Shown here: positions 1-64,000 of the stretch, piece by piece
Position numbering within the stretch: position 1 is the first letter of the stretch
Layout of the letters: each line of letters opens with the position of its first letter
Source of the DNA: Peronospora farinosa
Lineage: Eukaryota > Oomycota > Peronosporomycetes > Peronosporales > Peronosporaceae
DNA length: 64,000 nt
Assembly (NCBI GenBank): GCA_947646735.1
Contig: CANTFK010000994.1
Location: 434,001 to 498,000 of the forward strand
Reading direction: 5' to 3'
Program-made: the position numbers and the translations under genes
Notes under the pieces: model-generated
Told to the model about the DNA's origin: nothing
The model's database searches: none
What the model saw: only the letters and a program-made list of their open reading frames with translations

Positions 1-16
1 TTACGATACGACAAGA

Positions 17-2212
17 ATGAGTGCAAAATACGACGAGTTGTTGCGTCTTGTGGTGGCGCTTAGTGACGCCTGTAAGCAGGACAAGAATGTACTGAAGGAC
101 GGTGAACTTGTGGATGCACTAGAGACACATGGTCGACACATTGCACGGCTTGGCAAGCAGCAGAACAAGATGAAAGAGAAGACGCAGAGGATCACCATGT
201 TGTTGCCTCTTGGAAGCAACAAGACGGTCAAGATAATCGAGGAAAAGGTGCTAGATGGAGAAAATGAGGCTGTTAAGGAAACTATCAAGCGCAGGAAACA
301 CTTGATGGATACAGAGCCCAAGATCGATCCATTAGACTACAGTCACAAACTTGACGCTTTGGACATGTTCCCGTCTATCGAGGTGCAACTGAAATCGAAG
401 CGAGTATGCACGGACAAGTGTATCGCTTCCCTGCAGAGTACCCCCAAGCAGGATGTTGTGATGGTTTCTACCGACACGGTGGACTCTTACCGATCTACTA
501 CTGTGGCGGTCGCGGCCAAGGAGAACGCGGTCATGGTGAGTCCACTCAAGATGCATCAGTATAACCACATACAACGATCTGTGTCATCTGAGCTGAAGGC
601 CTCAGAAGCTGTGCGAGCAGCTTCGCCGCTCAAACAACTATATCGCGCAGCCTCCCCAAACAGTGGGGATCTGTCAGCGTCCTCGACTTCGACCATGGCG
701 TCGTATTATGACATGCACGACGAGCACGATGTGTACCCTGAAACGACGCAGCGTTACGCTCGCTCGGCGACGAATCGCACATCTTCCTTCGAATCAATGG
801 ACTGGGCGTCATCAGATGATGGCGTCAGTGACGAGTCCATGCAGTTCCGTAGAATTGCGAATGACGAACAGCAGCAGTCATCCGTTGTCAGGATGCTGCC
901 CCACCCGAGTCCAACCCACGATGCCGACGAACGGCTAAATTTTCCTGAATTACATTCAGAACGCAACGGTGACGCCTACTATCTAGCAAAAGAAAGTGAA
1001 CCTACCTCTGAGTCATCATCTCGCGTCACGCCTGTGAAACAGAAGCACAATTCTCCTGTTGCACCCAACTCGACGGAAGTCGTGATGGAGGTTCTGTACG
1101 GTATAATGGAGCACAACGAGAACTTTAAGTGGTTGATAGACCCAAGTAACCAGGCTCGTGTAGCCAAGCTGGTCGAGTACCACTTGAGGGACCAGCACAA
1201 TGATGGCGCGTCCATTCATGCTTTTGAAGATAAGCAATTTATTAATGAACTTCGGGCGCACGTGGACGGATTGATCCATGAGAATTTAAAGATCAAGACA
1301 GAGAACGTTCGACTTATGGAGAAAAGCTCACAGTTTGCGGTTGGAGTCAAGAATGTAGAGAAACTTGAGAGGCAACTCGCGACGAGCGAGGAGGCTTTCA
1401 ACATGCAGGAGGAATATCACCGTGAAACTGAAGCGGTCTTTCAAAGTGAGCGAGAGAACAAGTTAAGGCTCGTGTCAAGTCTTCAGCATGATCTTGAAAA
1501 GAAGGATTCTCAGATCACGTTGCTCGCTGAAAATGGCGTTGATTCGCCTGCGAACGGCGATATCATTTGTAACCCAGAGATATATCGACTTAAGAACACA
1601 GTGATGGAAAAGAACCGTGAGATCTGCCGTCTCAATTTTCAGCTATCGACGAAGCAGCAACTTGTCGACGAGATAGCCAAGAAAGTTGTACAGCAACTAG
1701 AGACTACATTGAACATTTCGTCTGGTGAGACCCTTTCGACGCTCGCCAATGGCCTCCGTCTCGATATGGACATGTTCCTGTTCAGTAATATCGCGGAGAA
1801 GCTTGAGACAATTGAGGAGCTAAAGGCTGCTTTATTGTCCATGGAGCGTGAAGTGAGTGGACTGGAATCTCGGGTGGTCAAGAAGGCACGCGACAATTTA
1901 CTGTTGAAAACGAAGTTCAAGTCAATGTCCGAGCGCCTGACTGAGGCTAACGTGAACATGTCTCGCGTTCAGGCGGAGAACGACTGTTTGGTGGCGTCAT
2001 TGAAGGAAAAGAAGGAGAAGATGCACGACCTCATTGAGTTCTTGGAGGGAAAGGAAGAGCAAGTTATGCACTTGGAAGAGCAGGTGAACCTACGTCAGAC
2101 GCAACTGGAGGACGTTGTGGCACAGTACAAAAAGATGCAGCGCCAGCAGCTCGATAAGAAGAGCATGAGCGGTCATTTACCTCATCGTAAGGCTACCGTG
2201 TGCACTCAGTAA
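17..2212 (+). CDS. Coiled-coil protein, 5' end uncertain
   Basis: An open frame of 731 codons ends at TAA near 2212. The frame is also open through the 16 bases before the ATG, so the true start may lie outside the window. Residues 1-110 are lysine/glutamate-rich and helical in character. Residues 120-350 are low-complexity and Ser/Thr-rich. A short hydrophobic-aromatic patch lies at about 355-385, and from about 420 to 715 there is a long heptad-type coiled coil rich in Glu, Lys, Leu and Gln. No catalytic motif, signal peptide or membrane segment is visible. A cytoskeletal, centrosomal or scaffolding role would fit the coiled coil, but this is inference and I do not recognise a family. It is transcribed towards the next gene. 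Confidence 0.8.
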   Translation: MSAKYDELLRLVVALSDACKQDKNVLKDGELVDALETHGRHIARLGKQQNKMKEKTQRITMLLPLGSNKTVKIIEEKVLDGENEAVKETIKRRKHLMDTEPKIDPLDYSHKLDALDMFPSIEVQLKSKRVCTDKCIASLQSTPKQDVVMVSTDTVDSYRSTTVAVAAKENAVMVSPLKMHQYNHIQRSVSSELKASEAVRAASPLKQLYRAASPNSGDLSASSTSTMASYYDMHDEHDVYPETTQRYARSATNRTSSFESMDWASSDDGVSDESMQFRRIANDEQQQSSVVRMLPHPSPTHDADERLNFPELHSERNGDAYYLAKESEPTSESSSRVTPVKQKHNSPVAPNSTEVVMEVLYGIMEHNENFKWLIDPSNQARVAKLVEYHLRDQHNDGASIHAFEDKQFINELRAHVDGLIHENLKIKTENVRLMEKSSQFAVGVKNVEKLERQLATSEEAFNMQEEYHRETEAVFQSERENKLRLVSSLQHDLEKKDSQITLLAENGVDSPANGDIICNPEIYRLKNTVMEKNREICRLNFQLSTKQQLVDEIAKKVVQQLETTLNISSGETLSTLANGLRLDMDMFLFSNIAEKLETIEELKAALLSMEREVSGLESRVVKKARDNLLLKTKFKSMSERLTEANVNMSRVQAENDCLVASLKEKKEKMHDLIEFLEGKEEQVMHLEEQVNLRQTQLEDVVAQYKKMQRQQLDKKSMSGHLPHRKATVCTQ

Positions 2213-2592
2213 GACTGAGTGGCCCACGTGGCCAATCATACAGACAAAACAAGGCGTCACTCTGTGCAAACAGCCCTGCTTTATTTTCTCCATACTCTAG
2301 GTACATCCAGAAAAATGTTTGTCTTTGTCATCATTAGAAACATGCCAAGAGACCAAGGAATTATCTGAGATTCACGACGCCTATTGATGGGGTTATAATA
2401 CTAAACAACAACAATAAACAATAAAGATGTCAGTTGTCTGTCAATGTCAGCATACCGCATAGTAAACGCCATCTTCATGAATTAATTTTTTATTTTGGTT
2501 TAAAAGGTCTCATAGATCATGCATGGATGCACGCTTACACAACACTGGGAAGAAGGGCGGGAAAATAAGATCGTGATAGCTCGTCGAACACG
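2213..2592. other. Convergent intergenic spacer
   Basis: About 380 bases lie between two genes that converge tail to tail. The segment is AT-richer than the flanking exons and contains AATAAA-like words near 2415-2425 and T/A runs near 2480-2500 that could serve 3'-end formation for either gene. I see no coding signal. Confidence 0.6.
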
Positions 2593-3805
2593 TTAGACCG
2601 TCTTCTCATACACCACGCGCTTTCCGACATTCGAGTGCTTGATCTTGTTCGAGATCATAGCACCTTTGCGACGCACAGAGCGCGAGGTGACACCAAGTCC
2701 GAAGACGAACGTAGCGATAAACAGCAGGAACAGTCCAACCAGAAGCAAGATAGGCACCCACAGCGGGGCCGTGAAGAACGACGTGGCCAGGAACGGGATG
2801 ATCCACAACGGAAACGTGAAGAAAGTCACCAGCATGGTCGGCACGGCAAACGCCAGGAATACAGTGAGCGCTCCGGCGGCCATAATACCTAGCATAGCAG
2901 CCACAGCCATACTAAGCTTGCGGTACTTTTTAGCAAAGTCCGTAGGCATTTGAGTGTACTTCGACACAAAGCCACAGATCGTAGACATGATCGAGCAACA
3001 AGTCGCTACGAAAGCGTCACGAGCATCCAGCAATTTTGTCGCGCGTCCTGCTGCACGAAAGGCCTTGCGTACCGGCGGGCCAAACCACACCTCAGCAATA
3101 ACCTCGCCACGATTGCCGATCAGTCCGACAATGGCCTTCTTAGGTTCTAAACTTTTCTCTTGGACAATGGAACTGACATCCAGCTGCCCCGTGCCAATAA
3201 GTTCGCCACCTGTTTCATTCGAATACACTTCAACAGTCAACACAGCCTCTTTCCCATGAAGACTGGCATCGTAAAAGAGCTCCAATTCGTTGATCAATCC
3301 CTTTCCCCACTCGGGATTCCTATTTCCATTAAAAACGGGGTCCGTCGTCGCCCATGACTTGGGACTTGACTTGTCCAATTCTACCAGTACTACAACATGA
3401 TCACATCATTAGCATCAACATTCTAGCAATTCTATAAAGAAGCTCCAGCAATAACAACAGCAAGTACAATGTACCAAAAGGATCTTGACGCTTGCCATAA
3501 TCCATTAACGGTAGATTATTGGCTTTTAACACCTTGAAATGAATTGTCCCATTCATTCTGTCCAATGTTTCGGTGATCGACTGATTTGGCTGCTTGGGTG
3601 TGGGTTTAGGGGATGACGCAGGTTTGGGGTTAGCAGAGGCAACGAGCTCGTCGACAGAAGTGACTTGAGCGGCAATTTCAGGAGTGACTTCCGATTCAAG
3701 ATTGCTTTCGGAGGAGGGAGTAGCTGTGGGAGGAGTTGGAGTGGCTACTGCTGCTTTTTCTTCTTCTTTTTCTTCTTGTTCTTGACGTTTCGTTTGGCGG
3801 GACAT
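2593..3805 (-). CDS. C2-domain protein with C-terminal membrane segments
   Basis: Two exons, 3475-3805 and 2593-3389, join across an 85-nt GT-AG intron (3390-3474) and give 375 residues. Residues 1-85 are charged and Pro/Ala/Ser-rich. Residues about 86-235 form a C2 domain, with the typical beta-strand start, the loop Asp residues of MDYGKRQDPF (Asp102, Asp108), and a NP-W turn. The intron falls inside this domain just after the DPF turn. Residues about 270-345 hold three or four hydrophobic helices, followed by a basic tail. This order resembles MCTP-like proteins that anchor C2 domains in the endoplasmic reticulum, where C2 domains bind acidic phospholipid, often with calcium. The Ca-binding set appears incomplete by eye, so lipid binding may be calcium independent. 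The specific function is inferred only from layout. Confidence 0.85.
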
Positions 3806-6244
<2,439 letters not shown>

Positions 6245-6703
6245 GTCCATTGTAGCCCTAGAGTCTGCAACTGTCTTACCTTCCACAGCACGCTTGTCTC
6301 GATTTGGACGCGATGTTTTCATTGCTTTTTCATCGGTATATAGATTATACAATTTTTGCTTCTCAATCGTCGCTTCGTCCACTTTTCTGTTTATATCATC
6401 CTTTCCATTATCGGCCGTTGGCTTTGTGGTGTCCATGATCATCGGCATTCATGGACCTCGCTTCATAGCAATTTTGTAGAGATCATGGCTAACGTTATCA
6501 AGAAATGTGGTAATCGTCCATGATGGCCTCCACGAGTCTGGAGGACTACGACAGCAAAGAGCTGCAGCTCAGCTTTGCTACCAGAACACGAAGATTTGAA
6601 AATGCATGATTAAACGTACATAACTCGTAGTAAAAAACACCAAGACAATGCTTAACCCTGCCGTATGCATCCACTAAAATATTAGTTGCTTGCATTCGCT
6701 CAC

Positions 6704-9700
6704 TCATACTCGACGCCGTTTACGTTCAATTTTCCTCGTATCCGCCTCTGCTTCTTCTTCTTTGCGTACCGGCGCGTCGTTTTCACTTTGACATTCCTCA
6801 TGGTGCTGGCTACCAAGTTCGCTGTGCTCTGACACCTTATCATCATTACTCGCTACTGCATTTCGTTGATGGGGTCGCTTTCGATATTGCAAGGAATGTG
6901 TCGAATCGGTATCGTCATCAGCCACAATCGTGCGTTTGCGTCTTGACGACTCCTGTCCACTGTGTAAATCGTGGCCGACCTGCTTTCCATCTGCAATCAT
7001 CGTTAAATCACTTCTATCGCCAGCAGCACCTTTTTCAGCAGCTACGTCACAAGCGCTCTCATTTTCCTCCTCACTCTCTTCTGCAATGGATGTTGTCTGC
7101 ATCGGCGTAGGTTCGGAGCTAGCAGATCGCCGCTTCCTCTTTAGTGGAGGCGAGTTAAGTGCTTCAGTTGATATTGGCGTCCTTCCATTTGCAGCACTGG
7201 CGGAGGTGATCGATGACTGAAAGTCAAAAACAACCCGCCATCTCGGGTCCAGGTCTTCATTGTCATCAGGTATATCACGTACACTTTGTAGTTGATCCAT
7301 AAAATGATCACGCAGTTGTGCCATGCCTGAGCTGTCCAGGTGTGACAGGTATGCCCGCATTGTTTCCAAAAATTCAAACTGGGTCGGTTGCTCCAAAGAA
7401 TAGCGAACACCTTCACGCAAGAAACGAAAAAATGGCACTCTCAATGAAGCAGGAACTTTTCCAACGCCAAGAGACTGGCTAAACCTTCTTGCGAGCTCCT
7501 TCAACTCCTGTTTGCTGCTTTCCACCTTCTCCATCAAATCTTCTGCCTCTATAACCTTCTCGTCATCATTTCCTGCTTCAGCTGCTTCAATTTCTTGCTT
7601 CCAGACGAGAATCGAGCTAAACATTTGGCGAAGTGCTGTCATCTGAATTTCGAGGTAACGCACGGGAGCATCTGTTTTCACTTGTTTCCCAAATGCCTTT
7701 ACCACGTCGATACAGGGCTCGCTACTTGATGTGAAATATTGCAGAATTGCCGCAGCTTGGTGTTTCTTGCTTGGATTGCAAAGAGACACTCGGCCAAGTG
7801 CTACCAGCAGCTCAGCTTTGCGTTGCTGCTTCTGTTCCAAGTCACTGATAGCGTCTTCTTTTTTCGTTGTAGTTTCGTGGTCATTGTTCTCCATACCATC
7901 TTCAAGTTCTGGCTGTTCCTCTTCAGCGTCATCCATCACTCTCTCAAAGTGTATTTGCGTGAGCAGAATGAGTACTTTCGGCAAAGTCCAATCCAGTGCA
8001 TTGTAGGGAACTGTCGCATCCTGAAATTTCTCCACAAACAGACACCGTGCATCGCAAAACACCAAAAATGCAAAGTGTTGGGCTTCACGTACGTATGATG
8101 CCACATCCTCGTCCTTAAACTCAATCTCTTCCATCGACGCCATCAATTGAAGCTCGGTAACTGTTTCACTTTCTTTGCCTTCGTTATCGGCACCTTTATT
8201 GGTTCTAGCCAAGTGCATCTCCAGCACAGAAATCAAAGCTTCTTCAAGTGTGGATCGTGATTGACATACCTGTCGGATCTGAAACTGGATAGAAGGATTC
8301 ACCGCGGTCTCAGTAACTTCGCTCACATTATCTAAAAAGTCTCGCTTCTTCTCTTCTACACATATTTTGAAGATTGGCGAGGTCATCCACAACAGATCGG
8401 AATAGATTATTGTCAAACCATGTTTAATGGTGTCGACATGTCGAAATCCTTCAAGCTTAGAGACCAATTTCGTCCGCCGACACATTAAATCTCCGACTGC
8501 CACAACAAGTCTGTCAAACCGCTGCAAATTTGGTGCAGATGTGTTGTTATCTTCAGCCACTCCATATGATAAGTCTGGAGGAATGTACCTTCGGACATTC
8601 AGGTATCTCATCAAGCATTTGAGTCGGCACAGAGCGTTGCGCATGGCGTACTCGACGTTCGATATTTCCTTCGTCGATGGGCACCCCTTTGTTTTTCTGG
8701 TTCGTTTGCTTCTCATTGTGAGTGTGTCATCGCCAGTAGTAGCGAATGTATCGTACAGCTTTAAGTCGGCCTCCATAAGCCGATCAATTTTGTCAATGAC
8801 CTCTTGAACTAGCTCGTGCATGATCGCTTCGGCTTCCCGTTTCAGCGAAACATGTTCCGTTTGAAGCAAGTGCGCTACAGAAAGCGATAAACTCGATAGC
8901 AGTTCTTCTTCAGAGTGCAAAAAAAACGCGTGCTTCAACTTCTCGAGGAGCTCCTTTATACAACTACTATGGTGACCAATAACCTCACTCTTCAATGACA
9001 GCATTGGAATCAGTTGCAAGAGCAATGACAGCTTGTCCGAATCAGCTTGGTACAAAAGGAACAAGCTGGGGATATCTTTGCAGTACGTTACGGTAATTTC
9101 TTCCTTCAATCGGTACAGTGAACAAAAGTTTACAACATTAGCACAGCACTAATTGCTTAATGTATACGCCATACAAAAAAGACATTACGTACTTGCAACT
9201 GCTCAGATTCTCGTTTAGCAGCAGGATTTGCTCCACGATTTGTATCATTTCCCACAAGCTTGGTTACAGACGCAACAAGAAGCCGTAGCAGAATAGTTTG
9301 CTGCTTGCTGCTCAGGTCTGGTGCACTCTTGTCCACTAAAAGCAGATCTGTCATCAGCCTCCAATTCTGCAGGACAACTGCAAAAAAGTAAGCATACTCA
9401 ATTGCCAAGCACTACTGATTGCATTGTGGGCAACTATAACTTACGACAGTCCTCCAGCCCCCAAAAAGCATCGACAAGCGTCTCCACTGCACTCTCAGGT
9501 ATGCCGTGATTCTGGATGTATTCTTCCGCAAATTCCACCAGAGCAATTGCCTGAGTGTTGAGCTGTTCTTTCTTCAACTGTGCGTTCTTTGTCTTTGAGA
9601 CTGCAACTCCGAATGCATCATATTGAAGACACACAAACTCTGCGGCAGCTTTGCGAATATCTTCACGCTCGGCATCAAACACTAATTTTTCAACTGGAGA

Positions 9701-11468
9701 AATTTCAATATCAGAGCTGATAAGACTGTGTTTGTCAACGGCGATGAGAAGATGAATACTTTCCCCAACAACAGCGTCGTCCTTGTCGCTGCATAGCTCC
9801 AAGTAACGTGGCAAAAAGCGAGAGTTAAATAGCTCCAACCGTTCCGTAAACGCATCATTCTCGTACAGCTCGCACAAAATCTCAACCACTTCATGACGAA
9901 CTGACGCTGCTTTGTCGCTTAAAAGCCAGCCGAGATACTTCAGAAAATTGTCCTTCAAAAAGTGATCGGGTAGGGTGGTGATCCAGTGGCCGAGACATTG
10001 TATGCTTACCAAACGAATCTCCAGCATCACGTCGCGGTACCGATGCACCACTACTCCAGTAAATATCAAATTGACAAGCTTCAGCACCTGTTGAAGGCGA
10101 CTCTCATAAAGCGCTTCGTTACTCTGCAGGAAGGCTACTTTTTGGACATTTGGGCTTTTATTTGTACCAGTCGAAGTAGTACTAGACGAGCTTGTTTCCG
10201 CATTGAGCTGTCTCTTCGTAATAGTCAGTTGCTCGGAAATGCTAGCAGCCGTACGCACCAACGCACTGCTCAACGCTAGTACAGCAACAGTTGACGTATG
10301 TCGTATCGGCCGAAGTTCGGAGCTACAAAGATTGACGTCAAGTTAGTGATCTTCTCCGTAACATGATATAGCACTCAAGTCACCTTGATAAGGTAGTAAG
10401 CCAGTCGATAAAGTTGTATGCAACATCTGACGTGAGTAAGATCTCGCTCTCGTAGCATTCCTTCACAAATGCCTCCCAAAACCCCTCGAAATGACGCTGA
10501 AACTTCTTCGCACTCTTTCCACGAGACGAAATGAGATACTCTCCATTCACATTTTCAAGATCCTCCAAAACATGATTCACCAAATCTCTCATTTCCAATT
10601 GATCCAATGGCTTCGATTCAGGAACGCATTGTCCCGCACCACCGCAGGTCTAAAGCCCATATACCAATTATATGAGATCCCATCACACCGTTCCAGGACC
10701 TACACCCTCGTACCTCCAGTACTAGATTCAGCACTTCCTTCGTCGCCTTTTCACTATTCTTTTCAAAACGAATGCGCCACTTGCTCACCAGATCATCCAA
10801 TGACACTTTGCCTCGCTTTATCGCCTCTGCAAAGTCCAATCAGGCCGACAATCAGTCAGCACTACTCCCGTTCTGTTACAGAATGTTCAAGGTGTTATCA
10901 TCACGCACCAAATAGCGATTTTTCTTCGTCGTTCTGGTCGTCAATGCTCCCTAAAGTTGCGGCGTTCTCTGGCTCTCCAGATGCTGCACTTCTCTTCGTC
11001 TTTGTACCCTCTCCATCCGATCGCAGGCTTCTCGTTTGACTCCACGGTGAGCGCTTTCGTCTGCTGGATCTCACCTTAACTCTTGGTGTTTGTGCAACTC
11101 TATGTGCACTCTTGGGTCTCGTAACCTTCACTCCGGAAGGCGTAAACTCCTCGTCCTCTCCATTCCGTCCTTCATCACTAACTCAAATCATCAGATAGTA
11201 AGCACTTGTATATACAAAAACAAAGCGGAAGGAAATTGCCGCGGAAAATGCGCAAAGGACCATCACTCTCGAGTGCGCACTGGCAAATATAGTACCTGCT
11301 TTCCTCGCTTTGTTCATTGGGTACCACTGCGTCCTGTTCTTCCTCTTCAACACTCATTTCATCATCACTTTTACGCTTGTCTTCCACTTGGTAAATTGGA
11401 GTAGGCTTACGCCGCAAACGTGAACCGCGTCGAGCACTCATCGCCGTCGTCTCGGAATGCGGAATCAT
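6704..11468 (-). CDS. SCC3: Cohesin subunit SCC3/STAG
   Basis: Seven exons on the minus strand (11468-11296, 11177-10909, 10826-10714, 10649-10384, 10322-9445, 9377-9193, 9148-6704) keep frame and give about 1442 residues. The N-terminal ~185 residues are basic and disordered. Next come the STAG region (LFEAIKRGKVSLDDLVSKW) and the stromalin conservative domain, with the hallmark SSELRPIRHTSTVA followed by VHRYRDVMLEIR and FLKYLGWLLSDK. HEAT-like helices follow, and the last ~200 residues are acidic then strongly basic with nuclear-localisation-like KRKRR runs. SCC3 binds the kleisin RAD21 and loads and holds cohesin on chromatin for sister-chromatid cohesion. The intron before the last exon is only 44 nt if the 9149 acceptor is used; another in-frame acceptor near 9106 gives a longer intron. 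An alternative start is at 11441. The gene is divergent from DRS1. Confidence 0.9.
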
Positions 11469-12090
11469 TTGGTTAAATGGAAAGCTTAAAAGGAAATCTC
11501 CCTCTACGAGAACGGGCTACAAGTCTAAGCAATTGCTCATATATAGGGATGTTTTGATTGATAATCCATCCTTTTCGTATCGTGATCGTTTTCTGCATTC
11601 TGATTGGCTGATTTTGCATTTTGCATTAACGTAGGCAGATCTCCATACTTCCTAACGAGACACACGCGTTTCTCACGCGTGATGACGAGAAGGGCGCCAA
11701 TTAGTCGTTAAAGTGAGAAACATGTGACACTGGAAAATAGACTATTCCGTTGTCGTGAATACAATATGTACAGCGTTAACGAATTCAAGAAAATTATAAC
11801 GCCACTACATGTTCTTTGACCAACTTACGTATTTGTTTGGTATGTCAATCTTACAGTTACGCAAGCTTTCACCATTATACTCTATGAAGCTGTAGTTATA
11901 ACGAAGGTTAATGTGGAAAGATAGTTGCTCAACGGGTAAAATAAAGAATCATCGGATCTATATGACCGACTTACGTCCCTAATTAATATGTTAATCTAAC
12001 AGTCAAGCAAGTATTTGCTGGACTCAAGGCTATTATAAAAACCTACTATCATCAGTTACTGACCCAATAGACACAAGCAGCTTTTAAGCA

Positions 12091-12195
12091 ATGGACGACG
12101 ACAAGCTTCGAAATGCAAAGGGGCTCGCAAATCGACAGGGTCTTAATACAAAAACAATAGAGGCGATCAAGGCGATCACTGCTGTATCTAAGTAA
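12091..12195 (+). CDS. 34-codon ORF with a TATA-like upstream element
   Basis: ATG at 12091 opens a 34-codon frame (MDDDKLRNAKGLANRQGL... ending AITAVSK) that is hydrophilic and amphipathic. A TATAAAA word lies near 12034, about 55 bases upstream. It sits in a long non-coding gap and has no recognisable motif. It could be a short peptide gene, an upstream ORF in the DRS1 leader, or chance. Confidence 0.25.
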   Translation: MDDDKLRNAKGLANRQGLNTKTIEAIKAITAVSK

Positions 12196-12395
12196 TGTCA
12201 TTCCACAGTTGTATAAATAACTAACTACTTTCGATTATGAGTTCTTGTAATAAAGCTCCACTACTACGTTCCATGGAAACGAAAGCGTATGCTCTCGTAA
12301 CTCCATGAGAAAAATGATCTACATCCTCATGTAGGAGAATAGAATGATGTCTAAATAATGCATCCTTGTCTCACGAACATCTGACACTGTGCTTA

Positions 12396-12484
12396 CCAAT
12401 CAAAAATCCTTCTCTTTTTAAGCCAATCAGTATCCTTAATAGCTTATCTAATTGGTAGAAACTTTATCACTAATGATGACCAAT
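12396..12484 (+). promoter_or_regulatory. Cluster of four CCAAT boxes upstream of DRS1
   Basis: CCAAT occurs at 12396-12400, 12423-12427 and 12480-12484, and inverted (ATTGG) at 12451-12455. All four lie 50-138 bases before the DRS1 ATG, spaced about 25-30 bases apart. CCAAT is the binding site of the NF-Y trimer; this pairing with the gene is inferred. Confidence 0.5.
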
Positions 12485-12533
12485 CAAATCGGTGGAATTG
12501 TATCGCTGGCTGTCATAGCTCGTTCAGTAAATA

Positions 12534-15095
12534 ATGAGCAGGAAGCAGGTCGAGGACGACGATCTGGTGATGACCATTGCGTCAGACGAAGAGTTGTCTG
12601 ACGTAGAGGACAGTTCGGACTCTTCTGATTCGGAAGACACTCAGTTCAAGAGTGCTGTGCTTAGCCGGCAGCAGCAGCTCAAGGAAGCGCAGCAGCAGCA
12701 AATGGAAAGCGAGATTGCCGAAGATTTTGAGTTTGAAGATGGCGGCGCTTTTCATACGTCTGGAGGAAGTTCATGGGACTTTACTGCTGCTATATCGCGT
12801 ATTGAAAAGATGGAGAGCGGGATCCCGACGGTTACCAAGCGTACGTCTATTCAGGATAAGATTGACAAGAGACGACAGGAAAAGGAGACAGAAAAACAGG
12901 TGAAAAAGGACAAGAAGAAGAAGAAAATACAGGTAGATGTCAAGCAGAGGAAAGAGGAGGAGACGGAAGGATCTCATGACAGTGAAGATGAGAAGGAGGG
13001 AGAGAAGGACTCGTCTGACGATGAGGAGAAGCAGGAGAGAGAAGAAGAGGATGTGGTGGTGGAGGAAGATCGTTTGCAGTCAGCCTTGAAAGATAACAAG
13101 AATGATCAGTTGTCTCGTGAGGAGCTAGTAGACGCATTGGAGAAGAAAAAGGCCGCCGAGTTTTTCGAGTCAGATCCATTTGCAGCACAGGAGTTTGCAA
13201 AGACCAAATTTGAGACCTTTGCAGACTTGAAATTATCGCGTCCGATCATGCGCGCTATCTCGCACATTGGCTTTGAAAAGCCAACGCCAATTCAACAGCG
13301 AGCAATCCCGATCGCGCTCACGGGCAAGGATATTTGTGCTAGTGCTCAGACAGGAAGTGGCAAGACTGCCGCATTCCTGTTGCCTATCTTGGAACGTCTT
13401 CAATTTCGTTCGCGTCGCGTACAGTCAACGCGAGTGATGATTATTTGTCCTGTGCGTGAGCTTGCGACGCAATGTCAGTCGATGTTCGAGCAGCTGGCGC
13501 GTTTTACGGACATTACGATCTCTTTGGCAGTGGGTGGTCTCCCCTTAAAGGCTCAGGAAGCTGAGCTGCGTAATCGTCCAGACGTTGTGGTGTGCACACC
13601 TGGTCGTATGATTGATCACCTGCGTAACTCCAAGAGTGTTCACATGGACGACCTAGAAATTCTGGTGCTGGATGAAGCTGATCGGCTGCTTGAGCTAGGT
13701 TTTACAGAGGAGGTGCTAGAGCTTGTCCGCATGTGTCCTGTGCAGCGCCAGACGATGCTGTTTTCCGCTACAATGACATCAAAGGTCGACCAGCTGATTA
13801 ATCTGTCGATGAAGCGTCCTGTGCGTATTAGCACTGACCCACTGTTTGATATGGCCAAGCACTTGGTGCAGGAGTTTGTGCGTATTCGTCCGAACCGTGA
13901 AGACGACCGTGAGGCAATTCTCCTAGCATTGTGCACACGTACGTTCCGAACAAACACTATTGTATTTATGGAGACGAAGTCGCATGCGCACCGAATGATG
14001 ATCATTTTCGGACTTACGGGCATTAAAGCTGCTGAACTCCACGGAAACTTAATGCAGAGAGAGCGGCTAGAAGCACTTCAAAAGTTCCGTGATGGCACGG
14101 TGGACGTTCTTCTGTGTACCGACATTGCTGCTCGTGGTATTGATGTGCGCGGTGTGCACGCTGTTATCAACTACGAAATGCCGAAGGATATCACAACGTA
14201 CGTGCACCGTGTGGGTCGCACGGCTCGAGCCGGTCGCAACGGCCGTGCTGTCACGCTAACTAGCGAGTCGCGCCGTCTGGTAATGAAGCAGATATCGCGT
14301 CATTGCAACGGATTCGTAAAATCCCGTGCTGTTCCTGACCCAGTTATCGCGCAATGGAAGGCCCGCATTGAGAGTATGCAGGAAGACATGAAGCTGGTAA
14401 TGCACGAAGAGACGCTAGAGAAGCGCATGCGTGAAGCCGAGAAGGAGGCTACTCGTGCCACGAACATGTTGAAGCACCGCGACGAGATTAATTCCCGTCC
14501 TGCACGCACGTGGTTTATGTCTGAGAAGGAGAAAAAGAATGTGAATGAGCGTGTTGATGACGATCGTCGCGCCAAGGAGGAGGCTGCAAAGGAAGACGCT
14601 GAGGCTGCCGACTCCATGTCGCGCGTGAAGAAGCTCAAGCTTATGAGCCACAAAAAACGTCGGTTGTATGAAATCCGTGAACGCGAAGAGCGAATGCTGG
14701 CGGATGCTAATCGAGAAGACGAAGAGGGCAACCGAAACATTAAGAAGGGCGCTGCGTTCACATCGATGCACGTTGCCGGTGCTGCGAAGCGCGCGAAAAA
14801 GACACAGCAGGAAACAGCACGATTGCGCGAGGAGGAGTCTATCGCAGACATCCACGAGCGGAAACGCCGTAGCCGTGAAAAGGCTCGTGCCGCGCGTAGC
14901 AGCCACAATCCTGGCGCATTCGACATTGACATGGCGCAAGATGGTGTTTCGGCGCAGAAGCCTCGGAAGCAGCGTGACGGAAACGCTGTCCACAATCCAT
15001 TCGAGTTCAAGGAGAAAATCACTGATTTCAAGAAACACGCGAAGAAGAGCTCGAGCTCTTTCAAGTCCAAGGCAAAGTACAAGCGGCGCAAATAG
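12534..15095 (+). CDS. DRS1: DEAD-box ATP-dependent RNA helicase, DRS1/DDX27 type
   Basis: An uninterrupted frame of 853 residues. Residues 1-215 are acidic with Lys-rich blocks. The helicase core runs from about 225 to 610: Q motif GFEKPTPIQQ, Walker A AQTGSGKT, PVRELA (motif Ia, more often PTRELA), TPGR, the DEAD box VLDEAD, SAT, and in the second RecA lobe ARGIDV and HRVGRTARAGR. Sequence between the lobes (VRIRPNREDDREAI, ELHGNLMQ) matches DDX27/Drs1 best among DEAD-box proteins. The basic helical C-terminus, rich in KKRR runs, suits nucleolar retention. Drs1 unwinds pre-rRNA during 60S subunit assembly. The gene is divergent from SCC3 and convergent with the HECT ligase, 202 bases away. 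Confidence 0.93.
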   Translation: MSRKQVEDDDLVMTIASDEELSDVEDSSDSSDSEDTQFKSAVLSRQQQLKEAQQQQMESEIAEDFEFEDGGAFHTSGGSSWDFTAAISRIEKMESGIPTVTKRTSIQDKIDKRRQEKETEKQVKKDKKKKKIQVDVKQRKEEETEGSHDSEDEKEGEKDSSDDEEKQEREEEDVVVEEDRLQSALKDNKNDQLSREELVDALEKKKAAEFFESDPFAAQEFAKTKFETFADLKLSRPIMRAISHIGFEKPTPIQQRAIPIALTGKDICASAQTGSGKTAAFLLPILERLQFRSRRVQSTRVMIICPVRELATQCQSMFEQLARFTDITISLAVGGLPLKAQEAELRNRPDVVVCTPGRMIDHLRNSKSVHMDDLEILVLDEADRLLELGFTEEVLELVRMCPVQRQTMLFSATMTSKVDQLINLSMKRPVRISTDPLFDMAKHLVQEFVRIRPNREDDREAILLALCTRTFRTNTIVFMETKSHAHRMMIIFGLTGIKAAELHGNLMQRERLEALQKFRDGTVDVLLCTDIAARGIDVRGVHAVINYEMPKDITTYVHRVGRTARAGRNGRAVTLTSESRRLVMKQISRHCNGFVKSRAVPDPVIAQWKARIESMQEDMKLVMHEETLEKRMREAEKEATRATNMLKHRDEINSRPARTWFMSEKEKKNVNERVDDDRRAKEEAAKEDAEAADSMSRVKKLKLMSHKKRRLYEIREREERMLADANREDEEGNRNIKKGAAFTSMHVAGAAKRAKKTQQETARLREEESIADIHERKRRSREKARAARSSHNPGAFDIDMAQDGVSAQKPRKQRDGNAVHNPFEFKEKITDFKKHAKKSSSSFKSKAKYKRRK

Positions 15096-15297
15096 ATGTA
15101 GAGGCGTAAGCTAGCTGTGTTTTCATTCACCACATCGGTTCCTTCATAGCTACCTAGAGAAAGTGTACATGCTGGGTAGATGTCACTTCGCTTGTCTTGA
15201 CCGATAGCCTCAAGTGGTGAGAGAGCAAGTAAAAGTATCACATCTAGCAGAAAAAATACCATATATTCTTCAATTGAAATGGTCGAAGCACATTTGC

Positions 15298-18200
15298 TCA
15301 GCCGAAGCCAAAACCCTCCGAGCCTTCGCGAATTGCGAGCAGGAGACACTGCTTCAACTTATCCTCACTTTCATACTCTGGTAGATCCAGCTGGTTAAAA
15401 CTACAGCAAGAAGCATAAAAACATAACCCGTTAGCCATCCGTACGCATCAACTCGAAACAAATCATTCGAGCGAGACTCACCAAGTATGTGCGGACGGTA
15501 ACGCACTGTTGTTACCGAACGCCTTGTGAATGTTGAACTTCTGTGTCCCGCGCATACCTTCCAGTGCCTTGAAACCTTCAAGAGGTACCTTAGAGGTACC
15601 TGTTACGAACTGCAGGAAAAGAGCCCGCTCTTCGTGTGTGAACGAGTACAGCACGTTCCAGAACCAGCGTATTACCGAGTCCGTGGGCTTGTAGTTGGCG
15701 TAATCCGTATTCGCCTTCAAATCATCAATATCGATTTCAGGCATGCCCGAAATAAGCAACTCTAGCTCGTTCTCGTTAAAAATTGCAATCAGCTCGGGTG
15801 GTACCAGCTGGTGAAACCCCTTCAGGAAAGCATCAATCTGCTGACGAATACCAGTCGCCATGCGGTGATGAGTGATTAGTTTCACATACTCCATCTTGTT
15901 CGCGTCAGTTACAGGCACGTTCCTGCCGTTAGGAATCAAGTCAACCACCTCTACCTTGCCAAAGTTGGATTGCTCTGCTGAAAAAGTTAGCTCCAGTCCA
16001 AGATCTCCAATCGAGTTGTCTAGAATCGAATGAAGATTCCGGTAGTACTCCGGGTCAATGCCTTCCATGTCGTGGTACGAAATTGGCAGCTGCAAGATGT
16101 GCTTGTAAAACGAGCGCGTAAAGTGCGCATCAAGTAGCTGGCCGTCTGCCACCGCCTTGCCCAGCACTTTACCAACGAACTCAAAGTAACTTAAGTGATC
16201 TTTGTTCACATATGACAGAGGATTCGGCTGGAAAGTAGGCGAGTCCGCCGCTGACGTGAATAGCACATAATTTGGGTTGAACATCTCGCGCGCTAAAATC
16301 ATGTACCACTCTCGCGTGACTCCACCGGCATCAATACCTTCTTCGCCCGTGAAAGAAATATGCAGCTTTCGTCGCAATTCGGTACCGCTGCGCATACGCA
16401 AGGCATAGTAAGAGTCTTCGAATATATGCTCGCGGCGTACAGGGATGCGCACTGAGGAGCTTCCACCACCGTGGTTCCGCAGTGCCGCTTGACGAAGCCG
16501 TTTCATGGCGCTGTGAAAGTATGTACGCTTGTTGTCGAACGCTAGATAAGCTCGACAGCGAGAAATCTTTATTAAAGCAGCAAAGGACGTTTCCAGAAGT
16601 GATGGCTTCTCCCGTACTAGTAAGTTCAAGAGCACGCGATTCGACTCCACGAAGTTTGCCAGTCTCATAGTCTCATTTGCCTCCGAGACTGACGATAAAG
16701 CCGATGAGCTGCGTTTTAGCGCACTCTTCGGCGACGACTTTTGCTCTTGGTCATGCATTAGTGCTGTTGCATTCGCACCATCAAATCCACCAGCACTCAA
16801 GGCTGCCACAACTGCTTCTTCGCGCTCACTAGAATCAGGTAAATGCAACGTCATGGATGCCGCATCCCTGGCATTAACAACAAAAAAAGCCTCCACCATG
16901 GGTAGAAAACGTGCTAAAAGCGCCGCCATCGCGCATGAGGCACCCGCACTCTTGCCTTCAATCACAGTTCCCTCTGCATCGTCCGTTGTGCCAGGCTGAC
17001 CATTAAAATCTGTAGCCGAAGGAGCTTGGATGGTAGAAGGGGTGGCTAAAGCATCGGACGCACTGCTATCGTGATCATCAAGATCACCCTTCGCACGCGC
17101 TTCCGTAAGAGACAAGCTCAGAGAATCCCACAGTGGGTCCAAACAAATAGTTTGGCAGCACTCAGTAAATTCTGCAGTACTCTCGCAGACATCGGACAAA
17201 GAGTGTAGTAGCCGTAGCAGCTTGAGCTCATCCTGAGCCAATGGCAGCACTGCTGACGACTCAAACCCAGAAGGTAGACATTTTCCATTGTACCGGTCAA
17301 CACGAGCCAGCGTGCTAGCATGCCGTACAATCGCGCTGATGACAAGCTCGCGGTTTCCGCGCACATGGTTCAATAACTTCAGCACCGCAAGTGTGCGCTC
17401 CTGCATCTGGATCGTACACACGTCCATGCTCAATACAGACACGATTTTACTCATACGCGCTTCGTCCAGCTCCACCGTCGGCACTGCCACCCACTCGCCG
17501 CCACCTTCCAGGTTTGATGTGTCACCTTCATCGCCTTCCTTCTTCTCCTCGTCAACATCCGATTTGTGTAACCGCTCAAGGGGAGACAAAACCAGCTCAA
17601 GCAACTCGAGCAACGCATCTAAGTTTGTACCATTGCGATATACCACCGACAATGCCAGCAAGTCAATTAAGACGGCAACGCCGCACTCATTGGAGAACGG
17701 CGCCTCTACCTTCACTGGCGTGCACTTTTCATTCGAAACGCGAAGCATACCGTGGGGCGAAAGCATTTCCACGGTGAAACGCGGATTATACTTCGCAAGC
17801 GACACAAGAATATGTAACATGCGGTTCACCACTTCAGCAGGTACCGCTTTCCCTCCAATAGCACGGTTCCCTCCGATACCACATCCATACATCGTGGTCG
17901 GTGGGAATTGAATCTTACCGCTGCCATCATCGTCGTCATCTTTTTCATTGCCAGGTATTAAGCGCTCTGAAAGCGGTAAAGAGATCACTTGCAGCAAGTT
18001 ACGTCGAATGCTGCATCGTGTCAACGGATAAAGGCAGATATTTGCAAGCAGTCGCTGAAATACACGATTTTGTATGACGGACTGCGTCATAAAGAGAAGC
18101 CGCAACAAGCCGCGCACGCATCGATCGTCGAAGATTCGCTCACCGGGATCCTCTTCCTCATCCTTCTCTACACGCAATAATCCTTTGTGAGTCGTGGAAC

Positions 18201-21200
18201 TCCCTGTCCCTGAACGATAACCACGGCGGTTGCTATGACGTCCACCGATTTCATCATACATACGAGACCGCCGACGGCTAGTACCTCTTTCTGGGCTGTG
18301 AGAGGTTGTCATGCGTCGTAGAGTAGGGCGATTAAACAAATCGTCCATGTCATTTTCGCCGCTGCCACTTTCCCGCCCCTCGGTACGGCGATCACGTTCG
18401 CGGTAAACTGAGCGAAAGGCCGCGCGTTCACGCAGAACAGTCGCTTCTGCACGCACTTGCGATGGCAGCGTCTGCAGGAACGCATCATCGCAAGTGACCA
18501 AGATTTCCTCGCGCAGATCTGGTGCCAGCGAAGCTACAAAGGAAGCATTATCCATTTCTTGAGCGCGAGACGTGTCTGCAGATTCCGCGCGAGCGGCAGA
18601 TTCACGCTCACGCCGCTCATTTTCCAACACCTCTGCACGGATATCAGGGGGCAACGCTTCCAGTGTCTCACGATCGAAGCTCGAGTTAGCCATATCCAAG
18701 TCCATCTGTGACACACTTTCAGAACCACCTCTGCCACCTCCAGTCGTGGCTGTATCACTGCGAGCACTTGTGGATTCAGGAACTGCCGGTGCATTCTGCG
18801 CAACAATTTCTGCTTGCATATCCGGAGGTAACGACGCAAACACTTCAGCATCCATACCTTCAGGGCAAAGGTAGTCCTGTTGCTGCTGATCAAGTAATGT
18901 AGTCGACAACTCGAGCGCGACAGCTTCAACGGATGATGTCGGTGTCCTTATCGGTGACAGCTCTTCAACTGCCCTAACTTGGTTATTAGTGTCACTGGCG
19001 ATAGGCTGTGAAGAGGCCGTGCCGAAGCTTGTTAGATCGAGAGTGAAGTTCATCATCGGATCAGAAGAGTTAGATGCTGCTGCTGCAGTGGCTGAAGCAG
19101 ACGCTGGAGTGGGGAGCGGAGATATACTATCAGAAGTACCACCTGGTGCCCCAGATAAGGAGCCCATTGTCGTCTCTTGGCCTTCTACTACACTTTCCAC
19201 CTCTGCATCGACAATGTCCGCATCGACATCTGATTGAGGTGGTGACCGCAGCAGCGATGTTTCTCCAAGAGTACTGGTAAGTTCCAAAACAGAAGCTGCT
19301 TCCGTCACCACCTCGTGTTGCTCATTTCTGTTGCTGTTCGCTGGAATTCCCGGTTGATTATCGCTTTCTTCAGTGTTTTCATGTGCCCTAATTTCGCTCG
19401 CAGTGTGCTCTTCACTCAGCGGTGTCCCAGTAGCGCTTCCTCCTTCCATAATATCGTCGACATCCTCCTCCTGTTGAGAGGAGATTTCTCCTTCTGCTCG
19501 CCCAGCAGCAGGGATTACAGTAGCATCCTCGTCATCCGCACAAATGCGCGTAAATTGTTGTTCAAGTCGTGTCGCCACCGATCGGACATCTACATCACGA
19601 CTGACACCGCTTGGTCCCCAAATTGTCGTATTAGACGCTGTACCCCCAATTATGTCGCCACCTCGACTGTTAAGGCCACGGGATAAATCCATGCCCACGA
19701 AAACATCACTAAAGGTGTCCCGTTCGCTTTGTCGGAAACCGAGACGTTGGTTCCGTGAAGGCAGTGCCGAGGTCGGAATGTCCAGCGAAAACTCGTGGAG
19801 CAGATGGGATAAAGAAGACAAACGATTAGTATGACTTGGCGGTCGTCCTCGATTTCTTGTTTCGCGTTGCAATATTTCATGTCTCGGTATCAGTCGTACT
19901 CTACTCCCACCAAGCGGCAGCTGTGTTTGAACTTGGTCAGTCAGCTCGCGCAGCTCCCGCAACAGAGATGAATGTCGAGGCAGCGAATATCGACCGGGAT
20001 CGCGCAGCAAGCCGTTAGCATCCAAAACGATGGAATCTCCACGTCTATGCGTGCGCAGCAGTGGATGTGTAGTGGTGGTGTCCGAACCAAATTGATCAAT
20101 ACTCGTGCGGGACCCCAACGACAAACTGGTGCTACGTTCGCGACGTGATCTATTACCTCTACCACTTGCATCAAATGATTCGAAGGGAAAATCGTCATCG
20201 AGCATATCTGGTAGCTCTTCAATATACTGAAGTAGTGAAGTAGCCATACTGCCAGAGTTACTCTCCAATCGGCTTTGCGAACCTGAAAAATGCCCAGATC
20301 CATTTTCACTGCGCAGGCGACTTCTTGGGGCAGCAAGATCTTCTTGGGTATCGCCCACTTCGGCATCGTCTTCTACATCGCCAAATGTCAACACGAGAGT
20401 CTGTCCACTAGAGGCGGGACGGGGCCCACTTCCACTGCTGTTATACAGCCCAAATGCATCGCGCATGGACTCTACCAGTCTGTCCTCAGAGTTCCTTGCT
20501 AGCTGGTTCCCTTCGCTAGAGCTGTTACTCGATCTGGCATTTTGAGCAGCGGCCAGACGAGTGCGACGCCGTTGTTCTTCGGCAAAGAAAGCCTCATCAT
20601 CTAATATGTTCAAATAAGAAAACTCGTCTTCGTTAACCTCGTCCAATGCATCCAGAATCGACAGCTCCGAGTCGAGAGATCCCCAAAGACAATTTGAAGA
20701 TGAGCGGCGACTGGATCCGTGATCACCTATACGACGAGACATGTGTAAACGCTGGTGTTCTTCAAACTCATTTTCATCATCTTCATCCTCATCATCATCT
20801 TCATCCTCGTCATCATCATCTTCGTCATCGTCATCATCATCCTCGTCATCGTCATCATCATCCTCGTCGTCGTCGTCATCTTCTTCACCTTCCCCTTCAT
20901 CCGTAGAATGGTCTGAAACACTGCTGCGATCATCTCCGCTATGGTCTTCGTCCTCATCACGTATATCGTTGTTGTCCATTTCAGAAAGCGGAGATTGCAT
21001 CGAAATGTCGTCATCTCCTTCACCCAGCGGATAAAATGTAGTACCACGGGAATTTGCTGCATCTTGAAGATTTATATCCACCACCATGCTGTCGTCCCGA
21101 TTAGCAGATTGCCATGTATCACGATTATCCTCCAGTGACGATGAAGCTGAAATTGTAGTTGCTTCAGCTGAGGTCGACGTCTCTACGCCCGAAAGGGACT

Positions 21201-24200
21201 GATTTTGATTACCCCTTGCTAAAGTCGTATCGCCCACGATGGTGGAGCTGTTGTTTCGCTTTTTTAGCAAACGCCTTATGCGGTGAGTCACAAATGAACG
21301 CGTCAGCGTCGATAATGGGCGTAACAGCATCGTGCAGGTAGCGTGTGCCAATGGGTGCGTCAAGTCAATTTTTCGAAGAGCTTCGGCAAGTAGCGTCACA
21401 AATGAATGTTTGCCCTTAAGACCTCCTCCCAGCACGACCTTATCCCAGGCGAATCCTTTTGAAGAACCCTTAGGCCACAATATACTCATGATCAAACCTG
21501 ACCATGCGTGCAAAGAGCTCAAAGCTCGTTCATCACGCACACTCAAATCGAAGCTCTCCATGGAAAAATCCACATCATCAAATTGTGGCCATTTTTGAAG
21601 CAAGTGGACAAGGTCTAAGATAACACACTTTGAACCTTCTCCTGAATGGCTGCCGATGCTCACTAATAGTCTATGTGCATGATACACACGCAACCTTGTA
21701 CGACAGTCAACGAATGCTTTAACATCCGAGACAAGCAGATCTATATCGGCACTGCCAATTCTGCTGTTACCGTAATATCCGTCTTCCTTCAGCGCCTTAC
21801 GAGATGCCACGAACTGACAGAGTTCACGAGAAGGTAAAAACTCGCAGAGCACCAATCGAATAAAGCTCACGCGCTCTCCATGCAAAACAGCTTCATCTTT
21901 CGCCTTAGCCAGGACTGTCGCGCATGCTGGGAAGTAAGTAATCAGATGAACTAGTAACTGCATGTACACACCCACACACATTCCTGCGGATGTAGCTTCA
22001 ATCTCGTCACCCGATATAATTTTCTGTTTCTTGGCGTGTTTTTCAACGATCCACAACTTACTGATGCGACCAATTATTTTGTGCACAATAGCGTAAGCAT
22101 GATGTTTGTGATCCTTGGGAAATTTATGTGAAGATTTTGCTTCACTAGTCGCGCCATCTTGAGGCAAGAGAGGTTGCGAAACCTGTCCTATTGGTGTAAC
22201 GGTATTATCAGCATTTAACTGTCTCAATACAACGTATGTCCGGCCTGACTCGGTTTTCTTCACCCGCACCGACTTCTGCAATGCTTTAAGAAACACAAAT
22301 TCATTTCGAGCGGCAAAAGGAGCGACTTCTGTTAATAACGCACGCGGCGTGATACGCATCTGGTTTGGTAATCGTGCTGACAGCTTTGTAATTGCACGCC
22401 GAATTTTTTCTTCCATCATATGCTCTAAAACTTCAGGAGATTCTAGTGCCTGCGAGAGCAACATACCCGTCAGTTCTTGATATCCAACAAAAAATACACT
22501 TTCCGGGATATCCAACACAGCATCGAGACCACCATGCGCCAAGAAATAAGACGCCAGATCGTAATTCAAAGTCAAGCGCGACAGAAGCTGCCAAATGGCG
22601 TGAGCAGCCGATTTGCTAGCATTCGTTGAGAGTACTGACGATGCCCGCTTCAGTATTTGCAAGCAAATTGTAACAAGTTGCTGTTCGAATGCAAAGTCCT
22701 CAGTACGGTTCATTACACCACTGTCATCGCTTCGACCGTGTCCTTTCGACTTGTTCTCAGGGTCGTCCGCATTCCTCACGAAAGTATCATCAAGAGAGGA
22801 TGCGACTGTCGTAGATAATCGCTTTGCTGCCATCCCAGCTACTACTGCGTCAAGAGCTAATAGTACTGGCGTACATGATGGCTTTAGAAAACCCTTTTCA
22901 GTGATATCAGCACTTGAAACGTATGTTACGAGCTTTTCGATACACGAAGGAAATTGAACTTGCATCACGGCCCAAGAGCCAGAATTTAGCTGAAGCACAA
23001 GAGCTAATAGGTGGGTGAGCATGGTCAAATACTCATCCGCGTCTTCTTCACCTCCATTGAAGTAATCCAAAATAGCAGCATTCAGATGCCTAATTACCAA
23101 ATCACGGTCTTCATCTGAGCGTGAGCACAGAAAATTGAAATATTCTGCGATTGCCTTAACCAAATTTTGACTCGGGTACAATTTACGTTCGGCCTCCAAA
23201 CCTTTCGCATACTTCACATCTTCATGTTTTTCTTTGGCAGCTTGTATACGTAAGATTTCAAAGCACACTGTCTCAAAACTGTCTCGCAACAAAATGTAAA
23301 GCGCTTGCAAGTCTTCTTCCATCTTTTTTCCCCCCGTTGCTGCTGCTTCATCTCGACAAAGGGTACTTTCTGCAGCCGCACTGTCGTCGTCCTGCGCATG
23401 TTGTGTTTCACCAACGTCCGGCTCACTTTCGTCTTCGGGGTGGTTCAAAATCCATTCCATTGCCAGCTCCACATTGTTCACTTGGATTTGTCGCAATGCC
23501 CGCTCAACCTGTGGCTGCGGAAAGCCCATAGAAACCAAGCTCTCGACAATTTCAGCATCCGGTACGAACGACAAACGCCCATACCCGGCGGATGTCCCTT
23601 CGAGTGTCCCTCCAAAGAGTGCTCTTCGAAGAGATAATGCTTCGTTGTAGAGCTCGGTGCCGGAGTTTCTGTTAGAATTGCCGCGACTAAAGCCCAATTC
23701 TTGTCGACGACAAAGACCGCTTAGCTCATTTTCGCTGTCCAATCCCAAAGCTTCATCATTACTATCCATGCGATTCTTTAGTACGGTCACGGCAATAGGC
23801 ATCACCTCCGCCATACATAAATCCACAGACGAAGTCAGAAACTTTGGGTGCTTCCAAATTGACAGTAGCGCACGAACGCACATTGCATGCAATTGTACTG
23901 TAAGTCTTTGAGGCTGAAATGGAGCTTCATCACTTTCACCTGCTTTATCACTAGAAAGCAACGCTGCTGTCAACGGTGACGCAGACAGCGCTTCAAGGTT
24001 GGACAGTTTTCGTAAAACACTTGCTGCAATGTGGAAAGACGTCAACGCCATCTGCGAGGGCTTGCCACCACTAGAGCTACTCTCACTTTCGAGACAAACA
24101 GTGAAGAAACGCTCAATGATATTCATGATCACATCCATCAGGTTTGAAGCTATGACTTGAGCACCAGCGCACGTGGCGATAGTTTTGCCAGGCAGGACAG

Positions 24201-27200
24201 CATCGCTTTTTCTTTCACAGACGTTTTCGTAAACCATTGCAACATCTTCATTGAGTAATCGGGAAGGTTCGGTCAAAACTTCCGAAACTTCACTTATGGG
24301 CTTCATGAGCTCCACCAGCAACAAAGTATTAGCTTGCTTTTTCTTTCCCTCGAAAAGCACAATTGAGATCGTCTCCAAAAGGAACGTGAGGTAGTACTGC
24401 TGCACGAATGTGTCAATCTGTGTCGCACGATACACTGAAACGACATAAAAAAGATGGCTTTCTAAAACCTGCGCAACCATCCGTGCGAGTGCTCGAGCAT
24501 GAGGTGCTAGAGGTACCGCGGTATCGTCCCCTCGGTGCTGCTGCATCAAAGCCGATAGAAAAACCTTATTACAAGCCGTTAATAAGCTGCGCATGCTCAA
24601 CGAAAAGCGCAGAAGAAGAAGAGAGCCCACTTTCCAAAGGCCTGATTCCCCACAACCGCGTTCGGCGGCTAATGAATGGAATGTATCCTCTTCAGCCCCT
24701 TCAGTCGCCTCCATGCCGCTGCGCTGGCCATCATCAAACTCTGTCTTCTGTACCTTGATGTCCTTCTGTTTTCGCATCTTCTGGTGTAGTGTCGCAAGAC
24801 TTGCCCTTTCAAACTGAACAGAACGGTCCACACGGAACAAGCGCGTCATAACTTCTTGTGTTGAAGACGCTGTGAAATCAGCAAACCATCTCCGGCTCTG
24901 AGTATGAGTGTGCGCAGTTTCCAGCGTCCAGGTGAGCACGGACGCAAGCCATTCCAGCACAGACAACACTCGTAGATATTCATCTACAACCACCACCTTG
25001 GCAACAGCGGGTTCCGTGGCAGTACTCTCATCATGTACATATGTCAGTTTTGCCAAATCGACATTTGGTAATGAGCTCAGCACCGTTTCGGCGCCCTCAC
25101 CGCATTCGCCTAGGGCCCACGGTAGTCCAACCTTGGTGCGCGCACGTTGAAGATTGTTCAATTGTAAATTCAGTTCTTTTACAACAGCCCCGAGAAGATT
25201 AGTGGGTTGCTGGGATGCGTACGAACGAAGTACAAGAGTAATAGACTGCACCGCTGGATCATGAGACAGGGTGCTTTTGGGAAGCCTGCCTCGAGTGGTG
25301 CTTTCGCTAGGCAGAGCACTCTTTAAAAAGGACGTAGTGCTTGGCAAGATTAGCTGATATAGTCTTAAAAGCAGCTGAATGCCTTTTAGGTCCGCAAAAT
25401 AAGCAGCGTGCTCGGATTTGGATAGCAAAGGCTCCAACAAATCTGCCACATGCGTCGTCATTCGAATTAAAATACCGTTGGCCTTGACATTGAGGGGAGC
25501 CATTAAATTGCTTTCTTCGCCAAAACGAATCACCTTTTTTATTGCATGGACAGCAGCTTGAATAGCAGCATTTTGGAAACTTGGAACGTGTCGCATTAGT
25601 TCAAAAATACCGGTACCAACGACAGCCGCCGTATCACCATGGAAGCACCAATCTTTGGATTCTTCTTCGGTGTATTGCGGAAGTGCGAAAACGTCCAACA
25701 AGTGCATGAGTGGTTCAGCCTTTGCCACTTTTTCCGCATGTGTAGTTGTTAAGCACAAAGTATTCAACACTGTTGGAACTGCCGTGAGCAGTTCACTTGA
25801 CAGCGGTAATAGAATCCGAGATGGGTATAACTCTGCAACATTCCATCGCGTAAGTGTTTGCAAGAACGCATCTGCCAAGCCAGTAGCATGGACATGATTC
25901 ACACTGCTCGGATCGTTGTTGATAACATCAGAGACCACGATTGCCGCCTGAGCAAATACAGCTGGTCCAAATACGTCCACATTGGACAGCACTTGAAGTA
26001 ATGCTTTGTTAAGAGCGCTTCCCTCACGAATAGCGCGGCTCGTAGCCCCTGCACTCATCACACCTTGTGCATGAAACGACATTGATAACGACGCTAAGAT
26101 GGCTAGTAATAGCACGGTCTTTGTTTCAGAGCAAACCACAGACGAGTTTGTTGAGCTCTTTGAAAGCCCGACAAGACTGGCGCATTCTAGCTTGAGTCGA
26201 TCCACCAGTATTCCAACTCCGTTTAGGTTCCGGTAAAGCGCAGATGCTGCCGAGTGACTACTCACAATATTTTCCAGCGCTTGCACACATTGCGTTATCA
26301 CGGCCACGTGAAAAGCGCTCACCGCGGGCATTGTGAGCACATGCAAAAGGGCCGGAACGATCCCATTTTCCGTTAAAACAGCGGCACCAGACTGAATTGC
26401 TACCACAGCCGTCAGTAGTCCTAAAACACCCTCCATCCAGCACAGCCGTGTCTCCTGAATACTTCCACCACTAGTACTTCGGATTGAAGGTGCCCTAATT
26501 ATCTCAGCTTCCTGAGGGGATATTAAATCTGTTGTAGCCTGCACGAAAGCAACAGCTAGGCTCATATCCATATCTGCATCAGCAGTTTCCGATGCTACCG
26601 GGGGTGGAGACGCAAAAACTGACGTTGCTGTCGCAGAATCTTGCGTGGTAACGTCACCCAGCTCGGTCATACAATAGCGCACAAGCGAAGGGAAAATACC
26701 GTGTGGGGTCCCTTTTACAACCCCCAAAGCTTGAAATACGTTGGACTGGCGGCCAAGCACACCTATACCTCCTCCTCGGCCAACCCGATCGTTCACCAAA
26801 GCGGTAAGTACAAGCAACGCTGTGACACGCACACGCACAGGCACGCGCTCAATATTTTCGACGCGAATGAGCTCCACAATTCCCCTTGTTAGTTCTGGAT
26901 ATTTTTCCACGTAATTCGTTACGTCCCACGCATCACTGAAAAGAGAAAAAAGCGCAAGGAGCGCGTGCAGTCGATCTACCACCAAATTTTCTCTTGCAAA
27001 TGTACTGCGAGACGCATAACACGCACGCACTTGTGTGTATAGTTGAAAATGCAGCCTCTTTGGGATCTTGTGCTGCACTATCAAATGCTCACACGCTGTA
27101 GCCGCTGCACACGCAGCGTCTTCCAAAGTCGTGGTCGCTGTCACCACCTCTTCATAGGGCGGGACCACGACACTCACCACACGAGACGTCAAGTTTTCCC

Positions 27201-27867
27201 CCTCTTGGTCTGAACTGTAAAATTGGAACTCCACTTCCTGAACTGTCTCAGCGTTCGTTCCATTCAGATAATCCACAATTTCCAAGCTGTTTTTCGGCGC
27301 TCCCCGTCCTTGTGCGATCGTTAGCAACCGTCGTCTTAAATGATTATTTCTGGCCGCTGCAGGGTCTACAAAACTTACGGGGTCGGCAGCGTAACGATGA
27401 ACTTGAGGAGGTAAAGCCAGCATAGCTACCACCTTTGTAGCTTCCGCTACGACCCGTTCATTCCTTGCTGCTAGCAAGGCCATCACGGGTTCAATAGATG
27501 GGTACACAGCTTTATTTGCTGCATTTTTCAGTAAAAATCCAGAGAATTTTACGATTTCCACCACTTGTTCCGTCAATTCCCGCTCCGTCTGCTTGGTTAC
27601 CAGCACCTCCTCTGTCTTCTCCAGCTCTGTTCGAATGAATAATAAGACAGGACACTTCTCCATTGCAGACAACAGCAGTCTGTGTAGCTTCAAGAGCACG
27701 GGAAGCCAATTGGCCAAGTCTGCCTGGGCCTCCATAGGCCACCCCTTGACGCACGCCAGCAACGGTGCGACACGCTCATCAGGTGCTTGCATAAGCACGT
27801 CCATCATCTTTTTTTCTCTGTCACTGGGCGGTGTGCGCGGCGCGACGCCGACGCCAGTCGTCTGCAT
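15298..27867 (-). CDS. Giant HECT E3 ubiquitin ligase, HUWE1/TOM1/UPL1 type
   Basis: Exon 1 (27867-15482) is 12,386 bases without an intron. A second exon (15400-15298) follows an 81-nt GT-AG intron, giving 4162 residues. Residues 1 to ~1400 are helical armadillo-like repeats of the DUF908/DUF913 kind. A UBA domain ([19 protein letters not shown]) lies at about 1430-1475. A long Asp/Glu tract lies at about 2325-2370. Ubiquitin-binding UBM repeats, with the LPPDMQAEI and LPPDIRAEV signatures, lie at about 3000-3145. The HECT domain covers about 3790-4162. The catalytic cysteine (residue 4129, in THTCFNQL) has its codon split by the intron, and exon 2 supplies the canonical end through EGFGFG. 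The family ubiquitinates excess histones, ribosomal proteins and regulators. This domain order supports the HUWE1 class over other HECT ligases. Confidence 0.95.
20761..20890 (-). repeat. GAT/GAC trinucleotide tract encoding poly-Asp/Glu
   Basis: An imperfect (ATC/GTC) triplet run on the plus strand encodes about 43 acidic residues in the HECT ligase. On the plus strand it creates a spurious poly-Ser frame. Acidic tracts at this place are normal for HUWE1-class ligases; the triplet purity makes length variation likely. Confidence 0.8.
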
Positions 27868-28271
27868 CTCGGTTTTTCTCTGTTTTTTCCTGTTTTTTGG
27901 TCTCTAGAACCTCTACGAGAACGATCACGGGCTCTACACACGCAGAAGACAACGCGTTACCCAGTCCACTACTGCTCAGGCGTTTTAAAGCGCTGCTCGA
28001 GATAAGAGGACCGAGAGAAACGAGGGGTCGAATGCGGTCAAGTCTTCTTTCTTGCCGTTTCTTGTTTCTGGGGAGGAAATCTTCCAAGGGGAAGATGCCG
28101 ATTGGCTAATATTATTGTACGGGTCAAACCCGCAAAGCCCACGGGTTTTGGTTTTGTTTACGACCCGCAACATTATATCGGCAGGCCACGGACCGGGTAC
28201 GAGGCGTATATTGACCAATAGGAAGACAAGATGGGAACGTTCATCACTTCCAGACAAAATCTATAGTGTTT
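27868..28271. other. Intergenic promoter region of the HECT ligase
   Basis: About 400 bases separate the ligase start from the end of the deaminase homologue; both genes are on the minus strand. The segment contains an inverted CCAAT near 28092 and a CCAAT near 28215. I see no coding frame I trust. Confidence 0.5.
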
Positions 28272-30383
28272 CTAGTGCAGGAAGTACATGGACGCTGGGT
28301 TGTCAGTCTCCTCTTCGCAACGGAAGCCAACTTGGCCAAGAAACGCGTCGAAGGTCGCATTATCCTTTGGTGGCACTTGGAATCCGACGAGTACACGGCC
28401 GATATCTGCGCCATGATTGCGGTAGTGAAACAGACTTACGTTCCATTGACGAGAGGATTGACTGCGTTAACAGAGATAGCGTCAATTATTTTTTGCAGCT
28501 CAAAGATACAGAACAGCAATTACAGCAACGAATTGACGCACCTGAGAGCTTCAAGGAAGTCTTTGAGCGCACCGGGACGCTCTGGAAACTCCAATCGAAA
28601 CAGACGTTCGTTTGGGACCTAAATAATAAACAGCGCAAAATGTTCACGAGTGAGCACACATTACACCATCGCAGCCTCACCATAAGCAAAGCACACACGT
28701 TTTTTGGACGACCGCCAGCTAGATGGCGCAGGTGCGACTTGGCTAACTCATTTGAGGCCAAGTCAATGGCATGCATGTCGCCGCGCCCGTTGATTGCCTT
28801 CACGACGTTTATAAACTCGTCCTGCGTCTTTGTCTGGATGCTCATGCAGATGCGTGCTTCGTTATCACCTTCGGAGTCCATGCGGTACGAGAACTCGGTC
28901 ACGTTGTGAGGGACTGGTGCGAAATAGAAAGCCATGTACACAGCAGATTAGTGATGCTGAGTCCGCAACCGCCTGCAAATTTATTTCGTCGCGAACGTAC
29001 AGATGACGTTGTAGAGATCCTGGAAACTACCAATCTGCTCAGGAATTTTGACGGCCAAGAAACGCTCGCGATCATCCGAACGCTCCGAAACGAAGCGCAA
29101 TCGGTCAAAGTCCATATTTGCAGCAGCGAGCACTGCCACGTACTTTTCATTCTGGGCGTTCTTTACTTGAGCGTACTTTTTCGCACCAGCAACACTGATT
29201 GCACCTGCGTAGCAATTGCAGCAGACTGTAAGAAGTCTGCGTATACAAAATTATTTGTGTCAATCACTTGCACGTACCGGTGGGCTCCATGAGCGAGCGC
29301 GTGTCGCCAAACACATCCTTGATCGCAGAGCATATCTCGTCAGTCGATACGGTAATGACTTCGTCCACCAGATCTTTGCACAGCCGGAAGTTCTCCGTTC
29401 CAATGCTCTTGATGCCCACTTCATCTGTAAAGCGGTTAACGCTCGAGAAAGCTACAGGCAAGCCCTGCTGCAGCGATATCTCTAAAAGATTGGCACTTTC
29501 AGCCTCCACGCCGATAATTTTGACATCGGGCGCCACCTCTTTCACGTAAGCGGCAAGGCCAGCAATCAATCCACCACCTCCAACAGGGGCAAATATCGCT
29601 GTAGGGCGATCTCCAGCCGTCTGCTCAGACATGAACATCATTGAGCAGAGCATCTACACAAAAACAACTTGGCTACATCAGTTGCGCCTATACCTCTTTC
29701 AGGATCTCCATACCAATTGTGCCATTGCCAGCGATCACAAGCGGGTCGTCGAACGGGTGGACAAGAGATCGACCCTCAGTTTGCGCAACTCGAAACGCTT
29801 CTTTCTGCATTTAAAAGGCATTAGTCAAGTCACATCAGAACACTCCCACTTGCAACAAATTTCGATCGCCAACGCACCAGTGATGCATCAAAATCTGCAC
29901 CGTATTCGACGATCGTAATCTTGTTCTTAGTAAAGTAAGACACGTTTTGCGTCGTTCCAACAGGCGAGATGACAATAGCGTCCACATCTAGCTTAGCAGC
30001 AGCGTAAGCCACGCCTTCCAAGTGATTACCAGCTGCGCAAGCCACGATGCCCTTTTTTCGCTGGGCCGGCGTCAAGTTGGCAATCTTGTTGTAAGCACCA
30101 CGTACGCTGAATGAGAATGTTGGTTGCATGTCCTGAAGCAAGTAGTACTCGTCAGTGCGTGGACAGCAGATAAACAAAAAGGACAGACACACAGCACCTC
30201 GCGCTTTAGAAAGAGACGGCAGTTGCCTGGTAGCGACTGTGTTAGCGCCGGTGCAAGCTGCAGTGGCGTCTGGATAGCCACATCATATACATGACTCTCG
30301 AGTACTTCACGAAGATAATCGTATGAGCCTGGACGCACCCAAGACGGCTTGGCGGTCAGCGAGGAGAGACCGCGGCGGAACAT
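28272..30383 (-). CDS. Threonine deaminase (IlvA) homologue with a dismantled PLP site
   Basis: Eight exons (30383-30198, 30132-29878, 29804-29694, 29653-29278, 29204-29001, 28913-28681, 28618-28542, 28461-28272) keep frame and give 543 residues. The first ~20 residues (MFRRGLSSLTAK) suit a mitochondrial presequence. The fold-type II PLP domain is recognisable from GVEAES, the phosphate loop PVGGGG and EPTG. Two ACT-like regulatory repeats follow, with VTEFSYR, HLAGGR, FEFPERPGAL-like and SLFHYRNHGADIGRVL. Normal enzymes deaminate threonine to 2-oxobutyrate, the first step to isoleucine. Here the PLP lysine of the SFK-RGAY motif is Ser71 (codon 30108-30106), the SAGNH loop reads AAGNH, and the SGAN motif near the pyridine nitrogen reads AAAN. 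Catalysis is therefore doubtful. Intron 29654-29693 is only 40 nt. Confidence 0.9.
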
Positions 30384-31400
30384 GAAGTGGAGAGTAGAGT
30401 GACGTACATGGTGTGATCCACACCAAACGTTTTATTTGGTAGCCATCTCAAAGGATATCTCATTGGAGGTGTTAACTTGTTGAAGGTGCTGGAGGAATGC
30501 AAATTATATTTTGACCAATCCGATTTCGATATACCTAGATAAGTAGCGCTTTCATTTTGGAAAATGATTAGTTTTTTTAACAAGATATTGAATCAAATAT
30601 ACAATGCTTTAGAAAGTAGAGAAACAATAGAATAGACGCTACAGATGAACGATTCTAATTTCTTAGTCTATTTAGTATAATTCGCAAAAGGCGTTCAAAT
30701 CTTTCTTTGTCCTAGTGCGAATCGCACGTCCTACAATCCCAATTCTTGATGCAATTTTCAATTGTCATTCTCATCAGGCCGTGGTGCACAGCCATTTGTT
30801 GTACTCCAAGTAATGGCTCTAGATTATGCTGGGAGTTGCAATTTACAAGTGCGATGAAGCAATATTATAGTAACAGTCCGGCCCGCAACGTACAAAATGC
30901 CCGCGTAAGAGGCCGGTGCAGAATTATCGCCGACGATGACGATGAAGCTCAAGGATCTTGACCAACTTTCACAAGATGTTCTCACGCTGAACGTAGTGCC
31001 GTTCTCATAGCCGTACTACAAATAGCTGGATTGTAATACAAGACCACGCTTCCGACTTGGGCTGAAGACAGACAGAGGCATAGGGAAGGCTAGTTCGCAG
31101 CGAGGAGAATGATGAAGAGAAAAGCGACGGTGACGAGATCGTGAACCTGTAGCACAAAAGGGCTGTGACTACGGAATAAGGAAGCTCATGCGCGAGAATA
31201 AAGACAAGACGATAAAACGCTCGTGCTAGCCAGTTGCTACCGAGAAGGCGATCTCTACAATGTAAACGATGAAGCGGCCACTGGATCATTATAGGAAGGA
31301 AGTCGATTACTCGCAATTTCTCATACAAATTGCATCATAGCAAGTAGAGTGCACGGTACAAAAAACTAGAAGAGATTTTTTTTTGCATGTAGAATAAGGT

Positions 31401-31667
31401 AATAGGTCTAGCTCTCTATAGAAATGGGTCTTGTTCTTAATAAAGATAGGTCTTGTTTTTGCAAGACCCATTTCTAAGCAAAACTATACCCATAGAAATA
31501 TGTCTTGCTCTTTATAAAAATAGATCGTGTTTTTCTAAGTCCCATTTCTAAGCAACATTATACCTCTTTCTATAAGCATCATTTTGCTTAAATTGTGTCT
31601 ATCTCTTTATAGAAATAGGTCTAGCTTTGCAAAGAAATAGGTCTAGCTTTGCAAAGAAATAGGTCTA
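31401..31667. repeat. Cluster of about ten copies of a 14-nt motif, partly tandem
   Basis: The word AGAAATAGGTCTAG and close variants occur at about 31401, 31420, 31446, 31494, 31519, 31611, 31633 and 31655 and inverted at 31462 and 31538. Copies at 31420-31433 and 31462-31475 form a perfect 14-nt inverted repeat. The last copies form a 22-nt tandem array (31612-31633, 31634-31655, then a partial unit). I do not recognise the family. Confidence 0.75.
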
Positions 31668-31837
31668 ATTATGAATAGGCTATAAACTTGATGTGTCACG
31701 GGTGAACACCTACAACTTAACGGAGAGAGCTCTGTGCACAGCGATTTAATGTACCCCAATTGTAATGGCTCTAGATGATGCTGCGCTGGCGAATCCAAGC
31801 AAAGCTGCGAATACCTCGTTGTGACGCTTCCACCATG

Positions 31838-31895
31838 CTGACTTACCAGCAAATAATGATGCAATGTAGCTCATTATCATCTGCTGGTAAGTCAG
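31838..31895. repeat. Inverted repeat, 14-nt perfect arms
   Basis: CTGACTTACCAGCA (31838-31851) pairs with TGCTGGTAAGTCAG (31882-31895). Imperfect pairing extends outward (CCACC...GGTGG) and inward (ATAATGATG against CATTATCATC), so nearly the whole segment can fold as one hairpin. It might be a miniature transposon or a structured transcript end. Confidence 0.7.
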
Positions 31896-32073
31896 GTACG
31901 GTGGACGACAATATCCATACCTTATTAGAGGGTATAACTTATCGGATTATGTGTATTGTACATAAGAGAACTTGGATAGAAAAAACCAGGCAGGTCCAGC
32001 CCTAAGGTTCAGACTGCTGAAAAGAAAATAAGTCCATGACTCCTTTATTTGTTGGACCCGGCCCAAAAGTTCT

Positions 32074-32150
32074 AGACATGTCGTAAAATTGTTTCCTTTG
32101 TGTTATAAGTGGAAGCTATAGCACTGACTAAACAAGTTTACGACATGTCT
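32074..32150. repeat. Inverted repeat, 14-nt perfect arms, 49-nt loop
   Basis: AGACATGTCGTAAA (32074-32087) is the exact reverse complement of 32137-32150. The loop has no coding content. It could be the termini of a very small foldback element or a chance palindrome. Confidence 0.6.
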
Positions 32151-32188
32151 AACACCAGGTAAATCTACACAGTGTATAACATACCTAG

Positions 32189-32347
32189 ATAGTAAAGGAT
32201 GTCGAAAAGCTGGAGCAGGAGCTGAGAGACCATCTAGAGCAGTTGCGTTTCTGGGATTTAATGACACTTTTGGAGCTTCGCAATCCTATCGGAGAGAATG
32301 AGACTGCTCAGCCGAAACTGACCGAGAGCGAGATCTGGAAGAGGTAA
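32189..32347 (+). pseudogene. Short exon-like open frame, gene fragment
   Basis: From just after a TAG at 32186 the frame is open for 52 codons to TAA at 32345. It reads as a charged helix (KLEQELRDHLEQLRFWDLM...) and ends in a donor-like AGAGGTAAAA. An acceptor-like CCTAG precedes it. It resembles an internal exon of a gene whose remainder is lost or disrupted by TE-A about 190 bases downstream. No family recognised. Confidence 0.35.
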
Positions 32348-32534
32348 AAGCTAGAATTTTAAATAATCATGATTTTTGTGCTATCTTTGCTATCTTTTTT
32401 CTTCTATGCATCCCTATCTACGCTAGTTGCCCTACCGTTCCTGCTCTGGAAAGTCACAAAAGGAGAGAGAATATAGTGGAAATGTGGTGCCTGTCGCAGA
32501 CAAGTTCACCAGAATTGAAAAGACTAACCTCTTT

Positions 32535-33205
32535 TGTAGACGTTTGTTCCTTAGCAGGTATACCTGCATTAACACTTCTACGAAGTTGCCTCGTGCTACT
32601 AGCACACACCTTCAGCACAAGCGAGGAAGCGGTTAGACCGTCTTATCTTCGCGTGCGAGGGTGGATATGCGGTTGGTCGACTCTTACCACCAGTTGCCTC
32701 CATTTAGCGAGAGTGCAACGAACTTCTAAACAAGAAGTCACCGGCGTCACGCAGAGGCTTTTTCAGTTTCTCGTGCGGGGTGCTTCGGTGTTTTAGCAAA
32801 TTCAAGACTGAGCTATATTTAATGAATTTGAGCTCAGCCTTGAATTTGCTAAATTTAAGACTGAGCTATAATTCATTAAATATATAATTAAATATAAACT
32901 TAACTACTGATTGGCTATATATGTATATAGATCGGATACGCGACTCTTTAGAAGCGTATCCTGTCGCATGAACTTAAATGTAGATTTAAGTTTGCGAATG
33001 ACGTCCTTCTGAGACGTCGCGATGCCTAGCTTTAACTGGCGTCATCCCTTCTCATGTGAATCCATAAATGGATATCACATTCACGAGGGTGGATCACATT
33101 TGTGTATCGCACCCAAGTGACAGGTCAAAAGTAATCATGGATACTTTTAGGCCAAACATTAAGTATAATACTTAATGTTTGCGTGTAACTAGATGCCCTG
33201 TTACA
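32535..33205 (-). repeat. TE-A 3' LTR
   Basis: It begins TGTAGACG and ends CTGTTACA in plus orientation, with TG/CA termini. Relative to the other LTR it has about 29 extra bases near 32543. The inner edge is followed at 33206 by CCATCCCCCG, which is the polypurine tract on the minus strand. Confidence 0.92.
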
Positions 33206-34733
33206 CCATCCCCCGTTTTAGCACGATTTTTACATTTTGTAAAACATCGCCTAGGCGACAGAGAGACTTGCGAGCCGTTATAAACGCGCCGCTTAGTCTA
33301 CTTAATTCTCATGCCACCGAAAGTGGTAAGGCTGATGGGTCGCCTGCAAAGGCACCCATGCAGTCCAACACTAAGCACACGCGCCGCGATTTATCGCAGC
33401 CCTCGTAAAGTGCTTCAGGCACTGAGGTGAATCTCCCATCTCACGCTAATGTGGATGAAGATCCATCTCTTACTATAGATTAAAATGAGACTACACCATT
33501 GCCATCACCACAAAGTGGAGATGAGAAAAGAGCATTGATGGGACATATGTCCCCTTCATTCGAGGCACCCGTCCTTGAGGTAGCATCTATGCTTCCTACA
33601 AGCGAAGGTAAAGCCTCGTCGCCTGCGCCTACGAGAGCAGCGACCAAGACTGAGCACGCTACTTCGAAAGGAGTAGTAGCGACTCAGTCAGATGTGACTA
33701 CTCATGCTGATGTCTTGACAACCATAATGGAGAGTCAGACTCAGGTGAGTGTGAGCTTAAAGCTCCACCAAGTACACCGTCGGCCTCACTAGCCCGCCGT
33801 CGCGAGGGCGGCTACGTGAGTGGTGGCTTACCACCAATTCCACCTCCATCTGAGTGGAGAAACTCGAAGGGGTCTAGTGCAGCGCTTTTGCAGCGTGCAA
33901 CTATTGACGCTCATAAGTTTATAGCGTCTTTCCCTTGTGAAAAAAGCAGGGCAAAGCACTTGGTCGTGCTTTCCCAATTCCGTTCGTGCTGCGTTCTAAC
34001 GAAGCAGCCGACGAATATGAAGCTGAACTTCGGCGCCGTGTAACGCTGCATGTAGATGCAACGAAACAACGGTCGCAGCGAATCAGCTTCGCCATGAAGC
34101 GTGCGTATGGAATCTTGGGTGGTAAGTGAACCCCAATTGATTCTCGCCACGCATTTTCTGCTAGTTCATCCGGACCTAGCAGGAAGACGACAGCTGGTGC
34201 TGCTTCATATAAGCAGCCACCAGCCCAGGCACGTCGACGCGCATAGCGTCCACAGGCTCTTATGAGTCAAAGCTCGTTGGGTAACCCTTCCACTGGACAA
34301 GGATTTGGAGCTTTCGCTTCACAAACCGGTGGGCCAACAGCCTTCCAACAAGAAAGCGCGTATTCCCTTACGTATCCACCAACACAATGGCGATTATGCC
34401 AACCTACTCGCGGCTGCCTACCCTGCTGCTTTTCAGTCGCAGGCTGAGTCTGCTGCGCTGAAGAGGCAGGTGGCGGATCTCGAGATTCAAGTCTCGCGAC
34501 TGACTTTGGATCTGCGCGATGTGAGGACGAGGGACCGTCAGGAGTATGACCGCCTGAAGATCTGTTTGGACATCTTAGAGCAACTGGTGATGAGAGACCC
34601 GCGTCAAGAGCGTAGTTCTCCACGAACACCGAGTCCTCTATCGCCTCACTATACGGGTAGCCTCTCGGCTTCTTCGTCGTCTGATCGGCCGCGACGCTCG
34701 ACTCACAGTCGACGTCACCATCGGTCTCGTTAG
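33193..34733 (+). pseudogene. TE-A antisense ORF region ending in a coiled coil
   Basis: Plus-strand frames run through this segment opposite to gag-pol. The first part is Ser/Thr/Ala-rich (33193-33408 and 33499-33792). A charged helical part near 33980-34120 (NEAADEYEAELRRRV) follows, then the best piece, 34305-34733. In that last piece, residues about 48-95 form a leucine-heptad coiled coil (LKRQVADLEIQVSRLTLDLR) with a Ser/Arg-rich tail. Several stops and frame changes break it. No chromodomain or other pol motif is visible on the opposite strand here, which argues that the plus strand is the coding one. Function unknown; it is not a standard Gypsy gene. Confidence 0.5.
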
Positions 34734-36806
34734 ACCGATGTGGATATGTGATCAATTCTGGATCAACATACCGTTTCAGACGACACACGTAAAATACGGG
34801 GTGCGTCTTCATATACGGTGGGAGAGTGAGCCTATAATTTAGGTCTTCAACTTTTTCAACCACTGTAAAGGGCCCAATGAATCGGGGCAATAGCTTAGTA
34901 GTACCACCAGGTAGTACAGAAGTTGCATGTTTAGGTAGGGTAGCAGTACTTAATCGCACTTTGTCCCACACTAAAGTATTCATTGTTTTTGCGACCATGC
35001 TGGTCTGCATATTATTTTTGCTTGTCCTGTTCTCTTGCCATTGCGTCACGGACTTTACGTGTGATGGCTTATCGCTCATCCACAAAGCGCTGAGCTTCGT
35101 TCACGCTTTTAGCATCCAGCTCGCCTATGACGCCTCCAAGAGTTCGTTCATGGGTCGACGCTGTTAATGACACTATAGTGTCATCGTCTAGGAGCACTGG
35201 TATTTCTTGCCGTGTTTCTCCATTGACACCTATTGGTGCCGTGACCACTGCTAAACTAGCAGTGTCAATAGGGAAATTTTGGCCCTCTTTGGCATCCACA
35301 CCGAGAGTGAGGGGCCCTCCCCCACTAAGACTCGGGCTGCGTACAAACGAGACTGGCGTTCGAGGATGACGCAGTCCGTTAATGTAAAACGGTGTTTCAC
35401 TCGTACTGGCGTGAACACTATTATCAATAGTGAGCTCCACGAATGGCAATTGCTTGCTCCATTCTTTGGATGTTGCTACTGTACGCAACACATCCACCAC
35501 GACTCGATTGGCCCGATCGGTTTGGCCATCAGTTTGGGGATGATCAGCGGTTGACATGTGGAGCTTGCTACCCAGCAGCTCAAACACATGTCACCAAAAA
35601 CCCGACGTAAAACGCGGATCCCGGTCCGATCCTATGGACTCGGGCATCCCGTGTAGTCGATACACGTGATCCAGAAACAAGAGGGCAGCCTCTTTTCCTG
35701 AGATCTTGGTGCTACATGGTGCCAAATGCACCATCTTGCTCAGTCAGTCTACAAAGACGACTAGCCTCGTCCTGCCTATATGGTCAGGCGGTAAGCTAAA
35801 CATGAAGTCCAAGCTGACCGACTTCCAACAATCAGTTGGAATCGGCAGTGGCTTCAGTGGCGCAATGTTCGAAGGTGCAGGCTTTATGCGCTGACACTTT
35901 TCGCAAAAGCGAATATAGTTGGCCATCCAGCGGTAGGGGTGGGGCACAAAATTCCTCTGACACTCGTAAGAATGTCTTTTCACGGTCCAGATGCCCACTA
36001 GATGGCGTATCATGGCACTCGTGAAGTATCATCAGCTTGAGATCTGTGTCATGAGGGACATAATTTCTCAAGGGATCACAGGGTGACAGTTGATGCCATA
36101 GCAGGCCATCACTGTAACTCAAGCGATTAAATTCCGCTTTGAGTTGCGACGTAAGGGTAATCTTTCGTCCACCAAAATGATCCAACAGCAGGCGACAATG
36201 TTCGTCCTGACTGTAAGACTCTTTTATAACGGACGCCATTGAGCTCGTCACATGGTAGGCCTTCATGACTGCCAATGTTGACGACTCACCTTGTGCTTTC
36301 GCACGTGATACACTTTCCTGGTGCCTTGCCTCGAAGTCTGGTCTGCGCGATAACGCGTTAGACAAGACATTCGACTTACCCGGCTTATATTCAACTTTGA
36401 AATTGAATTCAGAGAAGAATGTTAGCCATCTCGTCATTCTCGGCGAGAGGTGCAGTGAATTTATAGCGGTCCGCAGTGATGCGTGATCCGTATAAACCAC
36501 AAAAGGTTTGTTGCCCAAGAGGTGCACACGAAACTTCAAAAGGGCATACTTTATTGAAATTAGCTCCATGTCATGCACAGGGTAATTCAGCTCGGCAGCT
36601 TTTAAAAGCCGAGACTGATAAGATGTGACACGGTCAACGCCGTTGTCATCCTTCTGCATGAGAGCGCTGCCGATTGCAAAATTGCTTACATCGCAGACGA
36701 CGCTAAAGGGCTTATCCGCGTCTAGCAATACACCAACACCGGTGCCTCTACAAGAGATTGCTTCACTGACGTGAACGCATCTTCTTGCTCCTTTGACCAA
36801 GTCCAT
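34267..36806 (-). pseudogene. TE-A RNase H and integrase remnants
   Basis: From 36806 down: an RNase H domain (VVYTDHASLRTAI and YKPGKSNVLSNALSRRPD), a damaged integrase zinc-binding region (36100-35840), integrase core start CEKCQRIKPAPS with VSLDFMFSLPP (36013-35744), DRDPRFTSGF near 35610, STADHPQTDGQTDRANR (35587-35069) and a post-integrase segment PRFIGPFTVVEKVEDLNYRL (near 34880). Stops and shifts separate these pieces. A chromodomain, present in TE-C, is not seen. Confidence 0.85.
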
Positions 36807-37902
36807 TCTGCATCCTTTTTCAAAAGGTCAGACAATGGCTTAGTCTGCTCCGCATAATTCTTGCTGTACTTACGCAAGTAATTAGAGAGCCCAAGGAATT
36901 GGAGCACATCCTTCACATGACGTGGGACTGGCCATTCCTTTACAGCCTTTACTTTTTCTGGGTCTGCTCGTACACCATATGCACCTACTATGAAGCCCAG
37001 TACAGGTATCTCGGGGACCCCTATTACGCACTTTTGCAAGCAAACGTATAATTGGGCGTCGCCCAGAGTCTGCAACACAGCGTCTAAATGACGCTTGTGC
37101 GACTATATCACGCTCAGACCGTCCTCCGCCCTACTATGCACGAATACATCGTTAAAGTAATGGGGCGCGTAGGCACAATGCTGACGCATCACGTGAGCCA
37201 CCACTCGGTTGAATGTTGCCGGAGCATTTTTAACCCTTGTGGCATCACAAGCCACTCCCACAGCATACCGCTTGGGGTGCTTACTGCCGTTTTGGCTACA
37301 TCAGTATCTCTCATGAGAATCTGATAGTAGCCATCCTTCAGATCCAACGCAAAAAATATAGTTAACTTTCCCATGGAGTTCAACAAGACATCTTTTCGCG
37401 GGATTGGCGTTTGCGCCGGAAAGGTAGCCGTGTTCAGCTTGTTATAAGCATGAACCACGCGCCATCCACCTGTTGCTTTACGCACACAGAAGGTCGGGCT
37501 GCAGTGAGGCGACTTGCTCTCAAGTACATGTCCCGTCTTAGCCCGCTTGTCGAAGAACTCATAGATGTAATCGACTTGTTCCTTCGGCAACGGCCATTGC
37601 CTGGTCACACAATACTTGGTGCCAGGTTCCAAGTCAATCTCGTGCCTGATGCCCATATCGGCCGGTAGGCGGCTCGGCACTTCTGCTGGAAACACATCAC
37701 GGTGTTTCCACAGAACATCATAGAGCGGGCTGTCCTTCAAGGCATCCCAGCCTTGAGCAGCGAACCGTTTCTTTTTGTCGGTCTCCAAGACGCTCTCATC
37801 CATTGTGGATGAAGAGCAGCAGTCCACCACGTTCTCTTTTGGAACTGGTGTGACTATCTCGTGGATCTTACCTTCCTTTTTTCGGACAGAAACAGATACC
37901 AC
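36722..37902 (-). pseudogene. TE-A reverse transcriptase, catalytic Asp changed
   Basis: The fingers and palm are clear (KYCVTRQWPLPKEQV, SPTFCVRKATGGWRVVHAYNKLN, ALDLKDGYYQIL, TPSGMLWEWLVMPQG). A frameshift follows LVMPQGLK near 37210. The active-site box, usually YFDD, reads YFND at about 37150, so the first catalytic aspartate of the pair is Asn. The connection to RNase H continues through RADPEKVKAVKEWP to 36722. Confidence 0.88.
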
Positions 37903-37964
37903 GTCATCTCCGAGAGATTGACTATCTCCTCGGCAGATGGCAAGACAAGTTGGAGCACCTCAAC

Positions 37965-38552
37965 TTAGGATGCCTCCGGCATTTTGTCTTCGACGGCCTC
38001 GAACAACTCGTTCGTAGGTCCGTCCTCTTGGACCGAGATAGATCCAAGGGTCACTCGTTTCGACGTGCCCTTGATCGTCTTAATACGTCTGGTGCTCGTT
38101 CGAGTCACCACGACCTTTGACCTGGAAGAAGGTGTCGTTGCTATCTCAGCTAACGCACTCCTTACAACCGCACCAGGCTCTTGGCTCTGTGCCGGTTCTT
38201 GTGGCGCTTGACTTCCTGTCAGCCCACCATCAACTGCCACATGCTCTCGGCTCTGTGCAGGACTATTGGAAGCATGACTACCTGCCATCGCCCCATTCAC
38301 TACACCAGTCTTTTCGACCTGGGTAGGAATATGTGTCACCTGGCTTTCCGCCAGTGCACTTCCAACTACACCACTCCTTTCGAGCTGGGTAGTTCCTGGT
38401 GTCGATTGACATACCGTCATCGCACCCTCGACTGTGTTGGACACAACATCAGTCACAAAAGCCTCTCGCAAGAGCACATCCTTCCCGGTGTCTTGCGTAG
38501 AGCTAGCGACTGTGCGTGTACGCCAGTCAATACATGGTTGGTGTTTAGACAA
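37965..38552 (-). pseudogene. TE-A protease-RT linker with degenerate repeats
   Basis: A 195-codon frame between protease and RT. Residues about 60-135 contain three to four degenerate ~22-residue repeats of the pattern GVVxSALAxSQxxxxPxQ, followed by a basic segment. It has no catalytic motif and probably acts as a spacer in the polyprotein. Confidence 0.55.
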
Positions 38553-38815
38553 CCAAGGCTACCTAGGATTTGGTCACACGGGCTCTTCATACCTAGCACT
38601 GTGAACTTCTCTTTACAAGAGAAGTCACTGAAACTGAAGGCGAGTTCAACTTGAACTCCCTCCGACTTAACGAGCGCACCGTTCGCTAAACGAACCATCG
38701 CCTCTTCTCGCTTGCCATCCTGGCAAAGCGACTCATAACTCGCCGGTCTCCTTTTCAGAGCCGCGAGTTTCACAAAGTTTTGTGATGCACCCGAATCCAC
38801 GAGAAGGGCCACCAC
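38453..38815 (-). pseudogene. TE-A retropepsin-type protease
   Basis: The catalytic signature LVDSGASQNFV lies at residues 5-15 of this frame, followed by a beta-rich segment typical of Gypsy proteases. Its 5' part lies in the duplicated segment 38616-39083, so a second copy of the DSGA start exists upstream. Confidence 0.8.
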
Positions 38816-39083
38816 TTGATCATAGCCTCGTACTCAAGTTGAACTCGCCTTCAGTTTCAGTGACAAGAGAAGTCACTGAAACTGAAGGCGAGTTCAACTT
38901 GAACTCCCTCCGATTTAACGAGCGCACCGTTCGCTTAACGAACCATCGCCTCTTCTCGCTTGCCATCCTGGCAAAGCGACTCATAACTCGCCTGTCTCCT
39001 TTTCAGAGCCGCGAGTTTCACAAAGTTTTGTGATGCACCCGAATCCACGAGAAGGGCCACCACTTGATCATAGCCTCGTACTC
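38616..39083. repeat. 220-bp direct duplication with a 28-bp inverted spacer
   Basis: Segment 38616-38835 is repeated at 38864-39083 with about three substitutions. The 28 bases between (38836-38863) are the reverse complement of a stretch present near the beginning of each copy (about 38625-38652 and 38873-38900). It lies in the protease start region of TE-A. Confidence 0.88.
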
Positions 39084-39209
39084 GAGCGCTATAGACCAAA
39101 AGGGTTGAGGTACGACCTTTTGGACCTCAGAGACTATTCTACCCATTTGTTCAACCCTTATTAAACTTAAGAATAGCTTAAGAGTCCGCGACAGTAGGGC
39201 ATCCCGCCC

Positions 39210-40298
39210 CTACTGCGCTCCTGCATTTCCCGACCCATCTTGGATAGGTGCTGAACCCGTGCGTCGTGCACGCTGGTTTTTCACACCTCTCTTCGGGTTG
39301 GGAGCCTTTTTTCTGGCTGTCTTAGCACCAGCAGCTACCTTGGCATAGAAGCGGGCCATCATATGGCCTCGCTTGCCGCATTTGTTGCAGATCACATCTG
39401 CATTGCATAACTCCATAGGAGTGGCATCCGACTTCTTGGCCGACGGCCTGTAATAGGCTGTCGACGAGGCGCTGTTGTAGGATTGCTCCTCAACTAAGGC
39501 AATGTCAATTGCCTCTTCCATCGTCCTGGCATCTTTCTGAAAAGGGCCTGACGCGATGGGCCGTGCCTAAGTCCATTCATGAACGTGGCCACCTTGATAC
39601 GTTCCGGTATCGGCCCCCATTTATGGACGCCGACAGCGAACGATCTTCCTGCACAAATTCTTGCAGAGAGCGTTTCGCCTTTCGTGCTCCAAAGAAGCGC
39701 GCCATAAGCAACACTTTGTTGTAAGGCGGCTGATACATGGCGCGAATCTTTGTTTTAAAGATCGCCCATGATGGAAATGCATCAGCATTTGCCATCAGCG
39801 CAGAGTATGCCCTTTCTGACGCTTTGCCACACAAGCTGGACAAGGCATACAACGCCATTCTGGTGTCGTCTTCGATGAGCTGCGCCACTCCACATTGCTC
39901 AACTGCTAATAGTCAGTGAACAATCGTGTGAAGGCTAGTTCCATCGAACTTCGGAGGGTCCATCCGAATGGGCCTCGGTTGAGCAGGCCGGGCATAGAGC
40001 GTCTCAACAGTTTTGTTGAGCGCCTCATTACGTGCCTGCTCAAGCCTAAGTTCATCCTGAGTCTTATTGATGGACTCTCTGTGGCTTGGCTGTTTACCTC
40101 GGACGCGTTTCTACGCTTTCCGAGCACAAACGCCTCAAATTGCTCCAACTGAGCAACATGTTGCTCAGGAGGACAATGCAAGAGGTTGAACAGGGCTTGT
40201 TCACCAAGTCCCTGCGCCGAATGCTCTGCCAACTCCCTATGATGTTGGGAGAGGTGAGGTAAATCACTCCAGTCCATATTGAGGACTATCTTAACCAC
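39210..40298 (-). pseudogene. TE-A gag remnants
   Basis: Three frames: 40298-39906, 39888-39577 (capsid-like, with ERAYSALMANADAFPSW and LQEFVQED) and 39521-39210 (nucleocapsid). The zinc knuckle reads CNKCGKRGHMMARF, so the fourth ligand Cys is Phe. The frames are separated by stops and shifts. Confidence 0.75.
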
Positions 40299-40333
40299 AC
40301 GTACGCTCAGAGAGACGGGTCGTGGGAAGAACT

Positions 40334-40346
40334 ACAAGTGCTACCA
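40334..40346 (-). other. TE-A primer binding site
   Basis: On the minus strand TGGTAGCACTTGT lies two bases inside the 5' LTR. TGGTAGCA complements the 3' end expected of an initiator-Met tRNA (TGCTACCA). The same start recurs in TE-B, TE-C and TE-D. Confidence 0.6.
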
Positions 40347-40348
40347 AC

Positions 40349-40990
40349 TGTAGACGGGCACTTCTACGAAGTTGCCTCGTGCTACTAGCACACACCTTCA
40401 TCACAAGCGAGGAAGCGGTTAGACCGTCTTATCTTCGCGTGCGAGGGTGGATATGCGGTTGGTCGACTCTTACCACCAGTTGCCTCGATTTAGCGAGAGT
40501 GCAACGAACTTCTAAACAAGAAGTCACCGGCGTCGCGCAGAAGCTTTTTCAGTTTCTCGTGCGGGGTGCTTCGGTGTTTTAGCAAATTCAAGACTGAGCT
40601 ATATTTAATGAATTTGAGCTCAGCCTTGAATTTGCTAAATTTAAGACTGAGCTATAATTCATTAAATATATAATTAAATATACACTTAGCTACTGATTGG
40701 CTATATATGTATATAGATCGGATACGCGACTCTTTAGAAGCGTGTCCTGTCGCATGAACTTAAATGTAGATTTAAGTTTGTGAATGACGTCCTTCTGAGA
40801 CTTCGCGATGCCTAGCTTCAACTGGCGTCATCCCTTCTCATGTGAATCCATAAATGGATATCACATTCACGAGGGTGGATCACATTTGTGTATCGCACCC
40901 AAGTGACAGGTCAAAAGTAATCATGGATACTTTTAGGTCAAACATTAAGTATAATACTTAATGTTTGCGTGTAACTAATGCCCTCTTACA
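40349..40990 (-). repeat. TE-A 5' LTR
   Basis: TGTAGACG...CTCTTACA in plus orientation, about 642 bases, matching 32535-33205 apart from the indel near its start. It is followed by the target duplication TCTTT at 40991. Confidence 0.92.
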
Positions 40991-40995
40991 TCTTT

Positions 40996-42060
40996 CGTGA
41001 TACTTGCTCCGTACATTATGTATCCCAATCTTCAATCCGCTAATAAAGTCCTCCGGCGACCTTTAATTGAGCTTTTCGCAACGCACCCATACCCAAACTA
41101 CCCTTGACATGTGATTTAAGTAGGTTTCCCGTCCAAACCACAATTAAACACTCATTTTTTAGGCTATATTGCCCTGCCTGCCTATAACTTATAACTTATA
41201 ACTTAGCGACCATAGAACGAGCTCGGTGGACACGAAATTTCATAATTTACCAAAGTTTATAACTTGTCGGATGTTAACTTATTGGAGGGAGGTCAGTAGT
41301 TAAGTTTACGGCTAAAAGGCATTTAGGTGACAGTTTCTGAGTTTTTCTGAGATTTTTTGTGGTCATGTAGCTCCTAAAAATTTAGCTCGTTTTCATTGCA
41401 TATTCAGAGCCACAAAAATATATAACACAATTCCATTATTGACCCCTTCGCAGACCAGCACCATAGACAGGATCCGAAATCGATATCAAACACGCGAAAC
41501 GGACCATGTGTATGTGTATTATATTACGACAATGTTCAAATCCATTTGACACTAGTGTCGAATCGGTGACGAAGTACAACATGTCGTGTTCCTGATCCTA
41601 GGTGGGACATCGAACAGTTAGTCGTATGATGCTGGGACGCATCGTAAAAGCTGACATTTGAGGTATACCTGTTAGTATCTACTGTAGTCTAGTCTAACAG
41701 AGGGAATTGTCACCTACGAGGTTTTTCTCTCCTCAATCCCAAAATTGCTCAGTGGGAAGCAAGTGTTTTGTGTTCTATATCCCCTACTCTATATTGTTCA
41801 CCCTACAGAACAACGACACTCACCTGCGCAGTGATAAGTGTGACAGAATCACCTACTGCCTCACTCATATAACGCACAACCTCTACCCCCTCAACCTACA
41901 GCAGTAGTTCGCATCTTAAGGACGGTATGTAGCTTCTGATATTTCGGGATGCCTTTGATTGAGCTTGAATACTAACTGCTTTCTGAGTAGATCACTGGAC
42001 GCACTATAGGCCGCATCAAACCTATTCTAGCACAATTCCTCCTTAGCAAAATCAGCAGGC
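40996..42060. other. Non-coding gap between TE-A and TE-B
   Basis: About 1.06 kb of low-coding DNA. The longest frame (41707-41907, 66 codons) has no motif. A TATAACTTATAACTTATAACTTA direct repeat lies near 41185-41205. The missing left LTR of TE-B was not found here. Confidence 0.5.
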
Positions 42061-42067
42061 ATTAATA

Positions 42068-42429
42068 ATGGCACGTATTGCGTTCATCACCATCCGTAAG
42101 CAACGCAAAGCAGTCATTCGATGACCGCTGTACAGCGCTTGAGGTTGCTCATTGACAACGAGACACAGTTCATCGAGGTTATCCGGATGAGCCGTGCAGT
42201 TTTGATTGAGCTAGTGGACCAACTCAGGGCCGCTCTCCAGAAGGACGTCGTCAACAGAGTTGCCTCGTTGTCGGTTGAGATGCAAGTGGAAGTTGCCTTG
42301 TACCTACAACGCGGAGTTGAGCGGGCTGCGCTAGCGCGACCCGCCATGACCTCCGCGTTACCGGGGACCACATCATGCACTGCGTCGGATCAGTCGTTGA
42401 CGGGAGGACCGCCGGCCAGTGACGCTTGA
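42068..42429 (+). pseudogene. TE-B antisense ORF, helical
   Basis: An ATG at 42068 opens 18 codons that end in ATGA overlap with a second frame, 42121-42429 (102 codons). That frame begins MTAVQRLRLLIDNETQF and continues as a Leu/Val-rich helix (ELVDQLRAALQKDVV, LSVEMQVEVALYLQRG) before a polar tail. It lies antisense to the end of pol, where TE-A, TE-C and TE-D also have plus-strand helical ORFs. Its 3' half overlaps the post-integrase minus frame. Function unknown. Confidence 0.4.
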
Positions 42430-43514
42430 GACGACCAAAGTAGAAAGTAGGGTGTAGACGCATTGACGAAGGAATTCCAGTTCGTAAGCATCACCGTTCA
42501 CCTTAATTACTTTAGATGAACCAATATACCGTGGTGCTAGTTTTAGTATGCCGAGATTTGTCACTGATGCGTCGGGTATGCTTGTCGTAAAAAGTAGGAC
42601 CAAAACACCAACCTTAAACTTCTCAAGGTTCTTGCGTCTGCGCTGGTCTGCGGACGCCTTCTGCTTCTCGACCACAGCAGCAATGACGTCGCGCACAAAT
42701 CGTGCGACAGATTGACGATGTATCACAAATTCGCCGATCAACGTAGAGTCCGACAGACGGACTCTCAATGGAGACTGAGCTGCGCTAGCCAAAGAAAAAA
42801 ATGGTCTGTTACTTGGAACGCGTTTGATCCGCATGTATCGAGTTCGGTAACTTCTCTCGAAAGGATGTCAGTGGCGCCGAGACATCCGGTGTCCCTCCCC
42901 CAACAGGAGTAGAAGGATCGGCCAAACCAAGAAGAGCCAGGACGCGCGGATAGCGAGCGTTATTTGCGTTAAAGGGAGTTAAACCAGTCGAAGCGTGAAC
43001 AGCATTGTTCATCGCGAGATCAGTCATGTGGAGGAACTCGCAAAGACGTGACGTAACTGCGCAGGACGTCCTCCAACACGCGATTGACTCGCTCGGTCTG
43101 AGAATCCGTTTCAGGGTGCACGGTGGAAGACATCATCAGACGAGTGCTGAAAATCTCGAACAAGCGAGACCAAAATGTGGCCGTGAATTGAGGATCGCGA
43201 TAGGAGACAATCGTGGCGGGCATGCCATGATGTTTAAAGACCATGTCTAAAAAGAGAGCCGCGGTATCTTCGGCCGTGATGGAAGCAGCGACAGGTGAGA
43301 GATACACCATCTTACTAAACCTGTCTACGATGACAAATATGCCTGTGCTTACCTGCGCATCGTCCGGAAATCCAAAAGCAAAATCCATGCTCACGAAATT
43401 CCAAAGACTCGTGGCTATCGTGAGAGGGCAAAGAGGGTCCTGTGCAAACGGGCCCGTCTTCACACGCTGGCAAACCTCACAGGACCAATCCCACTTGCGG
43501 ACCCACTTATACAT
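42373..43514 (-). pseudogene. TE-B integrase
   Basis: From 43514 down: CEVCQRVKTGPF, FVSMDFAFGFPDD, VDRFSKMVYL, then YRDPQFTATFW where related copies read DRDPRFT, so the second catalytic Asp is Tyr; then HPETDSQTERVNRVLEDVLRSY with the Glu region present. The tail (42834-42373) has KLAPRYIGSSKVIKVNGDAYELE. Frameshifts occur near 43020 and 42820. Confidence 0.85.
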
Positions 43515-43699
43515 AAGGGTCCAATAGAAGTTCCGAGACAGCGCGAGATACGTCTTCTCGCGACCCAGATGGCCGCTGCTGGCGCTATCGCGGTGCTTGT
43601 AGAAAACATGGGCACCAAGATCGTCGTCGAGTGGGACGACGATACGAGAGTGTCCAACTGATCATTTTGATACATGATCAACTTGCCATCGAAGGAGTA

Positions 43700-45215
43700 T
43701 CACGAAATGTGTGCGCGAGTGGAAGCTGAGAGCGAGCGCAATGCTTCGTCTGAGGGGTAGATACAGTAGCGGACGATCGGTGAGCAAAACACATCACGTG
43801 AATACGCCTCTGCGATGTCATCACGTAACGGGGTTGACCGCGGAAACAGCCGTGGTATAAGTCCAAGCGTCGCACACGCAATGCAATCGTCGTCATCGGC
43901 GTCCGTCGTGACCACAGACAGTGTATCTTCGCAAAAATCATAATCGGGTCTCCGCATAGAGCATCTTCGATAACGTTTGTTGATCCAGTCTTGTAATGTA
44001 TCCCAGTTGTACTCAACGAAAAATGACATCCAGCGCATAGCGCGCTGGATGAGGTGCGGGCTCGTAGTCGCGGTTCGTAAGGACGCATGATCGATGTAGA
44101 TGATGAATGTCTGCTCTCCAAGCAAATAAACGCGAAATTTCACGAGTTCTTAACGCATCGCTAGCAGCTCGTTGTCGTGAACTGGATGATTGCGCTCCGC
44201 ATGTTTTAACTGCCGACATTGGTAACTCACCACACGTTCGTTACCATTTTCATCATGCTGCATCAACTCACATCATATAGCGAAGTAAGTTACTCGCATC
44301 GCAGACAGCATGAAACGGGGTATCATGATTAAAAAGCGCTAATATTGGCGCTGTCGAGAGTCTCGTCTTGATCTCGTCAAATGCATACTGGCACTTCCGG
44401 CGCCATACCCATATGGCGTCCTTCTTCAGCAGTTGTGACAGCGAAGAAATTACGGACGCGAAGTCCTTCGCGTATTGATGAAGGTAGTTGGTTAAAGCCA
44501 ACTATTGACGGAGATGCTTTTGGTCCTTTAGGACTGGCCAAGAACAAATCGACGAAACTTTTTCCAAATCAGCGCAAACACCCTTTGCGTTAACATAGCT
44601 GCCCAAAACGGGAATCTCTGGGGAACAAAAGATGCATTTCTTCAAGTTCGCGTAAAGCTTGTTCTCTCGCATCGCTTCGAACACCTTACGTAGGTGGCCT
44701 AGATGCATATCCAGGTCTTTTGCAGACCTCAGTGGCGCGACTGTGGACGAAGATGTCGTCGAAGTAGCTCGACTTAAAATCGCGAAATGGGCGATGAACG
44801 TGAGACACCATACGATTAAAAGTAGCAGGGGCATTTCTGAGCCCCTGTGGCATCACAAGCAACTTCCACAACATACCGCTAGGATTGCCGATATAGGTAA
44901 GCGGAACATTCTTCAGGACGCATCAGAATTTGGTAAAAACCGTCCGTCAGATCTAAGGACTAGAAAATCGTATTTCTGACATATATCCAAAACCATGTCT
45001 TTCCGTGCAATTGGTGTCTGCGCCGGTATTGTCGCGTCGGTCAGTTCGTTATAAGCGCGAACAATGCGCCATCTACCTGTAGCCTTCTTGACACAAAAGG
45101 TGGGACTCGAGTGTGGCGATGTGCTCTCGCGCTCATGGCCAGCCTGACGAAGCCCTTCAAAAAAGGTGTCAATCGTTTTAACCTGCTCACGTGGCAACGG
45201 CCGCTGACGTGTCAC
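43700..45215 (-). pseudogene. TE-B reverse transcriptase and RNase H
   Basis: Starts MTRQRPLPREQVKTIDTFFE (45215), then SPTFCVKKATGRWRIVRAYNEL, a stop before the palm, SYFDDIFVHSRA (44770, catalytic DD intact), CADLEKVSSICSWP, TNYLHQYAKDFA and the RNase H stretch YIDHASLRTATTSPHL (44100). At least four frame changes separate the pieces. Confidence 0.85.
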
Positions 45216-45523
45216 GCAATACTTCGACCCAGAACGGGATCTATCTCGAGTCGCATACCTCTATCAGCGGGAAGAACTGTTGGAATGGTGTCAGGAAAGA
45301 CATCAGAGAATTCGAGCGCGAGAGCGAGAACAGGTTTCTTCGACGAGTCAAGTTCTTCCCACGATTGAGCCTCAAATCGCTCCTCGCGAGCGGGCTTCGG
45401 TTCCATTCCTTTCGGGCGCTCATTATTTTGGGGTGCCAGAGCTTGAAAGGCTACACATAGTTGTTCGGTCTCTCCCCTCCTTTCAAGTCACGTAGCATCT
45501 CTTCTCAAAGAAAGATCTGGAAT

Positions 45524-46820
45524 CTACGTAATTCCAGACGCGTCGCGAGGTGGACTCGCGTCTTGCAACGGATGGCTGGATGGACCAACACCAATCATGC
45601 TAACGATATTAATAGTCTCAAGAAGCGTAGCCGACGCGGGAGGTCTCGGTGGCACAACGGAACGGTGACGCGCACGGCGCCGTCTGCGTCGTCGCGACGC
45701 AGAAACACAAACCGGATACTCAACCGGACGTACGGAAGCCAATGCTTCCGCGGAACTCGCCAGAGGCCCCTGCTTCAGCGTGGTGTCCTCAACGTGGACT
45801 GACACGGGTGCCACTTCACGCTCGTGACGTACCGGAATCCCCTGTTTCGGTACGGTTTTGGAAGATTTTGCATGCGCGGGAGCCGCTGCTCGACCGTGCG
45901 ACATCCGAAGCCACTGCTGCAGAATAGATTCTTGACTCAGGAGCCAATGTTCGACTGAGGAGCTTATTGTGGAGTTTTACACCACACCCGAAGGTACATC
46001 GCACACTTCGGGAGTATGATGAGTCGTGGGATCGGGATCCAAGATGGTAACATGCTGCCATGTACTTGCAGGGCCATCAAGGACGGCAATTACCAGGTTA
46101 ACACCGATGTCACATGTCCGGACCGTAAGTCTCAGCCAATAAATGTCCGGTCGATGCCGCGCAAGCCACGGCATCCCAAAAATACAGTCAAATGATCCAC
46201 TCAAGTAAATAACTTGGATTTCATCACTATTGGTAAAAGTATAAAACCGGTAAGGGAACACCACCGAACGTTTTCGGTGCGTGCGAGGCTTGCCGTCTGC
46301 ATACTTAACGATTATCTCCCCAGGAGACTCACGGACACGCAACCGCGAGAGGAGTATCGACATCTGTCGGCGCGGACAAAATTGCTCGTCGCGCCGGAGT
46401 CCAGCAAAGCGCGGAGTGGACGCGACGCACCGTCAACACGAACACTGAGCACAATCAAACGCGGATCATTGCTGGGCGTGATGGTATTCAGCTGTTCAAA
46501 ATGCGCAGCGAGGCTAGGAGAATGTGTCGTCACCTTAGGCACGTTCTCATGTCCTCGCCTAGTAGTACGCCCCGCGCCTTTTGGTTCTCGCCGTTTTTTT
46601 GGCTGGCCGGCGAGGGAGACGGAGACGTCAGACTCAAAGACATCAAGCACTGGTGCAGGCGCGCGGCAGACGGCTGCGTGAGGACCAGGCTTACGACAGC
46701 GGAATCAGACCAGGTTCTTCGCTGTCTCAGTCTTCCGAGAATTATGACTGGAAGCACGCCGATGACCTGTGGCGTGATCGATTGCATCGAGCTCCATTGG
46801 CTCAGGCTCCTGAGCGGGCG
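45524..46820 (-). pseudogene. TE-B nucleocapsid tail and protease
   Basis: Frame 46650-46312 carries the protease signature ALLDSGATSNFV after a basic linker. Frame 46363-45977 continues with IVKYADGKPRTHRKR and DCIFGMPWLARHRPDIYW, the strongly conserved post-active-site stretch of this group. 45904-45524 is a low-complexity linker leading to RT. TE-C joins at 46826. Confidence 0.75.
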
Positions 46821-46825
46821 TAGGG

Positions 46826-47167
46826 TGTAACGGGGCTAGAACGTACCGTCACTAGCTTACACGTGCGCTTGAGGAAGACTCAAGCCCGAGTATTAGGTAT
46901 TAAGTAAATTTAACTCTGATTTTTATTTTGGTTTTAATTCGTACTAATTACGAAGATTTTAGTCGTAATAAATACGACAGTGTTCCCGCCTTTCGGGAAC
47001 CACACAATTTCAGGTTGATTTATCATTGGTCCATATTGGGGACTTTAGGCCCAATAATAAACCAATAATAAATTACCACGCTGTGCCCGCTATTCGGGCC
47101 CAACACCTGCCTACATATGTGATTGTTTATTTGTGTTAATGCTATATGTGTAATGTAGCCCATTACA
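46826..47167 (-). repeat. TE-C 3' LTR
   Basis: TGTAACGGGG...CCATTACA in plus orientation, TG/CA termini. TCACCCCCTT at 47168-47177 is the polypurine tract (AAGGGGGTGA) on the minus strand. Confidence 0.95.
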
Positions 47168-47180
47168 TCACCCCCTTCTC

Positions 47181-48498
47181 ATGGCAGCACTCACCAACCG
47201 TGAGTGCTCAACTGTCGAAAACCCTTGGCCCACAAACGAACAAGCAATGTCCGCAGACCTAACACCCAGTCCAGCAGCACTCCCAAGGAACGTCAGCGGG
47301 AGTGCATCAACCAACATCATGGCGCGGCAGCTCATACCATGGTCGCTGTACGACTTGTCCGGAGCTCACGCTCCGGACTCACTGGACATGATGCGGGACT
47401 ACTTCCGCCGATTTCGAAAACTGCGCGGGAAAGGTCTTGATGGAATCGAGCATGAAGCTCTACAACGTTCTTGGTGCGCCTTCATCCAACGTTGGAATCG
47501 GATGCCAATCTTGTGACTCGACTCCACGCCCAACTCATGACGAATGGCGACGACACATCGCTGAGTGTCCACTCAGTGATCGCGAACGAAGTTGGATTGC
47601 GAAGTATGAGCGAAGTCTGGGCGAACGGAGAAGCGCAGTTATTCGTGGTGCGCCCTGCTGGCGGCACCACTCGCGACAGCGGAGTCGATCTCCGCGGGAT
47701 CATCAGCGCAGGGCAGCGACACGTTCGCCTGCCCGTCCAGTTGCGCGATTCTCGCCTCGCAATCGTGATATGTATTCACCGCGACATTCTCGATCACGGC
47801 ATCGATCTCGTTCGCGACATCGTTTGCGTTCGCGACATCGTTCTCGTTCTTGTCATCGTTCCCGTTTCCGACAACGTGAATCTCCTTACCGCTCTCGTTT
47901 GTCACGAGAGCGTTCGCGTGCTCGCCCGCCTTGGAATAGTCCGACTTCGTGGCTTCATACGACAGAACCACATCTGGAACGTCACGAAGGAGCGAGGAAC
48001 GTGGTTCCCATGTATCCTGCTCGGGAGGGAATCCAAGCCAACGTACTCGGTACCTACGCACGGATGGAACCGCACGCTTCTCATGAGCCGACTGCAATAA
48101 TGGTTGTGGAGGGTCCTCGTGACCCACAATGCGGTCTACAATCCAGCGCACCTGTCCCTCCGCATCAACAAGCGGAGGAGGGCCCTCGCGGTGGTAGAGC
48201 TGGCGTCCTGGTTGCTCAGGACGATGTTGATCAGGCCGTGAATATAGCTGCCGATGCTCGGCTGGAGGCTGAGGCTGCCAGTGAACGTGCTGCCCAGGCG
48301 GAGAAGACTTCGAGTGAGACCCGGCAGTCGAACCGTGAACTGCTCGAGAGGATAAGGATTCTGGAGCGCCAGATGCTTGGTCAGGTTCAGATGGGATCGA
48401 GACCCCGCCCCATGTCATCGGCGCGTCGAGCGCGACGGGAAGGCCGTTCGACTAACGAACCCCTGAAGCCGGCGTCGGAGCTAAACCGTGAAGCGTAG
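47181..48498 (+). CDS. TE-C antisense ORF, SR-rich with coiled-coil tail
   Basis: A plus-strand frame of 353 codons (47437-48498) is preceded by a 111-codon frame (47181-47516) beginning right after the LTR. The long frame has an Arg-Ser dipeptide region (RSRHRSRSRHRLRSRHRSRS) at residues about 118-145, a Pro-rich middle and a coiled coil at about 265-325 (AADARLEAEAASERAAQAEK...LLERIRILERQML). It is antisense to the chromodomain ORF, so one strand may only mirror the other; the chromodomain is the better supported. Its position and coiled-coil ending match the antisense regions of TE-A and TE-B. Confidence 0.4.
47639..48418 (-). CDS. TE-C C-terminal chromodomain segment
   Basis: This 259-codon minus frame contains a chromodomain at residues about 88-155: VRWIVDRIVGHED, RYRVRWLGFPPEQDTWEP and LLRDVPDVVLSYE. 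Chromodomains at the end of Gypsy integrases steer insertion to marked chromatin. The frame follows the integrase ORF (48452) with a shift, so it is either a fused polyprotein tail with a lesion or a separate reading frame. The C-terminal 90 residues are Asn/Asp-rich. Confidence 0.7.
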   Translation of the reverse strand: MTWGGVSIPSEPDQASGAPESLSSRAVHGSTAGSHSKSSPPGQHVHWQPQPPAEHRQLYSRPDQHRPEQPGRQLYHREGPPPLVDAEGQVRWIVDRIVGHEDPPQPLLQSAHEKRAVPSVRRYRVRWLGFPPEQDTWEPRSSLLRDVPDVVLSYEATKSDYSKAGEHANALVTNESGKEIHVVGNGNDDKNENDVANANDVANEIDAVIENVAVNTYHDCEARIAQLDGQANVSLPCADDPAEIDSAVASGAASRAHHE

Positions 48499-49564
48499 CC
48501 GGACGATATTCCTTCAGACGCCCGACATAGAATGTCGGGTGGAGTCGCAGTGAAGAGGGGACGTCGAGTGTATAAGCGTCGCCAATTGCCTTCAGAACCT
48601 TGAATGGACCGATGAAGCGTGGCGCGAGTTTACTCGCGCCCAGATTAGTGACCGCAGAATCCCTTAAACCTTCCGTCGATAATAATACACGGTCACCTTT
48701 CTCAAACTTGCTCATGTTTTTTCTTCCATGTTTGTCAGCGTTCTCCTTCTGTAGGTCTACAGCAGTTTGTAGTGCGTCGCGTACAAATATGGTGATGGCT
48801 TGACGTTGAAGTATAAATTCCGACACGGCCATGTCATCAATTGGTCGCGCCGACTCAATCGGCGCGTAGTTGGCAGTAGGGGAACGCTTACCCGAAGACG
48901 GGTCAATCAATGTCTGCGCAGTCCATCGAGCTAATGGGGACGCCACGTCTGATGGCGTCAAAATGGCCGTCTTTGCCTTGGATCGTGTTACTGCATTCGC
49001 GCTCAAAATACCGTGAGCTGCACTCGATCCTTGTTTATCACCTTTACCCCCCCCCAGAGTGGAGCCACTAGGTGTTGTGGGTCGCCCCACGGCCAGGACA
49101 GTAGGAACACGAGGGTGACGAGCCGAATTCACAAAAAATGGCGTCAACCCTGTTGACGCGTGTACGGCGTTGTTGAGTGCGAACTCAGCGAGTGGTAAAA
49201 ATGCACTCCAACTTGTAAATGACGTAGCATAACTCCGAAGAACATCTTCGAGGACTCGGTTCACGCGCTCGGTCTGCCCATCCGTTTCCGGATGGGATGC
49301 CGTCGACATCAGCAGTTTTGTCCCGATGAGCTCGAAAAGTGATGTCCAAAATGCGGACGTAAATCGCGGATCACGGTCCGAAACAATGTTTTCTGGAAGG
49401 CTATGATGACGGAACACCGCGTCGATGAAGTGCGCCGCGGTCTCTGCCGCGGTGACCTTAGCGTGAACAGGCACGAGATGTGTCATCTTGCTGAATCTGT
49501 CAACAAAGACCAAGATGCCCGTTCGAGCTTGGCTATCGGGCGCTAGCCCGAAGATAAAGTCCAT
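48452..49564 (-). CDS. TE-C integrase
   Basis: 370 codons: MDFIFGLAPD, VDRFSKMTHLVP, the core VSDRDPRFTSAFW (second Asp), HPETDGQTERVNRVLEDVLRSY (catalytic Glu), then FEKGDRVLLSTEG and KLAPRFIGPFKVLKAIGDAYTL, the GPY/F module. An in-frame TAG at 49565-49567 separates it from the zinc-binding part upstream. Confidence 0.92.
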   Translation of the reverse strand: MDFIFGLAPDSQARTGILVFVDRFSKMTHLVPVHAKVTAAETAAHFIDAVFRHHSLPENIVSDRDPRFTSAFWTSLFELIGTKLLMSTASHPETDGQTERVNRVLEDVLRSYATSFTSWSAFLPLAEFALNNAVHASTGLTPFFVNSARHPRVPTVLAVGRPTTPSGSTLGGGKGDKQGSSAAHGILSANAVTRSKAKTAILTPSDVASPLARWTAQTLIDPSSGKRSPTANYAPIESARPIDDMAVSEFILQRQAITIFVRDALQTAVDLQKENADKHGRKNMSKFEKGDRVLLSTEGLRDSAVTNLGASKLAPRFIGPFKVLKAIGDAYTLDVPSSLRLHPTFYVGRLKEYRPATLHGLAPTPASGVR

Positions 49565-49708
49565 CTAAACTGATCTCCAGGACTCTGCTGCAATTGGCAA
49601 CGATCGCAAGGGAGCCTGTGACGATGGAGATGGCTTCACACGCTGGCATATTTCGCACGTTCGGATCCAGTTGCGTACCCACTTATACATGTGGGGCCAG
49701 AAGAAGTC

Positions 49709-51972
49709 TCAAGACACAGCCGCGAAAGTCTTTTCGCGGCCTAAATGGCCGCCAGCAGGAGCATCGTGATAATCGTGAATGATTCTTGCACGCAAATCCA
49801 TGTCATTGGCAATCACCGTGCGAGGAGCATCGAATTGGTCGATGCTATACAGAAGCAAATCGCCATCTAAACTGTATCGATGAATATGGTCGCGCTTGGT
49901 ACGGGATAATGCTCCCAGTGCAGCATCGCTGGGAGCACGCAGATACTCGATAATGTCTGCATAATCTGAGTCACCCTTGTACGCTGCAACGATCTCATCA
50001 AATAAACACGGCTCGGGTGTAACCCGAGTTAAGTTCAGCGATACACACATTGCACATCGGTCATCATCGTCCTCGTCATCAGTAGCCTGGCGACTCAGAG
50101 CAGTCCGAGGATCGTAGTCAGGACGTCGTGACAAGGCGTCAGCGAGAATATTGGTCTTGCCTGGCTTGTAATGCACGACGAAGTTGTACTCAGAGAAGAA
50201 TGAGAGCCATCGTGCCATCCGTTGGGACAGGTGTGGGCTCTTCATCGCTGTGCGCAGCGATGCATGATCGGTGTACAAAGCAAACGTACTTTCACCAAGG
50301 AGATTCACGCGAAACTTGATGAGTGCATAGCGCATCGCTAATAACTCCTTGTCGTGAACCGGATAGTTCTTCTCAGCTGGCTTCATCTGTCGCGACTGAT
50401 AATTCACGACTCGTTCACGGCCCTCATCATCAAATTGCATGAGGGCACAACCGATTGCAAAATCACTGGCGTCGCAAACCACGTGGAACGGCTTGGAATC
50501 GTCTGGTAGGACCAGGACTGGCGCTGACGCTAGGCTCTTCTTTACTGCTTCGAAGGCTGCTTGGTGCTCGGGACGCCACAACCACGTGGCGTCTTTCTTC
50601 AAGAGTGACGACAAAGGCTGGATAGAACCAGCATAATCCTTCGTATACTTGTGCAAATAATTAGCCAAGCCGAGCCACTGGCGCAACTCCGTAGGGTTCT
50701 TGGGCGTGGGCCAAGAACAGATGGACGACACCTTCTCTGGATCAGCTCGAACTTCCGATTTACTCACATAGCAACCTAACACCGGAATCTCCGGTGCACA
50801 AAAGACACACTTCTTGAGATTCGCGTACAACTTGTTGTTCCGCATAACTTGAAACACTTGCTTCAGGTGTTGAAGGTGAACTTGGAAATCGTTGAGGTTG
50901 CCCTCGGCGCGACTATGGACGAAGATATCGTCAAAATAACTTGGGGCAAAGTTCCGAAGAGGTCTCAACACTTGAGACACCATGCGATTGAAAGTGGCCG
51001 GAGCGTTCTTCAACCCTTGTGGCATAACCAGCCACTCCCATAACATGCCACTCGGGGTGCTCACCGCGGCGAGTGGGACATCACTCGGTCGCATCAGATC
51101 TGGTAAAAGCCATCGATCAAGTCGATGGCACTGAAGATGACACTTCCTGACATGGAATTCAGCACCATGTCCTTCCTGGGAATTGGCGTTTGCGCAGGAA
51201 TAGTGGCATCATTCAACTTATTGAACGCATGCACTATCCGCCAGCCTCCCGTAGCCTTCTTCACGCAGAAGGTTGGACTCGAATGTGGTGAGATACTCTC
51301 CCGCACATGACCCGCTTTGCGGCGGCCTTCAAAGAATGCGTCAATAGCTTCGACTTGATCTCGAGGCAACGGCCACTGCCGTGTCACACAATACTACGAC
51401 CCTGGCACGAGATCAATCTCGTGCCGAACACCGCGGTCCGCAGGAATTTCAGCCGGGATCTTGTCCGGGAACACGTCTGCATACTCACGAGCAATGTCGT
51501 AGACGGGGTTACCAGACTCTCGCAGGGCCTCCCATGACTGTGATGCAAACCGTTCTTCACGCGCAGACTTCGGCTCAGCGCTTCGAGGACGCGCCATATG
51601 CTCCTCGTTTGCCACGGTAACCACCTCGTTGGTGATTAGACACACTTGTTCCACAGTGCCTCCCTTAAGGTCACGTAGGAAATGCTTCCAGGAAAGCCCT
51701 GGAAGACTTGTAATGGAAGACGCATTACGAGGAGGACTTTCGACCTCGATATATTGGCGCCTTTGTGGACTCCCTTCCACGTACACGATAGCGTGGACAC
51801 ATTCCAACGCTAAATTCTCGGTGCTGTTGTCCCCATCGTGCTTCGAGTCACTACTCGAAGCTGGCGAACCGCAGTCAGGTGATAAACCATCACCCCCCTC
51901 TAGGCACTGGATGTCGTCATCCAAGATGCCGGAAACACTGGACGGGAGTACCCCAAACTCGACCGTCGACAC
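49709..51972 (-). pseudogene. TE-C reverse transcriptase-RNase H with stops
   Basis: 51972-51394 is the linker and RT start; a TAG at 51394-51396 replaces the codon before YCVTRQWPLP. 51387-51094 carries SPTFCVKKATGGWRIVHAFNKLN and AIDLIDGFYQI and ends in a one-base deletion. 51094-49709 resumes with STPSGMLWEWLVMPQGLKNA, the intact active site SYFDDIFVHSRA, VRADPEKVSSICSWP, RNase H LYTDHASLRTAM and KPGKTNILADALSRRPD, and the integrase zinc-binding start GGHLGREKTF. A TGA at 49709-49711 interrupts the frame before FFWPHMYKWV. Confidence 0.92.
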
Positions 51973-51990
51973 TTGATGCGGGAGCTCCTG

Positions 51991-52961
51991 CTAGGCCGCC
52001 GTAAACCCGCGTGGGAGCCCCTGCTCAACCACAGTATGCCCATGTGGGAACCTCGGTTCGACCACAGTGGGTGATGATGGGAACCCCGGTTCGACCATCA
52101 TGCTCTCGCGTGGGGACTCCTGTCCGCCCACGTTGTACTCGTGTGGGAGCCCCTGCTCGACCACAATATGCCCATGTGGAAACCTCGGTTCGACCACAGT
52201 GGGTGATGATGGGAACCCCGGTTTGACCATCATGCTCTCGCGTGAGGAATCCTGTCCGTCCACGTCACACTCGCTGGCGAGCTCTTGCTCGTCGCCACAA
52301 TGCCCTTGTGGGAGCCCCTGATCGACCACAATAGGTGCAGATGGGAACCCCGGTTCAACCACTGCATTCACGTGCGGGAACCTCTGTTCAACCGCATTAA
52401 TGACGCGCGGGAACCCCTGTTCGACCGCGTCGTCCTCTTCGCTCTGTAGCGAGGAGTCACTGTAACTTGTGTCTCGAAGAACAGCACAAGCAGTGCAGAG
52501 AGGGCCATCGCTCGCTCTGTGCACCGCCAACGTCGTGGAATCGCGATCCACGACTGTGACGTTTGGCCAGTCACTTGGAGATACCAAGAGATGGGTAAAC
52601 ACTTCACTGACATCGAACTTGCGTCGACGTATCACTGGTCTAGCTAACCAGTCGATCTGGGGCTTATAACGTGCCAACCATGGCATGCCCAGTATGCAAT
52701 CGAATGCATAATTCATCGCGATCACCAAGAAATCATCATTACTGCGAAAGCCATCAAACGTATACGGCAACGACACTTCGCGCCGCGATACGCGGTGTGG
52801 TTTCCCGTCAGCCAACTTGACGACGACTTGGCCAGGTCCCCCACGGACCTGAATGCTGGGAGGCAGCATCGACAAACAAGATTCACGAAAGAAATTGTAT
52901 GTTGCTCCTGAGTCCAGGAGTGCTCGCAGAGGTCGCCGGACGCCGGCGACATGTAAACTGA
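51991..52961 (-). CDS. TE-C protease with repeat linker
   Basis: The catalytic segment RALLDSGATYNFFRES lies just upstream of the Met at 52875 in the same frame. It continues with VVVKLADGKPHRV and DCILGMPWLARYKPQIDW. The C-terminal 150 residues are a repeat-rich linker (VVEPGFPSSPTVVEPRFPHG) containing the 132-bp tandem repeat. A TAG at 51991-51993 ends the frame, although the same frame continues to RT. Confidence 0.85.
52011..52274. repeat. 132-bp tandem repeat, two copies
   Basis: 52011-52142 and 52143-52274 are near-identical, a period of 44 codons that preserves the frame of the protease-RT linker. More degenerate units continue to about 52440. Confidence 0.85.
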
Positions 52962-53090
52962 CAATAATCAGACGTGAATCACCACTCGTAGTGGTGGCAT
53001 TTAACCGTGCGCGTAGCGCAGGAGGACTGGAAGGTTAGGCTGCCACCGGGGGACCCGGACCTCCGTTCCAACCAGTAGGGCGCCCTGCAC

Positions 53091-54140
53091 CTACTGGTCC
53101 CGACCGTTTTTTGGACGTGCGGCCGGTACAGCACCCTCATGATGGGCGTCCACTACTTGCACTGATAATGGGGATGGCGCACGGCACTCTGCCGCGCGAT
53201 GTCCTGGCTTGCGACAACGAAAGCAAACCATTGGACGCCCGGTGCGAGCGTCACCTTTATGATGAAAGACACGTCGCCGGTCACCCGACGACTCAATAAC
53301 GTCGATCTCCATAGGTTATGGGCCAGAAGGCCGGGGAACGCTGACGACCGAGGGTTTGGCATAGGCCTTTGTGACCCTAAAGTCTTCACGGAGTGCGATG
53401 GCGAATGCCTCCTCCAATGTGGCAGGCTCGGCGCGCTCCAGCGATAAGCGGGTCTGCCCCTCACGCATACCATCCACAAAGACATTCACCTGTGTGTACA
53501 TGTCCATGGGGTGCGTGATAATACACGACGCCAGATGCCTAGCCATCTGTACGTAGTCGCGCATCGCCATTTCACCCTGTCGCATCGACAGGAATCTTGA
53601 TCGCACCAGTTTCTCCTCTTGTGGTGGCTCGAAGGCAAGACGGAGATCGTCCTGGATGGTATCCAAGGTGGGAAATGCGTGCTCGTCCACAACGAGTTTA
53701 CCAAGGGCCCACTCCTTGGCCTTCCCGGTGAGGCGGGAAAGAAGAAAGTTGACCTTCGCCTGTGGAGCCTCAAGAAGTCTCGAGGCGATGGCGATATCAA
53801 CTTCTCGGAACCACCGGTTCAGCGATAACCGGTCCTTACCTTCTCCAGAGTAGGAGGAGGTTTCCATCTTCACGGCCTCATTACGTGAAGGACGCGAGAG
53901 AGTTAAGCCTCGCCGGTTGGATTCGGCGAGCTCGCGTGCCATAAACTCATGTATGGCGAGACGTGGCGCGTCAGGGGTCGCTGATCTCATCAGCGACGCG
54001 ACGAATGCCTCTCCCGATATCGCCGCGAGGCGATTAAGGGCATCCCACTCAACACCAGTAAGATGGGGGAAGGTCGCGTGCTCCAGAAATAAGTCTGGAG
54101 CGTCAAAGTACGACGATTCGCTCATCCCAAACTCGGGCAT
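53091..54140 (-). pseudogene. TE-C gag with one in-frame stop
   Basis: 54140-53316 is a 274-codon capsid frame ([45 protein letters not shown]). A TAA at 53316-53318 is followed in the same frame by 53312-53091 with an intact zinc knuckle CFRCRKPGHRAAEC. The stop thus separates capsid from nucleocapsid. Confidence 0.9.
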
Positions 54141-54166
54141 AGGAAGGACTACGAAGTGCTACCAGG

Positions 54167-54508
54167 TGTAACGGGGCTAGAACGTACCGTCACTAGCTTA
54201 CACGTGCGCTTGAGGAAGACTCAAGCCCGAGTATTAGGTATTAAGTAAATTTAACTCTGATTTTTATTTTGGTTTTAATTCGTACTAATTACGAAGATTT
54301 TAGTCGTAATAAATACGACAGTGTTCCCGCCTTTCGGGAACCACACAATTTCAGGTTGATTTATCATTGGTCCATATTGGGGACTTTAGGCCCAATAATA
54401 AACCAATAATAAATTACCACGCTGTGCCCGCTATTCGGGCCCAACACCTGCCTACATATGTAATTGTTTATTTGTGTTAATGCTATATGTGTAATGTAGC
54501 CCATTACA
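54167..54508 (-). repeat. TE-C 5' LTR, with primer binding site beside it
   Basis: Identical to 46826-47167 except one base. Minus-strand TGGTAGCACTTCGTAG starts at 54164, two bases inside the LTR, and is the primer binding site. Confidence 0.95.
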
Positions 54509-55050
54509 TAGGGGAAGCAAGTGACCCACTTGCGAAGCAAAGACACTGAAGTCTTCACGCAGCGCAATGCTGAACGCCTCTTCAAAAGATGCGGGAGGCT
54601 TCCGCAATAAGTAAAAACGCTGTTGCCCAGCATTCATTCCAGTAACGAACACATGGACTTGTGTCACCTTTTCGATAGGGTCGGCGCCTATGCACGATGC
54701 CAGATGTCTCACACGTTGGATGTAGTCCAGCATTGACAGACTACCCTTCTGCAATGCATGGAATGCGGATCAATGATGGTGCTCGTCTTGCGGAGGCTCA
54801 AACACCAAGCGAAAGGCGTATATAAGGGCCTGCATGTCCGGAAAACATCCAGGAATTGAAAACATGCTTTCCCAATGCTCACTCCTTTGTTTTTCCAGTC
54901 AACTTGGAGGGTACGTGGGTACGCGTGAACTCTGTCGTTAGCTTGCGAAATTGGACAGCGATGTTCACTTCACAAAGACAGCGATATGCGCGAGGCGCTT
55001 TGGGACCTTGTCGCTGTAACTCGAAGCGGCGAGTTTAATGACGTTAGATC
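54509..55050 (-). pseudogene. TE-B gag, 5' portion
   Basis: Frame 54754-54520 has LSMLDYIQRVRHLASCIGAD and PPASFEEAFSIALREDF, the end of a capsid like that of TE-C. Upstream to 55050 the frame is broken. TE-C interrupts it at 54508. Confidence 0.75.
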
Positions 55051-55252
55051 CCATGACAATTAAAGGAGTTGAAGCTTGCCACCGCAATCGGCGAGCTCGC
55101 GGTTGACGAAGTCTTGAATGGCTACATGCTGGAGCCGCTCAGGCGTATATTTGAGCATGGCAACAACGGTAGTAAGGCCGGTCAAGTCTGCCAGGCGACG
55201 CAAAATTTTCCACTCGAAGAAGTCAGGTGCTCAAAATCATCGTGTGGCAACA

Positions 55253-55267
55253 CCCCCCCCCCCCCCC
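55253..55267. repeat. Run of 15 cytosines
   Basis: C15 between the TE-B gag start and its 5' LTR. It is prone to length change and sequencing error. Confidence 0.9.
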
Positions 55268-55312
55268 GATAGCGCTCTGTATTCGTTAAAAGGAATAAAA
55301 AGTGCTACCAGG

Positions 55313-55642
55313 TGTGAGGGGGCTAGAGCTCCGTTGCTTACAAACACTATAGGTCTTACGAGGAAGCATAAGGAAGCGCGCAAAAACTAGCGCGCTTAAG
55401 GTTAATTTCAGCTCTGATTTATAGATGTATTTGTTTTTATACTAAGTACGAGTGGTCATTAAACGCATGGGAACTACTCGACTACATATCTCTTCTCCTA
55501 TTGGCTGATAATGAGACTGATTTTCACTTACCTGCGAATAGAGATATGAATGGATAGATCCGCTATCTCGGGTGTAGCACATAACTACTTATGTAATATG
55601 ACACTAACTATATTTTATTGTGTAACGGTACACCCCGTTACA
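55313..55642 (-). repeat. TE-B 5' LTR
   Basis: TGTGAGGGGG...CCCCGTTACA, about 330 bases with TG/CA ends. Minus-strand TGGTAGCACTTTTTATT begins two bases inside it (55310) as primer binding site. The middle shares words such as CTCTGATTTAT and GTACGAG-like with the TE-C LTR, indicating related families. Confidence 0.85.
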
Positions 55643-55646
55643 CAGG

Positions 55647-56048
55647 TCATGGATGCATCTTAGTTGTCATGCTCGTACTTGGTTCCCTTAATCTTTTTAC
55701 GAGGATCCATGGTCGTTCCAGACGAATCGAGCGGATGTAGCCGCCAAGCGATGCATCTCTTATATTATCTCTTATATTTTTCGCATGCTTTCTTTTCCTT
55801 TGCCTACTCCTTTTCTGCTCTGGTGCGGCGACCTCTTTTCTAAGACAGTATTGTGGCATACTAATCTTCATCTTCTTTTTTTCTTCTTCTATCTACTTAT
55901 CACGGAAATCATTCTGATAGATAGTCAGAGCAGCGGGTGCTTCTAAAACGGGCTGAGTAAAGGTTAGTGGTAATGCATTTGGTCCGGCTTCCGCATGATT
56001 CGAAATTGTGAAGTCCTTGGAGTCAGAGTCACTCATGGTGCAAGACAT
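55647..56048 (-). pseudogene. Hypothetical ORF with one stop, truncated at an LTR
   Basis: ATG at 56048 (MSCTMSDSDSKDFTISNHAE) opens 51 codons to TAG at 55893-55895. The same frame then continues, with a basic segment (EQKRSRQRKRKHAKN), to 55647, five bases from the TE-B LTR. It may be the N-terminus of a gene or gag interrupted by that insertion. Family not recognised. Confidence 0.35.
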
Positions 56049-56329
56049 ATACACAAGGAACTAAAAAATGTTAAATAGAAATGTTGCACTATGTTACAGC
56101 TTCGATCAAATGGTTCTAATTTATTGACTCGTAAGCCTCACTAATTCAATTTTCAAAGGCGTTGAAGTCCGTCCCGCGAACTCAGCAACAGGGTCAGAGG
56201 GGGTGCTGAGGTTTTAAATCCATTAAATCGCAAAATTTAGCGTAGAAAGTACCGTTTTTTATAACTCGGAAAAATTTCAGAAAATCTCAGAAACTGTTTA
56301 TAAGTTTTATCTTAATTCGAAGAAGCTTA
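56049..56329. other. Short non-coding gap
   Basis: AT-rich sequence with no frame or repeat I can support. Confidence 0.4.
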
Positions 56330-56782
56330 TATAATTACTAAAAAGTCTACCCGTTCGAAGGAACGAGGAATAAAATTTCTTGTACATGCTTTACAGCTTA
56401 AGATGCAGAGAACCAAACACACAAAGTGCACTAGAGAAACAAGCTTCATAAAGGCTTTAATGCTATAATTTAGAATGAGAACTGGATTATATTCTTGCAA
56501 TAAGATATGAGAATAAACCTGCCACAAGTACACTACACTAGACTAATCACTTTAGTTGTAATCTTAGTATGCAGTATCCGTTATTTAATGACACGTCAAC
56601 ACTTTGTACGGCAACATCAACTTTTTTACCCATAACCGATACGGCAAGATATTATCAATACCTTTTTAACGCCCAAACTTGATACCTAAGTATCAAAAAT
56701 AAATTGTATTGATTATTTATAATTAAACCTATGTTAATCATAATTAAATTGGATATAACTACCAACGTCGTGTGGCCCTGTT
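56330..56782. repeat. Truncated LTR, related to the solo LTR at 58781
   Basis: Shared words in the same order (GTTCGAAGGAACG, CAGAGAACCAA, AAGTACACTACACTAGA) align this segment with 58910-59288. It ends GCCCTGTTACA. The first ~130 bases of the LTR are missing or too diverged. The left edge is approximate. Confidence 0.65.
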
Positions 56783-56877
56783 ACACTTGCCTTCACCAGA
56801 CACATCACGTCATTCGACACATCTCCTCTTCAATGTAGATAGCAACGTGAACATCAAAAATTAATGGTTGTTCACAG

Positions 56878-58070
56878 TGCATGCTCTTGGCAACGAGCCA
56901 GAGACTCTTCGTGGCCTTTTTGCAAGGAGCCTCGATGAAGTGAAGGATTACGAAAGCGACACTAATTTCATGGGATACTATGAGGCTTAGCCTAGTTTAC
57001 CAATGGATGAAGACGAATCTCGTCGCGCACAAATTCGTTACCTGAACGTGGCGCAGGAAACACGCTAATATGCGTTGCGCTTAAAACCGGGCATATCGTC
57101 AACGATGATTAACACAGTTCCACTCGTTTAGCAACAACAACAAAAGATTAAAGAGGAGGGGGGCAGTTCGGCACCGGTCGAGGAGTATAGCTACACTCCA
57201 AGGTCAACGAGACTATGGCTTTATGGCATTATCCGTAAAAGAGCGTCTCAAGATTTCAATTAGTCGCTCCTGTCTGATGTCCCGCAGGCCCTAAGGCCAC
57301 CACACCTGAAGAAATAGCAACGCGAATAGCGTCGTGAGAGAGGCATCCGCAACCATATCTTACTGCACAGAGCCATGACAAGTCACGGCTTACAAAGAAA
57401 GCACGAGGTGCGTATATTCCTAGCATAGATGGTGTTTATATCCTCCTCTTTGCAAAAAAGACGAAGATTAGGAAAACATCCTTTCATTCGAATGGAGCAT
57501 TAGACACGGTGTCGTAGAAGTATGATGGAGTGCCAGTGTGGCGAACGTTCGACTCAAAGGAATTTATACTACGACGATTCAAACCTTAAGGTCCGGGACC
57601 AGTTGCAATTGCAACGAACGCGCTATGCGGTTATTATTTAACGCCCGAGTGCTTCCGCTAACAAGAGATCACAGCAGGCCTTGGCCGCTAGCTCGCCTGC
57701 TCTCACCATTGCTGTGAGAAGCGACATTTGTTCGCAAGATGACCCTGGCCACGACGGTCCATAACGTCAATGGCATAAGGACAATCTTGCCGCAGGTTTA
57801 TTTCAAATAGCGATAAGTTCTATAAGTCAGGATACCCTCGTCACTCTACCAGATAATGATTTTGACCATGACAATGACAATGACGCTTCTAAAAAAAATT
57901 CTCCACATGGAACTGGAGGATCCTTTTCTCATCGAGCGATGCCGGATACTTCATGAGTTGATGTGTCTCCTTGAGACTTTGAGTCAGTCTCATAGGGCGC
58001 TTTACGCGGTGCAGACTCGTCTGCAGGTGTTGGAGCTAGAGCAAACTCGGTAGGAGGAGCAGCTAGGAGT
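56878..58070 (+). pseudogene. TE-D antisense ORF region
   Basis: Plus-strand pieces look coding but carry stops: HALGNEPETLRGLFARSLDE (from 56879), MDEDESRRAQIRYLNVAQ (57004), and a helical end at 57856-58053 (HELMCLLETLSQSHRALYAV). Position and coiled-coil character match the antisense regions of the other elements. Confidence 0.4.
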
Positions 58071-58357
58071 CTGAATACGAATGTTACAGCCTGCAGCAAA
58101 GCCTACTTCCTCGGCGCAATCGCCATTGTATTCCGTGGGACTGATCCTAATATGGCTTAAGCATGCCAACGTAGAACACTAATTGTGTACGCAATTTGCG
58201 CGTCAGATGAAGCGTATACGCCAAACCTCCTTGATCACGACCGTAAAGAGTCTGATGAAGCGTAAACGCAGCTTTGTCGTAAACACGGCAGACAAATAGT
58301 TTTTATTGTTTATTAAGACTTGTTTTATAAATTATAACAAGTAATACAACTTCTGCC

Positions 58358-58760
58358 TTAAGCTTTCGCTTGTTCTTTTTGTTTGTCTTGGCTATCAGCC
58401 ATTGCGTCACGCACATTTCGTAAGACATTCAGTCGCGTTGCGAGAAACGCATTTACCTGTTTCTTAACAGTATTAGGGCTGACATCAGCAAGCCGATCGG
58501 CAACCTCTCCCTCACCAAGCCCTGAACCACTCGGTGGTAGCGAAAACGGATCGCGTGGTTGTGTGAGGCCATTCAAATGGAACGGAGTGTAGCCGGTAGA
58601 GGCGTGCACGGAGTTATTGAGTGCGAACTTAACAACAGGGAGCATCAAAATTCAACGCCGAGACGTAGTAGCACAAACGCTGCGGAGGATATCCTCAAAT
58701 ACGCTATTAACGCATTCACTTTGACCATGGGTCTGCGGATGATCCGCTGTGGACATGTTT
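58358..58760 (-). pseudogene. TE-D integrase, 3' part
   Basis: MSTADHPQTHGQSECVNSVF begins at 58757; the usual QTDGQ reads QTHGQ. VKFALNNSVHASTGYTPFHLNG follows, then a helical tail. Frame breaks occur near 58650. Confidence 0.8.
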
Positions 58761-58780
58761 AATCAAATGACTAGCACCTG

Positions 58781-59288
58781 TGTAGCGGAGCTGCACAGCT
58801 TCTTTAGCCAGAGGAAGACTTTCGGCTGGAAGCCTCTTAGTTCTAGAGAACTAAATAGAGTTAAGGCTAAAAGCCACTTAGTTCTAAGGAACTAATTAAA
58901 CGACTTAAAGTCACCCTGTTCGAAGGAACGTAGGAAAGAGACTTTTAGTCTGCAAGCAATAAGCTTAAGGTTCAGAGAACCAACGCACAGAGTGCAAGAA
59001 CAAGCAATAAGCTTGGAGGTTCAGAGAACCAACGAACGAAGTGCACAAGAGAATAAGTAAGAATGACTTGTGATCTTAAACTCAAAAGGAGAACTGATTT
59101 TATTTATGCTTTAAGATTTTATGAATAGTCCTACTCTAAGTACACTACACTAGATTAATTACTATAATAGTAATTATTATATGCAGACTTTGCTATTGAA
59201 CGACGAATCGTCTAAACATCTGTGTATGATGTACTTAATACAGCGTTAGTGATTTATCGAATCCCAATCGATAAGATACGGTATTACA
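58781..59288. repeat. Solo LTR inserted in TE-D integrase
   Basis: TGTAGCGG...GTATTACA, 508 bases, flanked by the perfect 5-bp duplication ACCTG (58776-58780 and 59289-59293). The integrase continues on either side. A solo LTR with a target duplication is the product of LTR-LTR recombination of a full insertion. Confidence 0.9.
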
Positions 59289-59305
59289 ACCTGAAAGACG
59301 GACTT

Positions 59306-59581
59306 TCAAAACTTTCTCGTATTACGAGGATCACGGTCAGAGACGATTGCCACAGGAGAGACATAATGGCGAAATACTCGATCGATAAACAGCTCCGCTG
59401 TACCTTCTCCATCAAATGAGTTCGGCACAGCCGCTAAGTGAACCATCTTGCTCAAACGGTCAGCAAATACTGCAAGACCAGAGTTACCATGCGAATCTTT
59501 TGGTAAATTAAACGCAAAATCCATAGTAATGGGCTCCCAACATCCAGTGGGAATAGGCAAGCTAGCCAGAGGCGCCGCCAT
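59306..59581 (-). pseudogene. TE-D integrase core, 5' part
   Basis: ITMDFAFNLPKDSHGNSGLA, FADRLSKMVHLAAV and AIVSDRDPRNT: the first two catalytic Asp residues are present. The frame is cut by the solo LTR. Confidence 0.85.
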
Positions 59582-59639
59582 ATGGGGCGAAGGTTTAATA
59601 TATCAAGACATCTCACACGTACGCACATATGTGCTTAAG

Positions 59640-60978
59640 CATTTATACAGTTTGTGTCCCCAATAACTCTGGCATACTGAGCCATAGATATTTTCACGCA
59701 TCAGCAAAATTGACAGTGATGCTCCCTGGACCTTCTTAAACCGTGACTGTGGACGGGGGAAGGGACAAAATGAATGCAAGAAAGAAGCTGTTGGAAGCGT
59801 TCATATCCACAATGCTCGGAATGGTCGCTCACTTTAGCAACGATGAGATAAATACTAGTCAGTCTTAAATTATCACGCAGGGTGGTGGCATTGAAGTGAG
59901 TATGAATCACTTTAGGGCTAGAAGCCCGAGCTGCCACCTGAGTAACTCGAAGCTCCATTCGTGTCAGTAAGGCGCCCCACACCTATTAGAAACGATCGTT
60001 TTTGGCAGGAACACCGACGACATAGCAACTTATCGTCCGACAGATGTGTTCATAGCTCACTCGACGCTAATGCTCAACAGACAGCCGCAAGATGTCTTGT
60101 CTTGCCACTTCTTTGTGTTTTGATTACCAATGTTGCGGCCTCATAATTTTCCACGACCTCAAGAGGGTTCATTTTTGTCGAGTTCCATTGGCTTTAGGCC
60201 AGACGTCCGTAGATGTTGCACGGCTGCGTGCAAGTATGACACGCGACAGTGCAATCTGCACGAAGCGCGAGGGAAAAGGCCTCCTCGAGGGACTTCGGCT
60301 CAGCACGTGTGAGGCAATAACGCGTCATGCCCTCTTGCATACCAAAAATAATATGAACTTGTGAGGCCATGCCAATCGGCTGCGTGATAATGCACGAAGT
60401 AAGATGACGTGTCTTCTGCACGTAGTCGCGCATAGACAGCTTGCCCTGTCGGAGTGAAAAGAAATCTGCACGCAAGCGAGATTCATCTTGAGAAGGCTCG
60501 AAAGCCAGTCATAAGTCGCGCTGATTATCGTCCAGCGTAGGAAACGCCGACTCATCTACGACGACCTTTCCGAGAGCCCATTACTTATCTTTGCCAACAA
60601 GCCGAGACAACCGGAAATTAATTTTAGCCGTCGAAGCGTCAATCAATCTTGACGCTATCGCAATATCCACCTAGCGAAACCAGCCATTGAGGGGGAGACG
60701 ATCCGACAACCGCTAAGTTTGTTGAAGTCTCTATCATGATAGCGTCATCTTGTGAAGTGCGTGAGGGAGTTTATACTCGCCTGTTGCTCTTGGCGATCTT
60801 TCGCACCATAAAGACTTGGATGGCGGCATACTGATCATCAGACGTCGCTGTGCTCAGCAGCAATAATTTCACCAGACATCGCCGCGAGGCGGTGTAGTGC
60901 CTGCCACTTCGCCGAGATGAGATGTGGAAAGTCATAATGATCCAGCAAGACCGCTGGAGCCACCGAAGACTCGTCCAT
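59640..60978 (-). pseudogene. TE-D gag and protease-region remnant
   Basis: MDESSVAPAVLLDHYDFPHL starts at 60978 with HRLAAMSGEI, as in TE-C gag, then a TGA. 60475-60194 has FSLRQGKLSMRDYVQKTRHL and EEAFSLALRAD. 59982-59701 is a low-quality frame beginning near the protease (MELRVTQVAAR). No RT follows before the integrase. Confidence 0.7.
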
Positions 60979-61025
60979 GTTCGTCTTAATTCTGGTTATT
61001 GGAAGAACTACGAACTGCTACCAGG

Positions 61026-61145
61026 TGTAACGGGAAAAGTACTCGTTACCGTCTTACACTAAAAGGGCGCTGAGGAAGCGCTCTTTATTAACTCGTAAAT
61101 ATAACTCTCTTCTTTATTATGGTTTGGTTCTAATTCGCAGTATTT
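61026..61145 (-). repeat. TE-D 5' LTR, truncated
   Basis: TGTAACGGG at 61026 with shared words (AACTCT, TTATTTTGG-like, TTCTAATTCG) relative to the TE-C LTR; similarity is lost near 61145. Minus-strand TGGTAGCAGTTCGTAG from 61023 is the primer binding site, a better match to an initiator-Met tRNA end than in the other elements. Confidence 0.75.
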
Positions 61146-61399
61146 TCGAATATGTCCCTAGCTCATGGAAGAAATTGGTTGGCGTTGAAGCGCTGTACAC
61201 AACTGTTGCCGTTCGCCGAATCGAACCGCGCAACAGACCTTTATTGAGTACTTTACTCAAGACAAGCAGAAGTGTGGTGAAGTGGATTCTAAAAATGTTA
61301 TAATAAGACTCCAAACCACTGACTGTGCCGGACTGCCGACTGTCGGAAGGAGGTACCCCGATGCCGCCTATGGACCTTTTCTCACCTTGTGTACCCTTC

Positions 61400-61754
61400 A
61401 GCTGGCGTGTTCCACTCTTCGGACAACTTGGTGAGGATGTAGACGTCTGCCTTGATCGAGGTAGACCTGGGAACCTCGAGTGTATATGCTTCACTTGGTG
61501 GGCCAGTAGGTGACCACTTATTCGACCTTGTCGAGAGTGGGCGTAAAACTAAACGAGGAGCTTGTCGTCCGTGGACGTTTCCTTGTTGTTTCAGGGGTAT
61601 TAACCATTTGACCTTTACTTTGATCCCGTAACGTGATGCAAGGGAGACCGCTTACAAAAGCGGATATTGGTGAGTTTGCTACTCGAATAGAATTTACAGG
61701 CCAAATATATCCTGGAGCTCTATTTGCACTTGACTGTCTTAAACGGGAAACCAA
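61400..61754 (-). pseudogene. Coding-like relic of unknown family
   Basis: Minus frame from 61754 (GYIWPVNSIRVANSPISAFV, SGLPCITLRDQSKGQMVN) switches frame near 61590. It continues through LVLRPLSTRSNKWSPTG, SEAYTLEVPRSTSIKADVYI and LTKLSEEWNTPAEGYTR before a TGA near 61400, where AGGTGAG also resembles a splice donor. Composition is protein-like over some 115 codons with one frame change. I do not recognise it. Confidence 0.4.
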
Positions 61755-62431
61755 ATATATATCCCCTCGTATAAGTGAGTAGCTTAAAGTAAGTTCTTAA
61801 GGACGACGAAGTCGCGCTACATGGGGTTCATCTCGCACTTGAGTCTACTTACACGACTGTCTTTAACGAGGGGGGGGGCAAAATATATTCCTTCTCTGGA
61901 GAGGCGTGTGGTCAGACTGGAATTTTTTAAGCGCGATGAAGACGTGCCACGTAGATCGCAAATTAAGTAGTATTTAATATAGTTCTATCCTTTAAACTCT
62001 ATTACTCTATCCTTGCCTGAAGCTCTGATTCCTTGTGTCGACTGGTCTGATCCTTGTGTTGGCTAATCAGGAAAGGCTGAACCTCGAGGGACTCTGGTCT
62101 ACCGACGAAGGACCCAGGTCTACCGAAGAGGAATCGAAGTCTACCTATAAGAGGCCGGTGTATACCGATAAGAAGCCGGGGTCTACCGATGAGGGACAAA
62201 ATCTTCCAATGTTGGACCAAGTCGACTCCTAAAGGTTCCATTTTACTGGTAATTTCATCCTGACATCCCGTTGCTGGTTCTTTAAATCGTTCCCTACCAA
62301 CGGTCGCTTATCGCCTATGTCCCCTTTCTTTCCGATTCCTTTATCTAAAGAGCAATCCCATGGTCCTTCCATCCTATTGGTCCCTGAGTTCTTCACATTT
62401 TCGGAAACCACTTCACCAGAGAAGCATATTA
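61755..62431. other. Low-coding gap with simple repeats
   Basis: It contains related words (ACTGTCTTWAACG...AAATATAT) near 61733 and 61858, a G-run near 61870, and the 21-bp tandem array. No trusted gene. Confidence 0.5.
62098..62202. repeat. 21-bp tandem repeat, five units
   Basis: Units at 62098, 62119, 62140, 62161 and 62182 share TCTACCGAxGAGG. In the plus frame 62035-62232 they encode a seven-residue repeat (STDEGPR, STEEESK, STYKRPV, YTDKKPG, STDEGQN). Confidence 0.85.
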
Positions 62432-62892
62432 TGTAACGGGGCACCCTCCGACTATACTGATTACAGTATAGTCTACTTTCACTGATTACAGTGAAAGCAG
62501 GTGCCTCAATTACCTCTCTTACACAAGAGGCAGAGGAAGCTTTACTTCTAAACAAACGCTTAGAAGTAGAGGAAAAGAAAAACTGTATTTAATATAGTTA
62601 ACTATCTTAATAAAACTAATCTGTTATAACCTATGTTAACTATATTAAACTACAACTATGTATGTCGACAACTTTCCCTTCACTCATTGCGCGCGTCCAT
62701 CGGTCATTGGTCAGCGCGTTGGTTGATATGATGGCCCATATCAACCAATAAGAGGGCATCTTCAACTTCAAGGAGATCTAGGAACAATATTATAAGAAAA
62801 GGTAATATTGTCAAAATATTATTAGTTATAATAATATTTTATTGACACTTCATATAAGTGTCAATATTATGTAACGATCTCACCCCGTTACA
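62432..62892 (-). repeat. TE-E 3' LTR
   Basis: TGTAACGGGG...CCCCGTTACA, 461 bases, with 10-bp terminal inverted repeats. The inner edge TCACCCCCCCC (62893-62903) is the polypurine tract on the minus strand, so by analogy with TE-A and TE-C the element has gag-pol on the minus strand beyond the window. The flanking five bases are TATTA (62427-62431). Confidence 0.85.
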
Positions 62893-62939
62893 TCACCCCC
62901 CCCTCAACCAACAGTCACATTAGTGACTGTTTAGTGACT

Positions 62940-64000
62940 ATGGGAAAGGAGAACTTGTTGAATTTTCTTTCATTCAACAATTACGCTATGACAAAGTCAA
63001 TGCGCGTCGCTGCTAAGGCAGCCGAGAGCTCGGCTGCACGCCTGTGTGCAGCCGCTACTGAGGCTTCACATCCTCAGCCAGCAGACACTAATGTGTCTGC
63101 TGGAAGTCAACATCAGCCTGCAACGCCTGTTGCAGGTTCACGTAGCGCTTCGCCACGTGAAGATGTTGACCCAGAGTTAGTCGTTGACTACTCTGGTGAG
63201 TCGGATCACGCATCCGGCTCAAAGTCATCTATTCCACTCCCGGGCTCTCCCCGGGGTGATACCTCGTCGTCTAATGCTACGAAGAGGGATCGTGGTACAT
63301 TGAGTGAATCAATGTACCGTGAAATGTTCGGGTCGTCTGATGAATCAGACGACTCGCCAAACGAGTCGAAGGATAGTGACTCGAGTGGGGACCGTAAGGG
63401 TGATGTCAGTGCTTCTACTGACATCATGTCGGTACTTCTGTTGACACTAATGCTCGTGGTGTCGGTACTTCTGTTGACACCACGCAGGAGGCTTTAGACC
63501 GCAACGTATTGCGTCTCGCTCCTGATCGCAAGCCATGGATGCTATCTAAGCATCTGCTTGATCGTTGGTCTGGAAAGACCAACGAACGGTTCCCCATACC
63601 GTTGTTTGATGCTTCAAAGCTTCACGGCCTTGACGCCAGTGCGAAGAACTTTCGCACTGAGAACGATTATTACATCGATGTGTATGGCCCACACAAGAAG
63701 CGTGAGGCTGACGCGTTCCTCCAATCTTGGAACGCGTTTATCACCAACTTTTTAAACGTTGGGAAAGAGGCTTGGTTTCAAAGACTTTATGCTATCCGCA
63801 ATAAGTTTGAGAAACGAAGTACTTCCGGTGCATGCTATCGTTCGCACCGGTTATCTAGAGAGGCAGGCCTGTTATGCCTCTCTTGGGGCGACCCATGCCC
63901 GGGGTGCCTAAGCACCTCATCAAGAGCGCCTAAGGAGGCGTACCTCCTTACTGAGCCCTGGTGGAGGGCTTGCATCTCTTCTGAGATGCGTGAAGGGATT
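62940..64000 (+). CDS. TE-E antisense ORF, runs off the window
   Basis: ATG 62940 (MGKENLLNFLSFNNY) opens a 185-codon Ala/Ser/Asp-rich frame ending at 63497. Its end lies in a direct repeat of GTCGGTACTTCTGTTGACAC (about 63429 and 63462). A one-base frame change there leads into a second frame (TTQEALDRNVLRLAPDRKPW, WMLSKHLLDRWSGKTNERFP, FPIPLFDASKLHGLDASAKN, ENDYYIDVYGPHKKREADAF, FITNFLNVGKEAWFQRLYAI) open to the window edge. This globular-looking part is the best-preserved example of the antisense module. No known domain recognised. Confidence 0.55.

What the first reader, a model, noticed from the sequence alone, without database searches (positions are those of the whole stretch)
28272..30383. 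Threonine deaminase homologue that has lost its PLP lysine but kept its frame and regulatory domains
Seen: Ser71 (codon 30108-30106) stands where the SFK-RGAY motif of threonine deaminases carries the Schiff-base lysine. Going from a Lys codon to AGC needs at least two changes. The SAGNH loop reads AAGNH and the SGAN motif reads AAAN. Known: the lysine is essential in fold-type II PLP enzymes. Inferred: eight exons in frame plus intact ACT-like repeats suggest selection for a non-catalytic role, perhaps binding isoleucine/valine or pairing with an active paralogue. That would make it an amino-acid sensor or regulatory subunit.
Basis: partly seen in the sequence, partly recalled or inferred. 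Interest (0 to 1): 0.78.

Follow-up and report, generated by a model that had tools for sequence, protein, structure and literature searches.

The report
Conserved dead threonine deaminase paralogue
Downy mildews and their relatives keep a second threonine deaminase gene that lost its catalytic lysine in a distant ancestor but kept its amino-acid-sensing half well preserved, so it probably regulates isoleucine synthesis instead of catalysing it.

Summary
The minus-strand gene at 30383-28272 has eight in-frame exons (526 aa). Residue 71, the pyridoxal-phosphate (PLP) lysine site, is Ser (AGC); SAGNH reads AAGNH and SGAN reads AAAN.

It is not a private oddity. All 16 orthologue rows readable at that site, window included, lack the lysine: Ser in five Peronospora rows, Asn in eleven Phytophthora, Peronosclerospora, Plasmopara, Pythium-type and environmental rows. 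The other 211 proteins in three capped hit lists, and this genome's paralogue, have Lys. Lys to Asn to Ser is inferred. The dead proteins form one clade. The same genome carries a single-frame threonine deaminase with motifs intact on contig C235.

Over eight species the catalytic half changes 1.6 times faster than in the active enzyme, the regulatory half 0.8 times as fast (the latter borderline). ACT and linker residues matching yeast Ilv1 by motif are kept; pocket loops are rewritten.

Best reading: an ancient pseudoenzyme acting as an Ile/Val-responsive regulatory subunit of the active enzyme. The conserved lysine loss is near certain; inactivity and partnership are inferred. No oomycete report appeared.

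The parts
30198..30383 (-). Exon 1 (residues 1-62): short basic presequence without acidic residues in the first 20, then start of the catalytic domain
   Evidence: pLDDT under 50 only in residues 1-18 of the P. effusa model
29878..30132 (-). Exon 2 (residues 63-147): holds the lost lysine site and AAGNH
30106..30108 (-). Codon 71, AGC (Ser), where threonine deaminases carry the PLP Schiff-base lysine (E. coli Lys62)
   Evidence: alignment to 1TDJ; census
30022..30036 (-). AAGNH (residues 95-99), normally SAGNH
29694..29804 (-). Exon 3 (residues 148-184)
29278..29620 (-). Exon 4 (residues 185-298 and first base of 299)
29567..29581 (-). GGGGL (residues 198-202), PLP phosphate loop, kept
   Evidence: the four glycines invariant in 18 of 18 clade rows
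29001..29204 (-). Exon 5 (residues 299-367): end of catalytic domain, start of regulatory domain
29116..29127 (-). AAAN (residues 325-328), normally SGAN; its Ser contacts the PLP ring nitrogen (recalled)
   Evidence: AAAN in 18 of 18 clade rows
28699..28913 (-). Exon 6 (residues 367-438): first ACT-like repeat with Tyr376-Arg377 and the linker with His427 and Arg429
   Evidence: donor GTGTGTGC; residues
28542..28618 (-). Exon 7 (residues 439-464): start of second ACT-like repeat
28272..28461 (-). Exon 8 (residues 464-526 and TAG): second ACT-like repeat with Tyr477-Arg478 (LFHYRNHG)
   Evidence: PF00585 match

Best explanation
The gene encodes an ancient pseudoenzyme of biosynthetic threonine deaminase (IlvA), found in Peronosporales, Pythium-type oomycetes and, by a truncated model, Albugo. 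SHOWN: it lacks the PLP lysine (every readable clade row) and the SGAN serine (18 of 18), keeps phosphate loop, fold and regulatory domain, and exists beside a single-frame paralogue with all motifs intact. INFERRED: it has no deaminase activity; it is imported into mitochondria; it assembles with the active threonine deaminase through the ACT and linker region, occupies regulatory positions in a mixed oligomer, and changes how strongly isoleucine inhibits and valine activates the first step of isoleucine synthesis. Whether it activates the partner (like a prozyme) or tunes its feedback is open; I lean slightly to tuning of feedback, because the best kept part is the effector-binding and inter-subunit part.
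Against: No complex, binding or activity data. ACT1 is only 0.32 identical to the paralogue. The ACT2 core is conserved across IlvA proteins, so its match is not specific to pairing. The regulatory rate interval nearly touches 1, and among three independent species pairs slower change is clear in one only. The catalytic domain is still well conserved, and 8 of its 16 fully lost sites carry one new residue in 90% or more of the clade, which hints at a job for the pocket too. Four of 17 orthologue models are short.
Confidence: 0.5

Rival explanations
1. Stand-alone amino-acid sensor: it binds isoleucine or valine through its ACT domains and acts on some other partner, not on the active deaminase.
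For: Effector-site residues kept and regulatory domain tightly constrained; ACT1 diverged from the paralogue to 0.32 identity; it does not group with the oomycete active enzymes in the best tree.
Against: No partner or output domain is visible; the kept linker is the inter-subunit region in the Ilv1 model (PMC8904041); a sensor would not obviously need a conserved catalytic-domain body.
Confidence: 0.2
2. The remodelled pocket has a new ligand or chemistry that needs no Schiff-base lysine, for example non-covalent PLP or another phosphate-bearing ligand held by the kept GGGGL loop.
For: The four glycines of the loop invariant in 18 of 18 rows; 8 of 16 fully lost catalytic sites replaced by one new residue in 90% or more of the clade, such as Gly326Ala, Gly246Asn, Ala249Thr, Leu138Glu.
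Against: The lysine position itself drifts between Asn and Ser and positions 118-129 vary; among lysines kept in 90% or more of the clade only Lys457, in ACT2, is rare in active enzymes, so no replacement lysine is evident.
Confidence: 0.15
3. Dominant-negative brake: same mixed oligomer, but it simply lowers threonine deaminase output when expressed.
For: Same evidence as the best explanation; a dead subunit dilutes active sites (inference).
Against: A simple poison subunit would not need effector sites kept across orders.
Confidence: 0.12
4. Pseudogene, sequencing error or annotation artefact.
For: Catalytic residues are lost; four of 17 listed orthologue models are short.
Against: Same state in several named species and lineages; 13 of 17 orthologue models are 526-552 aa; distances among dead proteins are within about 1.6-fold of those among active enzymes.
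Confidence: 0.02

Closest known systems
Biosynthetic threonine deaminase, two-ACT type (E. coli IlvA, 1TDJ/9D2Q; P. aeruginosa IlvA1, 8Y1J)
   Same: Fold, domain order, GGGGL loop, ACT effector and linker residues; P0001 and P0005 pass the NCBIfam TIGR01124 equivalog cut-off (575.9 and 555.2 bits against 411.3)
   Different: No PLP lysine, no SGAN serine, SAGNH changed, pocket loops rewritten; so it should not be called an active threonine deaminase
Trypanosome prozymes (AdoMetDC prozyme; dead deoxyhypusine synthase paralogue): PMC3663545 (abstract and passages), PMC5201418 (listing only)
   Same: Catalytically dead paralogue kept beside an active one in the same genome
   Different: There the complex and activation of about 1200- and 3000-fold were measured (PMC3663545); here nothing was measured, and this one carries its own ligand-binding ACT domains
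TSB-like pseudoenzyme of eudicots, PMC12727527 (abstract, passages, section 7)
   Same: Dead paralogue of a PLP enzyme (also fold type II, recalled) that keeps allosteric function
   Different: It activates a different subunit, TSA; different enzyme, pathway and kingdom

Membership tests
Active biosynthetic threonine deaminase (IlvA) | Fold-type II PLP domain (Pfam PALP) | tested here: met
Active biosynthetic threonine deaminase (IlvA) | Schiff-base lysine in SF-K-xRGAY | tested here: not met
   Ser71; Ser or Asn in 16 of 16 readable clade rows, 2 rows a gap
Active biosynthetic threonine deaminase (IlvA) | SGAN serine and SAGNH loop | tested here: not met
   AAAN 18 of 18; AAGNH 14 of 16 readable, the other two SAGNH and SAGGH
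Active biosynthetic threonine deaminase (IlvA) | Glycine-rich phosphate loop | tested here: met
   Four glycines in 18 of 18 clade rows
Active biosynthetic threonine deaminase (IlvA) | Two ACT-like repeats with effector residues | tested here: met
   PF00585, two stretches in P0001; Tyr376, His427, Arg429, Tyr477
Active biosynthetic threonine deaminase (IlvA) | Turns threonine into 2-oxobutyrate | not testable with these tools
   Needs an enzyme assay
Pseudoenzyme | Loss of catalytic residues in an otherwise kept fold, conserved by selection | tested here: met
Pseudoenzyme | Measured lack of the parent activity | not testable with these tools
   Inferred from the missing residues only
Prozyme (regulatory dead paralogue) | Active paralogue in the same genome | tested here: met
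   G000:C235:29954-31573, 539 aa, SFK/SAGNH/SGAN intact; its activity is inferred from the motifs
Prozyme (regulatory dead paralogue) | Forms a complex with, and changes, the active enzyme | not testable with these tools
   No complex prediction or assay available
Pseudogene | Frame loss or relaxed divergence in relatives | tested here: not met
   13 of 17 orthologue models full length, four short for unknown reasons; distances within about 1.6-fold of the active enzyme's

The most novel reading that the evidence does not exclude
In Peronosporales and Pythium-type oomycetes threonine deaminase is a two-subunit enzyme: a catalytic IlvA plus an obligatory dead IlvA that supplies or resets isoleucine/valine control, a prozyme of branched-chain amino-acid synthesis (I recall no other, but did not search for one), kept in obligate biotrophs as well as free-living species.
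Probability: 0.35. Interest if true: 0.75.

Novelty: new variant of a known kind. Interest (0 to 1): 0.6.

Why it matters
[quoted passage not shown] A lineage that has kept a lysine-less copy with intact regulatory domains since the ancestor of the Pythium-type and Peronospora lines, perhaps longer, offers a natural separation of sensing from catalysis and a direct two-protein test. It also shows a labelling problem: both dead proteins that I tested (2 of 17 listed) pass the curated cut-off for the active enzyme, and several are named threonine dehydratase in databases, so pathway reconstructions may count a dead enzyme.

Tried and rejected
A second lysine-bearing homologue close to the window gene was looked for at C260 and C253: from six-frame reading and recalled motifs they look like a cysteine-synthase-like gene and a serine-racemase- or hydroxyaspartate-lyase-like gene, not IlvA. 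Only C235 and the window gave PF00585 matches in this genome (four matches at these two places, five candidates scored).

Recent duplication of the oomycete enzyme was considered. In the careful tree the dead clade lies outside the oomycete active clade on a stem of 0.93, but the AU test does not reject holding them together (p 0.183), so origin by duplication or by separate acquisition stays open.

The search with the dead-clade profile listed no named Saprolegnia or Achlya protein and no lysine-less protein beyond those already found, among its best 120 of 7999 scored; absence outside the clade is likely, not proven. Albugo candida P0017 and Nothophytophthora P0015 have no residue at the lysine site (short models), so their state there is unknown.

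dN/dS was not possible: no oomycete DNA besides this genome was at hand. GC3 of the two genes is alike (0.567 and 0.574) and decides nothing. Literature: searches gave listings of 15, 2, 14, 10 and 0 papers, none of whose titles or abstract starts concerns an oomycete threonine deaminase pseudoenzyme; most were not opened, and the library lacks most subscription journals. Searches were for structures and precedents; one search was too broad to help. PMC3901761, PMC9730122, PMC8262921 and PMC8904041 were searched for passages only. The listed VIA-align rows cover mainly residues 15-344, so other regulatory folds are not excluded.

Full report
What was checked. The gene on the minus strand at 30383-28272 was read, spliced and translated. 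Eight exons with GT/AG borders give one frame of 526 aa. Ser71 (AGC, 30108-30106) stands at the PLP lysine; the alignment with E. coli 1TDJ puts it at Lys62. AAGNH and AAAN replace SAGNH and SGAN; GGGGL is kept. The protein differs from a Peronospora effusa protein (P0001) at 4 of 526 residues, so the window is probably P. effusa or a very close relative.

Splice correction. My first model took the exon 6 donor after 28681 and gave 532 aa; relatives show RPEN|VPNERLF, so the donor after 28699 is more likely right. The P. infestans model P0005 carries 26 extra residues exactly at this junction, and Nothophytophthora P0015 carries extra residues at the exon 5/6 junction, both as if an intron had been read through; the introns are therefore probably shared. 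Two environmental sequences, P0007 and P0012, need 1581 and 1584 coding bases and lie on contigs of 1698 and 1641 bases, which fits spliced transcripts; that they are RNA is inferred.

The lysine loss is old and shared. Searches with the window protein, the active paralogue and a profile of the dead clade listed 228 different proteins, the best 120 of about 8000 scored in each. In the alignment of these with the window protein and the active paralogue (230 rows), the site is Lys in 212 (211 listed proteins and the paralogue), Asn in 11, Ser in 5 and a gap in 2 short models. Ser is in the window and P0001-P0004 (Peronospora); Asn is in P. infestans, P. kernoviae, P. cactorum, P. fragariaefolia, Peronosclerospora, Plasmopara, three Pythium-type species and two environmental rows (names). 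Asn is one base from Lys and from Ser, so the path Lys to Asn to Ser is simple; it is inferred. All 18 clade rows, short ones included, read AAAN. Of the 17 listed orthologue models 13 are 526-552 aa and four are short (P0010 453, P0015 369, P0016 354, P0017 411); whether models or genes are cut is unknown.

An active copy is present. In this genome only C235 and the window gave matches to the threonine dehydratase regulatory family. C235:29954-31573 is a single frame of 539 aa with SFKIRGAY, SAGNHAQG and SGAN, 48% identical to the window protein. Matches to ketol-acid reductoisomerase (C32) and the dihydroxyacid dehydratase family (C265) are present, so the isoleucine/valine route probably runs. 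Named species with both a lysine-less and a Lys-bearing protein in the lists are P. destructor, P. belbahrii, Peronosclerospora sorghi, Phytophthora cactorum (both models short), [Pythium] brassicae, P. oligandrum and P. insidiosum; Plasmopara has both at genus level.

Phylogeny. The dead proteins are one clade in a quick tree of 57 rows (16 dead rows; P0010 and P0016 left out) and a careful tree of 42 rows (9 dead rows). The clade's stem is long (0.92 and 0.93) and it does not fall among the oomycete active enzymes, but the AU test leaves a common origin open (p 0.183).

Selection. Eight species with both proteins at usable length (28 pairwise, non-independent comparisons) were compared over 492 gap-free columns. 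Left out were the short P. cactorum pair and species whose active partner was not in the lists; the Plasmopara pair may join two species. The dead/active distance ratio is 1.59 (1.29-1.96) in the catalytic half and 0.81 (0.67-0.99) in the regulatory half, bootstrapped over sites. In three independent pairs the raw regulatory counts, dead against active, are 4 and 15, 46 and 39, 45 and 47; the catalytic counts are 16 and 5, 63 and 42, 85 and 28. So faster change in the catalytic half is consistent; a tighter hold on the regulatory half is an average, clear in one pair of three.

Where the changes sit. Of positions held at 95% or more in the 186 Lys-bearing rows of the first alignment, the dead clade keeps (90% or more of rows) 83 of 117 catalytic and 45 of 49 regulatory ones, p 0.004; for positions lost in every row it is 16 of 117 against 3 of 49, p 0.19, not significant. 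The 16 are the lysine, the residue after SAGNH, four between 118 and 129, Gln174, Asp226, three in the GLFADGAAV loop (now NRFTxEVGI), Gly326 and four others; eight of them carry one new residue in at least 90% of the clade. The ACT2 core (471-493) is 0.91 and the linker 0.72 identical to the active paralogue, ACT1 0.32.

Regulatory residues. PMC8904041 (passages) names Tyr423 and Tyr526 of yeast Ilv1 as isoleucine-recognising, His480 and Arg482 (the latter by its A. thaliana counterpart) in the linker as important for feedback, and the C-terminal domains and linker as the main dimer contact of its model. By motif (TEFxYR, HxRHLAGGR, FHYRNHG) these are Tyr376, Tyr477, His427 and Arg429 here, all present in the window; the matching to yeast numbering is mine. 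Across the clade 17, 17, 18 and 18 of 18 rows keep them; both exceptions are in the short model P0016.

Mechanism. Shown: loss of catalytic residues, shared state, paralogue, pattern of constraint. Inferred: age, mitochondrial import (basic presequence without acidic residues in the first 20), lack of activity, mixed oligomer, changed feedback. I put the pseudoenzyme status at about 0.95 and the regulatory-subunit mechanism at about 0.5; the re-check of the counts did not change these.

Known and new. Dead paralogues that regulate active enzymes are known (PMC3663545 abstract and passages; PMC12727527 abstract, passages and section 7). A lysine-less biosynthetic threonine deaminase kept across an oomycete lineage was not seen in the listings. 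The automatic label is wrong for the two tested: P0001 and P0005 exceed the cut-off of the equivalog TIGR01124.

Noticed in passing
window 15478-27903, minus strand: One uninterrupted frame of 4141 codons with HECT, UBA, UBM, DUF908 and DUF913 domains, a HUWE1/Tom1-like ubiquitin ligase (name recalled), starting about 400 bases downstream of the threonine deaminase gene.
   Followed up: partly
window 34267-38558 and 48452-53034, minus strand: Pieces of retroelements with reverse transcriptase, RNase H, integrase and aspartyl protease matches upstream of the gene.
   Followed up: no
window 12531-15095, plus strand: DEAD-box helicase frame of 854 codons.
   Followed up: no
G000:C235:29954-31573: The active threonine deaminase is a single frame without visible introns while the dead paralogue has seven introns; the origin of this contrast is unexplained.
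   Followed up: partly
P0001 and P0005: These two lysine-less proteins score above the curated cut-off of NCBIfam TIGR01124, threonine ammonia-lyase, and several clade members are named threonine dehydratase in UniRef: a labelling error.
   Followed up: partly
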